Of a DNA stretch of 64,000 nt, positions 1-64,000 are shown piece by piece. The stretch is taken from positions 3,286,001-3,350,000 of the forward strand of contig NC_079237.1 of assembly GCF_028502605.1 (NCBI RefSeq). Direction: 5' to 3'. The notes beneath the pieces were generated by a model that worked only from the letters and a program-made list of their open reading frames with translations, was not told the origin of the DNA and searched no databases. A program made the translations under genes and the position numbers. The first letter of the stretch is position 1. Every line of letters begins with the position of its first letter. The DNA is from Trichoderma breve. Taxonomy: Eukaryota; Ascomycota; Sordariomycetes; Hypocreales; Hypocreaceae.

Positions 1-3000
1 GGCGTCATTGATGCCTCGAGCGCGCTGCCATAGTTTCCAGTTCTTGGCAAATTTGGATCTGCGCCATGTTCGAGTAGCAGCCGTACAATTGCCGGGTCCG
101 CATTGTCTACTGCTATGATAAGAGGACTCCCGTTTTCGCCTTTGTGCACGACAGCATTCGCATTGGCTCCAGCTTTGAGCAGGATTTGGACCGATTCGAC
201 TTTTTGGCGATACACCGCTGTAATCAAGATGTTGCCATGCATATAACCGGCGTCGTTCTCCCTCTGCACGTCTACCAGGCCTTGATCCAGCATCCATTGT
301 AGCGTTGCGGGGCTAAAATCGGTAGCCACTTGTGCAGCAGTGATACCGTCTTTGCTACGACTTGGAAGGTTGACGTCTACCTTTGCCTCCATTATAAAGA
401 ACTTCATGATGTCGAAATGTTCTTCGGCAAGCGCGCAATTCAACGCCACAACGCAATTTTCCGCAGCATATTGATCCATAACGTCAATCAAGTCGACCAA
501 ATGTTTGACCATTGGCAAGCAGTTGCTCTTAGCCGCGAGCATCAATGAGGTCTCTTCGTTGCCATTCTTTTCAAAGGCCATCTCTATGGTCATTTTGCTG
601 TTCAGCCACCAGTCGCGCAAGGTGTACCATAATCCATATTGACACGCGGCCAGTAAAGACAAGTTGTTCGGGTTGAAATCATTTGAACGCTTTTCATCAT
701 GCTCGGCCCATTGTCGATAGTTGGCGCTGCTTTCACCTGGTGAGCCGAGAAAGCGCTCTAGGGCCTCTGTGAGATCCGGATCAGCCTTCGTAGCCTCATT
801 TTCCCCCTCCGTCGTTTCTAGCCATTGGTCGTATTCCTCAACGTGCCTGCCCCAAGAGTCTCCAACGTATTCTGCAAAAGTCTCATACTCTATCTCTTCT
901 GGCCAAAAATTTTCAAGGACGCCGAGGCACACTTTTGATGCAAACACATGGCACTTCCAATTCGTGTAACCTCTTGATTCAAAATATTCAGCCACAGAGG
1001 CATGTGGTAGCATCCAAACACCCCTTTCTTCATCAATAGTCAGGAGATCTTGACAAAGTGATAGAATTTGCTGCTGTGTCTGCTTTTCTTTTCGCACCAC
1101 TGTAGATCCTTGGACAGCGTATTGAATGGCTTCTAAGAGGATGTGTGATCGGAGTGGCTCGAATGAACACAACACCCACATAATGGCGCGCTCAGCTAGG
1201 TTGACATCGAAGTCATCATGCCCTCTCATATTATCCCAAAGCTGATCATACGCTTCTGTTAAGTTGCGAGGCAATTTATGCGCCCAATTATGGACTGCAT
1301 CATCCGTGATATGGTTTTCAAGGCTTCTCACTTGTAAGTAAACCCACCGGAACCTGTAATCACGCGTGTCAGATCTCATCTCGATCCACATGCAAGCCAT
1401 AACATCGTCTTAAATGAAAACTTACATTCCGCAGCTCCGAGTTGCAAAAACATGTTTAATTTCGTCTTGGGCTTCTTGACTTCGCTCCATAAACGATTCG
1501 GTCGAATAAAGCTTCTCATCCAGAAATCTCTCAATGTCATCTTGCTGATTGCTAGCATCCAGAGTGATAATACGCCTATCTTGGAACGCCTTTATATACT
1601 TCCGGTCTGGTCGGGTAGAAATAAAAATCTTGACGGGTCTCCTAGACTCTTCCATCATTTGGATAAGAATAGTACACAAGTTATGAGTGGTGATATCAGA
1701 TTCGTCCAGAGCATCCAGAATAATAGTCGTCTTTGAGTATAGATTCAAAGATTCCATAATGAAATCTTTGCAATCCTTGTAACCTAAATCTCTCCCTTCT
1801 CTCTTTGCAATCTCGCATTTATGTACGAGGCTACGTTGGACGAGAGTAGGTTCATCAAAAGCTTTACCAGCTAACTGACGAACAAAGCTTCTCAAGACGA
1901 CCATCGGGTCTTGCATTGAAGTTCCGCGATTGCAATAGAAATAAGCAAACCCTTCATCATGTTGCGATGCATTAAGTGTCTGCTTGACGTAATCGATCGC
2001 CTTGGAAGTAAGGAATGTCTTGCCAGTGCCGACTAGGCGACTTTGTTAGATGAACTGTTTTAATAAAAGAAAGGGAATGATGCGACTCACCAGTTCCTTT
2101 GAGGCACAACACAGCCGAAGAAGAAGGCACATCTTGCCAAGCGCGGAAGTGTTCGTTAGCTAATAGCCAATTCCCAGTCTCCTCTATCCTTCTTTCTACA
2201 ACCTCAGCGTGACTTTTTCCAAACTTCTCCTTGCTTATAAACTCCATCAACTTCTCTAGCTCCTCTTTCTCCACTTTTGCAAGGAGCTTGACCACCCCTT
2301 TGTCTATCCGGGGAAGTGGCGACGATATATGATCTAGTTGCTTCTTTAACTCTTTCAAGCTGTCGTTTGCCTGTTTAGATGAAACGGCAGACTGCGAGGC
2401 CTCACAAGCTTGAACCTCTAAAGAAAGTTGCTGTTCTTTTCTCGATAGGTCCTTCACTTTTCCAGTGGCACCCTCTGGCCTTAAAACTGCTTTTAAAGCC
2501 TGTCTGGCTATTCTGCTATCGAACAAGGTCTCTGAAGATGCCAATAACTCTAGAGCAGTCTTGTATACGTCCAAGAGTGCATCGTATAAATTCTGCTTAT
2601 TTTTTTCATCTGTGGCCGCAGCATTATACAGGTATATAGCCTCGTAGATCTGCCCTCTACGTACAATGCGTGCAAACCATTGAATGGTTCCCAGGAGAGC
2701 GGCCTTTTGCTCGATTTGTTTCACTGGAATCTATCATTAATTAGTTTTTGAATGTTCAAAAATAGTAGATGTAGGTAGATCTAGTAAACGTAGATAGATC
2801 TAGTAGATGTGTAAATACACTTACTTTCAAGACCGCCTTTGCAACAGCCCACGGCGCGCTGGCCTGTGGAGGGGCAAAAGTGATGGCAGCGTCACCAACC
2901 ATAGTAATAAAGGCAACAGCATCAGCAATGTATTCTCGAACGATGATCTTCTGATTGCCAATCTCGATTTTCCAGGGTTGGTCATTTTGTTCAGATAGCT

Positions 3001-3439
3001 TGTTGCTTTCGATGAGCTTAATGACTTCTTTGATCTGGCCTTGCGCAAGACCTGTGGGGGAGTCTAGTCCATGCTTCTTGATCCATTTCTGAGTCTCATC
3101 ATTAGCCTCAGTAAAGGCTCGAGCCCAGAGGTCTGAAACTTTAGTCGACGGCGGTGGTTGGGATTTTGTCGTCCGTAAAGGCGGGGTTAGATGAAATTTC
3201 GCCAGTTGAGATTCTACGAGAGGCGCAGATAGTCTTTGGCGCGAAGAACGCTCTGATGTATGAGAAAGCAGAGGGTCTCTCGATAGCTCTAGAGATGCAT
3301 CTGAATGAGACGATGTACTGGCTCTCGCAGATGTAGAAATTCGACGACCGCTTGATGCTCGAGATGAAGACCTAGGCCTTCCAAACCAATTGCGCGGCTT
3401 TAAAAAATCCCTCTTTCTGCTTTTCACCTCTGTGCCCAT
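1..3439 (-). CDS. NACHT-ankyrin NOD-like receptor (5' part, continues past left edge)
   Basis: Fungal NLR-type protein, probably a cytosolic sensor in non-self recognition or programmed cell death (family knowledge; ligand unknown). Exons read on the minus strand: 3439-2825, 2730-2091, 2032-1426, and 1353 to the window edge, giving about 1071 residues so far. Order of domains: a Ser/Arg-rich N-terminus; a region like the NACHT N-terminal domain (begins near SDLWARAF, residue about 110); a P-loop GTVGTGKT near residue 418 that is assembled only after the 2033-2090 intron is removed; Walker B TTIILDALDE near 520-529; the FRWVYLQ motif at the 1354-1425 splice junction; then a winged-helix-like region and ankyrin repeats (for example LLEHGADPNLP) that run off position 1. 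The start is the ATG at 3439; the frame upstream has no better ATG. All junctions keep frame. The missing C-terminus should hold more ankyrin repeats. Confidence 0.85.
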
Positions 3440-4314
3440 GTTGTGGATTATCAGGTAGATACTTAAAAGGACCGTCAAAGATTATTATGCTTGTTGGAAA
3501 TCTGAAGTCCGGTTGCGCAAAAATTGGGCGCATTCAAGCTTCATAGACTTCCATGTGTTTTCAGGCATCCGTAGGATCACGCGGAGCATCCCGGCAAGCG
3601 GAGGCGAGAAAAAGCGAAACCGCAAAATGAATAAGTGCGTATATTCAGCAATATAAGCACCCAATCAGCTTAGCAAACGCATGGGGTGTGAAAATAATAG
3701 TACTAAGTACCGGAGAAATATGAAGATAATAGTAGTTGCTAGAGAAATGTAAATATAATAGCAGTTCGTAGAAAAATGTAAATATAATAGAAAATATTAA
3801 AGAAAATATAGCTATAGTAGCAGATACTTCAAGAACTAGGGTTTATAGGCGTATTATTCAAGGCCCGGGTGTTCGAAATGTTCTCTGCCTCGGTTTTTCT
3901 GTTCCGTCACTTGCCAGGATTGACACAAAATAATCCTCAACGCCCAAAGGCTCTCCAATGGTAAGCTCTTACTATTTGAATGAGCTGATAACAAATGAGA
4001 CAGCCAATGAAATCTCCACTGTATCAGCTACGTGGTAATCAAGGACAATTACAATGTAGCTTCATCTGCAGCTCATTCGTCAAAATTGGAAGTGGTATCA
4101 CAGCCTCGTCTCTTGGCATTTGGGGGGAAATAATTGCTTTATTGACCTCCGGCATCCCTTGTGGCCTTATTATACATCTAGTTCTACTGCGAACCTATAT
4201 GCAGGTACCGCGCTCATTAATTATACATCTGTCCAAATTTCTTCTTACGGGCGCAGTTCAAGAGTAAGATCATCCAGCCATATTGGCTTCTAAAATGTCT
4301 ATTTCAAGTTCTAT
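3440..4314. other. Intergenic, AT-rich; no gene seen
   Basis: Holds the upstream region of the NACHT-ankyrin gene and the 3' side of the aminopeptidase gene. The only notable structure is a degenerate AT-rich tandem repeat at 3692-3812. A 90-codon open frame at 3995-4267 has no recognisable domain and I do not call it. Confidence 0.5.
3692..3812. repeat. Degenerate AT-rich tandem repeat, about 29 bp, four copies
   Basis: Four successive units begin with ATAATAG and end in a run like AGAAATGTAAAT. The second and third units are the closest pair. The stretch lies about 250-370 bp upstream of the NACHT-ankyrin start codon. Confidence 0.6.
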
Positions 4315-7129
4315 CTAGACGTAACTATTAGCAGTCAACCACTCTCTCAACTTTTTGTGATCTCGCTGAAGATATCTCGCTCTACCCTTGATTCTATCCT
4401 TAGATACCTCCAACGCGCGGGCAAAAGCAGTAGTGTCTTTATCTTTAAAGAAGCTCTCAATTTCTATCAATGTTGATGCATCAGTCAACGTCTGAAGCAC
4501 TGCGCCAACTATGCGGTCCAAAAGACTAGAATTCTTTCCAATCTTCGTCTCAATGCTTGACCAATGGGTCTTCATCCAAGTCCATTGCAAGAGGCGAGTT
4601 GCAGGATTGTCGGCGAGAGATGTCGCTAGGAATTGCATATCACCAGGAGGCACGATCTTTGCCCTCGTAGAATTTGAAGGCGCTTCAAAAAGCATAGGCA
4701 TTACATCTGATTCGACAAGTTGCAAGTCTTTTGTGTAGCCGAGCGCCGTAAGACATATTTCTTTCCCGTCAATAGTGGTCGTATTTTCCCATTCCTCAAT
4801 GATGAAGGGAACAGCGTCCACAGGATTTGTTTCTACAGCAATTCGGAAGACAATGGCTCGAAGGTTTGCAGGAATAGGATCAGAAATGGGATTATATTTG
4901 TAAGCAACAAACCGGCGATTTGCTTCTGTTGAGATACTATGCAAATGTCAGATGGAAAGTTGGACAAGAAAGAAGATATAAAATTGTGGACTCACTTTGG
5001 ATGCCCGCTTGCCCCAGCTGCGAGAAGCAATTGACTTCGCGTCAACGTTGTATTATAGTCTTCATCTGGTCGAGTATCCCATCCACAGAGCGCAAGATTC
5101 TTTTCAATTAGCTGAAGGATGAATTTATCCAACCCTCTTTTAATGCCATCGTCATGATAAAAGATAGAGCGGACAACGTTGACGGAGTCCAAGACCTGTT
5201 TAATCACTCGGTAGTGCGTCTCGTTTCCAAATGCTTTCAACAAATCCAACATCGCTGCTGTGTTGCTCAGGCCTGCAAACGCCATATCCGCAGCCGAGCT
5301 GACGATGAAGATCTTGTCCTCGGTGCTGAGTCGATTTAGCTGAGAAGCTATAATGGATAGGCGCTCGGGAGGATAATTAACTTTATAAAATCCAATCGCA
5401 TTGGCATTGATGATATAAAATTCCTTGTCGATGTTGAAAGTATCTTGTTTTTGAGCTAGAGTTGTGTTTGATGTGTTTTGCTTTTCAGAGACATCTTTGA
5501 GAGATAGTGGAAGCCACCAGACGGTTGTATCATCTTCGGGTTTTACATCACCTGTTGAGAGAAACCTGGTTTGTCTCACGGTGATTTGGTTCCCGTTTTC
5601 TTCTATAGATGCAACAGGGAAGCCCATATTCTGAATCCACGGCTGCACAAAATCCCTTACTTCCACCTTGGAAACCTCAGATAGTGCGTCCCATAAGTTG
5701 TCTGTGACTGCATTACCATATGCATGTTGCTTGAGGTATAGTGATATACCATCAAGGAACGTATTTAAGCCGATATGACTCGCAAGCATACGAATAATAG
5801 ACGCGCCTTTGCGATAACTGATTAGATCGAAAAGCTGAGATACAGCTGAAACATTTCCAACCTGAACTAGAATTGGATGCGAGGCACGAATAGAATCTGC
5901 CTCGAATGCTGACTGCATCCCCTCATTAACGAATCGGGTCCAAAATTCCCAGTCTGGATGGACGTGAGCAACGGCCAGCCAACCTGCCCAAGTAGCAAAT
6001 CCCTCGTTAAGCCACAGATCATCCCACCAATCCATGGTAACCAAGTTGCCGAACCACTGATGAGCGAGTTCGTGAGCCACAACGTACGCGATGCGATCTC
6101 GGAATCTCTCTTCGGAGGTTTGCTCATCAAACAAGATTGCACTGACACGATATGTCACCAAACCCCAGTTTTCCATGGCACCGCTAGAAAACTCGTGTAC
6201 TGCCAAGATGTCTGACTTGGGAAGAGGGTAATCAGTGCCAAATATTTCGCTGAAATAGTCAATGAACTTGGTTGCGTGTTGTAAAGCCCATTGAGTTTGG
6301 TGCTTTAATCCTCTGGTTGTGTAAACCCGGACAGGCAGCGGACGTCCTGAGTATAGACGGTCTGTAAATGCTTCGGCGTATTCAAAATCGCCAACTGCCC
6401 ATGCTAGTAGATAGGTACTCATAATGGGAGAGCGCTCGAAAGTAACAAGCACTCGGTTTTGTTTGTCGACCACAGGGGTGATCTTCTTGACAGGCATATT
6501 ACTTAGTGCAACTTGATCTCCGGGTATTTCAATGGCCAGATCAAAGGGGGACTTTAGATTCGGCTCGTCAAAGCAAGGCAAAGCCATTCGTGCATACCCA
6601 GGCTCAAAGAAGGTGCTGAGCATATAGTGAGAGGCATCAGAGCCGAGTGTGGAAGCAGCGGCAGGAGTAGCAGGTGTGTATTTTGACCGATAAAAGCCCG
6701 TCATGTCATGACGGATTTTGCCAGTAAAGCTCAATGATAATTTTGATGGCTTGGAAACAGGTGCTTCTTCTTTGAAAGTTATCGTTGCTTGTTGTACTTG
6801 ATCATCGTGGGCAATCGATATGGCTTCAGAGATTGTAGAGTCGTAGGATAGTGTTGTTTTGTTAATTTCGAGATCCAAGGCATTGAGTACCACCTTGGTT
6901 GTGGGTAAAGTGAATTCTCCGTTGATTCTATATTTCTTATTAGCCTTCAAATGTTTGCTTTGATCAACGCATCGAAGACTGCAACGATATTGTCTTCTCC
7001 TTGACGCCGAGACTGGAAGCCTTACTCTACAAATCCCGTATAAGTCCATGTGTTGTAGTCCAAATTGGTAATAATGAGAGAATAGTTAGAAGGCCTCAGA
7101 GAGACAGGCAAAATATCTCGATTAGCCAT
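4315..7129 (-). CDS. M1 family zinc aminopeptidase (Aap1/Ape2-like)
   Basis: Cleaves N-terminal amino acids from peptides; the absence of a signal peptide suggests a cytosolic enzyme. Exons: 7129-7026, 6927-4996, 4936-4315, encoding 885 residues, the normal length for this family. The true start is in a short first exon (begins MANRDILPVSLRPSNYSL), joined through a 98-bp intron to INGEFTLPTTK; both junctions keep frame. Catalytic features are complete: the exopeptidase motif GAMENWG, the zinc motif HELAHQW with the second Glu in WLNEGFATW, and a C-terminal ERAP1-like helical domain. The gene is transcribed toward the NACHT-ankyrin gene. Function is confident; the natural substrate is not known. 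Confidence 0.93.
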
Positions 7130-7843
7130 AGCTTAGAGTTGTATAAATTAAGATGATGATGGCGGAGTTCCTCAGCAGTTTATTGCTGCAAAGTTGGTAA
7201 ATAGTAGTCTCAGTAGCCGAGCCCGATGCAAAAGCCCACTGCCTGAATTAAGAGGGAAAAAAATACTCTCTCTTAATTTATATCTAAAGAGTCATTGCCT
7301 AGTAACTACATTTACTGTATGATCTATACTCGCAATTCGTAGGTCCATCATTGATTTCCCATATAGGTAACTCCAAGTTTGAGCCGAAGCCGAAGCCGGA
7401 GCCGGAGCCGAAACTCGTATCTAAATCTTGATCTTGTTAGAACATGTAAATGTCGTGCCCCCGACTTGCGCCCTCTTACTACTATCATTTACGCCCTCTT
7501 CATACACATGCGCATATTTGAGCAAAATTCTGCTTCATAACTGGTCAGTTGAAGATGAAACGATGTCATGATACACGAAGCCATCAAGGTTCCGCGATGA
7601 CTCGAACTTTGTCATCTTTAGTTTCGGCTTGACCGCGGATCAGACTTGATGAATTCACACGAACCTGTTGCTAACATGCTGTCAACCGTGAATCACAAAA
7701 GTCATGATAATAAAAGCTAGCACGGCAAAATTGCCGCTGTGATATTACAGGACTATTTTTAGTGAAAGATGAAGTATTTAAGACGGCCGCAAGCGGTGCT
7801 CATTTCTGGGCGCCCATCACAGTAATTAATTCAATCTTGTACA
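7130..7843. other. Divergent intergenic region between aminopeptidase and aminotransferase
   Basis: Contains the promoters of two genes that point away from each other. A short hexanucleotide run lies at 7383-7412. No coding capacity recognised. Confidence 0.5.
7383..7412. repeat. Hexanucleotide microsatellite (GCCGAA/GCCGGA) x5
   Basis: Two GCCGAA units, two GCCGGA units and one more GCCGAA follow each other without interruption. Confidence 0.8.
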
Positions 7844-9428
7844 ATGTTGTCTAAACGAATCTCTCGAACATCTGCCGATCTGGATGCACCTTGGAGACAT
7901 ACTCCTCGGTTCCAGAAGTATGACCCAGTAGCGAACACGGATGGAGTCATCTCCTTTGCAACTGCAGAAAATGCAAGTCTTCCGTCCAACAATAGCTACA
8001 CAAAGCTAATATTTGCCTTAGGCTCTTGTTACTAAGGAACTCGAGGAGTTTGCAAACTCCGGTGTCAGTATAAGAGTCTTCATGATGTCTACCAACATAT
8101 TGTACTAAAGCAATATAGAACATACACATCCCAGGAGCTGCTTTTATGTATGGATACAGTACTGCGGGTGGACAACGTTTCCCCAAAGCTCTAGCAACAC
8201 ACCTCAACGAGTATTTTCATCCATATAAGCCACTGACTGGAGATGATATATTGGCAACTGGAACAGCAACGGCGCTTCATGAAATTCTGGCTTTCAGCTT
8301 TGGCGATCCTGGTGATGGTATTCTCGTTAGCCGGCCATGTTATGGACGGTTTGAGCTAGACTTTGGCAACAAAGCAGAGATGCCTGTGGTCTGGGCGGAT
8401 TCCAATGCGGAAAATTCCTTTAAGCCGGAAGTTGTAACTCACCTTGAAGAGAGGCTGCTTCAATCAAACGCAGCTGGGACCAAGGTTAAGGCCCTCCTTA
8501 TTGTCAATCCGCATAACCCTCTTGGTATATGCCACCAATATCCGGAAGCTGGAATACGTGCTGACATTGGATAGGACGCTGTTATCCAAGAGAAACCCTT
8601 GTTGCTTTAATGGCGTTTTGCCAGAAGCACCGCATACACTTCATCAGCGACGAGGTTTATGCCTCCACTGTATTCGACTCAGGAGAGCCCGATACCCACC
8701 CCTTTACATCCGTGCTCTCCATTGATCCAACTGGACTTATTGATCAAGATCTTGTTCACGTCGAATATGGCATGGCCAAAGATTTTGGTTCCGCTGGCCT
8801 ACGTGTTGGCGCCCTGATTACCCGCAATGCCGCCCTCCAGAAAGGATTTCAAAGCATTATTCGCTTCCACAGCCCCTCTGGCATGTCGGTCACCGTGGCA
8901 AGCGCTATGCTTGAAGACAGAGAGTGGTGCAGAAAGTTTCTAGAAACGGCACAGAGCCGCATTTCTGAGGCCTTCAGACTAGTCACGACTGAACTGTCTA
9001 ATATCGGTATTAAGCATCTGCGCAGCACGAATGCTGGTCTCTTCCTGTGGATTGACTTGTCTTCTTATCTTCCACCAGAGAGCTCTGGCCTGTCTAAATC
9101 TGAAAGAGAGTTTTCTCTGGCTCAGAAACTGCTTGATGGTGGAGTTTTTCTTCATCCTGGTGAGGAGCATGCTCTTGAAGCTGGCTGGTTTAGACTAGTC
9201 TATACACATGATCCTCGAACAGTACGCGAAGGAGTTAAACGGTATGTTATCTCACCATCCTACCAATATACAGCCTCTCTGACTGATAAAGGATTCACTC
9301 TGTTCTTGATAAACTCTCATGGTAGTCTCGGAGCTGGCGTCCAGTCGACTCTTAATTACCTATTAGGGGAGTCAAGTTATTTTAGCTATGATCATCGTGA
9401 AATTAGCGATTTTCTCATTACTCACTAG
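7844..9428 (+). CDS. PLP-dependent class I/II aminotransferase (ACC synthase-like)
   Basis: Fold-type I PLP enzyme resembling fungal 1-aminocyclopropane-1-carboxylate synthase-like proteins. Exons: 7844-7972, 8022-8063, 8119-8524, 8575-9428. The first intron (7973-8021) has a GC donor in the context GCAAGT; it alone gives the family sequence ENALVTKELEEFAN. The second intron (8064-8118) restores IPGAAFMYGYSTAGG, and the third restores NPHNPLGRCYPRE. Seen motifs: YGYSTAGG, the cofactor-binding NPHNPLG, SDEVYA, and the Schiff-base lysine in MAKDFGSAGLRVG. The C-terminus is unsure: translation runs straight to 9428, but an in-frame intron 9242-9325 (GTATGT..TAG) would remove 28 codons after VREGVKR. 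True ACC synthase activity cannot be told from alanine- or aromatic-transaminase activity here. Confidence 0.85.
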
Positions 9429-10134
9429 CTCTGTTTGGTTATAAATGCTCCTATCGTTTAGTTCTAGTATAGTACGGCTGTTGGTATGAGGCAAGATGAT
9501 GAGGGGATTGAAGGAACTCAATACGATCAGCAATAATGATTACATGCAATCTTCCCACCCTCCTAAGCAGACTTTGTTTTCCTCATTTTCTTAACTAAGG
9601 TGGCTCGATCAATGTCTTTACTATGCGTACAAAGGCTTGGATTTCTGAGACGGGAACGCCATACTTGTATTTCAGCGTTGTATCCAGGTTAAACCTGGCA
9701 ACCGACTTTTGGGAAATGCTTCTTATAAGCGATTCGGTGCGTGCTAAAACCGGCAACGATTACGAAACACATATTATTCAGCAAGTTATTTCATCACGGA
9801 AGTGATTAGGAATCAGGTCACTGTGCCTAAGCGTTTTGCATATAATTCGCCTTCAAAACTAACTCCGGATGGCGAAAGGGGGTCTAGGCGGCCGCTTATT
9901 TCCGATATTAGATCTCGATGATGCGGTTTGTTTAAACACGTAGACTAGTAGGGATTGAACTAGCATGCTGAGAAAAGTGAAATGGGGTAGGGGCGGATTT
10001 GAACATTATTCGCAAAGGAAGCAGTCTTGCTGGCAGATATGATAGTTCATATAATACTATGTGCAGTTGTTCATACATAAATACACTCTCATAGAGAGAA
10101 TATTCCAAAACTACTACCAAGTGTTCATTCACAC
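9429..10134. other. Intergenic, convergent genes; nothing recognised
   Basis: Shared 3' region of the aminotransferase and the minus-strand dehydrogenase. A 60-codon open frame at 9623-9805 has no family features. Confidence 0.5.
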
Positions 10135-11289
10135 TTAGTATGAGAACTTTTCGCCTACAAGCTCTTCACTCTTTGCCCATAGCTTCTCTCCCTCGCTCCA
10201 GCTCGTGTACCAAATCTTGGCATTGTCATAAATCTGACAATCGCTCAGATACACACCCCTGCCCTCCCATTCTCCATCCTCGCCCTTGAGCTCCGGGCCG
10301 GTCTTTGCAAGATCCGCATCGCTTGCAATGGGCCTCTTTGCCGGCAGCGTCAATGCAGGGTCCACAGCAGCTACCAAAGATGTGCTGGCGCCCTCGCCTT
10401 GGTCCTTGAAGACCATGCCCTTCTTCTTGAAGGATTCAATTCTTGCATTGTACTCCTCTGCAGGAACCTCTCGTCCAAGCTCCGTAACAATTGACCCGGG
10501 ATGAACAGCAAAACTCAGAATGCCGTACTTTTCGTATAAACGCTCGTTGATACCCAAGCTGAACAGAACGTTGGCAGCCTTGGATTGACCATATGCACCC
10601 ATGGAGACATAGTTGTCAGCCTTGACAGTTTCCACATCAACAGGCCATAGGCGAGTAAGTCCGACGTAATCAGGTTGTTCAGATAGAGGCAATGATCCGT
10701 TGGTCTTTTCCCAGTTGATGTCACTCCAGCGAATGGGGCTATAGTTGGCGCCCATGGAGGAAACGTTGACGACACGAGTGGCCCCCTTCACAGCACCCGG
10801 CTTCTGAGCGGCCGCAATCAACTTGGGGATAATCAAGGCCGTAAAGAGAAAGTGTCCAACATGGTTGGTCGCGAAATGTCGCTCTATGCCGTCCTCGTTG
10901 AGCTGGCGGTTGGGCACGTTCATGATACCCGCATTGTTGACCAGGATGTCAATAGCCGGCACGTCAGCCCATCCGTTTAGCGTGGAAGCGGCCGCTCTGG
11001 CACCTTTTTGCGAGTTTAGATCGAGCTCAAGCACGCGATACTTTGTCTTTGGATATTTTTCGGCTAGGACGTCGGCACATTCCTTCAGCTTGGCTGGGGT
11101 TCGGCCGGCTAAGATGATGAGTTCGGCGTTTTGGGATGCGAATGCTTCGGCGGTAGCGAAGCCGAGACCCTTGAGATTGACTCCCGTGATCAGAATAGTC
11201 TTTCCTGAGATGGCAGATGGGAAGGCTGCTGCAACAGTTAGGGCCGTTGTGTGGGCTCCAAACTCCGGGTGTGTTGCTGATGAAGGCAT
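10135..11289 (-). CDS. Short-chain dehydrogenase/reductase, retinol-dehydrogenase-like
   Basis: Intronless, 384 residues. Rossmann cofactor motif TGVNLKGLG near residue 36, NNAG (VNNAGIM) near 118, catalytic Ser in VVNVSSMG and the YxxxK pair in YGQSKAANV. The order and spacing fit the classical SDR group related to retinol dehydrogenases and WW-domain oxidoreductases. A longer insert between the Ser and Tyr motifs (about 45 residues) and a 25-residue N-terminal extension make it longer than the usual 320. It is arranged head-to-head with another SDR of the same broad group at 11862-12992, so the two may be co-regulated (inference). The substrate cannot be told. Confidence 0.9.
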   Translation of the reverse strand: MPSSATHPEFGAHTTALTVAAAFPSAISGKTILITGVNLKGLGFATAEAFASQNAELIILAGRTPAKLKECADVLAEKYPKTKYRVLELDLNSQKGARAAASTLNGWADVPAIDILVNNAGIMNVPNRQLNEDGIERHFATNHVGHFLFTALIIPKLIAAAQKPGAVKGATRVVNVSSMGANYSPIRWSDINWEKTNGSLPLSEQPDYVGLTRLWPVDVETVKADNYVSMGAYGQSKAANVLFSLGINERLYEKYGILSFAVHPGSIVTELGREVPAEEYNARIESFKKKGMVFKDQGEGASTSLVAAVDPALTLPAKRPIASDADLAKTGPELKGEDGEWEGRGVYLSDCQIYDNAKIWYTSWSEGEKLWAKSEELVGEKFSY

Positions 11290-11861
11290 TTTATTCGTAT
11301 TGACTCTGGATTTTTTTTCTCTTCAATTTCTGTTATCTCACAGATTAAGATCCGGCTATCCAATTCTATTTCTCAAACAAAAACTTCACGAAAACAAACA
11401 AAAAACCCTACGCTTTATGTTGGGGAGTACCGTCTTCTTCGTTATGAGAAAACGGTCTAATGCCGATAAGTCCATTTCCCACGGCCCCACATCCGGCCGA
11501 CGATGCTAGCTCCCACGGGCCGGTGGCCGTTTCTGTTCTATCCTATCAAATCGTGACTTCAAAATGATTCCAGATCATCATAGACCACTAAATGGTAATT
11601 CCGTAAAACCGGTAGTTAGGAGTTGCGCTTCAAACTGTGCCAGATTCGGTATGGTGAAAGATTTGTTGGAAGCATACCCTTAGCGAAGAAGATATATCAA
11701 GAGGCCAAAGTACTCAATATTGATGAGATGCTTGATGTCTCTTGATTTGGTCTCTGGAAGATATATTATAAAAGAGTCCCATAAAATTCGTGCGACTGAA
11801 TATCTCGCTCTATTCACTGCCAACTGAATACTCGACATCGTTTAGAACCACGAACTCCGCC
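11290..11861. other. Bidirectional promoter region between two SDR genes
   Basis: About 570 bp separate the two divergent start codons. A TATA-like TTATAAAAG lies at about 11766-11774, some 90 bp before the plus-strand ATG. Confidence 0.55.
11766..11774 (+). promoter_or_regulatory. TATA-like box of the plus-strand SDR gene
   Basis: The sequence TTATAAAAG is about 90 bp upstream of the ATG at 11862, a usual spacing for a regulated fungal promoter with a short leader. Confidence 0.45.
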
Positions 11862-12992
11862 ATGTCTATCATCGCACCATACGCCAAAGAGCACCGGGAT
11901 ACAAACGGCCCCGGAGATGCGCGCCCTACCGCCCTCAAGATCGTGCGTGACCAATCTTTGGACGGAAAGCTCGGCGGCAAGGTCATCCTCGTCACAGGGG
12001 GCACCTCTGGCATCGGATTCCAGACCGTGCGAGCGCTGCATGCAACAGGAGCGGACATTTACTTTACTGGCCGTGACACTAAAAAGGGTAAAGAGGCGGA
12101 AGCAGAGCTGCGGAGCGATGGCAAAGCGGGGAAGCTGGAGTATGTGGAAATGGGTTTGGATTCTCTCCGGAGTATACGGGCTTTTACCGCTGATTTCCTC
12201 AAGCGGACGGAGGGGAAGCTCAACATATTGATTTGCAATGCTGGTGAGTTGTGAACCCAATGGCACGTGGGAATTTCTCTCGACTAAACTTTAATCTTTT
12301 GTTTGTCTCGTATTGTTCTTATCTAACTGACCTTGTTTATGTAAGGTATTCGCGGATATCCCAAAGGAACGACTGAAGATGGGTTTGAGCTGCATTTTGG
12401 AACCAACCACTTGGGACATTTTGCCCTCTTTCAAGCTCTCAAGGATGCCTTAGTCGCATCAAGCACGCCATCTTTTCATTCTCGTGTCGTATGCCTGTCA
12501 GCGTCAGGCCACCGCCAATCAGGTATCCGGTTCGACGACATCAATTTCGACCGCGAAGAAGAGTATCAGCCTCTGCTCGGATACGCGCAATCCAAGACAG
12601 CCAACATATACATGGCTCTAGAAATTGAGAGACGCTATGGTGCCAGCGGAGTGCATGGTTTAGCAGTTCATCCAGGAGGTATCAGCGGCACGAGACTCAA
12701 CCGAATGACGCCAGAATCGCAACTCAACGCCCAAGTCGTCGATCCGTTGATCTCAAGAAGGATGAAGAATGCGGAACAAGGCGCTGCAACAACTGTGTGG
12801 GCGGCTATTTCTCACGATTTTGACGAGAAGGGAGGCTTTTTCCTGGAAGATTGCCAGCAGAGCGAACTGTGGAATGGCGATATGACGGTTTTGGCGCCTG
12901 GACATGCGGCGCACATTCACGATCAGGAGAGCGCTTCGAGGTTGTGGGATGTAAGCTTGGAGATGATTGGATTGGATAAGTCTAGCCAATGA
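11862..12992 (+). CDS. Short-chain dehydrogenase/reductase (WWOX/retinol-dehydrogenase-like)
   Basis: Two exons, 11862-12243 and 12346-12992, encode 342 residues. The intron has GTGAGT, a CTAACTGAC branch site and a TAAG acceptor, and joins ICNAG to IRGYPKG in frame. Motifs: TGGTSGIGF for NAD(P), CNAG, the Ser in VVCLSASG, and YAQSK as the YxxxK catalytic pair. The start MSIIAPYAKEH is chosen because the frame upstream offers only a GTG. No signal peptide. The protein is related to, but clearly not a recent copy of, the divergent neighbour at 10135-11289. Confidence 0.9.
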
Positions 12993-13287
12993 TGTATTTA
13001 CATGTAAGCTGGTTAAGATCTGAGGGCCTGGATCTAATCATCTAGCGAAGTAGGATATATAAGGAATATGTCATCAAGAATTGCGGTGCGGATGTGGACC
13101 TCATTCCGTGTTGCCCCAGTCTATTTCGGAGATAAACTTGCAGTCTCACTTGGAAGAACGTTACAACAACCTTTAGTTCATGCATGACATGTGGAGCAAC
13201 GGGATTACGGTTATACAGCCAGAAACGAAAGTATTTTGAGCTACCAGTTTGCTTTACTATCTATTCCCGATGACTACCGTCGTAGCT

Positions 13288-13787
13288 CTAGATAGTTCGG
13301 TTGGTAACCTCGCCAACGTAGTGAGGAGGGTACTCGCTGCTGAACAGCGGCAGACGCGCAAAGATCTCTTCACCATGAGCAGCAAATGCATCGGCAAATT
13401 GCTCAGCGTTGCTAAAGTACAAGTATGTAACAACACTGTATGGGGCATCGAGCCCCAAAGTGGTGATGGTGTATCCCTTCATGCCAAAGGGCTTCCAGAG
13501 AGAGTAGATCCATGGCATCTGCTGCTGGCTGTAGTAGTCCATGTTAAAGGTCGAGTCGTAGGTTGCGTTGTGAATCTGGGGGTAGACAACCATGGAGAAC
13601 CAGTCGCCGACATTGCCAATGGCACAAGAGGTGTCTTGGGCCTTGGCAGGCTGCGAGAAGACTGAAGCAGTGGCGCAAAGACTGGATGGTTCGTTTACTT
13701 GTTAGCTGTCATAAAGCTGATTTACAATTTCTGGATATATCTCTCTTTGGGTTTGACGTACAGAGAGGCTAAAGTCTGGAACCGCAT
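13288..13787 (-). CDS. Small secreted EthD-domain protein
   Basis: Exons 13787-13762 and 13681-13288 encode 139 residues. The 26-nt first exon supplies most of a signal peptide (MRFQTLASLLCATASVFS..), so the product is probably secreted, which is unusual because EthD proteins are normally intracellular. The body has the dimeric alpha-beta barrel look of the EthD family: VVYPQIHNATYDS, YSQQQMPWIYSLWKPFGMKGY and a C-terminal LPLFSSEYPPHYVGEV. EthD proteins accompany ring-oxidation and polyketide-modifying steps in other systems. The substrate is unknown here. The frame and splice borders (GTACGT, CCAG) are convincing. Confidence 0.75.
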
Positions 13788-14860
13788 TGTGGCTTTTTGG
13801 TTGAAGTATTGGTCAAAATTGAATACTCGATTTCTTTTTGCTTTAGAAATTCTGCAAGTTTCAATGGTATAATGAAAAGATGGTTGATTGCTCTGCTGGT
13901 AAATCCTGATATGATTTCATTTCTTAATTTACAGCGACATCAAGGGTCCTTTTATGTCCGTTTTTTCTTCTGTTTTGACCATTCTCATATTGGCATTCAC
14001 AATCGTGCGACATCCACGTAATCTGCGACTCATCTTGTCGATGATCATTCATCTTGGCTCTCTCTTAACCATCCAAATAGGAAGCTCTACAATTCATCTT
14101 GCAAATATCATGACGCCCCTCGGTAACATGCATCTCGAAATCCAGTGACGATACGGATTATCTTACAGCGCATACACTTCCAATGTTACATTCGCAAAGA
14201 TTGCTTCGAGAACAAGTCAGACTTGGATCCAATTCCTCCAATTGACCCCCAAACAGAGTTAAAGACGCTGTCGTGCATCGGCGTTAAACCGCCTCATCCA
14301 ACCACATCTCCTCCACACTCTGCCTTCCCCTTGGGCATCAACTCTATCTGACCACCTTCTCTACTTTTATCGCCGTACTTTATTTTAAATCTTCTTGTCA
14401 TGATCTCATCATTGGACGCCCTCTTCTAGGTTAGGAACTTTTAGTTTGTCTGCATTCCGCATTTGTGTCACTCGGACTTGCTGACTGGACAGGATCGGCT
14501 TTAAAGTCAAGCTTATCGCCTAGCTTCGCCCACCGACAGCTGCAGTCACCGAAAGCTACACCAAGTGGCGAAAAGGCCGTTTTATTTCAATCGGAGAAGT
14601 TGAGGGTTTGTATGTAGGCGATATTTGGAGCGACTTCAGCCGAATCGGATATGGAGAGACTATTGTGGCCGCGATGGAGTCAGTTCAATGTGTATATTAA
14701 GTGGCTGTTCGCTGTTCATTTGCTTAATTGTAATCAGACAACAATCACAACAATCACACAGCATCAACTCTACGACACCTGCCAATACAGTTTCATTACA
14801 ACTCAATCCTTGTCCAAGATCCTAAAATAGATTATAATTCCACACACACAAACACACACA
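13788..14860. other. Intergenic; 5' regions of two divergent genes
   Basis: About 1.07 kb of promoter and leader sequence. It has pyrimidine-rich tracts around 14290-14350 and a CA-rich run just before the ATG at 14861. No gene recognised. Confidence 0.5.
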
Positions 14861-15883
14861 ATGTCGGCCCCATCTGAACAGACCTTGATCGTCACCGGCG
14901 CCAATGGCTTCGTCGCTCTTCACATCATCAAGCAAGCCCTAGATCGCGGCTACAACGTCCGAGGAACCGTCCGATCAGTTAGCTCAGCAGGAAAAGTTCG
15001 CTCCATCTTTTCCGACTACGGTGACAAGTTCACAGTCGCCATTGTTCCCGAATTGAATAAGAAGGAGCTCTACGAGCCCGCCTTTGTTGGTACTCCTAAG
15101 CCTGTCACGGGTGTCATCAATGTTGCTGCTCCCTTCTCCCTGAAAGTCGACGATCCTGTTACTCAATTGCTGGATCCAGCTGTTGAGTGTGCTATTAGCA
15201 TGCTTGAAGCAACTCGTCAATACGGACCTGACGTCCGTCGCGTCATCAACACATCGTCCTTTGCCTGCATTCTCGATCTTAGCCAAGGCTACCGTCCTGG
15301 ATACACATACTCTGAGAAGGACTGGAACCCAATGACACATGCTGAGGCTGCCAAAGCCGACAATGCCACTGCCTATTGCGCTTCCAAAGCTCTCGCTGAG
15401 AAAGCCATGTGGAACTGGGTCGAAACTGAGAAGCCCTCGTTCTCATTGACATCCATCAACCCCCCTTGGATCTTTGGCCCTCACTTGAGCCCCATCACTG
15501 ATCTCCACCATCTCAATGAGTCCTCCGAGGCACTGTGGCGTCTTGTTGGCGCAAAGGAAGTCCCCCCAGTTGACTTCGCTGGCTTTGCTGATGTTCGCCT
15601 CGTTGCCACTGCCCATCTTAATGCTTTTGAGCGCCCTGAGGCTGCCGGCGAGCGCTTCATCTGTGGCCAGCACTTTGACTACCAGAGTGCAGTAGATACC
15701 CTCCGTGAAACCCTCCCAGAGCTGCAAAGCCGTCTGCCAGTGGGAACGCCCGGTGCGGGTAAGACGCAGGCCGTCTACCAGCTTGACGGAAGCAAGGCAG
15801 AGCGTCTTCTGGGAATCAAGTACATTCCCTTGGAGGCTACCATGAAGGATTCATTTGCACAGTTTTTGCAAGCTGAAGCATAA
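14861..15883 (+). CDS. NAD(P)-dependent epimerase/dihydroflavonol-reductase-like (Gre2-type) reductase
   Basis: Intronless, 340 residues, extended SDR family. TGANGFVA at residues 12-19 binds the cofactor, RGTVRS follows the second strand as in NADPH users, INTSSFACI carries the catalytic Ser, and YCASKALAEKA carries the Tyr-x-x-x-Lys pair. INPPWIFGP is the typical substrate-side motif of the dihydroflavonol/cinnamoyl-CoA/methylglyoxal reductase group. Likely a cytosolic carbonyl reductase acting on a small aldehyde or ketone; which one cannot be decided. Codon use is strongly C-ending, unlike the AT-rich flanks, which suggests good expression (inference). Confidence 0.9.
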   Translation: MSAPSEQTLIVTGANGFVALHIIKQALDRGYNVRGTVRSVSSAGKVRSIFSDYGDKFTVAIVPELNKKELYEPAFVGTPKPVTGVINVAAPFSLKVDDPVTQLLDPAVECAISMLEATRQYGPDVRRVINTSSFACILDLSQGYRPGYTYSEKDWNPMTHAEAAKADNATAYCASKALAEKAMWNWVETEKPSFSLTSINPPWIFGPHLSPITDLHHLNESSEALWRLVGAKEVPPVDFAGFADVRLVATAHLNAFERPEAAGERFICGQHFDYQSAVDTLRETLPELQSRLPVGTPGAGKTQAVYQLDGSKAERLLGIKYIPLEATMKDSFAQFLQAEA

Positions 15884-16105
15884 AGGATGGCTTGATCAAA
15901 CATAGATACATAGTTAGACAAAACAGCGCTGGGTTTGACGAAGGAATCGGCTCCTTCTTATATCGTTAATACAAAATATTGAATATGTTGATATTTACGT
16001 GTATCAATGGAGCAGAGTGATCTATCACCTACTAATCTATCCGAGGGAGATGTATATACTCTAATACAAAACATTACAAGTGTGATGAATCCTCGAAATT
16101 ACCCT

Positions 16106-17467
16106 CTAATGCAGCAAAATATCGTATCCATCACTGGTGATGCGTACCTCTTCCATGCCGAACCCATACTTTCGTCGTATGAGTTCAAAGATGATCAGCC
16201 CGGCACTTGTGCTCGGGACCTGCCGAATGGTATTCCACCAGAATCCTCGATACAGCCACTTGCCCAGCTTCAGGCCTTCTGCTGATGCCTCAGCTTTGCA
16301 CACTGCCAACGTCTCTTGGTATGCATGGTAGTACGCGCGAAGCATCCTGAACCGTCGTTGAGGCTTGTCGGGGTTGGCAGCCCGAGATGCACGTAGACGG
16401 GCAGCTTTGTCGTCTAAGTCTTCTAGATGATCCCAGTGCTTGACTTGGAAATGAGTGAGAGGATGGAGAAGCAGCTGCTGGGCGAAGGAGGCACTGATGC
16501 CCGCACCAAGCAGAAACATGGGCTCTATTGCGTAATGTGGTCGAATGAGCTGAAGACCACCCTCTTCTTTGGGTCGATCGGTGGGACGCTTGGTCGTGAG
16601 AAGATCTACGATATCTTCTTCCAGGCCCCCGTAGTACCATGCTACAAAGCGGTAGTATGATTGTGCCTTGATATACTCGAATGTGCTGAAAAAGATTGCG
16701 CATCCCACGCTGTCTTTCAAAAATGAAACCCCCCATCCCGCAAATATGCCTCGCAGCCCGATCTCTCTGAGTTTTTCGGCACTAAACGTCCACATGCTTC
16801 GTGGCCGGCCGCTGCCGTCGTTGGGCATCATATCACGGTGATCATACCGCGCCTGCAGTGCGTCCAACGGTGCAGCAAGAACACTCTGCAGTCCACCTGC
16901 GAGAAATCCAGCCATGAATGTAGCCTGGGGAGGCGGTGGAGGATAAACTCTCTTGGTGGCCTTGGAGCTCTCTTCATGTAGACGGCCGAGGATCTGCAGA
17001 TATCCCGTATACAGCACTGCGTTGACGCCAATGTTGGCAATCAAGGGCGGCATGATTTGGTGCGGTACGATGCCCCAGCCCTCGTGTCGGATCGCCGACG
17101 TCAAAACACCTGGGGTTGTGCTTCGCATCCATAGCCATGTCTGTCGAAGAGCCGCAACCAGCCTCGACGGCGACGCATCTTCCGCAACAGCCTGCATCAG
17201 CTTCTTCGTCTGCCGCTGATGAATCGTCCGAGCATACGCTAGATAGTCGACTCGGGTGCGGAAGAAGGACTTGGCAGGGGCACGGAAGTAAAACGCAACG
17301 ACCTGCGCACTGAGAGCCCGCACTCCGGCCGCCGAAGCTGCTGTTGCGGCATTGTTTCGAGGATGGCGATCGGGCAGCTCAACTCCAGGCGGGAGAACAG
17401 GGAGGACGCCGGTGGTTGAGTCGGGGAGAGGGGCCAGGATGGGAGCTTCAGAGCGGCCGGAGATCAT
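16106..17467 (-). CDS. Mitochondrial carrier family-like membrane protein
   Basis: Intronless, 453 residues, longer than the usual 300. Repeated carrier-type segments are visible: AGFLAGGLQSVLAAPLDALQARYD has the P-x-D hinge and following basic residues, and GIFAGWGVSFLKDSVGCAIFFSTFEYIK closes that repeat; another run is LLGAGISASFAQQLLLHPLTHFQVKHWD, and the end has LYRGFWWNTIRQVPSTSAGLIIFELIRRKYGF. The N-terminal 150 residues are degenerate. Probably in the mitochondrial inner membrane; the transported solute cannot be inferred. The gene ends convergently about 220 bp from the reductase gene. Confidence 0.8.
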   Translation of the reverse strand: MISGRSEAPILAPLPDSTTGVLPVLPPGVELPDRHPRNNAATAASAAGVRALSAQVVAFYFRAPAKSFFRTRVDYLAYARTIHQRQTKKLMQAVAEDASPSRLVAALRQTWLWMRSTTPGVLTSAIRHEGWGIVPHQIMPPLIANIGVNAVLYTGYLQILGRLHEESSKATKRVYPPPPPQATFMAGFLAGGLQSVLAAPLDALQARYDHRDMMPNDGSGRPRSMWTFSAEKLREIGLRGIFAGWGVSFLKDSVGCAIFFSTFEYIKAQSYYRFVAWYYGGLEEDIVDLLTTKRPTDRPKEEGGLQLIRPHYAIEPMFLLGAGISASFAQQLLLHPLTHFQVKHWDHLEDLDDKAARLRASRAANPDKPQRRFRMLRAYYHAYQETLAVCKAEASAEGLKLGKWLYRGFWWNTIRQVPSTSAGLIIFELIRRKYGFGMEEVRITSDGYDILLH

Positions 17468-17760
17468 GGCTCTTGCGGCTCGTTCGGCTCATCGTGGGAG
17501 AGTTTCGGTCAGGTTTAAGAGATATGCAGCGAGGGCATGAGTGAGCTTGTAAGAGAGAAGCCGGAGTTGGGCTTGGGGGATCGGAAAGTCTGCAGGCTAT
17601 CGTCGGATTTAGCTGACTAAGCTTCACAGTTATCATATAAATCTCGAGACAAAGAGCACACAGTCTCTCTCACTACAGCTATCATAGGTTTGTTTTCGAG
17701 AAGAAATTCTGATGATTAAATTATTATGCGATTCTTATCCATTATTGTTTCCCCCTGAGA

Positions 17761-19158
17761 TCACTCAATCACTGTCTGAGACCGGATAACATCTTCCTCT
17801 AACTTTGTCCACCGGCTCTCATACACTCGGCCATTCTTCAGCACTGCAAGAATATTCTTCTCTGGCTCATCTAAAATCGTTATGTCGTCCAGTGGATTGG
17901 CATTCAGTACCAAGATATCTGCGGCAAACCCATCTTTAATCTGGCCCAAGAAATTCTCCTGCTTCAACATCCTCGCAGCATTAACAGTGGCCCCCTGGAG
18001 AATCTTTGTGGCACTCAACGCCTGTGCCCGGATCCCGAATTCCTTGCTCTGCTCCACCCACAGAGGCCCTAACAGATCGGATCCATGGCAAATGGTAACT
18101 CCGGCTTCGTCTGCTAGGCGTAGAGATTGAAGACCTTGCTCCAGAACTTGAAGGTTCTTTTCGCGGTTTGCTGGTGGCAGAAACCCAGCGTATTTATCGG
18201 AGCCCATAGCATGGTAGGTGACAAGCGTAGGAGTAAACCACACATTGTTTTTCGCCATGTACTCGGCCGTTTCTTTGTCAATGAGATTGCCATGCTCGAT
18301 TCCTTTAACGCCATTGTCCACAGCATGCCTGATTGATCGAGGTGTATAGGCTTGGGCAGTCACGTATGTGTTGTACGTCTCTGCGACCTCGGTGATTGCC
18401 CTAATCTCAGCAGCTGTAAATTGGATATGCTCCAGTTTATCATTCGGTGAAGCGACACCTCCACTGGTCATAATCTTGATAAAATCCGCTCCCTGGCGGA
18501 TCTGTTCTCGAGTAGCTAGTATAGCAGCAGGCACGCCATCAACAACAGTGGAAAGGCAATTCGTGGTGCCACAACACGCTTCGTGGGCAGATCTGGAGTC
18601 TCCGTGTCCCCCAGTCTGAGAGAGGGCCTTGTTGGCAATAAAAAGCCGTGGCCCAGGAAATACATCGTCTGCTATTGCCTCCTTCAGGGCCAGCGTTGCA
18701 CCGCCAGTATCTCTCAATGAAGTGAAGCCTCGGTACAGCACCTGCGCCGCCATATAAGGCTGACGGAAGTGAGACACGGCCATGTCGGGATGAACTATAC
18801 TCGCTGTAAGACCTTCTTCTCCTGGCACAGAGGATATATGGGCGTGACAGTCGATCAGTCCGGGACAAAGATATTTGCCCTCCAAATTCACAACAATAGC
18901 GTTGCTAGGATACCATACAGAGTGTTCAGCAGATTTATCGTCAATTATTTTGATTAGACCTCCTGATAGTTTGACAACGCTATTGGGGATGATTTTCCCG
19001 TTTGCTGTATCAACGACATTTGCGTTTCTGAAGATATATGTCTTTTGGGGAGGGAGTTTCCATGGCTTGATGAGATCCGGCTCCGGTCCTGCCCCCAAGA
19101 CGCCAGAGCCAGGAGCAATTGGCTTCTCACTAATGACAGGAATCCTGCGTTGCGTCAT
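17761..19158 (-). CDS. Metal-dependent amidohydrolase (imidazolonepropionase/prolidase-like)
   Basis: Intronless, 465 residues, amidohydrolase superfamily. The beta-sandwich part precedes the barrel. Metal ligands are all in place: LIDCHAHIS (HxH), a Lys in FIKIMTSGG, His in VTAQAYTPRS to IEHGNLID, and the final Asp in ICHGSDLLGP. The barrel is followed by ILQGATVNAARML and the returning sandwich strand ADILVLNANPLDD. Such enzymes hydrolyse amide or ester bonds, including dipeptides and mycotoxin-type lactones. The substrate is not known here. No signal peptide, so probably intracellular. Confidence 0.9.
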   Translation of the reverse strand: MTQRRIPVISEKPIAPGSGVLGAGPEPDLIKPWKLPPQKTYIFRNANVVDTANGKIIPNSVVKLSGGLIKIIDDKSAEHSVWYPSNAIVVNLEGKYLCPGLIDCHAHISSVPGEEGLTASIVHPDMAVSHFRQPYMAAQVLYRGFTSLRDTGGATLALKEAIADDVFPGPRLFIANKALSQTGGHGDSRSAHEACCGTTNCLSTVVDGVPAAILATREQIRQGADFIKIMTSGGVASPNDKLEHIQFTAAEIRAITEVAETYNTYVTAQAYTPRSIRHAVDNGVKGIEHGNLIDKETAEYMAKNNVWFTPTLVTYHAMGSDKYAGFLPPANREKNLQVLEQGLQSLRLADEAGVTICHGSDLLGPLWVEQSKEFGIRAQALSATKILQGATVNAARMLKQENFLGQIKDGFAADILVLNANPLDDITILDEPEKNILAVLKNGRVYESRWTKLEEDVIRSQTVIE

Positions 19159-19667
19159 TTTGACATGAGAGTCTCGTTATTGAAGTGATTGGGAATGGAT
19201 AAAAAGTAATGTAGATATTGCCCAGTATGTGTGGTGCTGGGGACGGCAAAGCACATGAAGTGAGGGGCAACCTGATTCGCAGGGGTTTGACAAACGCGGG
19301 GAGCATCCCGAAATCTTGCAACATTGAAGAAAGGCAATTCTACATGCATTTAAGTGAGTTGTCACACGTAGCCAGCATTGCTGCGATTTCTGTATAAATT
19401 GCCATGACAACACTCAGGACAGACACATTGTAGTTGCATTATTGAGGCTTCTAATAAGATGCTGGAATGTGCATGGAAAGAAATCTCATATTCACTCATC
19501 TATCAAAAAAGGATCAAGCGATTCGTTGTAGAAAACATTCCCGAATACTTCCAAAAAAAGGAAAAGCTTTTCTTTAGATGCTCAATCTTCTTTTTGTAAG
19601 GACTCTTCCTATCCAATTTGAAACGTTATTGAAGCATTTCAGCGAGCAAAACAGCAAAAAAAAAACA
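19159..19667. other. Intergenic; amidohydrolase upstream region and tRNA 3' flank
   Basis: No gene recognised. An A-run at about 19656-19665 lies directly after the tRNA on its own strand (T-run) and serves as the Pol III stop. Confidence 0.5.
19656..19665 (-). terminator. Pol III terminator of tRNA-Thr
   Basis: A run of about nine or ten T residues on the minus strand begins three bases after the tRNA 3' end, as expected for RNA polymerase III. Confidence 0.75.
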
Positions 19668-19739
19668 TGCCCCCACTCAGATTTGAACTAAGGACCTTTG
19701 CATTACGAGTGCAACGCTCTACCCCTGAGCTATAAGGGC
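19668..19739 (-). tRNA. tRNA-Thr(CGU)
   Basis: A 72-nt cloverleaf with no intron. The acceptor stem pairs GCCCTTA with TGGGGGC (two G-T pairs), the D arm is GCTC/GAGC with the AGGGGTA loop, the anticodon stem is TTGCA/TGCAA around loop CTCGTAA, giving anticodon CGT for the codon ACG, and the T arm is CTTAG/CTGAG around TTCAAAT. T33, A37, T54-T55-C56 and A58 are all present. The 3' CCA is not encoded, as usual in eukaryotes. Confidence 0.92.
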
Positions 19740-20309
19740 TGTTTGCTTATCGATAAGAGGCGTAATTTTTGACTTATATAGGAATACGTCTTGATGCCAA
19801 AGATGTGAAGGCGTCCCTCTTTACTATCAACAAGAGTTTGCTATCAGATGGATAAGATATTTCAGTCTCTTCTTGCTTTAAATTAATTGATTGGCGAGAA
19901 TTGTAAAGTCAATTGTCTCCCGAGAACTAAAGAAAACAAGACAAGACATCTCTAAAAACTCGGTATAAGACAGCATCTAATATGGATGTTGATGGCTACA
20001 CAAACTCCTATATTCAACCCAATCCCAACAAGATATTCTCTTCAATTATTACATCAATCGCCAGTAATCTCGATGTCAAGTCAGTAGCTTGTTTGTGATG
20101 GTCATGATAGTTCACTTGGCGCTTATAAGGGTATTAAAGTGTAAATAAGGAGGCGAGGGGGAAAACAAAAGGAGCCGTATATATGAGATCGTATGATATG
20201 CAAAGTAAGTGTAAGAAAAGAAACAGCGTAAATTGCATTTCAGAACCTATATAACTAGCATTTATTACATGTCACCTCACTAGTCTCGTACTTTTGTCTA
20301 TTTACTCAG
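19740..20309. other. Intergenic; nothing recognised
   Basis: AT-rich spacer between the tRNA and the F-box gene. No open frame with family features. Confidence 0.5.
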
Positions 20310-21379
20310 CTACATATGTGATCGGACCTGTCTGCCAATATCATCCTCCAACCATAATGCCCGAATACTACCATGAGCATAATCCACTTTCATCCCTCGG
20401 TCGATCCAGTCATCATAAATGCCAGTACTAACATATACTCCCCAGTGAATAGCTGACTGTGGTCTTTCTGTGCCAAGATCATGCCAAGACTGGATTGTCG
20501 CTTCTTTATTTCCTTCGGAAACTATTATGCCACAATCTGTAGGACAACGTGGGCAGGAAATGAATACCCACTGGCCAGGTATCTCTATTGCAAGATCAAT
20601 TCCATCCTCAAGATCGGTGATTACTCGAGGAGGGGTGGTCCAGCTCCGTGTCTGGATTGTAGCACTGACTTTTCTCTTCTCTGCTCGACTGTAATTAAGT
20701 CCACCTCGCAGACACAAGTGTGGGCAAATTGTTATATTTCTTTCTCGGAAAAGTGTCCAACGAGTTATTGTCTGCGACCACATCTTATTATATTTGTCTT
20801 CATGGCCGCCAGCTTTCCATTCTTGACGAAGAAGAAACCGTTCATTGATAATCCTAGCATCTGCCGTGTAATTTGTAGGGCCCGTGAATTTCGATATCGA
20901 TCGGAACGGCCTCATCATCATTTTCAGATGTTTTTCTTCCATATTGCCCAGCCGTGATAGCTTTAGGGCAAATTGAACATGAAGATAATCGATGAAACAG
21001 CCATCCAGATATAGTGGGCTGGGCAGTTTGAAACCGCAGGGGGACAGTATTCTCCTATAGTCTTCAGAGTATTGTCATTGGCAAGGTGTAGCTTGCAACA
21101 TTTCTGACAGGCCCAGTGATTTGTGGATTGGTGTGCAATTCCTTCCCAAAATGCAAACCTATCCTCTCGGGAAAGCTTAGACGCTTCTTGCTTCCAGTCA
21201 CGGAACATGATTCGCCGTAATGCTGTACATGTCTGTGAAAGAAAGAGTTTATCGGACAAGCCTAGATTGTCGGCGATGAGATAGATGATCTCTAGTGGAA
21301 CCTGGAGCATGGCGGCATGACTGTTGACTTCAAGAGAGAGGTTTTCCATAATGGGCACAGAAGTAGCAGGGTCTTGCAT
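20310..21379 (-). CDS. F-box protein with an apparent frame break
   Basis: The first part (21379 to about 21060) encodes an F-box: LQVPLEIIYLIADNL, LSDKLFLSQTCTALRR, then the HWACQKCCKLH motif common after fungal F-boxes. The second part (about 21060 to 20310) is in another frame and continues the same family (FIDYLHVQFALKLSRLGN, then FISCPRCPTDCG and a C-terminal WLEDD region). F-box proteins bring substrates to SCF ubiquitin ligases. The switch of frame lies near 21045-21065. One possible 47-nt intron (donor GTCAGA, acceptor GAAG) would join the frames, but it would delete the conserved Cys/His motif and has no pyrimidine tract. So either a one-base insertion or two-base loss broke the gene, or there is a sequence error. 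I give outer limits only. Confidence 0.6.
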
Positions 21380-22176
21380 CTTGAATTTGTCAAGTAGGCG
21401 GCTTGGAAATCAAAGACACTTCATAAAATGTTTGAAATCGGAGTTTAATGTTTGGAAAGAGAGTGATTGTTGGATTAGTGATTATTGAAGAAGATGTTAA
21501 GACTGAAACTTTGGCAATGAATGTTGAGAGGGACTACAGAAGAAATTCCAGAGAAGAGATTCAGACCGGGGACCAGCAGCCTTTATAACTTCTGGGAAAA
21601 CAATACTAAATCATTACGCCTAATATCGTTGCCGGGTGACGGTTGCGTTTATGTTTATAGTTCTAAGGGGCTTCTATGTTGGTTTGGTGGGAATCGCCGT
21701 GGCGGAACAGTATCAAGCCGTTGCTGTGTAAAGTTCAATATAAGTAAATAGTAAGAGTGCGGACGCAAATCATAATTCAAACCAAATGTCTGAATTAGTC
21801 TAAAGTAAATTCTGGTACTGGTACTCCTGTCCCCCCTTGATAGCAGTACATGGGGTGGGCTCACTTAAATCGCGCTGGGAACATGATCGAAATCCATCGC
21901 AGATTCGATGTCGCCGGAGCCCATACATCACACTGGAGCGTTCTCATGGAATACCATTCCGGAGATAACGGGGATGGAAACATGAATGAGAGATTGGCGC
22001 CCACAAATTAGCCATTCACAGAAGTGTAGAAATGCAGGGTGAAGGAGCGGTTATTAGTTTGGCCATTGGGCTATGACTCACCGTTTTAACATAAACTCCA
22101 TAGAGTCCCAAGACTTCGTCCTTACACCAGCCACTCGATTTGAGTTGCGATAACAAATTCCTACATAAAAACCATC
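21380..22176. other. Intergenic, divergent; nothing recognised
   Basis: Promoter space of the F-box gene and of the kinase-like gene. No convincing gene. Confidence 0.5.
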
Positions 22177-22800
22177 ATGTACGACGAAACCATAATCTTA
22201 ATCGGCCCAGAAGGTTCTGGCAAGTCTACCATTGGCAAAATCCTGGCCAAAACTCTGTCGAAAGAATTGTATACACTTGACCGACACCGCGATGAACTCT
22301 ACGCACCTTATGGCTACGACAAAGACCTAGCGGCGAAAATATATGAAGAAAAGGGTCTCTGGGCATTTTACCAGCACTGGAAAACGTTTGAATACAAGAC
22401 CGTCGTGCACATTCTGCAGAATGCAAGACAAGAGGGCGATCAGTTTTACGGCAAGATTCTCGATTTCGGAGCCGGACATTCAGTCTTTGAGAATCCGCAA
22501 GAGCTAGAGAATATTGAGGCGTTGATTAGGCCTTACGAAAATGTCATCTTGATAATGCCGTGTGAGGACGTCGATGAGGTGTTGAAGATTACAGAAGCGC
22601 GGAGGGGCCATGAGCTGGGCCTCAATAAGCATTTTATGGAGCATCCAAGCAATAAGAGGCTTGCAAAGCATACTATCTATACAAAAGACACCACGGCTGA
22701 GGAATGTGCTGAAAGAGCGCTTCAGCTTATTAGAAGAGAAGGTGCAGCAAGTTCGTCGACTCCTACAACTACAGATGCTAGGCCCGGAAACATTGCTTAG
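22177..22800 (+). CDS. P-loop kinase-like protein (shikimate/gluconate kinase fold)
   Basis: Intronless, 207 residues. A Walker A motif GPEGSGKST sits at residues 10-18, followed by ILAKTLSKELYTLDRHRDELYAPYGYD as in the lid of shikimate-kinase-type enzymes. A Walker B-like strand is VILIMPCEDVDEVLKI, and a short LID-like segment has RRGHELGLNKHFMEHPSN. The C-terminus is a Ser/Thr-rich tail without structure. It probably phosphorylates a small molecule or binds nucleotide. No true shikimate-kinase signature is present, so I do not name a substrate. Confidence 0.75.
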   Translation: MYDETIILIGPEGSGKSTIGKILAKTLSKELYTLDRHRDELYAPYGYDKDLAAKIYEEKGLWAFYQHWKTFEYKTVVHILQNARQEGDQFYGKILDFGAGHSVFENPQELENIEALIRPYENVILIMPCEDVDEVLKITEARRGHELGLNKHFMEHPSNKRLAKHTIYTKDTTAEECAERALQLIRREGAASSSTPTTTDARPGNIA

Positions 22801-22949
22801 AAGACTGGGACGACCAAGCCCATAGAACGGTTACAAGGTCAATAAGAATTGGAAATAAATTAGTTTAGTCAAACAATAATAACAATCTAGATTATCTCTC
22901 ACATCTGAGGACTCTTTGTCCAGCACCTTTAGGGCGTACCGTGAAGCAC

Positions 22950-23747
22950 TCAAGCTGTGGCTTCGGGTTTCTTCGGCTCGCGAAGCATACACGTATGTGT
23001 ATAAGTTTCCCCATCGCTACTTCCGGGCAGGTCTACGGTTATCTCTTCCATCACTTGAAATCCAAATTTCTTGTACAACGGCATAGCCATTGGTGAGCCA
23101 GTCACCCAGCAGGCGAGGCCTTCTTGGTCGGCCAACTCTGTGACCCAGGCCATCAGTAAGCTCCCCGCACCACGTCGCTGTGCCTTGGGATGTGTGCCAA
23201 TGAGCTTCAAAACTGGAGAAATAGAGGCTTAGTTTCAATGCCCAGTAGACATGTACGTAGTAAAAGATGGCCTAGGACATACTAATGGCAGGCCGATTGC
23301 CCAGATCCCGAAATTGGGCCCTCGCAGCTCTGCTGCTAAATCCAGACCCCTCGGGAGCAGCAGTTGGGGTTTCTGGGGGTGGTGGACGATTTCTGACTAT
23401 ATCTTCTGGGGCGTCTATTGCCATTAGTTGGATGCATTTGGCACTCAAAACAAGACAGAGCACAAACCGGCTGGAGTAAATCGATCGGGATCAATATCGG
23501 TATTCTGAAACCCAATCTTGACCCAACCAACCAGCTCTCCCGTGTCGGTGTCGACGACCTTTTTATAGGCATTGAAAGCTTCACAGTAGTTTTTCGGCCA
23601 GCGGCGAATAAGGCCAGCTACCCGCTCATCATATGTCTGGTCTGAGAAGGAAGCTCTCGAGTAAGGGTCAGTGTTGAACGAGGTGGCATACGTGTTTGCG
23701 TACGCCTCGGCGTCTCCAAATTTCATGTCCTCAAGCTGAAGTGGCAT
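22950..23747 (-). CDS. GNAT-family N-acetyltransferase
   Basis: Exons 23747-23468, 23414-23283 and 23212-22950 encode 224 residues. The junctions give FTPADAPEDI and RPAIILKLIGTHP, both in frame. The acetyl-CoA site is HPKAQRRGAGSLLMAWVTELAD (motif A, Q/RxxGxG/A) and the end of the fold is PMAMPLYKKFGFQV. A proline-rich loop (RPPPPETPTAAPEG) lies in the middle exon. The N-terminus is LQLEDMKFGDAEAYANTYATSF. Small-molecule or peptide acetylation is likely; the acceptor is unknown. It is the last gene before the RiPP-like locus and I do not count it in. Confidence 0.85.
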
Positions 23748-24606
23748 TTTGTTGCTGAAAGCAGACGCTGGTTGACTTTATTATGCGATGATGCTGCGTA
23801 GGATTTTAGTCTTAAAACCGTTTTGGGGCGCTTTTTTATGCTCAAAGGAACATACATCCCGATGATGAGATATTTCCGACTTTCTAGATGTCACTAATGA
23901 TCTCATATAATTATGTGTATATTGGTGATTTCATTGATGCCTACCGAGGATGCAGAGTGGTAGTTCTCCGCTTCTAATGAGAGGGAGAAAGGTGGCCACC
24001 CAACCATTTAATGTCCACGTAACTAATAGTACATGCAGCGTGCTCCCCTCATGCTATTCAGTGCTCCATTCGGTTGGCCGCCATGTCTTACTCGGTCTCG
24101 ATGTTTTGCCGACCGGCTAAGTCTCTTCCTCCGAATCACAAGCAGATGCTAATGTTGTTGGTTTCCGGTGCTATTGCGTGTAGGTGTCATGATCGATATA
24201 GATGCGCAAAGCGCATGCACATTTCTGTTGTAAAATAAAAGAAATGCATTTAAACTTACGGGTTAGTTATATGTATATTATCTCAGAGAGAATATGACGA
24301 GTATACTGTTCATGTTATTTTGGTACATGTATCTAATAATCTCCATTTGATGCTCATCATTAGCCAATTCGACCGATATCATTAATTATCATCCTTCGCA
24401 GCTATCGCATCTCGAGGTTACGACTAATAATGCGAAGTCAGGTACAGTTCTGACTGTGCTGATTCTCATATGAATTCAGTTCTGATGGAATAGCCTTCTT
24501 ATAGCCTCACAGTGGAAACTAAGATACCTTATTACATGCATTGACGCCATGAAGAGACTCTAGATGAATCAGCTACATAAGTATGTAGCCCTTACATGTT
24601 CCTAAC
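23748..24606. other. Intergenic spacer left of the RiPP-like locus; nothing recognised
   Basis: AT-rich sequence between the acetyltransferase start and the UstYa-like stop codon. No gene recognised. Confidence 0.5.
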
Positions 24607-25812
24607 TTAATCATGGCCCCATTTATCCTTTCCTGTGACTGGAGGTCCATGCGGTGGTATTGGAAAACCGTGTTCGTAATCCAATATCGTCTCTGCAAGT
24701 CCTGGCGCAGGCTTCCAGCTGGGGTTTGGTGTCTGTCTCGGCACGCCTCCATTGTCGTGCTCTTCCACCCATTCCAGCAATTTAGTGAAATTTCGACACT
24801 TGTGCATGGTATTAAAGTCAGGATGGGGAGTGTGGTGAGTGAGAACCCAGTTGGATGTGACGGGCGTAACATCACTCTCACACATTATGACTTGGCGGAG
24901 ATAATCGATGCAGTGGTCTAGAGCAAGACCCAGAAAGAAGCCAGTTATTAGCATGAATCCATGGTTAACACAGACGAGTTAGACTCACCAACGTGGTTGA
25001 AGAATAGCTTATTCGTTACTTCAAACTCAATTGGCAGGTTTTCGGGCCTTGAATAATAATCTGCATAGATGACTTTTCGGATAAAGTTCTACTCAACGGG
25101 TCAGCCAATTTCCAATGCCAACAGATCCAGAGAATTTAATACCAGGCAGTGGAGCTGGTGAAAAACCTCAATCTCGACCATAATTCCACCACCTTGTTCT
25201 TTGGGATAAGGTATGCCCGAATTTGTTTTATTCAACTCTGCGCGATACTTTTCAGGCATTGAGAGCGGATGGACTTGTGATGTAAAATAAGCACAAAATA
25301 CGGCATTAGAAGTAATGATGAGTTTGGATGCTTACTTTTACCAACGCGAGTCCAAGTTTCATCAAGTTCTGGTCGAGGGTGCCCTTTGTACACATTTTCG
25401 GCGTCAAGCTCTGCCTCAAACTGATAATCGTAATATTCTACTGCCTCAAGCAATGGCGCTATGCTTGGGTCAGCTTGGTCAAACTTGACTATAAAATTAT
25501 GGACAACTTACAATAGCTTGAAGTCATGCGGACGCACTCCAACTCAGTGCATCCTGGTTTCAGCACATACCCTATGGCTGCACCCACAAGTACACTGCAT
25601 ATAATCTGTAGACTGGTTATCGCCCATCTCCATACTGTTGTCGAACTGGGTTTCCATTTTCTTGGTCGCCGGGGTGCATCGTCTTCTCCAATCCACGTGG
25701 ATGTGGAATCAAGCTCATCTTCAGGCCTATCGTAATAGCCCAGAAGCTTTTTGTTCTCGGCCTCAAGGCTTGAGCGCCCTTTCTCTGCACTCGACGCTGA
25801 CCCAAGATCCAT
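24607..25812 (-). CDS. UstYa-like (DUF3328) oxidase, RiPP cyclisation candidate
   Basis: Five exons: 25812-25512, 25458-25336, 25273-25143, 25088-24989, 24917-24607, encoding 321 residues; every junction keeps frame. A single membrane helix (residues about 62-84, WAITSLQIICSVLVGAAIGYVL) follows a charged cytosolic N-terminus. The lumenal part has the family landmarks YKGHPRPELDETWTRVG, HQLHC at 180-184 and HVDHC at 217-221 followed by IDYLRQVIMC. In known clusters (ustiloxin, phomopsin, asperipin, cyclochlorotine) proteins with the double HxxHC motif carry out oxidative cyclisation or hydroxylation of peptides. The 80-residue C-terminal tail rich in Pro and Asn is longer than usual. The gene shares its strand with the repeat precursor 1.2 kb upstream. 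The assignment to the family is strong; its action on that precursor is inference. Confidence 0.92.
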
Positions 25813-26974
25813 CTTGAAAATACAAAATAGACTAAATGTAAGGTCGCTAATAGCCCATATGGATGCGAAATCTGAAATATGTATGGTATTCCAGAGTTTG
25901 GTGATGCCCGCATGCAGGCTAGACTTTTGACTCGAGGCCGAGGGACAAGGTCCGAGACCAATGATGTAACCCCAAGCTCGGAATTGAGAGACATGAAGAC
26001 CGAAGTACAGCACCTATCCGAACCAAGACACATACAGACATCTCGGACCGCTTTCAAACATGCGAGAATCAAGACGCCATGGAGATCGGAAACTATGTGT
26101 ACCAAACGTTCAATTACGAGGCTCGGATTTGAGAGCTGAGAGTCGCTCATTGCGCATCGGTAGGAGAATCGCGGCGACTCGGCCAACGGGACTGTGCTGC
26201 ACCCCCCTGCATAAAAGTTATCTATTAGTGAAACACAAAGGTTCAGCCGTCATTTGCAAGACCAAGATCTGGCCGCTTGCAATTACATAGGTTCATGAAT
26301 GCACCTAACTTAGACGGAAGCATATCTCCCCGGAGAAGTCATAGTCAATAGTTAAAGGTGTAAACTTTTTTGGCGTAGAGAAATAATCGCGAATAATCGG
26401 ATTTAGCACAATGATTTGCTTCTCAGAGTGCAAGTATTACAACGACCGTGGCAAGCGAAAGGACGGTGTATTTGGTGACTGTAATTGCACTGGTTCCATA
26501 ATTTATCACTCAACTTCGTAATGCAAGACTTTAAACATAAGTCAAAGGCTTGGTAACGCATACTTTTGTACACAGCGATAACTAGAATAGCAGGCACTTT
26601 AAGCATGTCTAAGATTGGGAAATGGTAATGTCCATAAAGAGAAAAGAAATGGCAAAAGAACCATGACCTCATGAGGCGTGCTTGTAGTATAGCCAGTAGA
26701 GTTTAACGCTTAATCAATACATTGAGGCATGAGATATTGGCCTGTCAATCAATAGAACAGCTCCTAAGGACGCGGCAAAGGTAATAAATTTCACGTATAT
26801 TGCCTATGGGAGAGCTAATGAGGGCGAATTGAACTATCCTCACATGTCCTACATACGGCACCATATTGGTCATTATCAACCCCCCTGCTCGCCAGTTCAA
26901 AGCCTGAACTAAATGCCCGTATTGATACTTTTGGCTTCCAGCGTCAACATGAGGTAAATATCATCGAATTCACA
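25813..26974. other. Intergenic; promoter of the UstYa-like gene
   Basis: About 1.16 kb with one CGGACCG palindrome at 26044-26050. Short open frames on both strands here show no family features. Confidence 0.5.
26044..26050. promoter_or_regulatory. CGGWCCG palindrome, candidate Zn2Cys6 site (UstYa-like promoter)
   Basis: The palindrome CGGACCG is 232 bp upstream of the UstYa-like ATG and matches sites in the other promoters of the block. Confidence 0.45.
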
Positions 26975-27710
26975 CTAGTCGTAGTGTTGCTTGTCAGGGA
27001 CAACAGTATCTTTAGTACGCTTATCGTAGTGCTGCTTGTCGGGGACCACAGTGTCTTCGGTACGCTTGTCATAGTGTTGCTTGTCTGGGACTACAGTGTC
27101 CTCAGTTCGCTTGTCGTAGTGCTGCTTATCGGGAACAACTGTATCCTTATTGCGCTTGTCATAATGTTGTTTATCAGGGACGACAGTGTCTTCAGTTCGC
27201 TTGTCGTAATGTTGCTTATCGGGCACGACAGTGTCCTCGGTACGCCTGTCATAATGCTGCTTATCCGGGACAACAGTGTCTTCGTTACGTCTGTCATAAT
27301 GCTGCTTATCAGGCACAACAGTGTCCTTGTTACGTCTGTCATAGTGCTGTTTATCAGGAACCACGGTATCCTTGTTGCGCTTATCATAATGCTGTTTGTC
27401 AGGAACAACGGTATCCTTGTTGCGCTTATCATAATGCTGTTTGTCAGGAACAACGGTGTCTTCGTGGCGTTTGTCGTAATGCTGTTTATCGGGAACAACT
27501 GTATCTTCATGACGCTTATCGTAATGTTGCTTGTCAGGAACAACGGTATCCTCGGAGCGAGAGACAATATCAAAGCTATATTATACGGATTAGCGTTTGA
27601 TAATAATATGTAGAGAGAATATGTTTTGCCTACGGTTGTGCCATTGGAAGCGCGAGCGCCATGGCAGTGGAGGCCAAAGCGGCCATAGCAAAAGCTTTAG
27701 TGTACCGCAT
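26975..27710 (-). CDS. Secreted repeat precursor peptide (Kex2-processed, dikaritin-type RiPP candidate)
   Basis: Exons 27710-27634 and 27575-26975 encode 225 residues. Residues 1-20 form a signal peptide (MRYTKAFAMAALASTAMALA); a short spacer LPMAQPFDIVSR follows. Then come 13 tandem units of 15 residues: two variable residues (SE, HE, NK, NE, TE or TK), the invariant DTVVPDKQHYD, and a dibasic KR (nine units) or RR (units 5-7); the last unit ends at ..HYD and the stop. This is the layout of Kex2-processed precursors such as UstA and PhomA: each unit would be freed in the Golgi and trimmed. The predicted product is a 13-mer or shorter peptide containing one Tyr, the residue joined in known dikaritins. 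Core sequence is unlike the known YAIG, YVIPID or FYYTGY cores. A TATA box lies about 120 bp upstream. Whether the peptide is modified is inference. Confidence 0.92.
26978..27556 (-). repeat. 13 tandem 45-bp coding repeats of the precursor
   Basis: Twelve complete 45-bp units and a final 39-bp unit. The protein is nearly invariant, but the DNA varies at synonymous positions: Val-Val is written with eight different codon pairs, and Lys, Gln, His, Tyr and Asp codons also alternate. A long antisense open frame (26984-27613) is a by-product of this repetition. Confidence 0.95.
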
Positions 27711-27826
27711 AATGCAAACACGTTATCAAACTTTCGTTAAAAACTTTGTTCAAGATATTGGTTTAGATGCGATGTTATCGTTGTTGAGTTGCAAGAATAC
27801 TGTCCAAGCACCGCGGGGGATGGCTT

Positions 27827-27834
27827 CTTATATA
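27827..27834 (-). promoter_or_regulatory. TATA box of the precursor gene
   Basis: TATATAAG on the minus strand, about 120 bp before the ATG at 27710. Confidence 0.55.
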
Positions 27835-28204
27835 GCCTGAAAGCGACGAATCTCCCATAGTTACGTCTCAATACGATAGTTCTCAAGACATGGAACAAGA
27901 TTAGAATATTGCATCATTTGTCACAGCGAACTGACAGTAAACAGCCTCGATGTGAAGCATTTTGACGCACCGACACAGCTTCTATCGGACCCAGACAATG
28001 TCAGTACCCTTCTTTCATCGCAAATAGGCCTTTGCATTTCAGAGTCGCAGCTGAGAAGTAACGTCAAACAAAACTCAACGGACCTTCCGAGACAAGCTTG
28101 GCATCATTAGAACTTAGTATGACGAGATGTAGAAAACGACGTCGGTGGTGGAAGTCAGTTGCCGGAATAGGAAATGTCGCAGAACCTCACTCTCAGAGAT
28201 CCGA

Positions 28205-28211
28205 CGGACCG
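28205..28211. promoter_or_regulatory. CGGWCCG palindrome, candidate Zn2Cys6 site 1 (precursor/protease promoter)
   Basis: CGGACCG followed by AAGTG; the 12-bp block CGGACCGAAGTG recurs with one change at 33245. Confidence 0.5.
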
Positions 28212-28238
28212 AAGTGCAGACCCATCTAATAAAATGGA

Positions 28239-28245
28239 CGGACCG
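28239..28245. promoter_or_regulatory. CGGWCCG palindrome, candidate Zn2Cys6 site 2 (precursor/protease promoter)
   Basis: CGGACCG preceded by GA, as in site 1, and 34 bp from it. Confidence 0.5.
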
Positions 28246-28620
28246 AGCCGCTCATCCTTCGATGATGAACTTTCTTGGCGTAGGTCATTGGCAAGTACCA
28301 GTGTTATAAGCTTGACCAGTGGTAATTCGTTACCGAGGTTTGCGACGACAAGATCTGTTAGGTAGATGGCAAACTACCTCATCTCCGTTTTGTTTCGCTG
28401 CCTGTGACAACTACCGTAGGCATCTTCGCTCAGGGGATTCTACCATTGGATATTCACATAGTCACATAGAGCAGAGGAGTCGGCTACCATACTTCGCGAG
28501 TGGCTTAGCAGTTGCGCGGCAAAGCAACCACAAACGACAGCAGACTTTCAAGAGACGTGGAACAGGCACTGCACGTAATCATCCTATTGAAAATTGATTA
28601 CTTGTAATATTTGATACATA

Positions 28621-30911
28621 ATGGCCGTGAGATTGACTGTCATATCCACCATCATCGCTCATATCCTCGTGTTAGAGGCTATGGGTGCTGCAATCGATAG
28701 CTTGTCGAGTAACAAATCGGCACAGAGCAGCAAAGCCTCACTGACCAAACGTGAGATACCCGACTCTCACAGGCTACATGAGCGACAAAACTCCCACTGG
28801 GAAGGCCAATGGGAAAAACAAATCAGAGTTCCAGCTAATAGTCTGCTTCCCATGCGTATTGGTCTCGTGCAGAGTAACATTGACGAGGGAGCGCGTCGTC
28901 TACAAAAGATGTAAGCAAAATCCTAAGCCCTTCCATAATGTTCCCATTAATAACACAAGTATTAGCTCGAATCCAAACTCGCCAGATTATGGAAAGCACA
29001 TGTCTCCAGAAGAAGTAATCGAAATGTTTGCTCCGTCTGAGACTGCTTTCGATGCTGTGAGGGACTGGCTTGTTAGCGCCGGCTTTGCTGACGAGGCCAT
29101 CTCACTTTCAGCCAACAAGCAGTGGATCCAACTTGATTCAAGAGCTGAAGACGCTGAAAATGTTCTGTTTGCAGAATTTTTTGAGTATGAGCACCTTGCG
29201 TCGGGCAGCAAGACTGTCGCTGTCGAGGAGTACTATGTCCCTCTCCATCTTCGAGAGTACATAGACTACATCACTCCTGGTATCAAGCTTCAAGCCCATC
29301 CTAATAAGCTGAAGAAATTGATGCAGCGCCAAGTACAGGAGCTACAAGAGAAGCCTATGAGCAGATCCGCGCATAAGAATGTGCCATATATAAATGATGA
29401 AGATGGCAGAGGTAGCGGCAACCGCAGTACGACGCCAATACCTTTTGTCTCGGGTTCTTGCGATACAGATCTCACCATTGCTTGTATCAGAGCCCAATAC
29501 GGCATTCCCAATAATACAGTTGCCATACCTGGAAATGAGCTTGGTATTTTTGGCGGTCTGGATGAGCACTATAGCAAAGCTGATCTCGACACATTCTTTG
29601 CCACGCTTCACCCACACATACCGAATGGCACCTACCCAGAGGAAAGACTCATTGACGGCGCTATTGGCTCAGTTGAAGACGTTCCAGGATATAACCAGTC
29701 TGTTGCGGGTGTCGAAGCGGATATGGACATTGAGGCTGCCTGGCCGTTGATTTGGCCACAAGGCGTTGTTCTGTTCCAAACAGACGATCAATTCTATGAA
29801 GTTAGTCAAAAGGCACCAGACACACCATATCATGGCTTCTGGAACACTTTCTTTGATGCAATTGATGGGTCATACTGTACGTACTCAGCGTACAATGAGA
29901 CCGGTGACTGTACTAGACCAGAATGCCTTGATCCTTCGTACCCCAATCCCAATCCCGATGGATACAAGGGTCAGCTGCAATGTGGCGTATACCGCCCTAC
30001 GAATGTTATATCTATCTCTTACAGCGGCGGTGAAGCGGATCTACCTGCATCGTACTTGAGGCGACAGTGCAATGAGATTATGAAGCTCGCCTTACAAGGT
30101 GTAACTGTGGTTGAGTCATCTGGAGACTATGGCGTGGCTTCTTACCCAGAGAATCTTTTCACGAATAATGGATGTGCTGGTACCGATGGAAAAGTCTTTT
30201 ATCCTTCCGCCGATGTAAGTTGTCCTTATGTCCTGGCTGTCGGCTCCACGCAGTTCAAGAGGCTTAGGGATAGCAATACCACGTACTATGAGTCGTCTAC
30301 CTCGTACAGCGGCGGTGGATTCTCTAACTATTTCGACGCACCCGAATGGCAAACGGACGCCATCTCCTCATATTTCGATCGAGTCGCTTTAAACTTTACT
30401 AGTTACGAAAATCCTGGTGTCAACTTCAGCGATGTTGGCGATGGTGTCTACAGGGCTGGTGGCCGCGGTTACCCTGACGTATCAGCTATTGGTGAAAGAC
30501 TGGTTGCCTTCAAGAGAGGCCGGTGGGGTCATGTCGGCGGCACATCTCTCTCAGCTCCCATATGGGCGGCTGTAATCACGCTGATAAACGAGCGCCGTCT
30601 CGCTGCCAACAAAAGCACTGTTGGCTTCATCCACCCTGTCTTGGTATGGCTGTCCCAGTTCTCAGTGGTGATATTCATGGGCTAACCGATTCTAGTACGC
30701 CCATACCGAAGTCTTTGTTGATATCACGGAAGGATCTAATCCGGGGTGTAATACAACTGGTTTTCCAGCAGTCAAGGGATGGGATCCTGTCAGTGGTCTT
30801 GGGTGAGAATCTCCCTTGCAACTTAGCTTGACCTTTGGTTCATTATTTGAAGCTAACTTCAGAAGAACACCCTATTTTCCCAAATTGGTTGACTTGTTCC
30901 TCAGCCTATGA
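28621..30911 (+). CDS. Secreted S53 (sedolisin) peptidase, tripeptidyl-peptidase-like
   Basis: Exons 28621-28910, 28966-30643, 30696-30802 and 30863-30911 encode 707 residues. It starts with a hydrophobic signal segment, then a pro-domain (LLPMRIGLVQSN, SPDYGKHMSPEEV, YYVPLHLREYIDYITPGI). The catalytic domain has the Glu/Asp pair in GVEADMDIEAAWP, the oxyanion Asp region in SGDYGVASYPEN, and the nucleophile in GGTSLSAPIWAA; the Ca-binding end DITEGSNPGCNTTGFPAVKGWDPVSGLG is restored by the last two introns. Sedolisins are acid Ser-Glu-Asp proteases; many fungal ones release tripeptides. Being head-to-head with the precursor over a shared promoter, it may trim or mature peptide units (inference); general nutrition is the alternative. 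Confidence 0.92.
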
Positions 30912-31069
30912 GATCTTGCTGATAAAATGGAAGTATCACTGCAAGGAAACGGTGCTATGTTTGGGGTAAAGGTATATCCAATTGAATCAAGTGACTATGC
31001 ACTATCAACAAGAACAGACGTGATAGAACAGTAGTAATAATTAATATTTATTCATCCTATATCATTACT

Positions 31070-32930
31070 CTACCAGCCAAAACTCTCGTTATGGAACCAA
31101 ACATCTCTATCTCTCTCGACCCAGTGTGTCACTACCCGTCTCACATCAGCAGCCATTTCATCAGGGCCACATACGACAACTCCAACACGTCCACCACGGC
31201 CTTGCTGAAAAAAAGCGTTGACAATTTGCCTTATATTTGGCCGCTGAAAACTATCCACAGGGACACTCCTATCGTCCACTTTACTCTCTTTGTCGAGGCT
31301 GCTCATTTCAACATCACTCATGCTTGAAGATTCGTATGCCGAGCTGTCTGTTGATTCAAATCCACTTCTTGTGCAAAAGAGACGTAACCCACCCTCTTCT
31401 AAAATGCCGCGGTCTGCCTGAGTGGTGCACCACGCCGCTTCATTGATGTTGCGGGTTGCCCAAATCGTCTGAACCCGTAACAATGGGTTCTCTGTCCTGA
31501 TATGCTTGAACAGCGGCAGAATAAAGGTTGCACCGACGCCTCCAGCAAATAGCAGCACTCCATCGAATTCAGATCCAGAGAAGCTAGGGAAACTGGTATA
31601 ACCTCCATATGGACCGTCAAAGCTAAGAGCAACATTGGTGTCTATTGACAATGGGTTCGTAAAGCTCGAAAGCGCCTTCGTCGTCGGCCCTCTCATTTGA
31701 CGGACAATGAGCATAAACTCCTCTGCTTCTTCATCAACAGATGCTACCGTGAACGGATTGGATATAAGCTCAGAGCCAAGATATGATAACAATAAAGGAG
31801 TTTTCTTGGACCTTGACGTAGGAGGAATGCTCAGGTAGATATGCGACCCAGGGCGAGATGCGATGCTCTTCATCATTTTTTCTGAGCCTTTTACTTTGAC
31901 TTTGACAAGATCAGTGCTGATGACGGCTTCTACAGCACAGAAGCTCGTTACCCTGGTATATCGGCGGATACCAAGATCAACAATAGCCACTGCTAAGGCT
32001 TCAGCCATGTAGATCCTCCCATGAGGAACATGGAACCAGACAATAAAAGGAAGAGCCAGGGCGACTGTAATATGGATGATAAAGAATACCCGATACGAAA
32101 GCCGACGTATCAGTTTCAACGAGGTAGTGTTGAGTAATGTCATGCAAAACAACCCACTCATGCCCAGGGCTGGAACAACGCGAAGAAAAGCTGCTGGCAA
32201 TCCCCCGACTTGAAAGTAGTAGTTGAGATATAAAACTCCGTGAAACATAATGAATAAGTATGTTATACGACCAAGAGTTTGATGCCATCGATTCAAATGT
32301 TCATGCGATGTGCGTAAAATGAGCGCAACTGGATTGAACCATTTTAGTGATAGCAGGTAGAGCATGGGTAGTTGAGATATGCCAACAATGCCAAATCGTC
32401 GAGCCAGATGATGATAGTCTAAGAAGATTTCTTTAGCAGATATTCTTCAATCCACGATTGCGCCGACTATCCTTACCTGTTCCTGTGTCCTTTGTGCAGA
32501 GAAATAGCAACCAAGCCGCCCAGACACCACCAAATATCAACTGATCTCTTTGACACAAGGTCAGGCCGGCGAATTCGACGTTGTCGCTAAGCCACCAAGT
32601 AAAACGGCGCCATAAAGCCAACGGTGAACTTGCAACAGACGCTTCATAAAACGCAACGGCAGATGTTGTTGCCTCAGCATCGTAAGGTGCTTGTTTGTCA
32701 GTCAATTTACCTAGCCTCCATCGTACAAGTCTCACTAAGAGCAAACCAAGGATAGGTACAAGGGGTGATAAATGTGCGTATAGACCGAACTGATCGTTCA
32801 AAATACGGCGTTTGTGTCTATCAGCCTCAGAGAGGGTAACGAATTGATAGGGCCAATCCATCGCCTGGCCGTAGTCATACAACCGTTCTTTGCTAGCTGG
32901 CAGTGAAAGGTAGATTGAAGATGATTCCAT
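31070..32930 (-). CDS. Ferric reductase / NADPH oxidase family transmembrane flavoprotein
   Basis: Exons 32930-32477 and 32418-31070 encode 600 residues; the 58-bp intron joins TKDTGT to DYHHLARRFGI. Several membrane helices include the heme-binding core TSHEHLNRWHQTLGRI..FHGVLYL and FFIIHITVALALPFIVWFHVPHG. The cytosolic half has the FAD motif NPFTVAS, the NAD(P) motif LLFAGGVGATFILPLF and a C-terminal VVVCGPDEMAADV. Reduces Fe(III)/Cu(II) or another acceptor across the membrane. The start at 32930 (MESSSIYLSL) is the first in-frame ATG after a stop; an unseen short first exon is possible. It shares a 518-bp divergent promoter with the second HxxHC protein, so it may supply reduced metal to the UstY-type oxidases (speculation). 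Confidence 0.88.
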
Positions 32931-33214
32931 TCTAGAAAGGGCCTCTAAGTCGAATGGTTGGGATAGAAAGAAGACAGCTAGCCATTTTGCAGCGAAAGGT
33001 CGGTGTTTTCCAGAGGCCGCTTTGTGAGACACTTGGTTCCTGGTCCGAGTAAGTGTACATCTGCATTCATACGTCTATGAAGTCGGATGGAGAGGAGGCG
33101 TTAGCCAATTCATCGCAGCTTAATTGATCATTATTGACGCAATGTGAGAATAGAGGCCGCAAAATAACGTGCATGTGGAACATTTCTCGGAATAGTGAGG
33201 TAGAGAATTGGATC

Positions 33215-33221
33215 CGGTCCG
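33215..33221. promoter_or_regulatory. CGGWCCG palindrome, candidate Zn2Cys6 site 1 (reductase/HxxHC promoter)
   Basis: CGGTCCG followed by a further half site GTCCGAG. Confidence 0.5.
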
Positions 33222-33244
33222 AGTCCGAGCACATCACACCAAGT

Positions 33245-33251
33245 CGGTCCG
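33245..33251. promoter_or_regulatory. CGGWCCG palindrome, candidate Zn2Cys6 site 2 (reductase/HxxHC promoter)
   Basis: CGGTCCGAAGTG differs by only one base from the block at 28205. Confidence 0.5.
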
Positions 33252-33448
33252 AAGTGAAACAACAAATCGTCATTGTGCAGCATATGAATACGCAGTATCA
33301 TCTTACTCAATTCAATTTGACACGCAGAGCTTAATCTAAAAGATGCTTATACCATAGTTCCATGGAGATATGTGAGCTTGCTGCCCTATGAATCACCAAT
33401 TCTAATCTTGAATCGAAGAATAATTGTCATTCAGAGAGAAATTTCAAT

Positions 33449-34186
33449 ATGTGGCCTCTCAAAGTTAAGACTGCTTATGAACGCCTTCAAGGAAGCGAGG
33501 TTTCTTCAGCCTCAAACTCGTTCACTGATGGCGATGCTGAGAAATTAGACGGGCCTCATCCGTCCAATCCTCACCCTCGCAGCATGTTCCAGTACTTCTA
33601 CGACGCACTCCGTACATCAATCGGTTTATTTTGCCTCTGGATAGTTCTAGTGACAGCATGGAGAACCACTTTTCACTCTACTCCTCGTGTTATTAGATAT
33701 GAGAAACAAACGCTAGAGTGCGGAAACACCACAGAAGAAGCGGAAGCGCGCGGCTGTGCATTTGACTTGCTTTCACACAACTGGGTAGCAAAGCAATGCA
33801 TGGATTCCCTGACAGAATCGGAGTACCGCGAATACGTCAGCAGCCATGATCGCAAAATGGGACCCTATCCTTACTTTCTCGACCCCGAGGGAAAGAATCG
33901 CATCGTTGGCGAACGTGCCTTTGCACTTCTTGCCAACGGCCCAACTCTCGCTGACCAGCACGTCTATACTACTCGAGAAGAACACCTGGCACATTGCAAA
34001 TATCTCCTTCGGCGTACTCATCGAGCTGCCGAGGGTAAAGTGCAGCTCAATGACGAGAATAAGCAGTTTTGGCATGCAGCGCACTGCTTGGAAGAGCTTA
34101 GCAATCCAAATAAGAAGCCAATGGACGAGTTGAATGAGGGCTTTTATGTTGGGTTTGCACCTTGTACCATTGACGTACCAGTATAA
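33449..34186 (+). CDS. Single-pass membrane protein with two HxxHC motifs (divergent UstY-type)
   Basis: Intronless, 245 residues. A cytosolic N-terminus of about 55 residues precedes one membrane helix (about 57-72, SIGLFCLWIVLVTAW). The lumenal part has a Cys-rich start (LECGNTTEEAEARGCAFDLLSHNWVAKQCMDSLTESEY, given here as separate motifs CGNTTEEAEARGCAFD and QCMDSLTESEY), then HLAHC at 179-183 and HAAHC at 209-213. Topology, the 30-residue motif spacing and the paired HxxHC match the diagnostic features of UstYa/UstYb, though overall sequence looks different from the protein at 24607-25812. A widespread fungal family of uncharacterised proteins has the same plan. I infer a second oxidase-type subunit or partner of the locus. 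Confidence 0.75.
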   Translation: MWPLKVKTAYERLQGSEVSSASNSFTDGDAEKLDGPHPSNPHPRSMFQYFYDALRTSIGLFCLWIVLVTAWRTTFHSTPRVIRYEKQTLECGNTTEEAEARGCAFDLLSHNWVAKQCMDSLTESEYREYVSSHDRKMGPYPYFLDPEGKNRIVGERAFALLANGPTLADQHVYTTREEHLAHCKYLLRRTHRAAEGKVQLNDENKQFWHAAHCLEELSNPNKKPMDELNEGFYVGFAPCTIDVPV

Positions 34187-34314
34187 GAAGATTGACCTCG
34201 ATCCAGATACGAGGGGGTAGTGAAGGATAGATGAGGCAGCAAATATTTTCGTTGACGAGTAGAGAATGCATCAATTTCATTTCTGACTGATCTTAACCAT
34301 TTCTCATTCCACTA

Positions 34315-36961
34315 CTAATGAGTATCGTGATTCTCTTTTACCAACTGGTGCACAATCCTCACAATTTCTGTAACCTCTTCTTGGGGACCGTCGATGTCGC
34401 CAATCGCCATACGTCCAAAGAACCCAACCGCCATGGAAAGGTAAGAAAGATCTTTACTATTTTTACCATCGCAAATTGTACTAGTCGCTAGTTTACAAGA
34501 AGCGACGCGAATTAGTTGATAAAATGACCTGGAAATTTGTTAGTCACGCTGAACATTAGAAAGTGCGTCGTAGTACCAAACATACAGATCCAAACGTACG
34601 TCTGCCACGGTGAACTGATGGCTAGCCTCAAGGAGCTTTTTCACTGCCGAAGTTTGTTGCTGATCCCCAAATGATGGCCACATAATGACATCAGTAACAG
34701 CTAGAGACTCTGTGGATGTCTGCTTTGCATATACTGCAAGAAGAATCTCATAGTACAGACAGAAAATGTGGAGCTTTATTCTTCGTTCTTGGGATCTCAT
34801 GGTGTTCAAGCCAACTATTTGGCCATCTACTAATTGAAGTTCCGATGGCAGTCGTTGCATCCATTTACGGAGTTGCTCTTCGAGGTCAAAGATGTAACTC
34901 GAGCCTTGGCTTTGCAGTGCTTTTTGGCCGTAGAACTCTTGTAAGATGAACGCGCAGAGACTTGCATGGTGGCACAATATTGACAACCAATCAACTGAGG
35001 CCGAATGCCCTTCTGGTTTTGGCGGTTCATGATCGATAAAGTCGTGATTAAGAAGCTATGTGTTTGTCAGTGCTGGAAAGTTCGTAACATGGTCATATGA
35101 AGAAATGACCACAGACTGACAGGAAAAGTCTCTGTCCGAAGACAAAAGCGCTGCTCCATGGCGTATAAAAACCACATGGCCTTCTTCACTCTTCTCCTGT
35201 CTTCTGGTGTAGCACACAATGCATCTATTGAGCTGCTTCTGTTCAAGCGCATTATTTGTGAATATCGAATGCAGTCAAACAAGAAACTACGGGCTTCTCT
35301 CGATTCAATGAGTAGCCCAAAGAAAGTCTAAGGCAGCCGAGAGTTTAGTATATGAGCTAGCCAGTCATGAAGTATTAGAAATACTATACCATTGCGACGA
35401 GAGCCTTTATTCCATTATTAGTGTTCCATCTAGTGAAATACCTTGACAGGGAAACATCCAATCTTACCTGTAAACTCTGAACAGAGAAGATATCATTCAA
35501 CAGCTGATCTTTAAACTTCAAGGCCTCATTAAAGTGAAAGATAGGATTGTGTTGGAGTTCTGGTAGTCTTTCACATCGGCCTTCGCATTGTAAAAAATGT
35601 GTTCCAAGCGCAAGCACCATATGGGCAAGGGCTTTTGTGGGCGTCGGGCACGGTAACTGACCCAGAGCATCGTGAACGGCGCTTTCCAGTGACGCCCGAT
35701 CTAAAAATGCAGAGACACTAGAGCTGTTGTTGGCAACACAATCCTTATGCGGATAATTTAGTGGTCGACATCTTACCCTAGTTGATCACTCAAACACACT
35801 ATGTTTAACATGTTAGCCATGAACTTGTTTTCAACAAGCGAGAATAAGACAGTTACTGATGGTACATACCGTCGACAAAATCGAACACGAATCTTCGTTG
35901 AATGGTAAGATTGTCTACATTCATCTCTAGGCCACCAAAGATTTCGGGAGGATAGATTGTGACATGTTTCGTCATCATTTTCTCCAATGTATGAAGAAGA
36001 TGGTCGTTTTTATCCAGTCGCCGTTGATTACAATGTTGCTCAATGCTCTCCAGTATCGTGTCCTTTATCAAACTGTTTTGTCTAGTTTTGACTTGGGATT
36101 CTTTCAGCCTCAATCTCATTTCTACTATCTCACTCTAGTTGTATTAGGAGGAGCTTTTACGTACCTTTAAACATACAACCGTTCTATTGTTATAAAAACA
36201 AGTTAATATGCCTCCCTTCCAATTATACTTAAGATAAATACGAATAGACCAGCTTACCAAAGGGTTGGCATCATTCAATTCTGACATGGACTGGTCTCCA
36301 GGAGATGTCGCTCTTACCGAACGGCCTAGTTTGGGGCTTGTATATGAGTTTGACAAAAGTTGTGTGGATGGCATCTTTGAATCCACAAATAATTGCTCGT
36401 TAAATGCAAATTGTCCCTTTGTATCGAATAGGTTATGGCAATGAGGTATAGTGGTGTCGCTCGTGCCATTAGAAGGAACCGCATTCAAGTTGAGAAACTC
36501 AGCCGGCTCTAGATGATTCGTGGAGTAAGGAACAACACAGGGTGCAAAAGTATCTCCAAGATATTCTGGTTCGAGAAAAGACAAGCCATTTTCGCTAAAT
36601 GGAGTATTGTCAAATGGCGATTCCATCTGCTGTGAGATTGGCGTCTCGGGCGACGCCTCATCGATGGACGGTCGTGATTGATGCGTCGGTACATATTTGC
36701 AATCAAAGCCAAGCCTCTATATTCTGGTGGTTAGTCTCATATCGAAAACACGGCTAGATCGGAGACCAAGACCTCGCATTCACTACATAGCTTTTTTCCA
36801 TCACCTGCATTCAGGTTAGAACGATCATCAGACTATTAAATAGCCAGTAGGATAAACAGACATCGAACCTTGCGAGCTCTACAACGATTGCAAGCACCTC
36901 GCCGTCTTGTAATTCGCCGTGACCCCCCTAGTATGCCTTTGCTGGAATCGGCCACTACCAT
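34315..36961 (-). CDS. Zn2Cys6 transcription factor with fungal-specific middle domain (cluster regulator candidate)
   Basis: Eleven exons: 36961-36862, 36804-36773, 36716-36258, 36183-36165, 36124-35870, 35798-35777, 35717-35468, 35404-35390, 35327-35121, 35055-34577, 34528-34315. They sum to 683 residues with every junction in frame. The zinc cluster CNRCRARKVRCDGKKLCSEC..C (Cx2Cx6Cx5Cx2Cx6C) is built from the first three exons. The middle domain shows LRLKESQVKTRQNSL, ALVAMTFFGLLIESREARSF, FLYAMEQRFCLRTETFPLLNHDFID, and the end AVGFFGRMAIGDIDGP. Ten introns, with exons of 15, 19 and 22 nt, are many for a fungal gene. It lies at the right end of the RiPP-like locus, beside a gene desert, which suggests a pathway-specific regulator (inference). 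Confidence 0.88.
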
Positions 36962-39900
36962 ATTCGGATTTATATTTGAGGGAGGAATTAAGGCGAAAGA
37001 AGCACTATCATGCACAACTTCTCGTACTATATTTAGCTAGGTAGGTAGAGTATATAGGGCATGTATCTACAACAGCTATATAATCCGCGAGGTCAGGCAA
37101 GCTTTGGTACCCCACTCATCCCCTGTTTGCCATCGGCGATTGCCGCCATGGTGAAAGCACGGATGATCCTACAGAGATTACAGATATTATGTGGCATTGA
37201 TGTCTATTAGGCCATGGGGTAACTCTGCAGTTGAGATGACGTAGCTAGGGCCTAGGAGACTTTCTTATAGGCCAGAAGATGCATGCTTACATGGTCTGAG
37301 CCATGTCTCGTTGTGCTAGAATTCGGTGTGAGAAAATTGGAGTCTCCCTATTTGATCTATCACCAAATTTTGAAACCTTTGACTTCATATAAGCGCCAGC
37401 CTGATAGAACTACGTGTTGCCAATCTCACTGAACCAGGGATCCCACTGGTTGAGACTCAGGTCAGAAAGAGCCACGCGCTCATGGGAAAAGATGAGAATT
37501 CAGAGAAAATAGCACTATTAACTGTGGGGTATACATCCTACTCGAAACCTAAACCGTAAGATAACAGTCCATATTAACAGTAGATCTTGACTGACTATAG
37601 ATGTACATAGTCTGCCTGGACAAGTGCAAGACGTATTCCATAGGAGGCATGGCGCCATATAACATGTGCTTCTTGTTTGAGACACTCGCTCAATTAGGCG
37701 CGGTAGCCAACCACAGCTTGGGACAATACGTAGTTGGTATCTTCCTACCTATAGAAAGTTTTTTTCTTCCCATCAATCTGACCATTCATTCTCCACAGTG
37801 GTCGTTATTCATGAAATAACTCTTCTATTGAAGTTGGTGGCAGATCTTTACGTCCAATGGCTGCCATGTTGGGGAGAGGTCCGAGACACGGTAAAGGATC
37901 AACAAAAACACAGCCAATAGCTCAACGGCTGGAAATGACGAGTACCGTGGCTAATGCAGGTTACATCACATCACATTGCCAATGGTACGTCTTATATATT
38001 TATGCCCGTGCTCGTCTTTGAAGATGAAAGGTATTTTATACGGAAGATGAAGTTGCATAGTTTCAATGGTGATGTCCAAGGGAATAGGATATCGTCATGG
38101 ACAGATACTGAATTTGATTAGACCACAATCACTGCAGTTTATACGTAGGCTACCAGACATGTGTCATCCTGCAGTTCGAGGGAATTGAATGCGAAACATC
38201 ATGGCTTAAATGCTATAAGATCTACGAACACGTCGCCTCTGAGACAACCTGTGGCAGATACAAGGCCGGCCCACTTTCGCGATAGGCTTTGAGCAAACTG
38301 CGTTAGGTGAAGTAACAAATCTTACAAAAATGCCGACCCTGGATGTGGAGGAAGGAATGTTGAAGGATTTGAGATGTAGGGAGTCAACGCATGGGATAAT
38401 TTCCCAACCGTCTCATCAAGGGCGTCTGTGACTATACAGATAACCATAAGGCTGACATGCGGCAGAAATATTATTCTGCAACCGCTATTGCGTGTATGAA
38501 AGCTCCCCCGAGCCAACGGAGTGCTGTAGATCAGCCTCACAGTTCAATCTGGGCTAGGTCAGTCTAGGTTTTGGACTCGTTGCTCGAATCAAACCGACTC
38601 GGGACAATTAGATGTTTCGTTAGAGCATCTTCAATTATTTTCGACCTCAAAACCATGAGGACTATTAAATTCGGCACCCTCGTCCCGCTTTAGGACCTTT
38701 CTAGGGGCTCTTCAAGCTTTCGGCATACCTTTATTGGCTTTCAAACAATGATAGTAGTCTTCTGTGGCTCTCTGTGGATCTTCGTAGACGTGAATCCATG
38801 TTAACCAAGAAAATATTGGATAAGTTAGCTGAACAGAATTACTCTCCTTGCTACTTTTCTCTTCAGGGGCGGCGGAGATGAGCATCAAGATAGCGCAGCA
38901 GCGAGGTGCACAATGTTACACGAACTCTTCTGTAGGCACCACGGGCTTCTAAAATATGCCAACAAATGTATCGGAGGGAATAGGTCCAAGTTATGTACCC
39001 TTTCTCGACCGCTATAGAATATACTCACTACGATTGCTTCACAGTCAAGTATTGGCGCCGTCATATGTGTGTTTGATGGAATTGATGAGTATTAGGACTG
39101 GCAGACTGATGGTTGTCGGAGAATTGCGAGAATTTCATAGCAGAAGTAGAAAAAAACCGCAACCTGGATCCGTATTAAAGCTCTTGGTTACTCGCTGGTT
39201 ATGTACCGCAGTGAACCAACAGCTCCATGGCCGGGTCGGGAACTGTCCTGAGATCCTATTAGGCAGCGAGGATGTGATATAGGAAAAGTATGTCAGCACT
39301 TCTACAAGACATTGCATCAATAGTCTGGTGATACGTTACAATTGGATGAGCACGAAAAAGTTGTATATAGTGTAGCATCCTTAACCGTCAGAGACGTTGG
39401 TGCGGCCCTAGTAAGAAGAGTCGCTTAGATATATCTAGAGAGGCTCGAAGAACCACTATAATAGCTAGTTCATGTTTTGTGGCATTTGGTATCGTTTAGT
39501 TGGCATAAACTAACATTCACATATGTTGCACAAAGGATTGTGCGATCTCCACCCTATTACAGAATAACTGAAAAACGCCGTAATCTTGAGGTTGCAGCCT
39601 TGCCATGCTCCTAGGATAGACGATACTTAAACGGTGCTATCTGATGCATGGCTAGGGTTTACTTTATGTGAATTTTGAGACATTATTTACAATAGTGATT
39701 GAGGCCGTTGCCAATGCAATCCAGAGTCATACATTTTGATTTACATAGATGTGCCTGAAATCATGATTCCTCTTGTACAATGAGTCCAGACTAGTATGAT
39801 GCTTAATACTATGTATGGACCTCTGCCGGTGCATAAGAACTGGCAATTCAGTGTGCTTTTCATGAAGGTATATAACTACTACCGTAACATAAGATATGCA

Positions 39901-40486
39901 GTGCCTCTGCATAGAAGCGCGGGATCGTTGTATAACAGGGCATTGTTCGCTAGGACGGTGGCGCTCTGTCTAGAATCCTAACGGATGGAGCATGTGATCA
40001 TTGTATCGTCTAAACCAGCAAATAGGACCAGTTTATTCACTTCTTTCATCTCATACCGAGTAAAACCGTCTCAACATGTGATTATGCAGGGCGCGGCTCA
40101 GCGGAGACTCGTCCCGTGTATGCAGCACGAAGGTCGTAGAACATCACAGGGCGGTCTAGACCATCAGCACTGCCTCCTTTTCATAGCATATAACCTAGAT
40201 CTTACTAAGTTGTCAAATCCTATTGTGAAGCTAGACTAATGAATAGCTGCAAGGGGGCTGAAAGAGTCGTCTGCCTTCGTATCACGCTCTGAGACAAACT
40301 TCAGCCGCAGAGAGGGGTATTCAGCTCTCACAACATGTCGTAGTTGCAATTATTCATTCTCAAGGCATCATCTAGTAATCCAACCGTCCGTTGTTAACTA
40401 TAAAGACTCAACCCTAGCCAAAAGGTTTCACCACCCAGCTGAAAATCTACAATCACATACGCATATTAGCATAGAGTCAAGGCAAA
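36962..40486. other. Gene desert of 3.5 kb at the right border of the RiPP-like locus
   Basis: I find no open frame with family features on either strand. Frames of 60-108 codons (for example 38956-39282) have random-looking composition. No terminal repeats, transposase remnants or tRNA were recognised by eye. A TATA-like CTATAAAG at about 40397-40404 belongs to the lectin-like gene downstream. Confidence 0.55.
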
Positions 40487-40957
40487 ATGGTGAACATCGA
40501 CACAAGCAGAATCTACGTCCTTAAGAACAGCTTTACGGCTGCAGCTAAAATACTTGCCCTATCAGGAAATGGCAACTCTCTCTCTATGGTAGACGCAACC
40601 AATGTTACTTCCAACAGCCTCTGGTTCCTGACTCCGACGAACTCAGCTGGCTACTATCGCCTACACACCCTCACCGATGGAGTTAAGCAGGCACTTGATG
40701 TCGTTAATGACAATGGAGTGAATAGCGTCAACCTTCATTTTGCCAATACTGGAGAATACAGTGGCCAATATTGGAGATTCGACCAGTGGAACACGAATCC
40801 TGCCTATCCGTACAGGCTGAGCAACAGCTTCACGGGGACAGGCCAACACCTAGACGTGTATTCTGACACTTATCAAGCTCATCTGGCTGGCGGCGATTAC
40901 TCCGGGCAGCATTGGGCTCTGGTTTCTGCGAACACTGTCGTCGTGACCCAGTCTTGA
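40487..40957 (+). CDS. Ricin-B-type (beta-trefoil) lectin-like protein, cytosolic
   Basis: Intronless, 156 residues, without a signal peptide. It has the trefoil signs RIYVLKNSFTAAAKILAL, SNSLWFLTP, YRLHTLTDGVKQALDV, GQYWRFDQW, YRLSNSFTGTGQHLDV and GQHWALVS: three repeats, each with a Q-x-W-like core. Such fungal proteins bind galactose-type sugars and some defend against fungus-eating animals; others bind wall glycans. There is no attached enzymatic chain, so it is a lectin domain only. A TATA-like box lies about 85 bp upstream. It is isolated next to the gene desert. Confidence 0.85.
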   Translation: MVNIDTSRIYVLKNSFTAAAKILALSGNGNSLSMVDATNVTSNSLWFLTPTNSAGYYRLHTLTDGVKQALDVVNDNGVNSVNLHFANTGEYSGQYWRFDQWNTNPAYPYRLSNSFTGTGQHLDVYSDTYQAHLAGGDYSGQHWALVSANTVVVTQS

Positions 40958-41343
40958 TGACAGCGCGGGTTAGGGACTTGTCGCTGTAAGATCTTTGCCC
41001 TTGATTGCGATGACTATTAATACTAATTCAAGTTACAGATCCGTCATATCTGAGAGTACATTCAACCTACTTATTTCCAGATCTCTGTTGAACTTCTTTT
41101 GGTATCAAAAATAGAAATATCAGTGCCAGAATTTTTATAGCAAATACATAAATAGAATGACTTATTCACAGAGCGACCTAATCCTAAACGTAGTGAATGG
41201 CTCGATAAAAGGCTATGTCCCGTCCCTCCTGAATCAATTCAACCAGAATTCAAGTCCTACTCATAAAAGAACTTATATAAAAGAACTTGTAGCGAAATAA
41301 AAAACGTTGCCCTTACACAAGGAACTCGCATGGCGTCACCTAC
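40958..41343. other. Intergenic, convergent genes; nothing recognised
   Basis: AT-rich 3' regions of the lectin-like gene and the dehydrogenase. Confidence 0.5.
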
Positions 41344-42391
41344 TCAAACCTTGAGGCCTTCCTCCGTAATCTTCTTTATCAATCGCCTCTCTACTTCAAC
41401 CATGTACGTTGCTATAGCTCCATCCTTGAACTCTGGCATAGGGGCGTTGAACGCGGGCACAACCCTCGTCCCCTCAGCCGTCGCCTCGAATATCGTCCCA
41501 TCACCATATTGAGGATCCTCCAGCATTTCCAACATGGCGTCAGCAATATCCTCAGGGCTTGCTGCCAAGTCTTGCCTTAACGCGCTTCTTCTTTCTGGGT
41601 CGTCGGTTAAAAGTGGTGTCTAAATGTTCAAATGCAGTCAGCCACCATCCATCCTCCATTATTTCTGGGGTACAGTCGCATGCCTACATTTACAGCGCCT
41701 GGCGCAATCGCCGCCGTTCGAATACCAGCCGTTTCTCGTAAATAACCGAGACTTCGAACGAACCCGTGGACGCCATGTTTACTAGCAAAATACAAAGGCG
41801 TCCCGAGGCCGTATAGATATCCAGCCATGCTGCCGACTACGAGTAGCGAGCCCGGAATTCGCCGCGAGGTCCAATGTGCAATGGCGAGCTGGCTCAGCCG
41901 TATGGGGTGTACCAAATTAACATCGATCACGGCATAATGACCCGGATCGCCATGCGCGTCGTCTCTTGATGGGCTATCTGGATTTGTTGCGGACTTTGGC
42001 GGCTCCCAGAAAGAACTCCATTTGGGATCGAAGATTCCGGCGCCTGGTACGACAATGTCGACTTGTGGGAAAGCTGCCTCGGCTGTCCTAGTCAATTCTG
42101 TGAGCTGTGGCCAAGATCTCACATCCGTCTTCTTGAACAGTGCAGCCGGCCTGGAAGCAGATGGCGGCTTCGATGGCTCGTGTGGATATTGCTTCAGAAG
42201 CTCCTGGGCTTCTGGCTGAAGGCCCAAGTCACCGATTAAGACGGAACATCCGCGAGAGAGGAGCTTCTTTGCAAATGCAAGATTGATCCCTATAGAAAAG
42301 TCAGCTTAGGTTACCACACTCAACTGCAAGACGTCGTACCTGAGCCACCACCTGTGATAATGGCATGCTTTCCTACCACAGACAGTGTCAT
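41344..42391 (-). CDS. Short-chain dehydrogenase (15-hydroxyprostaglandin-dehydrogenase-like)
   Basis: Exons 42391-42340, 42289-41688 and 41619-41344 encode 309 residues. The first exon gives MTLSVVGKHAIITGGGSG and is joined to INLAFAKKLLSRGCSVLIGDL; the last intron turns GAVN into TPLLTDDPERR, both in frame. Motifs: TGGGSGIN for NAD, VPGAG, the Ser in LLVVGSMAGY, YFASK as the YxxxK pair, and APGAVNTPL after it. The segment PEDIADAMLEMLEDPQYGDGTI near the end is typical for the fungal 15-PGDH-like group. Substrate unknown. It reads toward the lectin-like gene. Confidence 0.88.
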
Positions 42392-43464
42392 CTTTTCACT
42401 TCGATAGGTATACGATCTCTCAGATTATACTGCTGGTACTGCCTGGTGCTTTCGGTTCCCCGCATGAACTTGAGGGCCATTTTATAGACCACCTACAGTT
42501 GACGTCTTCTGAGACAATTCCAGGTTGTGTTACATGGCATATGCACGTGCTAGGTATCGACCTGTAAATGGGCATCCTAGGGCAAATACAACATTGAATT
42601 CAATAGTAGATTCCAAATTCTGATGGTATACCCAGGGATCGGTACAATATTGGCGGAGTTGTTATATGCTTATCTCCGCAAACTGTCTTTGTCTTACCGT
42701 TCTCGCAGTCTTCAAGATCCCGCTTACCGAAGTCTACATTACGCTATACCTCTCTCACCCCAGTCGCGATTCCAATCTGGACTGAGATACGACCGACGGC
42801 TTCACACACACCTCAGACCAAGGCTAAATTAGGCATATTTGCAAAGCGTCGACTGCGAGCAGCAGTCAAGGCCGCTAGGAGAGCATCCCAGGAGTTGCCT
42901 TACACCGATGAATTGAACGGACAGGGAGATCATGATGGTGAAAATCAGGACAAGGCAGCCGGAGAGCTCCCATCATGATTTCTTTTCCTATGACTCGCCA
43001 AAACCTAACAAACGGATGAACGTACCCATTTGGTCTTTATTCAATTTTATACATGGCTATCAGGTTGTTTCCTTTGCCGGGACGATGTTCCATGTCAGCT
43101 TGGAAATGATATCCTGCCCCAGCCTAAAACTCGGCACGCTTTCATTTTGTTTTATTTGTAATCCATAATGAAGAGTATGGACATTCTTGCAATCTAGTCC
43201 CCGTTAAATATATTCAATGATTGATTGTTCCTGTTTCCCTACCCTTGTCCCCTCTCACAGTCTACACGACGCTGTAGCCGTCTTATGAAAGGGAGAAAGT
43301 GACGATGAATCAATACTATCCAACGTGAATTGTGTTTTGTTAAAGCATCCTGTAAATCGAATATGTTCTATTTTAGACATGATATCCATATCCTATCCGT
43401 TGCGCCATGTAATTCGCCAATTTTATCATCACTCTCATGCCAAAATCCCAGCAGTTCCGCATAA
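42392..43464. other. Intergenic; one unexplained open frame
   Basis: On the plus strand 42610-42978 stays open for 123 codons without an ATG, preceded by TAG that could be a splice acceptor. Its end is charged and protein-like (KRRLRAAVKAARRASQ, then an acidic stretch). I found no partner exon and do not call a gene. Confidence 0.35.
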
Positions 43465-45241
43465 TCATGCAGCTTCATCCCGTCCATCGAGCCACTTGCT
43501 CATGTACGGTCCATCCAGCCAGTAGCCAAGCTTCTTGTAATAACTTCTCACACCAACACCCGAAATGACGCTAATTTTGTCACTTCCGTGCTCCTCCCTG
43601 GCTATCCTCTCAGCCTCCTCCATCAGCAGAGTACCAAAGCCTTGATGCTGGAACTTGCGCGGATCACGCGCGTGAATGGGCACAGCAGTGCCATAAACGT
43701 GAAGCTCACGGATCATACTAGTGGGCTGGCCGGTAAGCTCCTCTCGGAAAGTATACTTTTCAGTGCATTTGCGGAGTCGCAGGAGTGCGACAAGGATATC
43801 TTGCTTAGGATCTTCGTAGGCAAGGAATGTCTCCCATCCACCGTTGGCGACGTAGTCTCGGCGTACCAGCTCAATCTGGTTTGGCCTAATCTTGTGCTTG
43901 ACCTCGTTGACTCCGACTTCTCTCGTTCTCACGTCTCGGCATGTTGTGCCGAAATCCTTCATTCGGGCCAAAGCCAACTCTCGCAGGTTTCCGTTTTCGA
44001 CACCAGACGTGACCAATGGCATGGGGATATCTCGCTGAACACGGTAGATGCGTGTCCAAGGTGGAATAAGGGCCATAATTCTAGCCACCAGATCAATCAG
44101 TTGGTTGGGGGTATAGTTTTGGTATCTTCCTGTTCGCCACAGTTCATATAGACCTGTTCCTCGAATAACAAGTGTGGGGTAAATTTTCAGACCATCTGTT
44201 CTGAAGGCAGGGTTTTCAAAGTATTCCCTGAACTGATCAATGTCACGCTCCATTCCCACATTGGGCAGATCTGGCATCATGTGGCTGACCACCTTGTAGC
44301 CAGCATCTTTGGCCAGACAGAACGTCTCTGCCACCGCCGCTACTGTGTGACCTCGGTTGGTATCTCGCGCAACATCTTCATATAGAGACTGTACTCCAAT
44401 CTCCAATCTCGTGCAGCCATATCTCAGCATGTCTGAAAGGTGGGGTTGCAAACAGTAGTCTGGCCGTGTCTCGATGGTGATGCCGACACATTTGATGTTG
44501 CTCATCTCGCCGGCCTCAACTGCCTCGTCGACCTTGGAGGTCTGGTATCCGCTGAGGGCATTGTGCAGCTGGGCGATGAAATCCTCTCGGTATGACTCAG
44601 GCAAGGACATGAAAGTTCCTCCCATGATAATGTATTCCACCTTGTCGACAGAGTGTCCCAGGCTCTTAAGCTGATCGACTCGACCTCGGGCCTGCTCAAA
44701 TGGGTCATAACGTGCGCGGATGGCTCGCATTGAAGTCGGCTCGTATCCAGTGTAAGACTGTGTGCTGTACTCGAAATCTGAATCGGGTCCGCCAGGGCAG
44801 TAGACGCAGATATTGCCAGTGTATGCGATGTGCGGGCATCGATGCGGTTTACACATGACGGCGACGACGGCAATACCAGATGATGTTCCTATATTCCACT
44901 TAGCCCTTCACTCGATCATCACTTCAACGCATACGACTGTTCTTACGGATAGGCTTTGCGATGAGTCTCGGGAGGATGTATTTCTTGTAATGTTCGGGGA
45001 TCGCAGCAATGATAGCCGTGAGAGGGGGGATATTGGCCAGCTTGTGCTTCTTTGCCAGCTTCGCACGCAGCGCGTTGAGGTTGATGTCTCGCCCCGGCCG
45101 GCCATTCTTGGTGGCCTCGTGGTCTTCGATCAGGGCGTTGGCAAGATCTGCGCAGCACCGCAGGAAGCGCTCGCTCTCTGGCGCAAGCTCGACGCCCTTC
45201 TTCTGCGATGTGGCGATCGCCGTCATCGTGGTCGTGGCCAT
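43465..45241 (-). CDS. ELP3: Elongator complex catalytic subunit ELP3
   Basis: Exons 45241-44947 and 44888-43465 encode 572 residues, the normal length. The intron joins AKPIR to [11 protein letters not shown]. The radical-SAM part has [14 protein letters not shown] (Cx9Cx2C) binding the iron-sulfur cluster and [11 protein letters not shown]; the C-terminal GNAT part has [19 protein letters not shown] and YYKKLGY. Elp3 makes the 5-carboxymethyl group on wobble uridines of tRNAs. The N-terminus ([16 protein letters not shown]) is short and contains [18 protein letters not shown] as in fungal orthologs. It is divergent from the succinyl-CoA ligase gene. Confidence 0.97.
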
Positions 45242-45798
45242 TGTATCGGATCTCGTATGCGCCGTTTGCGCGTTTCTACAGACGACAAAGACAGCCTTGG
45301 ACGAGTGTGAATTATACAGGCTGGAGTCGATTTTGATGCCCCTCGTTGATGTTTTGATAAGAACTTTTGGCAGACTATCGCCTCGGTGGGGCCGTTTTGA
45401 TCTCCAGCCAAAAAATAGCCTTGTTCCGTTAGCGTTACGGAGCGAAAGGCAAAGCTCACAGTAACAGACGGAAAATATAAGGCAAACGGAAGCAAACGGA
45501 GCACCGTAATGCCCCTCACCGTAACCAATTTTTTTTTCTCCTCGGTGGCAGAAAATACTGCACCGCTCGGAAAAAGCCAACTGCCGGGCGCCCGGCAGCA
45601 CCCGAAATTCAGAGCTGCCAGAGCCGGTAATTTGCTGGCTGGACCGACGATATTCCCTTTCTGCAAGCTTGCAGCTCAAAACTCAATTCGCTCTCCCTCT
45701 CGCAGCGTTGCAACTCGCGGCGCTTCTCTAGATTTCTTTTTTCCTCCCTTCTTTGGAACCCTCTCCTCTCTCTCTTCTTTTTCTCCTCTTCCACAGCC
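45242..45798. other. Bidirectional promoter between ELP3 and succinyl-CoA ligase alpha
   Basis: About 560 bp. The right part is a long CT-rich tract (45720-45798) typical of highly expressed fungal genes. No further gene. Confidence 0.5.
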
Positions 45799-47117
<1,319 letters not shown>

Positions 47118-47906
47118 ATCAAGTCTCGTTCTTTTGATGTTTTTTTCTTACAAGGAAACAAGAAAAAAGAAGCAACAAAGAGTGGACTTGGTGAACTTTG
47201 CATCATTTAATTCAGATAAACTAAATTTATAAAAAAAAAATCATCACATGGGGGGAGTGGTTGGCTGTTTCAAAATGGCTGGTGATGGCTTTCTGGAGCA
47301 TGTGGATAGGAAGGAAACGGAAGAATATGTCCTTGTCAGGGCGACGGGCTGACTTCTTTGTTTGTTTTCGCTTAATTCTGTTGTTTCGTAGGTACGTGAT
47401 AGATTCGGTGTCATGGGAGGGCAATGTGCCTTTTCGCTATTCTTGGTCTACCTCTGAACATACGTAGGCGTGTTTCTCCCTATGATACTTTACAGAAAAT
47501 AAAAAAGACAAACGCTATATTGAGTGCAATATGCTACCTAATTCCGACCTTGATAACTCCAGAGTCGCTGTATACCTGATAGCATGCGCTCCCGGGGCAC
47601 CAATGATGCCCTAAACACCCATCTCTCCTGAACTTCTAAATGACTCTTCAGGTGTCCAGTTAGTCACCACCATTCAATAAGCGACTCGGCTCTCGTAAGC
47701 AACTGTCCCGTCAATCCCGAGTCTACAAATTTCAGGGACAGGATTTTGGAGCACAACCGAGCCAAAGAACAGAGCTTCAGGGGAAGAAACAGAAAACCCA
47801 GAAAAAAAATTCAACCCTCAGTCCATGTAAATAAACTCCAATTCATTTTGCCACTCGATGTTGGGAAGGGGAGAGGTTGGTGGCTCCTAAATTTCCCTCA
47901 TGCTTC
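47118..47906. other. Intergenic, convergent genes; 3' regions only
   Basis: 3' flanks of the ligase and E2 genes. Nothing else recognised. Confidence 0.5.
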
Positions 47907-48745
47907 CTAAGGCTGCTCACCAAGAAGTCGAGTTGTTACGTCCGACATGCGAGACGGAGGTAGGTTTTCATGGAATTTGTCGATGCGGAAAAACTCGAGA
48001 GTTGCCACCACATTATCGAGGTCAAATCCCATTGCCGTAAACTGTTCGACCAAGACTGGCTTGTATCCATGGTACCTGCGCCTTGTTGTTAGCCTTCTGT
48101 CCTTTGTTCCAGAGTATCCATAAGCATCGTGGCATACCGGCTCGCATCGACAGCAGTTGTTGGTCTGGCCAGGCTTCTGAATATAGTTAGGTCGAGGTTT
48201 CGCTGTCGCGGCGCACCAGCGTGCCTGACTGCCCACTCGTGAGCCATCTGCACAAATGAGTCGGGATTGTCGAGCAGCATCCGTGCAACTTCGCCGTCCT
48301 GTGGATCTGAGGGGTTTGGGTTTTCGAGAAGCATTCGGACGGAGAGGAGAGCCGTCTTGATCGTTTGGACAGGGGACCAGTTCTTGTTGAGGGTATCGAG
48401 ACAAATGACGCCCTAGAAGCAAGCGAAATCGTGAGTAAAGATTTTTCGCTAGCAGTCCAGTGAATCCGGCAAATGGGTGACACATACCGTCTGACTGCTG
48501 ACATTAGGATGCCAGATCCTAGTCTCAAACTTCATCTTGGGTGGCTTGAAGGGGTAGTCGGTGGGAAGCTGAATGTGAATCACGAATTTGCCACCAGCGT
48601 ACGGCGTATTTCCAGGGCCAAAGAACCAGCCCTTGAGAGCGGTCAACGAGCCCTCTTGTTCCAAGGCAGCATGAATGCCGGAAGTGTCCTTGTCCTCGGT
48701 CAGATCCTGCAGCTCCTTCATTATACGGCGATCTCTGCTAGACAT
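47907..48745 (-). CDS. Ubiquitin-conjugating enzyme E2 with C-terminal UBA domain (Ubc1/E2-25K-like)
   Basis: Exons 48745-48488, 48412-48138 and 48075-47907 encode 233 residues. The UBC fold is complete: GPGNTPYAGGKFVIHIQLP, YPFKPPKMKFETRIWHPNV, and after the first intron the active-site Cys in GVICLDTLNKNWSPV. The C-terminal part VEQFTAMGFDLDNVVATLEFF is a UBA domain. This pair identifies the Ubc1/UBE2K class, which builds K48 chains for the proteasome; RPT2 follows 1.4 kb away. An insertion between the two domains (RHAGAPRQRNLDLTIFRSL) is short. Confidence 0.93.
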
Positions 48746-50130
48746 GGTGCCGAAACTTGACGTAGCCGAAGCTATCGTGGACTTGAGGGGTTGTGTGTAT
48801 TGGAGAGCGAAAGTATGGGTCCAAAGTATACTGGCGATGGCGGAGCGAGCGTTGGAGCACGGTGACGATAATATGTCGCCTGTCGAGGTTTGGTGTAGAG
48901 AGTCGAAGTCTGGCGATGGCAGAGGGGTGGTCGAAGAGGCTTTGGGTTTAGGCTGGATGGGCAGAGAAGTCGCCTATCGGCGTTGTGTGCCAGGAGCAAT
49001 CGATTGAGGAGGGGCGCTGCGGCTATCGACGTCAGGCCGGGCAGTTTTAGCGCTGCAGCTACCGGGTCCGGGTCCCTAGGACGGGCTTTGTAGGTGCAAC
49101 TCCGAAGTCAATCTTCGCTGTGAGTGGCACTTGAAGCGCTGGAACATTCCGAGCAAAACCCTCCACCGCAGTCCGAGTGTCACGCAACGGCAGCTTTGCT
49201 CTTGATTTGGTCAGGCAGAGGGCATGAAGTAAGGCATTGAGGTCCATATTTAGCCCAAGTGCGTGCAGGGAACCGAATCCTTGCGCCGCATCACCACAGA
49301 GCAACCGACAGCCAACCGGTCACTTGTGCTCCGGAGAGCGAGGTGGGTAAAGGCTGGTGGTAGCGGTGCCGGTACCCATATTGAGGCGTATTGGCAACAG
49401 GCTGTGCTCGTGAACAAACTCGAGTGGCTTTTCTGGGCTGTGAATCAGGCACACATGGCTCCGTATATGCGGGGTGTTTCGTTGGAAGATTCCAGAGATG
49501 CCAGGTCGCAGGGAGTGGGAGGCCAATTTAATTGGTAGCGTAGCATGGGCAACTCATCTTTTTCCATCAATTTGAAACAAAAATGTACGAAGGAAGAGTA
49601 ACATGTAGCATCTATCCAGGCATGATGCAGTCGTTACAATCAGGTCTGGCTTGTGGATAAATGGTAGCCAAGCTTGCTTGCTTATGTGATCCTTGACGTA
49701 CCATTCGTCCATTCATCCATGCATCTTGCATTCATTCAGATGCATCATTTATACGAACAAGCTTCAATAGATTGAATCTAATCCGCTTGAGGGTTAGCAT
49801 CAATAATGACGGGATCATCGAAACAGAAGCCCAATGGAAGAAGCTGACAATTCCCAACATCCAGCTCTCTGTTGCTAATCACGTGATGTATTGAAGTTGA
49901 AGGCACGTGATCCGCCTGTAGCTGTCGTGTCTCTCTGGCGCCTAGCCCAAAGGCATGGGTGCTTGTGCAGCATCAGCCTAGCGACTGCCGACTCGCCTCT
50001 CCGTCATTATCATCATCAATTCAGCCTCTTCTCCAGCTTTGCCCGATTCTTAGAGGATTGCTATTTTGAGAGAGAGGAAACGTCAAACAAACTTTTCAAA
50101 TAGCAGCCTTCCAGAGCTTGACCAGTCAAG
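48746..50130. other. Intergenic, divergent; promoters of the E2 and RPT2 genes
   Basis: About 1.4 kb. Open frames in 48772-49540 lie mostly in GC-rich leader sequence and have no family features. No gene recognised. Confidence 0.5.
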
Positions 50131-51692
50131 ATGGTGAGCTGCACTGCGTCTTTGTTGTTCTTGCTATGATGCAGCTATGCTGACATTTGCTTCTCCAGGG
50201 TCAAGGCCAGTCTGGTATGGGTGGTGAGGGGGGACGGAATGAAAAGGACAAGAAGGTACATCCATTCCCTCTCCACACTGTCGATATAGAACAGCACAGC
50301 TAAACGCCCATTACAGAAGGACAAGCCCAAGTACGAGCCCCCGCCGAGGCCAACAACCCGGGTCGGCCGCAAGAAGAGAAAGGCTGGCGGTACTAGCGCT
50401 GCTGCCAAGCTCCCTGCTGTCTATCCCACGAGCCGATGCAAGCTTCGGCTGCTGCGAATGCAGAGAATCCACGACCACCTGCTCCTCGAAGAAGAATATG
50501 TCGAGAACCAAGAGAGACTGCGCAAGGCCAAGGCCGCCAAGGAGGGTCAGATTGCCGGCCCCGACGTTGATGTCGATAGGTTAGCCGACGAGCGGGGCCG
50601 TGTCGACGATATGCGAGGAAGCCCAATGAGCGTCGGCACATTGGAAGAGCTCATTGACGATGATCATGCCATCGTGAGCAGCACTACGGGTCCTGAATAC
50701 TACGTCAGCATCATGAGCTTTGTCGACAAGGACCTCCTCGAGCCTGGCGCCAGCGTTCTGCTGCACCACAAGAGCGTCAGCATTGTTGGAGTCTTGACGG
50801 ATGACACAGACCCCATTGTCAGCGTCATGAAGCTCGACAAGGCGCCAACGGAGTCCTACGCTGATATCGGTGGTTTGGAGCAGCAGATTCAAGAGGTTCG
50901 AGAGTCAGTGGAGCTGCCATTGCTTCATCCCGAGCTGTACGAGGAGATGGGCATCAAGCCCCCCAAGGGTGTCATCCTATACGGTGCTCCTGGTACCGGA
51001 AAGACCCTTTTGGCAAAGGCAGTTGCCAACCAGACATCCGCTACGTTCTTGCGTATCGTGGGCAGCGAGCTGATTCAGAAGTATCTGGGAGATGGCCCCC
51101 GGTTGGTGCGACAGCTGTTCCAGGTTTGTCTCTCCCTTGCACCGGCTTTTCAATTGCCATTCGATGCTAACACTGAGAACAATAGGTTGCTGGTGAAAAT
51201 GCACCTTCCATTGTTTTCATTGATGAAATCGATGCCATTGGTACGAAACGATACGATTCCACGTCAGGAGGAGAGCGTGAAGTTCAGCGAACCATGCTGG
51301 AGCTTCTCAACCAGCTTGACGGCTTCGACGACCGCGGCGACGTCAAGGTCATCATGGCAACCAACAAGATCGATACGCTTGACCCTGCGCTGATCCGACC
51401 CGGCCGAATCGATCGAAAGATTCTGTTCGAGAACCCCGACCAGAACACGAAACGCAAGATCTTCACCCTACACACCTCCAAGATGAACCTGAACGATGAT
51501 GTAGATCTGGATGAGTTCATCTCCCAGAAGGATGACCTGTCTGGTGCCGATATCAAGGCCATTTGCTCAGAGGCTGGCATGATGGCTCTACGAGAGCGAC
51601 GCATGCGGGTGCAGATGGCGGATTTCCGATCTGCTCGAGAGCGGGTGTTGCGCACCAAGCAAGAGGGTGAGCCGGAGGGTCTGTATCTGTAA
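50131..51692 (+). CDS. RPT2: 26S proteasome regulatory ATPase Rpt2
   Basis: Exons 50131-50133 (the ATG only), 50199-50255, 50317-51123 and 51186-51692 encode 457 residues. The N-terminus [13 protein letters not shown] keeps the N-myristoylation signal of Rpt2. A coiled coil ([21 protein letters not shown]) and OB fold follow, then the AAA domain with Walker A GAPGTGKT, Walker [13 protein letters not shown] (assembled after the last intron), the arginine-finger region [11 protein letters not shown], and the C-terminal HbYX motif LYL that docks into the 20S ring. Splicing an exon of three nucleotides is seen clearly because the G-rich N-terminus is otherwise unreachable. Confidence 0.97.
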
Positions 51693-52678
51693 TGTGTGGC
51701 ATCCATGTGCAGCATTAGGTAGTGAGTGGTTCTTGAGGAAGCCGGGGGTTGCTGTGGTCCGAATCTTTTATAGAAGCATAGGAAACTGCCGGGCCACGGG
51801 GCAAAGTAATCAGCCACCAGTTGATGCGAGCTGTGAATCGAGAGCGAAAGTAATGATGCAGTCAAGCTTGTCTATGAACGAATCCAAGTCGTTTGTCTGC
51901 CTACCCTCTTTTTGCTGTGTTAACATGTACTCTATAATCCGAACAGAGATAGCTGCCTATGCACCAATCCATGTTTGGGTCCATATCAATGATGTGCTGT
52001 GCTATGCCCAACCTCTGGTTTATACCCAACCCCTGGTTTATAAAGTCCTTTGTAGTTTACTCTTTTTCCACGTCCCAAATAAACTCTGTCGCACATTCAA
52101 TACCTACCCTGTATAATAACGATAATAGGAATTCAGTGCTCTTTCTTTTCTTCAGGCCCATCTACCACCATCTCAGCACCCAAATGCTCATTCCGCTTAA
52201 TTTCCCCCTTCGTCCATTTCATTAATCTCAGGTCTACGTACCAGACTCTTGCACGTGGTGACATCAGCCAATACCAGCGCACACGTCACCTCACCCCCTT
52301 CTTCCAGCTCATTTCACCTTATCTTAGGTATACAAGCCAGAATCAAAACAAAACAAACACACACAAATACACATACTGAGTGCACATCCCGCTCTTCCTC
52401 CCTTTTCCTCTGCATAATCGGCATCATCACCATCATCGTCCTTTCTTTCCCATCTCCACCTCCGCATTTGGTCTCCTGCAGCCGCAACCGCAGCCGCTCG
52501 CTAGTCGCCCCCACCATCCCGCAAGCGATCCCATTCCATCATTGATCTTATTCATATCGTCTCATCTCATCTCACCTCACTTCTGAACTCGCACTTCATA
52601 TCCCACCACTACCAACAGCAACAGCTTTAAGGAACACACACAAGATATTGCTGCTCCATCTTGTTTTACTGCAAAACT
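51693..52678. other. Intergenic; 3' flank of RPT2 and long CT-rich leader of the next gene
   Basis: The stretch 52260-52660 is pyrimidine-rich with many CATCATC and CTCATCTCA runs, typical of a long 5' leader. Confidence 0.5.
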
Positions 52679-53334
52679 ATGTGCGCCGCAAAAGGCCCGA
52701 CGCAAAACGATGGCGACGCAAATGCTGGAACAAAGAGCCGTCTGGCAGCGCTGCTATCCACTGCATACTCTTATGCTCAGGGCTCTTTCAACTCTTTGAT
52801 TCCGCCGTCTTCTCGTCAACGCGCATATGATGCAGCATCATCGTTTGCCTCCGATCAACCGATACTTTTTGTACGTAAACCTCTTATATAAGAAAGCGCG
52901 ACGGGAGAGAGAGTTGGGCATCCTTTGACTAACACATACATGTGTATGTTCTACAGTCCTTTACCGTTTTCCAAGCTCTCTTCGCGCTCCTTCCCCTTCT
53001 GCTATTCTTCTCTTTTGCGTTGTCAACTATTCTCCTGGCCCTATCTGCCGCGTTTGCCTTTGCTTTTTTCTGGATCGGCATTGCGTGCCTCTTCTTGATC
53101 CCGACGCTGTTCATTACGGCATCTCTCGCAGTATTGTGCTGGGGAACGTCAGTTGGAAGCTTCGTTATCGCTAGAAAATTGTACCACTATGTGCCGGCAG
53201 CCAATCATCAGGAGAGGAATGATACCAAGTCGCCAGCAAGTGAGGATACGCTGGTTGTACCCGAGGTGGTGGTGTCGAATGGCGTTGAAGTCAAGAAGGA
53301 GGATCAGTTTGACGACGTCAAGAGCTTGGAGTGA
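52679..53334 (+). CDS. Promethin/LDAF1-like lipid-droplet membrane protein
   Basis: Exons 52679-52870 and 52957-53334 encode 189 residues. Two long hydrophobic hairpins lie at about residues 68-130 (FTVFQALFALLPLLLFFSF, ILLALSAAFAFAFFW, ACLFLIPTLFITASLAVLCWG), between an N-terminal amphipathic part (RLAALLSTAYSYAQGSF) and an acidic C-terminus. This matches the promethin domain of LDAF1/TMEM159 and yeast Ldo proteins, which work with seipin at lipid-droplet formation sites in the ER. The assignment rests on topology and the SYAQGSFNSLIP region and is moderately sure. Confidence 0.65.
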
Positions 53335-54439
53335 TGTACTGGGAGAAAAGGATGAGTCTCGTGGTTTTCAACAGGCGTAGTATTATTTTTCTTGCGTAGG
53401 TAGTACTTGGCACAGATTAGATGTGCTCTTCGATATCCAGATGTTATTACTAGAGCATGAAAGGAGTTGTGATTGTTGCGTCTACATATTACCCATGTAC
53501 AGCAACCCCCATCACATAAATCATCGAACTATTTTACTAAAGATCAAAGCAGAGCTATTTGACATGTGATTATACTGACCGCTCAAGAGATGTAGTAGCA
53601 TGGCTAGTGACGGTGATCAACAGGAGAAGACATCCATTGGTTAGCCTTACCCTAGGTATGAAGCATTGTCAAGCACGGTGAAATGACAAAAAGGGTATTC
53701 CGTTCCTCAGACCCTGGAATAACGGCAGCATTCACCGCTTTCAGTAGCCAGAAGAAGAAAGCTCGAGGTTTTTATATCCATCCAATGATTAATCAACGTG
53801 ATCTTGTCCTCAGCTAATGTGGTTGCTATGCTATTCCTGGTAATATCCACGCCTAGATTCATCTTGCAGCACCACAATCGCTATGCTTGTCTAGGCCTAG
53901 TCGAGAGATTGAGCCAAAAAGGCTATATTGTTTTACACGAGCTGATATTCAGGAACCACACAGCCCGCACCCAAACGTCAATATGCGGGTCGTAGATTCA
54001 CCGTAACAAATCAACGCCGTATTAAATAATGCCTCGTTACCGCCAAGACGGAAGAAGCAGACATGATAAGAGCAGATCGCGTCCTCAGCGAGTTAGACCA
54101 CTGGAGATAGCACATGGTTCAGCATCTCCAGAATGACGTCGCGAGCTGCAGATATGGATCCTCGAGCTCGGAATTGCCCCTTTGAAAGCGGGCGGTATTA
54201 ATTGCATCCATGGGGTACGGGGTGCTGACAGCAGCGGTACCTGCTCGTGCACACAATCGAGGCACTCCTTTGAGGTACCGACAATAACCCCGCCATGTAC
54301 CCCGCCAATCCCGCCATAGGGGCCTTTTTCTTTAGCCCAGGACCCCTCCAAAAGGTCAGGTTGGGATTCTGATTCTGCCTATTTCGCATCCTCAACCTCA
54401 CAGATATCGCCAGTAATCACGGTCATTGATCCAGTCAAA
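53335..54439. other. Intergenic; nothing certain
   Basis: About 1.1 kb. Three CCCGCCA copies at about 54286-54318 lie in the ARMT1 upstream region and could be control elements. No gene recognised. Confidence 0.45.
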
Positions 54440-56191
54440 ATGGAGTTTGATACCAAGACTCGTACGGAAAAATTCCATCTGCTGCTCCCGTTGCTACGAT
54501 CAATTCATGGCTAACTCGCGATGCAGCAAAGTCGGTCACCAACGACCCCACGTCCTTTGCGAGCGACTCGGTTCGCATGCGATGGCCCATCATTCTCGTG
54601 AGCGATCCCTCGACTCGACAGCTTTCGAACAAAGCGTTTTTCATTTCTATCTAACAGTTATCTTCATTTAATAGACTGGTGCTGTGGATGACGTCTACAA
54701 AACCATTTCTGCCACGGAGGATGCCGAGAAGCAGGCGGAGGGCAAGAAGATTATTGAGCAGCTGGGCGCCCTCAAGTACGAGATGCTGCACGACCGACAG
54801 ATGACGTATGGACTCCGACTTTCGATTAACAGAAGAGACAAATATTAACGGTTATACCTTGTAGGCCTCTGGTCGAGGACGGATTCTCAGACGAGACGGC
54901 CGCCTACAACAAGGAGCTCGAGCAGCTGGGTAACCCAACCTGGTTCCAAGTCCCCTGGCTGTTTTCCGAATGCTACATGTACCGGTATGTCGCAAATTCA
55001 GAAAAATAACTTCTTACAAGCTCTATCATACTAAATCACTACACAGACGCATCAACACATTCTTCACTACGACTCAGCACTGGAAATCCTACGACCTCTT
55101 TGCCCGTCAGAAGATCGACAGCTTCCGGACCTCTCGCAATGCCGTTGCAGAGCTTGCCGCAAGATATGAAGACATCGTTACAAAGATTCGCGCTGATAAG
55201 AACATCACTCATGACTCCGAGGCTGAAAAGATCCTCTTCATGGAAATGTGCGAGGTCTGCCTCTGGGGTAATGCGACTGATTTGTCGCTACTCACCACCA
55301 TGACCTACGAGGATATCCAGAGACTGCAGGGTAGCGAAGCCAGAAAGGCCGCCGAGAAGAATATCCTTGTCAACAAACTTCCCCAAGCTTACGATCTGCT
55401 CAACAAGGCTCGAGCTGAGGGCAAAAAGGAGCGTCGCGTGGACTTTGTTCTTGATAACTCTGGCTTCGAGCTCTACGTCGACCTGGTGCTGGCTGGCTAC
55501 CTTCTCAACACGGGTCTTGCTACTCACATTGTCCTCCGCCCCAAGTCAATCCCCTGGTTTGTCTCTGATGTTATGCCCGCAGACTTCGCTGCCCTCCTGA
55601 GCGCTCTCGCCAACCCCAGGAAATTCTTCGAAGCTCCGACGGAAGAAGAGACGGTCGCGGAAAAGACCCCCGCGCCTCTGTCAGATAAGGAGGCCCAGAG
55701 TCTGTCATTCGTCTTCCAGGATTGGGCGACACAGCATGGTGAGGGTCAGCTGGCTATCCGGCCCAACAGGTACTGGACTGCTGGTGGCTCTTTCTGGCGA
55801 CTTCCCCACGAGGCCCCTGAGCTGTACGAAGATTTAAAGCAGGCTGAGCTTGTCATTTTCAAGGGTGATTTGAACTACCGAAAGCTGACTGGTGATGTAA
55901 GTAACCTCGTAACCTCTGTTATGACAATATCCACAAATTCCATTAACTAACGCTTTCTAGGCTTCCTGGGACCCCACCACTCCTTTCACAGAGGCTCTCG
56001 GCTCCATGGGCGCTGGTTCAGGCGTCAACGTCATGTCTCTACGAACCTGCAAGGCCGATGTCGTTGTTGATCTTCCCGCTGGAAAAGATGAAGAGCTGAG
56101 AGCTCTTGAGGGCGGAGGCGGTGATTCTGGCGCCAGAAAATGGGCATGGAGCGGCAAGTGGGCAGTTGTGTCCTTGTCTGAGGGCAAATAA
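54440..56191 (+). CDS. ARMT1/DUF89 family damage-control phosphatase
   Basis: Exons 54440-54461, 54527-54597, 54675-54805, 54865-54984, 55047-55896 and 55961-56191 encode 474 residues. The 22-nt first exon (MEFDTKT) and next exons restore the family start SFASDSVRMRWPIILTGAVDDVYKT. Active-site motifs are EVCLWGNATDLSLL (Asn and Asp for metal), LDNSGFELYVDLVLAGYLL, IVLRPKSIPWFVSDV, and VIFKGDLNYRKLTGD. The family (yeast YMR027W, human ARMT1) hydrolyses phosphorylated sugars such as fructose-1-phosphate to remove damaging metabolites. Cytosolic; all junctions keep frame. Confidence 0.93.
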
Positions 56192-56568
56192 GATGAAAAA
56201 TGGTACTATAGCGATATGTTTGTCAAAGAACTGTTTAAATGAAACCCTGGAAAAGATGGACTCATAGATGTATAGAGATTATAGAGCCCAAGATGAGGAA
56301 AAGTTATAGATTCAGTATTCCGTATGTCTTTACATAGGATAAGAAGAGTTGGCGAGAATATGGATACTGATGAGAAGCATTTACTAACATATTCGACTAA
56401 CTACCTATACAAAGAAACGGACAAAATACCTCTTTTCGGTTAACTACTGGCTACAAAAGCCATCAAATCCACCAAAGAACAACCATCATCATTCCGTTTG
56501 CTTACCAACCCCCCTACTACTCTTCCATTCATACCTTCTCAACAGCACCGCTCTTCGTAATCCGAGAT
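56192..56568. other. Intergenic, convergent genes; nothing recognised
   Basis: 3' flanks of the ARMT1-like and wall-protein genes. Confidence 0.5.
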
Positions 56569-58481
56569 TTACCAAATTCTTCGGCCCCTGAATCCGTAAG
56601 ACGGCGGGAGCTCATACGACGGAATATCATAAGATGGAGGCCCATACGAAGGCGGAACAGGGTACCCAGTCAACGAACTCGATGCCGTTGAAGTTGTTGC
56701 GCCGCTTGAGGATGATTTGGTCGTGGTTGTTGTGTGGAAGGTGGTGGAAGTGGCTGAGGGCTGTGTGACTGCGTCGGCGGTGGATGCGTATGAGATGGTG
56801 CTCGAATTTGAAGATGAAGTGGAAGATGAAGATGAAAAATAAGATGTAGTGGATGTTTCGCTAGATGGGACGGAGTAGTGTGAGCTGCCTGATACTTTTG
56901 AAGTAGTTTCCGCTAAGGCGGAAGAATCGATAGAGATGCTTGAGGGGGGAAGGATGTATGAACTTGTGCTGAGAGATGTGGAGTGGGAAGAATATCCGGT
57001 TCCTGTGATTGTTGTTGTTGTTGCGTTGGGTAGAGTGTAGATGTGAGATGGACTTGTGGAAGATTCGGTGCAGGATGTGTATGCGGAGGAGTGGGTGGTG
57101 TGAGTGGTTGTGGCGGGTGAAGCTGATGAGTCGGTGGATCCGACTTGTGTGGAAGAGGAGGACGAGGATGCAGAGGAAGACGAAGATGAAGTCGAGGAAG
57201 ATAATAAGCTTCCAGATGGAGTGGTTGTGTATCTGGTTGAGATACTTGAGGTAGATGGTTGATTGGTAGAACCTGTGGATGTCTCTGAAGATGATCCAGT
57301 GGTGGAGGCGGAAGAAGACCTAGTTGTAGACTCTGTTGACGAGGCGGTAGAAGATTCACTTCCTGATGTTGTGGAGGATTTGGAGGATATTATACCGGTG
57401 CTTGTAGAAGAGGTCTTAGACGTTGATGCCGTTGATGAAGCTGTGGAAGATTGACCACTGGAACTAGAAGATGTTCCCGAAGATGAGGAGCCTGTGGTAG
57501 TAGAGGTAGGTGTGGACTTGGACTCCGTGGAAGAAACAGTCGAAGACTTCCCGGTAGACTCAGACACGGTAGAGTAAATGGTTAGCGTGGAAGACTCCGT
57601 CGTAGACTTGGCAGTGTCCGATAGGGTGTGGCTATAGCTTTCAGAGTGTGAATTTCCTGGAACAGTCACAGTCTGCGTAATAGTCGACTTGAGCGTCGTC
57701 AGAGTCGTGCTCTCAGAAGCTGTCCCTGTTGTGCTTTCAGATTTGGTCACTGTAGAACTCCCAGACGTTGTCCCCGTAGTGCTGTCAAATGATGAAGGTG
57801 TCTCACGAGCTTGAGTAGTAGAGGGAAATTTGAAAGTAGTCTCTCGGCTAGAAGTTGAAGTTGAAAGTGAGGTGGAGTACAGAGAAGAAGATGACATGGA
57901 TGGGGAAATAGAGGTGCTAGAGAGAACAGACGAATCTGTGCTTCCTCTCGCGGTGAGGGATTCACAGTTGTATCCTTGAGAGCAGTTTGATGTGGTGGTT
58001 CCAGGGAGTTGGCTCGAGTCAGTGGTGGTGGTAGAAGCTCCGGTAGTGGTGGAAGACGAAGTGCTGCTCTTCACAGTTCCCGTTGAGATTGTACCAGTAG
58101 TTGTGCTGGTGCTGTAGGTACTTGAAACCACCGATGGTATGGAATACGTAGATTGAGAAGAGCTTGAGCCGGACGAAACAGAGCCAGTAGTAGATGTAGC
58201 AATGGAAGTAGACTTTGACACCGTCTCTGTCTCCGTTGTGGACGAAATAGATAGAGTCAAGGAAGTAGTCGAGGTGCAGCTTGTCACAGTTGAATAGCAC
58301 GACGAGGCACATGCCGTGACGGTCTCCGTCTTGGTCGTTGTCACAGTGACGGTATGATCTGTGGCAGCAACAAGACTGGCGCTGCTATCATGTTAGCTTA
58401 AGGCCTTATTCATCTTCCATGTAATCCAGATCTAGCTTACCCAATGCCCATGAGGGCCAAGAGGATCGTTTTATTCACCAT
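56569..58481 (-). CDS. Secreted Ser/Thr-rich mucin-like cell-wall protein
   Basis: Exons 58481-58441 and 58381-56569 encode 617 residues. A signal peptide (MVNKTILLALMGIGASLVAA) spans the intron. A short Cys-containing segment follows (ACASSCYSTVTSC), then about 500 residues made almost only of Ser and Thr, a typical O-mannosylated stalk. The C-terminus is different: a Pro/Tyr run with repeats PPSY, GPPSY, DIPSY and ELPPSY, ending RGRRIW. No GPI-anchor signal is seen, so the protein is probably soluble or wall-linked in another way. Function cannot be named; adhesion or wall protection is likely. Confidence 0.85.
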
Positions 58482-60040
58482 GGTGAAAGGCGTTGCAGCG
58501 AGGCAATATTGTAACGAGAGTAGTGTAGCGAGTGACTATAAATGAAGGACCGTTTTGATCTGCGTCTTTGCTGTGAGAAGCAGAGTCTTGATCGCAAATC
58601 TCCCCTAGAGCTACCATCTTTTATATATGTTGGGGAATGCCTTGAATCATGGAAAGGCCTCCAAGATCACTCAGGATGAGACAACGAGGTCCTCCCCTTC
58701 GAGTCCGTATTGCGGCTGCATGCTCCCGTATCCCGACGGATTCGTACCGTACGCTCATTTCCGCTATACGTTACTCGAAGTGATCCGCCAACGTTTATCA
58801 TCATCATAAGACGGTAGAATGATGTACTCTACGTCTAAGAACAGATCGTATGTCGAGTAACGGTCAGGTCGTCTGTTCGACATCACTAGAACCGTTGGTT
58901 GGAGATAATAGCTGCCGTGAATCCGAAGCTATTGTTTCATTCAGGACATGCTGATGAGTTGCACAGAATGCCACGAGCCGTCTGGATACACAAGATGAGA
59001 GACACTTTCAGCTGCCGTGGACCGCAGACTCTATCGTAACATCCCCCTATAGAGAGCACATCGACCCTTTCTTCGGCACGTATCTCTTTAGTCGTAACAA
59101 AAGTAAGAGCCTCATAAGCTATAGATCGGTAGGATGAATGAACGGAAGCTCCACCACTCTATCGGGAAGCTTGACGGGGGATATGCGTGCTTTCCCTTAT
59201 TACTCGTATTAAGATCTGGGTACCTGCATACATGCCGTGCATCGATCCCCAAAGCCCCATCAGATACTACTCCGGGTCCTTAGCCGAGTCAAGCTCAAAT
59301 GGGAAGTGGTCACCCACGTATGGAGTAACTCAGCGTTGTCCGGTCCTGTTGAAATAATAGACAAGAAGATTGACGTATCCACAATTTGACGTGTGCTAAT
59401 ACGGGAATATCCCTTTTCTTTTTGATGACTATGGACTTACTCTGACACATTTAGATCACTGTATTAAAGCTTCGCATTGTATCTTTTTACCAACAGTATG
59501 GCGCACCTCGTTGTTACGACATCACTTGTTTCAACATCGCCAGCTGGCATGGGTAAACACAACGGTAAAGGTCTCAGACACGTGGGCAGTCCCCAAGTGG
59601 CGCAGTATATCGTCACTGTTCAAAGTTGCATTAAAATGAAAGACATTACGACAAGCCACCATCGCATGGCTATATCGCATGGCCATGGTCGTTCTTGTTC
59701 AACCCGACTCAACGCGATGGTGACACGCTAGCTGAAGAGGCAATCTAACATGTATGCCCCTATTGAGGAGATTCGTCTGATTACGCGATATTCCAAGCTC
59801 GTCACATAGAGAAAAGAGCTATGAGACGTACCTGAAGATAACCATATTTGCGCGTTAGTAGTACAACACAGCATCATGTACACTGGGTCACACAGTTGAG
59901 ATGGTAAAAGGGATACGATCTATGCCAGTCACACAAGGAAGGCAGAAGGAATGGCACAATTTATTTCATAATTTTCAAGATTCTTACAAGGAGCCTACCT
60001 CTGATTTGCCTCATAGCTCAAAGGACTCGGTTACACCATC
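58482..60040. other. Intergenic, 1.56 kb; nothing recognised
   Basis: Left part is the wall-protein promoter. Open frames at 59477-59731 and 59901-60167 look random; the second one overlaps the SOD 3' end on the other strand. Confidence 0.5.
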
Positions 60041-60943
60041 TTACAAGGCAGCTGTGAGAATCTTGAATGCGTCTTCCCGGTCTCCCTTGAAACGCTCTTC
60101 AGCAGTTGCCCAGTTGATGACCTTCCAGATGTTCTCCACATATGCAGCTTTGCCGTTGAGGTACTAAACAATGAAAATTAGCCAACCATGATCCAATGAG
60201 TAGACCTTAGCAAAATAAAACTCACCTGCAGGTAGTATGCATGTTCCCACATGTCGATACCCAAGATCGGGACCTCTCCGCCAACGACGGGATCCTGGTC
60301 CTTTGTAGTCACAATTCGCAAGGTATTGCCGTCTTTGACCAACCAGCCCCAGCCACTTCCTTGGAGGCCAAGCAGGGCCTTTCCCATCGCCTCCTTGAAA
60401 CCATCCAAGCTGCCCCAGGTCTTGTCTATTTCAGCAGTCAAGGTAGGGGCGCTGGCGGGATCTGCGTCGGCGGATGAGGACGGCGACAGGTTCTTCCAAA
60501 AGAGAGAATGGTTGATGTGGCCGCCGCCGTTGAACTTGATGGCAGCCTGCAGAGCAATCTGTGAAGGGACGTCATTTGCTGTGATGGCGGTGGAATAGGT
60601 CTTGAGGGCGTTGTTCAGGTTGGTAACGTAGGCCTGGTGATGCTTGCTATGATGAAGCTCCATGATCTGACGGGAGATGCTCGGCTCAAGGGCCTTGGGC
60701 ATGGTTAGCAGGACGCAGCACCTTGATGGACCAGCAGCCTTAAGGCGGGCTCACATCGTAGGCATATGGCAATGCCGGCAGTGAAAAGGTGCCAATCGAC
60801 ATTGTGGGCTCGAAAGAGTCGGTAAGAGGTTCTTGAATCTTGACACTGGCAAACTCGGGCTTCGAGGGGTCTAGAGAAGAAGAAGAGTAACAGCCAAGAG
60901 GCAGCAGGGAGAGAGCCGTCAGGAGAATAACTCGAGACGCCAT
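60041..60943 (-). CDS. Fe/Mn superoxide dismutase with a probable signal peptide
   Basis: Exons 60943-60755, 60693-60226 and 60163-60041 encode 259 residues. The enzyme part is complete: [33 protein letters not shown] (metal His in HHSKHH; given in parts as [13 protein letters not shown] and [12 protein letters not shown]), FNGGGHINHSLFW, GSGWGWL, and DMWEHAYYLQYLNGKAAYVENIW with the last two metal ligands. Upstream in frame lies MASRVILLTALSLLPLGCYSS, a good signal peptide, plus a 25-residue linker. A branch site and CAG acceptor (GCTAACCCCCTCTCAG) end 12 bp before this ATG, which points to a leader intron and supports it as start. An inner ATG at 60802 (MSIGTF) would give a 212-residue cytosolic form. 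Function sure, location inferred. Confidence 0.85.
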
Positions 60944-61471
60944 TTTTAACACGGCCTGAGAGGGGGTTAGCAAAGGCGTGATCAACAATACCGCGTGCGA
61001 ATTACTAATGCAGCAAGTATCACGAATAGAATCACTCGTCATCTATGCAGATTCTCCATCAAGGTTCTCGCTCAGATCACCGGGGATGTACGTTGGAGAT
61101 TCGGGAGCATTTCCGCTCAAACTTGCTCACTTACGGTTACCGTATGGGGAAAGGAGGCGAGAAATGCGGCGCCATGATTGGGCCACTCGGCACCGTTTCA
61201 AGTGGCTTACATTGAATGGCTCTGTATTATTCTTCTCAGCCACCGTTTGCGTCGCAAAGGGATGAGATGAAATGAGCCGCCATGAAACAAGCTCGCATGC
61301 GGCTTTGTCATGTGGCATGAACAGGGCTATTGAACGATTTAAAGAGCGGTTCCTCTTTGTATATAAAGGCACTGTTTGGGTCTGGAACAGAGGCCGAACC
61401 CACCAGCCCTTCTCACCAACTCTTTGTTATCAGAGCACCCAACCAAAACCGCATCGAATACTTACTTCATC
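60944..61471. other. Intergenic, divergent; SOD leader and promoter of the unknown gene
   Basis: Contains the SOD leader intron end and a TATA box (TATATAAAG) at 61360-61368, about 105 bp before the ATG at 61472. Confidence 0.5.
61360..61368 (+). promoter_or_regulatory. TATA box of the unknown small gene
   Basis: TATATAAAG about 105 bp upstream of the ATG at 61472. Confidence 0.5.
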
Positions 61472-61993
61472 ATGTGTGGCCCAGAATTCACCAACAAACC
61501 CCGTGGAGGCGCACTTGCTGCCCTCAGTTCACCAGATGATGCCGGCCAGCTGAGAACCATTTGCGGCGATCTTGCTTTTCACACTCCCGGCCGCCCAGAG
61601 AGCAACGAGGCAACGCACGCGAGACTGACGCCAGACGCTGCCTACGACGCAAGAACACTGTCAAATCTCCATGTCGTTATTCAGTACGTGCTCACTTGAG
61701 GCCCCCGACGACTTCGATTGCAACTAACTTTGCCACACAGTTCCAGCGGTGACTTGACGAGGAGAGTGGAAGATTGCGGCACCTTTCAGCAGTTTCAATT
61801 TCCCACGACGGCGGAATCATTCGACAAGGCTTTTATTGAACTGCCGCTCGATAAACCGCTCTCACTTGAGGTCGGCAACGATGGAATCATCGGTCGCCGA
61901 GTATCGCTGTACTCCCGCTCCGTCCCCAACCACGTGGTGGCCGAGGGAATCGTGGGATTCAATTTCCTCAGCATGGCTCAGCCATCTCTCTAG
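61472..61993 (+). CDS. Unknown 154-residue protein
   Basis: Exons 61472-61683 and 61741-61993, joined by a 57-bp intron (GTACGT..CACACAG) that gives LHVVIHSSGDLTRRV in frame. I do not recognise a family. There is no signal peptide or membrane helix. The second half is beta-rich (FQQFQFPTTAESFDKAF, LSLEVGNDGIIGRRVSLYS, VVAEGIVGFNFL). A clear TATA box upstream and good splice signals support a real gene. It starts divergently from the SOD gene. Confidence 0.65.
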
Positions 61994-62899
61994 GCCATGC
62001 ATTGAGATGGAGTATTGTCAGATATGTCAGAGACATCAAGGTTCTGATGGAGACACCAGCTAGGACACTTGGTGCAGGGCTGGCACTTGCACCTTGATGG
62101 ACAGCCAGAACGGAAACAGAATAGCAACTCGGACCGTTTAATATTGTGCGCCCCTGAAAAGGAATTGTTCAAAAGAAGAGGGAATTGAAAACAGGTTCCT
62201 CACCTATTATAGAATGGATATATAGATGGCGATGGGTATTGGGTTTTGACAGGAGTCTGGAGTAAAGGTAATGGATTCAATTCCGGGACCCCGCAACGTG
62301 GCTTCACAATCACGTTAGAACAGTGGATTTTGACAAGCGGAATTCGGCAGCATAGTCATAGAGCGCTAACAATCAATTGAGAATTAAGACCCGGGTTTAA
62401 AGGTTTTCTCCGGTAGGATGAAGATGCTATTCAACGTGAATTGCTTGCAATGTCGAGAAGAGACGGGCAATAGCGTTTATGCTTTAATCCGCGAAGGATC
62501 ACGACTCCGAGTGCCGAGCCGGAGACTTTCATGTCCGAAGTCCTATGAGAGAAACAGTACCTGGAGCTAGCGTCATCTGCACCTTTGACAGGATGTAAGC
62601 ATCAGCAATCTTCATGTTCATTCTCGTCAGCATCACACCATGAGATTTGCTCCCGACAGATAGACTACGATTGCTTCGATAATACGTGCATTTGACCTAC
62701 CTAAGGAGAAGAGAAACGACAACTACCGGAGCTTGTGTCGCCCTACAATGACACAAGTCTCATCGGCGGAGTTAGGAGTCAAATATCCGAAGCCGCCTTA
62801 CGTGATCATCAAAGGAATAGAGCTGCATTCGAGTTCGCAACTACAGAGACAGACAACCTTTAGTCCTTCGCATATTATTTTCAAATATTGAAATACATC
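61994..62899. other. Intergenic; upstream region of the second Zn2Cys6 gene
   Basis: About 0.9 kb without a gene. One CGGACCG palindrome at 62130-62136 is the only copy I noticed outside the RiPP-like block. Confidence 0.5.
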
Positions 62900-64000
62900 A
62901 TGTCAACTCCAGCTAAGCCTCAAAACGTGTGTCGGGGATGCAGATCAAGAAAGAAGCGTTGCGATGTGAGACTCACAAGCAGCAACCAACAACCGCCTTA
63001 CTAATACACAATACCAGGGCAGCCGACCGTCTTGCTCATCTTGTTCCACGAGAGGTGAGCTCTGTTACTATGAGAGAAACAACAGACACAATGTCCGCCA
63101 TGGACAAGTTTTGAGTCGTACAAATGGAAACACGCATAGTAACTCCGGCCTTCCAACTTGGAATTCCTGGCCGATGGACGAGATCGACGCGTTGCTAGGA
63201 CTTGAGACCAATGAGGTTGCGCCGCCACTAGAAGATTCGTTTGAGTGGATGTTGTCAAACAATGAGCCTCTAGGAATTGACATGAATACTTCTGGCCCGG
63301 AAAGACAAAATCATATTGTAGCTCAAGTTACTGAACTGCCAACACCGCCAGCATTGGACCCGAAGTTACCGGAGTTACCAGAGCTGCCAGACATATTGCA
63401 GTTAGTCGAGCTGTTCTTTGAAAAGTTCTACCGTTACTTCCCTATACTTCACAAGGAGACCATACAATCCGCCCTCAAATCACACGGAGCCGAGGGCATT
63501 CCACCAGTCTTGCTCTATGCAATCATTGCTGTTTCAGCAGGTGCCCATCCCAACCAACGGTTTCGGAAATTACAACAGATTTGGTATGAGGAAGCAAAGT
63601 GTCGAGTCTCAAGAGAGATACGAGAGCCGGACCACGTACTTCAAACTATGCAAGCTGCCGTTCTAGTCGTCTATCTTGGGCTGGCATACGTCGATTATTC
63701 AACCTCGATAGTGATGCTCGGCGAAGCTTGGAGGAAGACTGTTGCCATTGGCTTTGGTGACAGCCTGCGAAACATGATTGTGAAGACCCTAGGCACTCAA
63801 GAAAAGGCAAAGTGGATAGAGAGAGAGGAGATTATAAGGATCTCATGGATTCTCTTCATCATGGATCGCGGAATGTGCTTTCCGATTGGATTGATGCATG
63901 CCATTGATGATCGGCGGATGAAGATTGAGTTACCAATGCCAGAACGCGACTTTCAGTCGGAACAAGTGCCCGCGCCTCGATGCCCGAATCGGTTTACCTA
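62900..64000 (+). CDS. Zn2Cys6 transcription factor (3' part beyond right edge)
   Basis: Exons 62900-62965 and 63018 to the window end, 349 residues so far. The zinc cluster CRGCRSRKKRCDGSRPSCSSC..C (Cx2Cx6Cx6Cx2Cx6C) is joined across the 52-bp intron (GTGAGA..CCAG). After a linker with Pro-rich LPTPPALDPKLPELPELPD comes the fungal-specific domain: LVELFFEKFYRYFPILHKET, LLYAIIAVSAGAHPN, and EIIRISWILFIMDRG. Target genes are unknown. Confidence 0.9.

What the first reader, a model, noticed from the sequence alone, without database searches (positions are those of the whole stretch)
24607..36961. Candidate new dikaritin-type RiPP gene cluster
Seen: a secreted repeat precursor with Kex2-type sites, a UstYa-like protein with both HxxHC motifs, a second membrane protein with two HxxHC motifs, an S53 protease, a ferric-reductase-type flavoprotein and a Zn2Cys6 regulator, all within 12.4 kb and without unrelated genes between. 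Known: UstA/PhomA-type precursors plus DUF3328 oxidases define fungal dikaritin RiPPs (ustiloxin, phomopsin, asperipin, epichloecyclins). Inference: these genes make a cyclic peptide from the core DTVVPDKQHYD. No tyrosinase, P450 or methyltransferase is present, so this would be a minimal pathway.
Basis: partly seen in the sequence, partly recalled or inferred. Interest (0 to 1): 0.92.

Follow-up and report, generated by a model that had tools for sequence, protein, structure and literature searches.

The report
Trichoderma dikaritin-type peptide gene cluster
A Trichoderma fungus carries a compact set of genes that very probably cuts a repetitive secreted protein into many copies of one small peptide and oxidises them; it belongs to a known kind of fungal peptide pathway, with unusual helper genes and a partner enzyme pair shared by distantly related fungi.

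Summary
The window comes from Trichoderma breve (its UstYa protein is identical to T069G_09915, on a contig of the same length). It encodes a secreted precursor with 13 Kex2-bounded repeats of DTVVPDKQHYD; the core copies differ only at silent third codon positions. Beside it lie a bona fide UstYa (PF11807), a second one-helix HxxHC protein ("Y2"), an S53 protease, a ferric-reductase-type flavoprotein and a Zn2Cys6 regulator. A dikaritin-type RiPP cluster is the best reading; product, expression and enzyme activity are untested.

New evidence: UstYa and Y2 have orthologs on contigs of equal length in five other fungi, with consecutive locus tags in Penicillium nucicola. Y2 fails Pfam's UstYa model but is a probable remote relative; 5 of 6 Y2 paralogs in this genome lie within 4 kb of a UstYa exon. 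Nine candidate KEP-UstYa loci were found here, so this cluster is one of several. CGGACC is enriched upstream of five of the six genes. S53 and the reductase lie beside no other UstYa locus here, so their role is inferred. "Minimal" is not unprecedented (asperipin-2a has four genes).

The parts
26975..27710 (-). KEP-type precursor gene: exons 27634-27710 and 26975-27575; signal-peptide-like leader, then 13 x DTVVPDKQHYD with KR/RR sites
   Evidence: one hit in the whole genome; no homolog with E up to 10 among 66 candidates in the protein database
24607..25812 (-). UstYa-family (PF11807/DUF3328) oxidase, exons 25512-25812, 25336-25458, 25143-25273, 24989-25088, 24607-24917; 321 aa, one helix, HQLHC + HVDHC
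   Evidence: identical to P0028 = T069G_09915 Trichoderma breve
33449..34186 (+). Y2: second one-helix protein with two HxxHC motifs, probable remote UstYa relative, 245 aa, intronless
   Evidence: (no Pfam)
28621..30911 (+). S53 (sedolisin) protease, exons 28621-28910, 28966-30643, 30696-30802, 30863-30911; 707 aa; ExxxD, SGD and GTSxSxP motifs present; best solved relative tripeptidyl-peptidase 1
31070..32930 (-). ferric-reductase-type membrane flavoprotein, exons 32477-32930 and 31070-32418, 600 aa
34540..36961 (-). Zn2Cys6 transcription factor, 623 aa in a hand-spliced 10-exon model
25949..26049 (.). two CGGACC motifs upstream of UstYa
27986..28244 (.). four CGGACC motifs in the divergent precursor/S53 promoter region
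33042..33251 (.). three CGGACC motifs in the divergent reductase/Y2 promoter region

Best explanation
A dikaritin-type RiPP gene cluster of Trichoderma breve. The precursor enters the secretory pathway and the housekeeping kexin cuts it after KR/RR into about 13 copies of X-[E/K]-DTVVPDKQHYD. UstYa, anchored by one helix, oxidises the peptide, most likely through its single Tyr (an ether or C-C link to a nearby side chain such as Val, by analogy with ustiloxin and phomopsin), with Y2 acting as its dedicated partner. The S53 protease probably trims the released peptides. The reductase may supply reduced metal or electrons to the HxxHC enzymes. The Zn2Cys6 protein probably acts through CGGACC sites. 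Shown here: gene content, coding selection on the repeats, conserved UstYa-Y2 linkage, shared promoter motif. Inferred: every enzymatic step, the roles of S53 and the reductase, the cyclic product, and what binds the motif.
For: Precursor form and purely synonymous divergence of the core copies. UstYa at PF11807 E=1.6e-53 with both HxxHC motifs. UstYa and Y2 orthologs sit on contigs of equal length in T. harzianum (locus tags 006902/006898), Penicillium nucicola (008251/008252), Coniochaeta ligniaria, Xylariales sp. AK1849 and Cercospora zeae-maydis. Y2 paralogs: 5 of 6 within 3.7 kb of a UstYa exon, P=5.6e-10 for random placement. Candidate KEP repeats at 8 of 8 UstYa loci read over 10 kb or more, target included, against none but one low-scoring artefact in 50.5 kb of the window outside the cluster; two of the eight (L003, L037) had shown a KEP before I fetched the longer stretch. 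CGGACC: 9 of 20 window sites fall in the four upstream regions I defined; top 6-mer, P=2.1e-7 among 1537 tested; permutation p=2.0e-4.
Against: No transcript, mass or enzyme data. No relative of the precursor found, so its linkage to UstYa cannot be tested across species. The 10 other S53 and 16 other reductase loci found are all more than 100 kb from any UstYa exon. No transporter, tyrosinase or methyltransferase among the six genes. None of the nine motif sites lies in the 639 bp upstream of the regulator gene. 7 of the 13 named species in the Y2 list show no close UstYa in the UstYa list, and two species with the close UstYa (Cladobotryum mycophilum, Cercospora berteroae) show no Y2. UstYa proteins also work outside RiPP pathways (cyclochlorotine).
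Confidence: 0.74

Rival explanations
1. Only precursor, UstYa and Y2 form the pathway; S53, reductase and regulator are neighbours with other jobs (general secreted peptidase, metal uptake).
For: None of the other 10 S53 or 16 ferric-reductase loci found lies near a UstYa locus; in Penicillium nucicola UstYa and Y2 have consecutive locus tags.
Against: The CGGACC motif lies in both divergent promoter regions, precursor/S53 and reductase/Y2; T. harzianum has exactly three locus tags between UstYa and Y2, as expected if precursor, S53 and reductase are all kept (the intervening genes were not seen).
Confidence: 0.3
2. The precursor yields a linear, unmodified signalling peptide (hormone- or pheromone-like), and the UstYa pair is there by chance or acts on something else.
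For: 6120 of 7878 KEPs have no DUF3328 gene nearby; the core has a single Tyr and no Ile.
Against: Almost no pheromone KEP has a DUF3328 gene nearby (three exceptions); no Pfam match, MF_alpha included; UstYa, Y2 and KEP recur together in this genome.
Confidence: 0.13
3. UstYa/Y2 oxidise the peptide without closing a ring (hydroxylation, desaturation).
For: DUF3328 proteins are described as catalysing other reactions such as hydroxylation and chlorination.
Against: The UstYa-dependent RiPPs described in the passages read (ustiloxin, phomopsin, asperipin-2a) are cyclised.
Confidence: 0.2

Closest known systems
Asperipin-2a (apr) cluster, Aspergillus flavus
   Same: Repeat precursor, UstYa homolog, no tyrosinase; small cluster
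   Different: Core FYYTGY with several Tyr; transporter and isoflavone-reductase genes instead of S53, ferric reductase and Y2
Ustiloxin and phomopsin clusters (classical dikaritins)
   Same: Signal peptide plus KR-bounded repeats, UstYa proteins; zinc-finger regulators in dikaritin clusters
   Different: No tyrosinase, methyltransferase or S41 peptidase here; second HxxHC protein is Y2, outside PF11807; core unrelated to YAIG/YVIP
Epichloecyclin (gigA), Epichloe
   Same: Repetitive precursor, cyclised at Tyr
   Different: Different core (inferred: not compared letter by letter); gene content of that cluster not compared here
KEP catalogue of Umemura 2020
   Same: This is a KEP with a UstYa gene within 15 genes, as for 1758 of 7878
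   Different: Whether this core is one of its 838 types was not testable; the strings PDKQ and HYDK are not in the main text

Membership tests
Dikaritin-type RiPP cluster | Secreted precursor with repeated cores between Kex2 sites | tested here: met
   13 repeats, KR/RR, hydrophobic leader
Dikaritin-type RiPP cluster | DUF3328/UstYa protein with two HxxHC motifs (class-defining by the later definition) | tested here: met
   PF11807 E=1.6e-53; HQLHC, HVDHC
Dikaritin-type RiPP cluster | Tyrosinase and methyltransferase (Ding et al. definition as reported) | tested here: not met
   absent from the six genes; also not listed among the four asperipin-2a genes
Dikaritin-type RiPP cluster | Transporter or peptidase gene (same definition) | tested here: inconclusive
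   no transporter; an S53, not S41, peptidase is present
Dikaritin-type RiPP cluster | Oxidatively cross-linked peptide product | not testable with these tools
   no metabolite data
UstYa family, for Y2 | PF11807 match above the curated cut-off | tested here: not met
   this Y2 has no match; 11 of 30 aligned family members match weakly, best E=0.04
UstYa family, for Y2 | N-terminal helix and two HxxHC motifs | tested here: met
   four His and one Cys of the two motifs invariant in 30 of 30 aligned members, the other Cys in 90% or more
UstYa family, for Y2 | Profile homology to UstYa | tested here: inconclusive
   hhalign 80% probability, E=1.4e-5 over 71 columns aligning both motifs; 73%, 3e-5 with this Y2 and five paralogs only
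Alpha-pheromone precursor | MF_alpha Pfam domain, no DUF3328 neighbour | tested here: not met
   no Pfam match; UstYa is the next identified gene
Tripeptidyl-peptidase (sedolisin), for S53 | Glu/Asp/Ser triad in ExxxD and GxSxxxP, tripeptidyl-peptidase specificity | tested here: inconclusive
   motifs at 347, 482 and 621, best PDB match tripeptidyl-peptidase 1; specificity (tripeptidyl-peptidase or Arg-specific aorsin) not testable

The most novel reading that the evidence does not exclude
UstYa and Y2 form an obligate two-protein HxxHC oxidase that is a conserved module across Pezizomycotina, with Y2 a new, unmodelled branch of the UstYa superfamily that marks RiPP loci. In this cluster a dedicated ferric-reductase-type flavoprotein feeds the enzyme, and an S53 tripeptidyl-peptidase removes the variable X-[E/K]-D tripeptide, stopping before TVV-Pro, to give TVVPDKQHYD: a candidate for the unknown core-trimming step of dikaritins.
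Probability: 0.22. Interest if true: 0.72.

Novelty: new member of a known kind. Interest (0 to 1): 0.5.

Why it matters
This UstYa has no relative in the PDB by sequence (E up to 1), and the passages read give no account of UstYa partners of the Y2 type or of an electron source; the proteases that trim the ustiloxin core are described as unknown (a 2019 review). A compact cluster with a conserved UstYa-Y2 pair, one protease and one reductase makes these questions testable by single gene deletions in a fungus. The Y2 family is a possible genome-mining handle for fungal RiPP loci that Pfam-based searches miss.

Tried and rejected
Precursor homolog search: 66 candidates, none with E up to 10. 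That is not a phmmer filter artefact, since the precursor scores 474 bits against itself and two randomly altered copies still score over 300. It may mean the gene is unannotated elsewhere or outside the tool's length limits.

Co-divergence of UstYa and Y2: Mantel r=0.92 over seven species, but this rests on the near-identical Trichoderma pair and on partial Cercospora sequences. Without them r=0.11 over five species, so I do not use it.

Rows dropped before alignments: the Y2 alignment A2 leaves out three partial hits of 27 (P0017, P0024, P0027) and one of the six paralogs (C5:4083615, frame broken in the ORF list); the UstYa alignment A3 uses 36 of 45 hits.

Published trail: exact core string, 0 papers. 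UstYa with Trichoderma, 12 papers listed: PMC7099791 mined Trichoderma RiPPs by another method (Results section read); a table in PMC10416523 gives 38 and 37 for 'UstYa-like' in T. harzianum PAR3 (passage). UstY with ferric reductase: two papers in the listing, neither opened. PMC10989895 included T. breve T069 in an antiSMASH survey with 181 fungal-RiPP clusters of Hypocreaceae; the passages seen do not describe this one. A search for UstYa with copper listed 15 of 764 papers, all but PMC12048977 off topic by title. The dikaritin search listed 17 of 18 papers; of these I read passages of PMC12048977, PMC6514808, PMC9233826 and PMC7329392 and the Results of PMC7099791. Supplementary tables were not available.

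Structure prediction of Y2 (and once of UstYa) could not be run: the machine was busy each time.

The rule that sedolisin tripeptidyl-peptidases avoid Pro at P1 or P1' is recalled; the passages seen did not state it.
Full report
Where it is. The window lies in a 38.5 Mb genome of nine contigs. Its UstYa protein is identical (321 residues) to database protein P0028, T069G_09915 of Trichoderma breve, whose longest contig, 4,070,011 bases, has exactly the length of this contig. A cellobiohydrolase fragment nearest to 2YOK/2Y9N agrees with the Trichoderma harzianum group (that these entries are T. harzianum Cel7A is recalled).

The precursor. A 225-residue protein with a hydrophobic N-terminus is encoded on the minus strand in two exons (27634-27710, 26975-27575). 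It holds 13 copies of DTVVPDKQHYD, each preceded by two variable residues (S/H/N/T then E/K); KR or RR separates the copies and the last copy ends the protein. The 11 core residues are identical in all 13 copies although their DNA is only 81% identical on average: all 11 third codon positions vary, no first or second position does, and the 78 pairs of copies show 483 synonymous and no non-synonymous codon differences. So the peptide, not the DNA, is under selection. A DNA search found the precursor once in the genome, and no relative was found in the protein database.

The oxidases. UstYa is a normal member of PF11807 (E=1.6e-53) with one helix (65-83) and HQLHC/HVDHC at 180 and 217. My first splice model carried 10 extra residues and was the one used; the corrected model is given in parts. 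Y2, 33449-34186, has one helix (53-71) and HLAHC/HAAHC at 179 and 209 but no Pfam match. In an alignment of 30 Y2-family proteins the four His and the second Cys of the motifs are invariant, and the first Cys is kept in 90% or more. The Y2 and UstYa profiles align over 71 columns with both motifs in register (80%, E=1.4e-5; 73%, E=3e-5 with this Y2 and five paralogs only). Eleven of the 30 match PF11807 weakly (best 0.04; this Y2 itself does not), more members than for any of the nine other families listed. I read Y2 as a distant branch of UstYa, not proven.

Conservation. The searches gave 27 relatives of Y2 (E up to 0.001) and 45 of UstYa (E up to 1e-10). The four species outside Trichoderma with near-full-length copies of both, Coniochaeta ligniaria, Xylariales sp. 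AK1849, Penicillium nucicola and Ascochyta rabiei, show 60-67% identity to UstYa and 62-63% to Y2; by recalled classification they are Sordario-, Eurotio- and Dothideomycetes. The database gives only the length of the longest contig; these are equal for UstYa and Y2 in T. harzianum (1,319,222), P. nucicola (2,215,110), C. ligniaria (2,829,473), Xylariales sp. AK1849 (1,279,651) and Cercospora zeae-maydis (137,031, partial proteins), so I take them to be linked; in A. rabiei the two come from different assemblies. Locus tags are consecutive in P. nucicola and four apart in T. harzianum, matching the order here with three genes between. Against this, only 6 of 13 named species in the Y2 list also appear with the close UstYa, and Cladobotryum mycophilum and Cercospora berteroae have the close UstYa without a listed Y2. 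The search is word-limited, and no gene context in those genomes was read.

The same genome. PF11807 gives 46 exon matches in 18 places. Y2 has six paralogs; five lie 1.1-3.6 kb from a UstYa exon and one does not (C6:887024), P=5.6e-10 under random placement. I scanned for tandem amino-acid repeats with dibasic sites. All 8 UstYa loci seen over 10 kb or more, the target included, hold such a gene; of the other ten, nine were seen over only about 3.2-5.3 kb, one of them with such a gene, and one was not read. Two of the eight had shown their repeat gene before I fetched the longer stretch. Examples are AGDEAWKEANLGKR, DKLQNLFYVPAGAEGETPEKR and TNDYPKYGKFGEFEAVNNEKR. The six Y2 loci with a UstYa gene, target included, all have a KEP; the lone Y2 has neither within about 5 kb. 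A control scan of 50.5 kb of this window outside the cluster gave one low-scoring artefact. These KEPs are candidates from repeats in open frames; I built no gene models for them.

One regulon? I noticed CGGACC by eye, then scanned all 6-mers. It is the most enriched in the four upstream regions I defined (9 of 20 window sites in 3.2 kb, P=2.1e-7 before and about 3e-4 after correction for 1537 words). Permutation of the intervals gives p=2.0e-4, not independent of that choice. The nine sites lie upstream of UstYa (2), between precursor and S53 (4) and between reductase and Y2 (3); the 639 bp upstream of the regulator have none. Five 10-kb stretches at other UstYa loci hold 13 sites in 50 kb, whole stretches counted, so there is no sign of the same density there. 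CGG half-sites suit a Zn2Cys6 protein (recalled), but binding is not shown.

Protease, reductase and borders. The S53 gene keeps ExxxD, SGD and GTSxSxP and is nearest to tripeptidyl-peptidase 1 among solved structures. Fungal S53 enzymes include both tripeptidyl-peptidases and Arg-specific aorsins (passages). A tripeptidyl-peptidase would remove X-[E/K]-D and might halt at TVV-Pro; an aorsin could cut at KR. Against the first, the Asp it would remove is invariant. The reductase has Ferric_reduct, FAD and NAD domains. The 10 other S53 and 16 other reductase loci found are all more than 100 kb from any UstYa exon, so neither is a general part of such clusters in this fungus. Eight flanking ORFs were tested: a shikimate-kinase-like protein and a GNAT acetyltransferase lie next on the left, a weak ricin-B-like lectin and a short-chain dehydrogenase on the right, a mitochondrial carrier and an amidohydrolase further left, and two matched nothing. 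The rest of the window was not put through a family search.

Against what is known. Papers were read as passages unless noted. KEPs with DUF3328 neighbours are common (1758 of 7878, PMC7329392). Dikaritins are now defined by the DUF3328 protein rather than tyrosinase and methyltransferase (PMC12048977), and the putative asperipin-2a cluster has only four genes (PMC6514808). By that definition this is a dikaritin-type cluster; by the older one it lacks tyrosinase and methyltransferase. What seems new is the Y2 partner and its conservation, and the S53 and reductase next to the precursor. I found no mention of these in what I saw from the searches; those cover open papers only and most of the listed papers were not opened.

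Verdict. The cyclic product and the accessory roles are untested. It is a new member of a known kind, with a partner protein that deserves work.

Noticed in passing
L002, L043, L045, L046, L047, L049, L050, L051 (genome G000): Eight further candidate Kex2-repeat precursor genes beside UstYa genes in T. breve, with different cores, e.g. CNIPWTKNYGEYDEKR, AGDEAWKEANLGKR, and an HH-containing PHHTEAQIAAKE type. The fungus looks rich in such peptides.
   Followed up: partly
G000 C6:887024-887491 (L048): A Y2-family gene with no UstYa match within 700 kb and no repeat precursor within about 5 kb.
   Followed up: partly
L042 about 2093-3226: A large ORF that looks like a cytochrome P450 close to the C6:3.2 Mb UstYa/Y2/KEP locus (by eye, no family search).
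   Followed up: no
L045 about 6508-9828: ORFs that look like a methyltransferase and a major-facilitator transporter beside the C2:7.1 Mb UstYa/Y2/KEP locus (by eye).
   Followed up: no
L047 4931-6535 and L049 4843-6255: Similar-looking membrane acyltransferase-type ORFs in two UstYa/KEP loci, possible shared tailoring gene (by eye).
   Followed up: no
window 40487-40957: Small ricin-B-like lectin ORF, below Pfam's cut-off, right of the cluster.
   Followed up: no
window 56569-58344 (-): Very Ser/Thr-rich 591-residue ORF, perhaps a cell-surface mucin-like protein (by eye).
   Followed up: no
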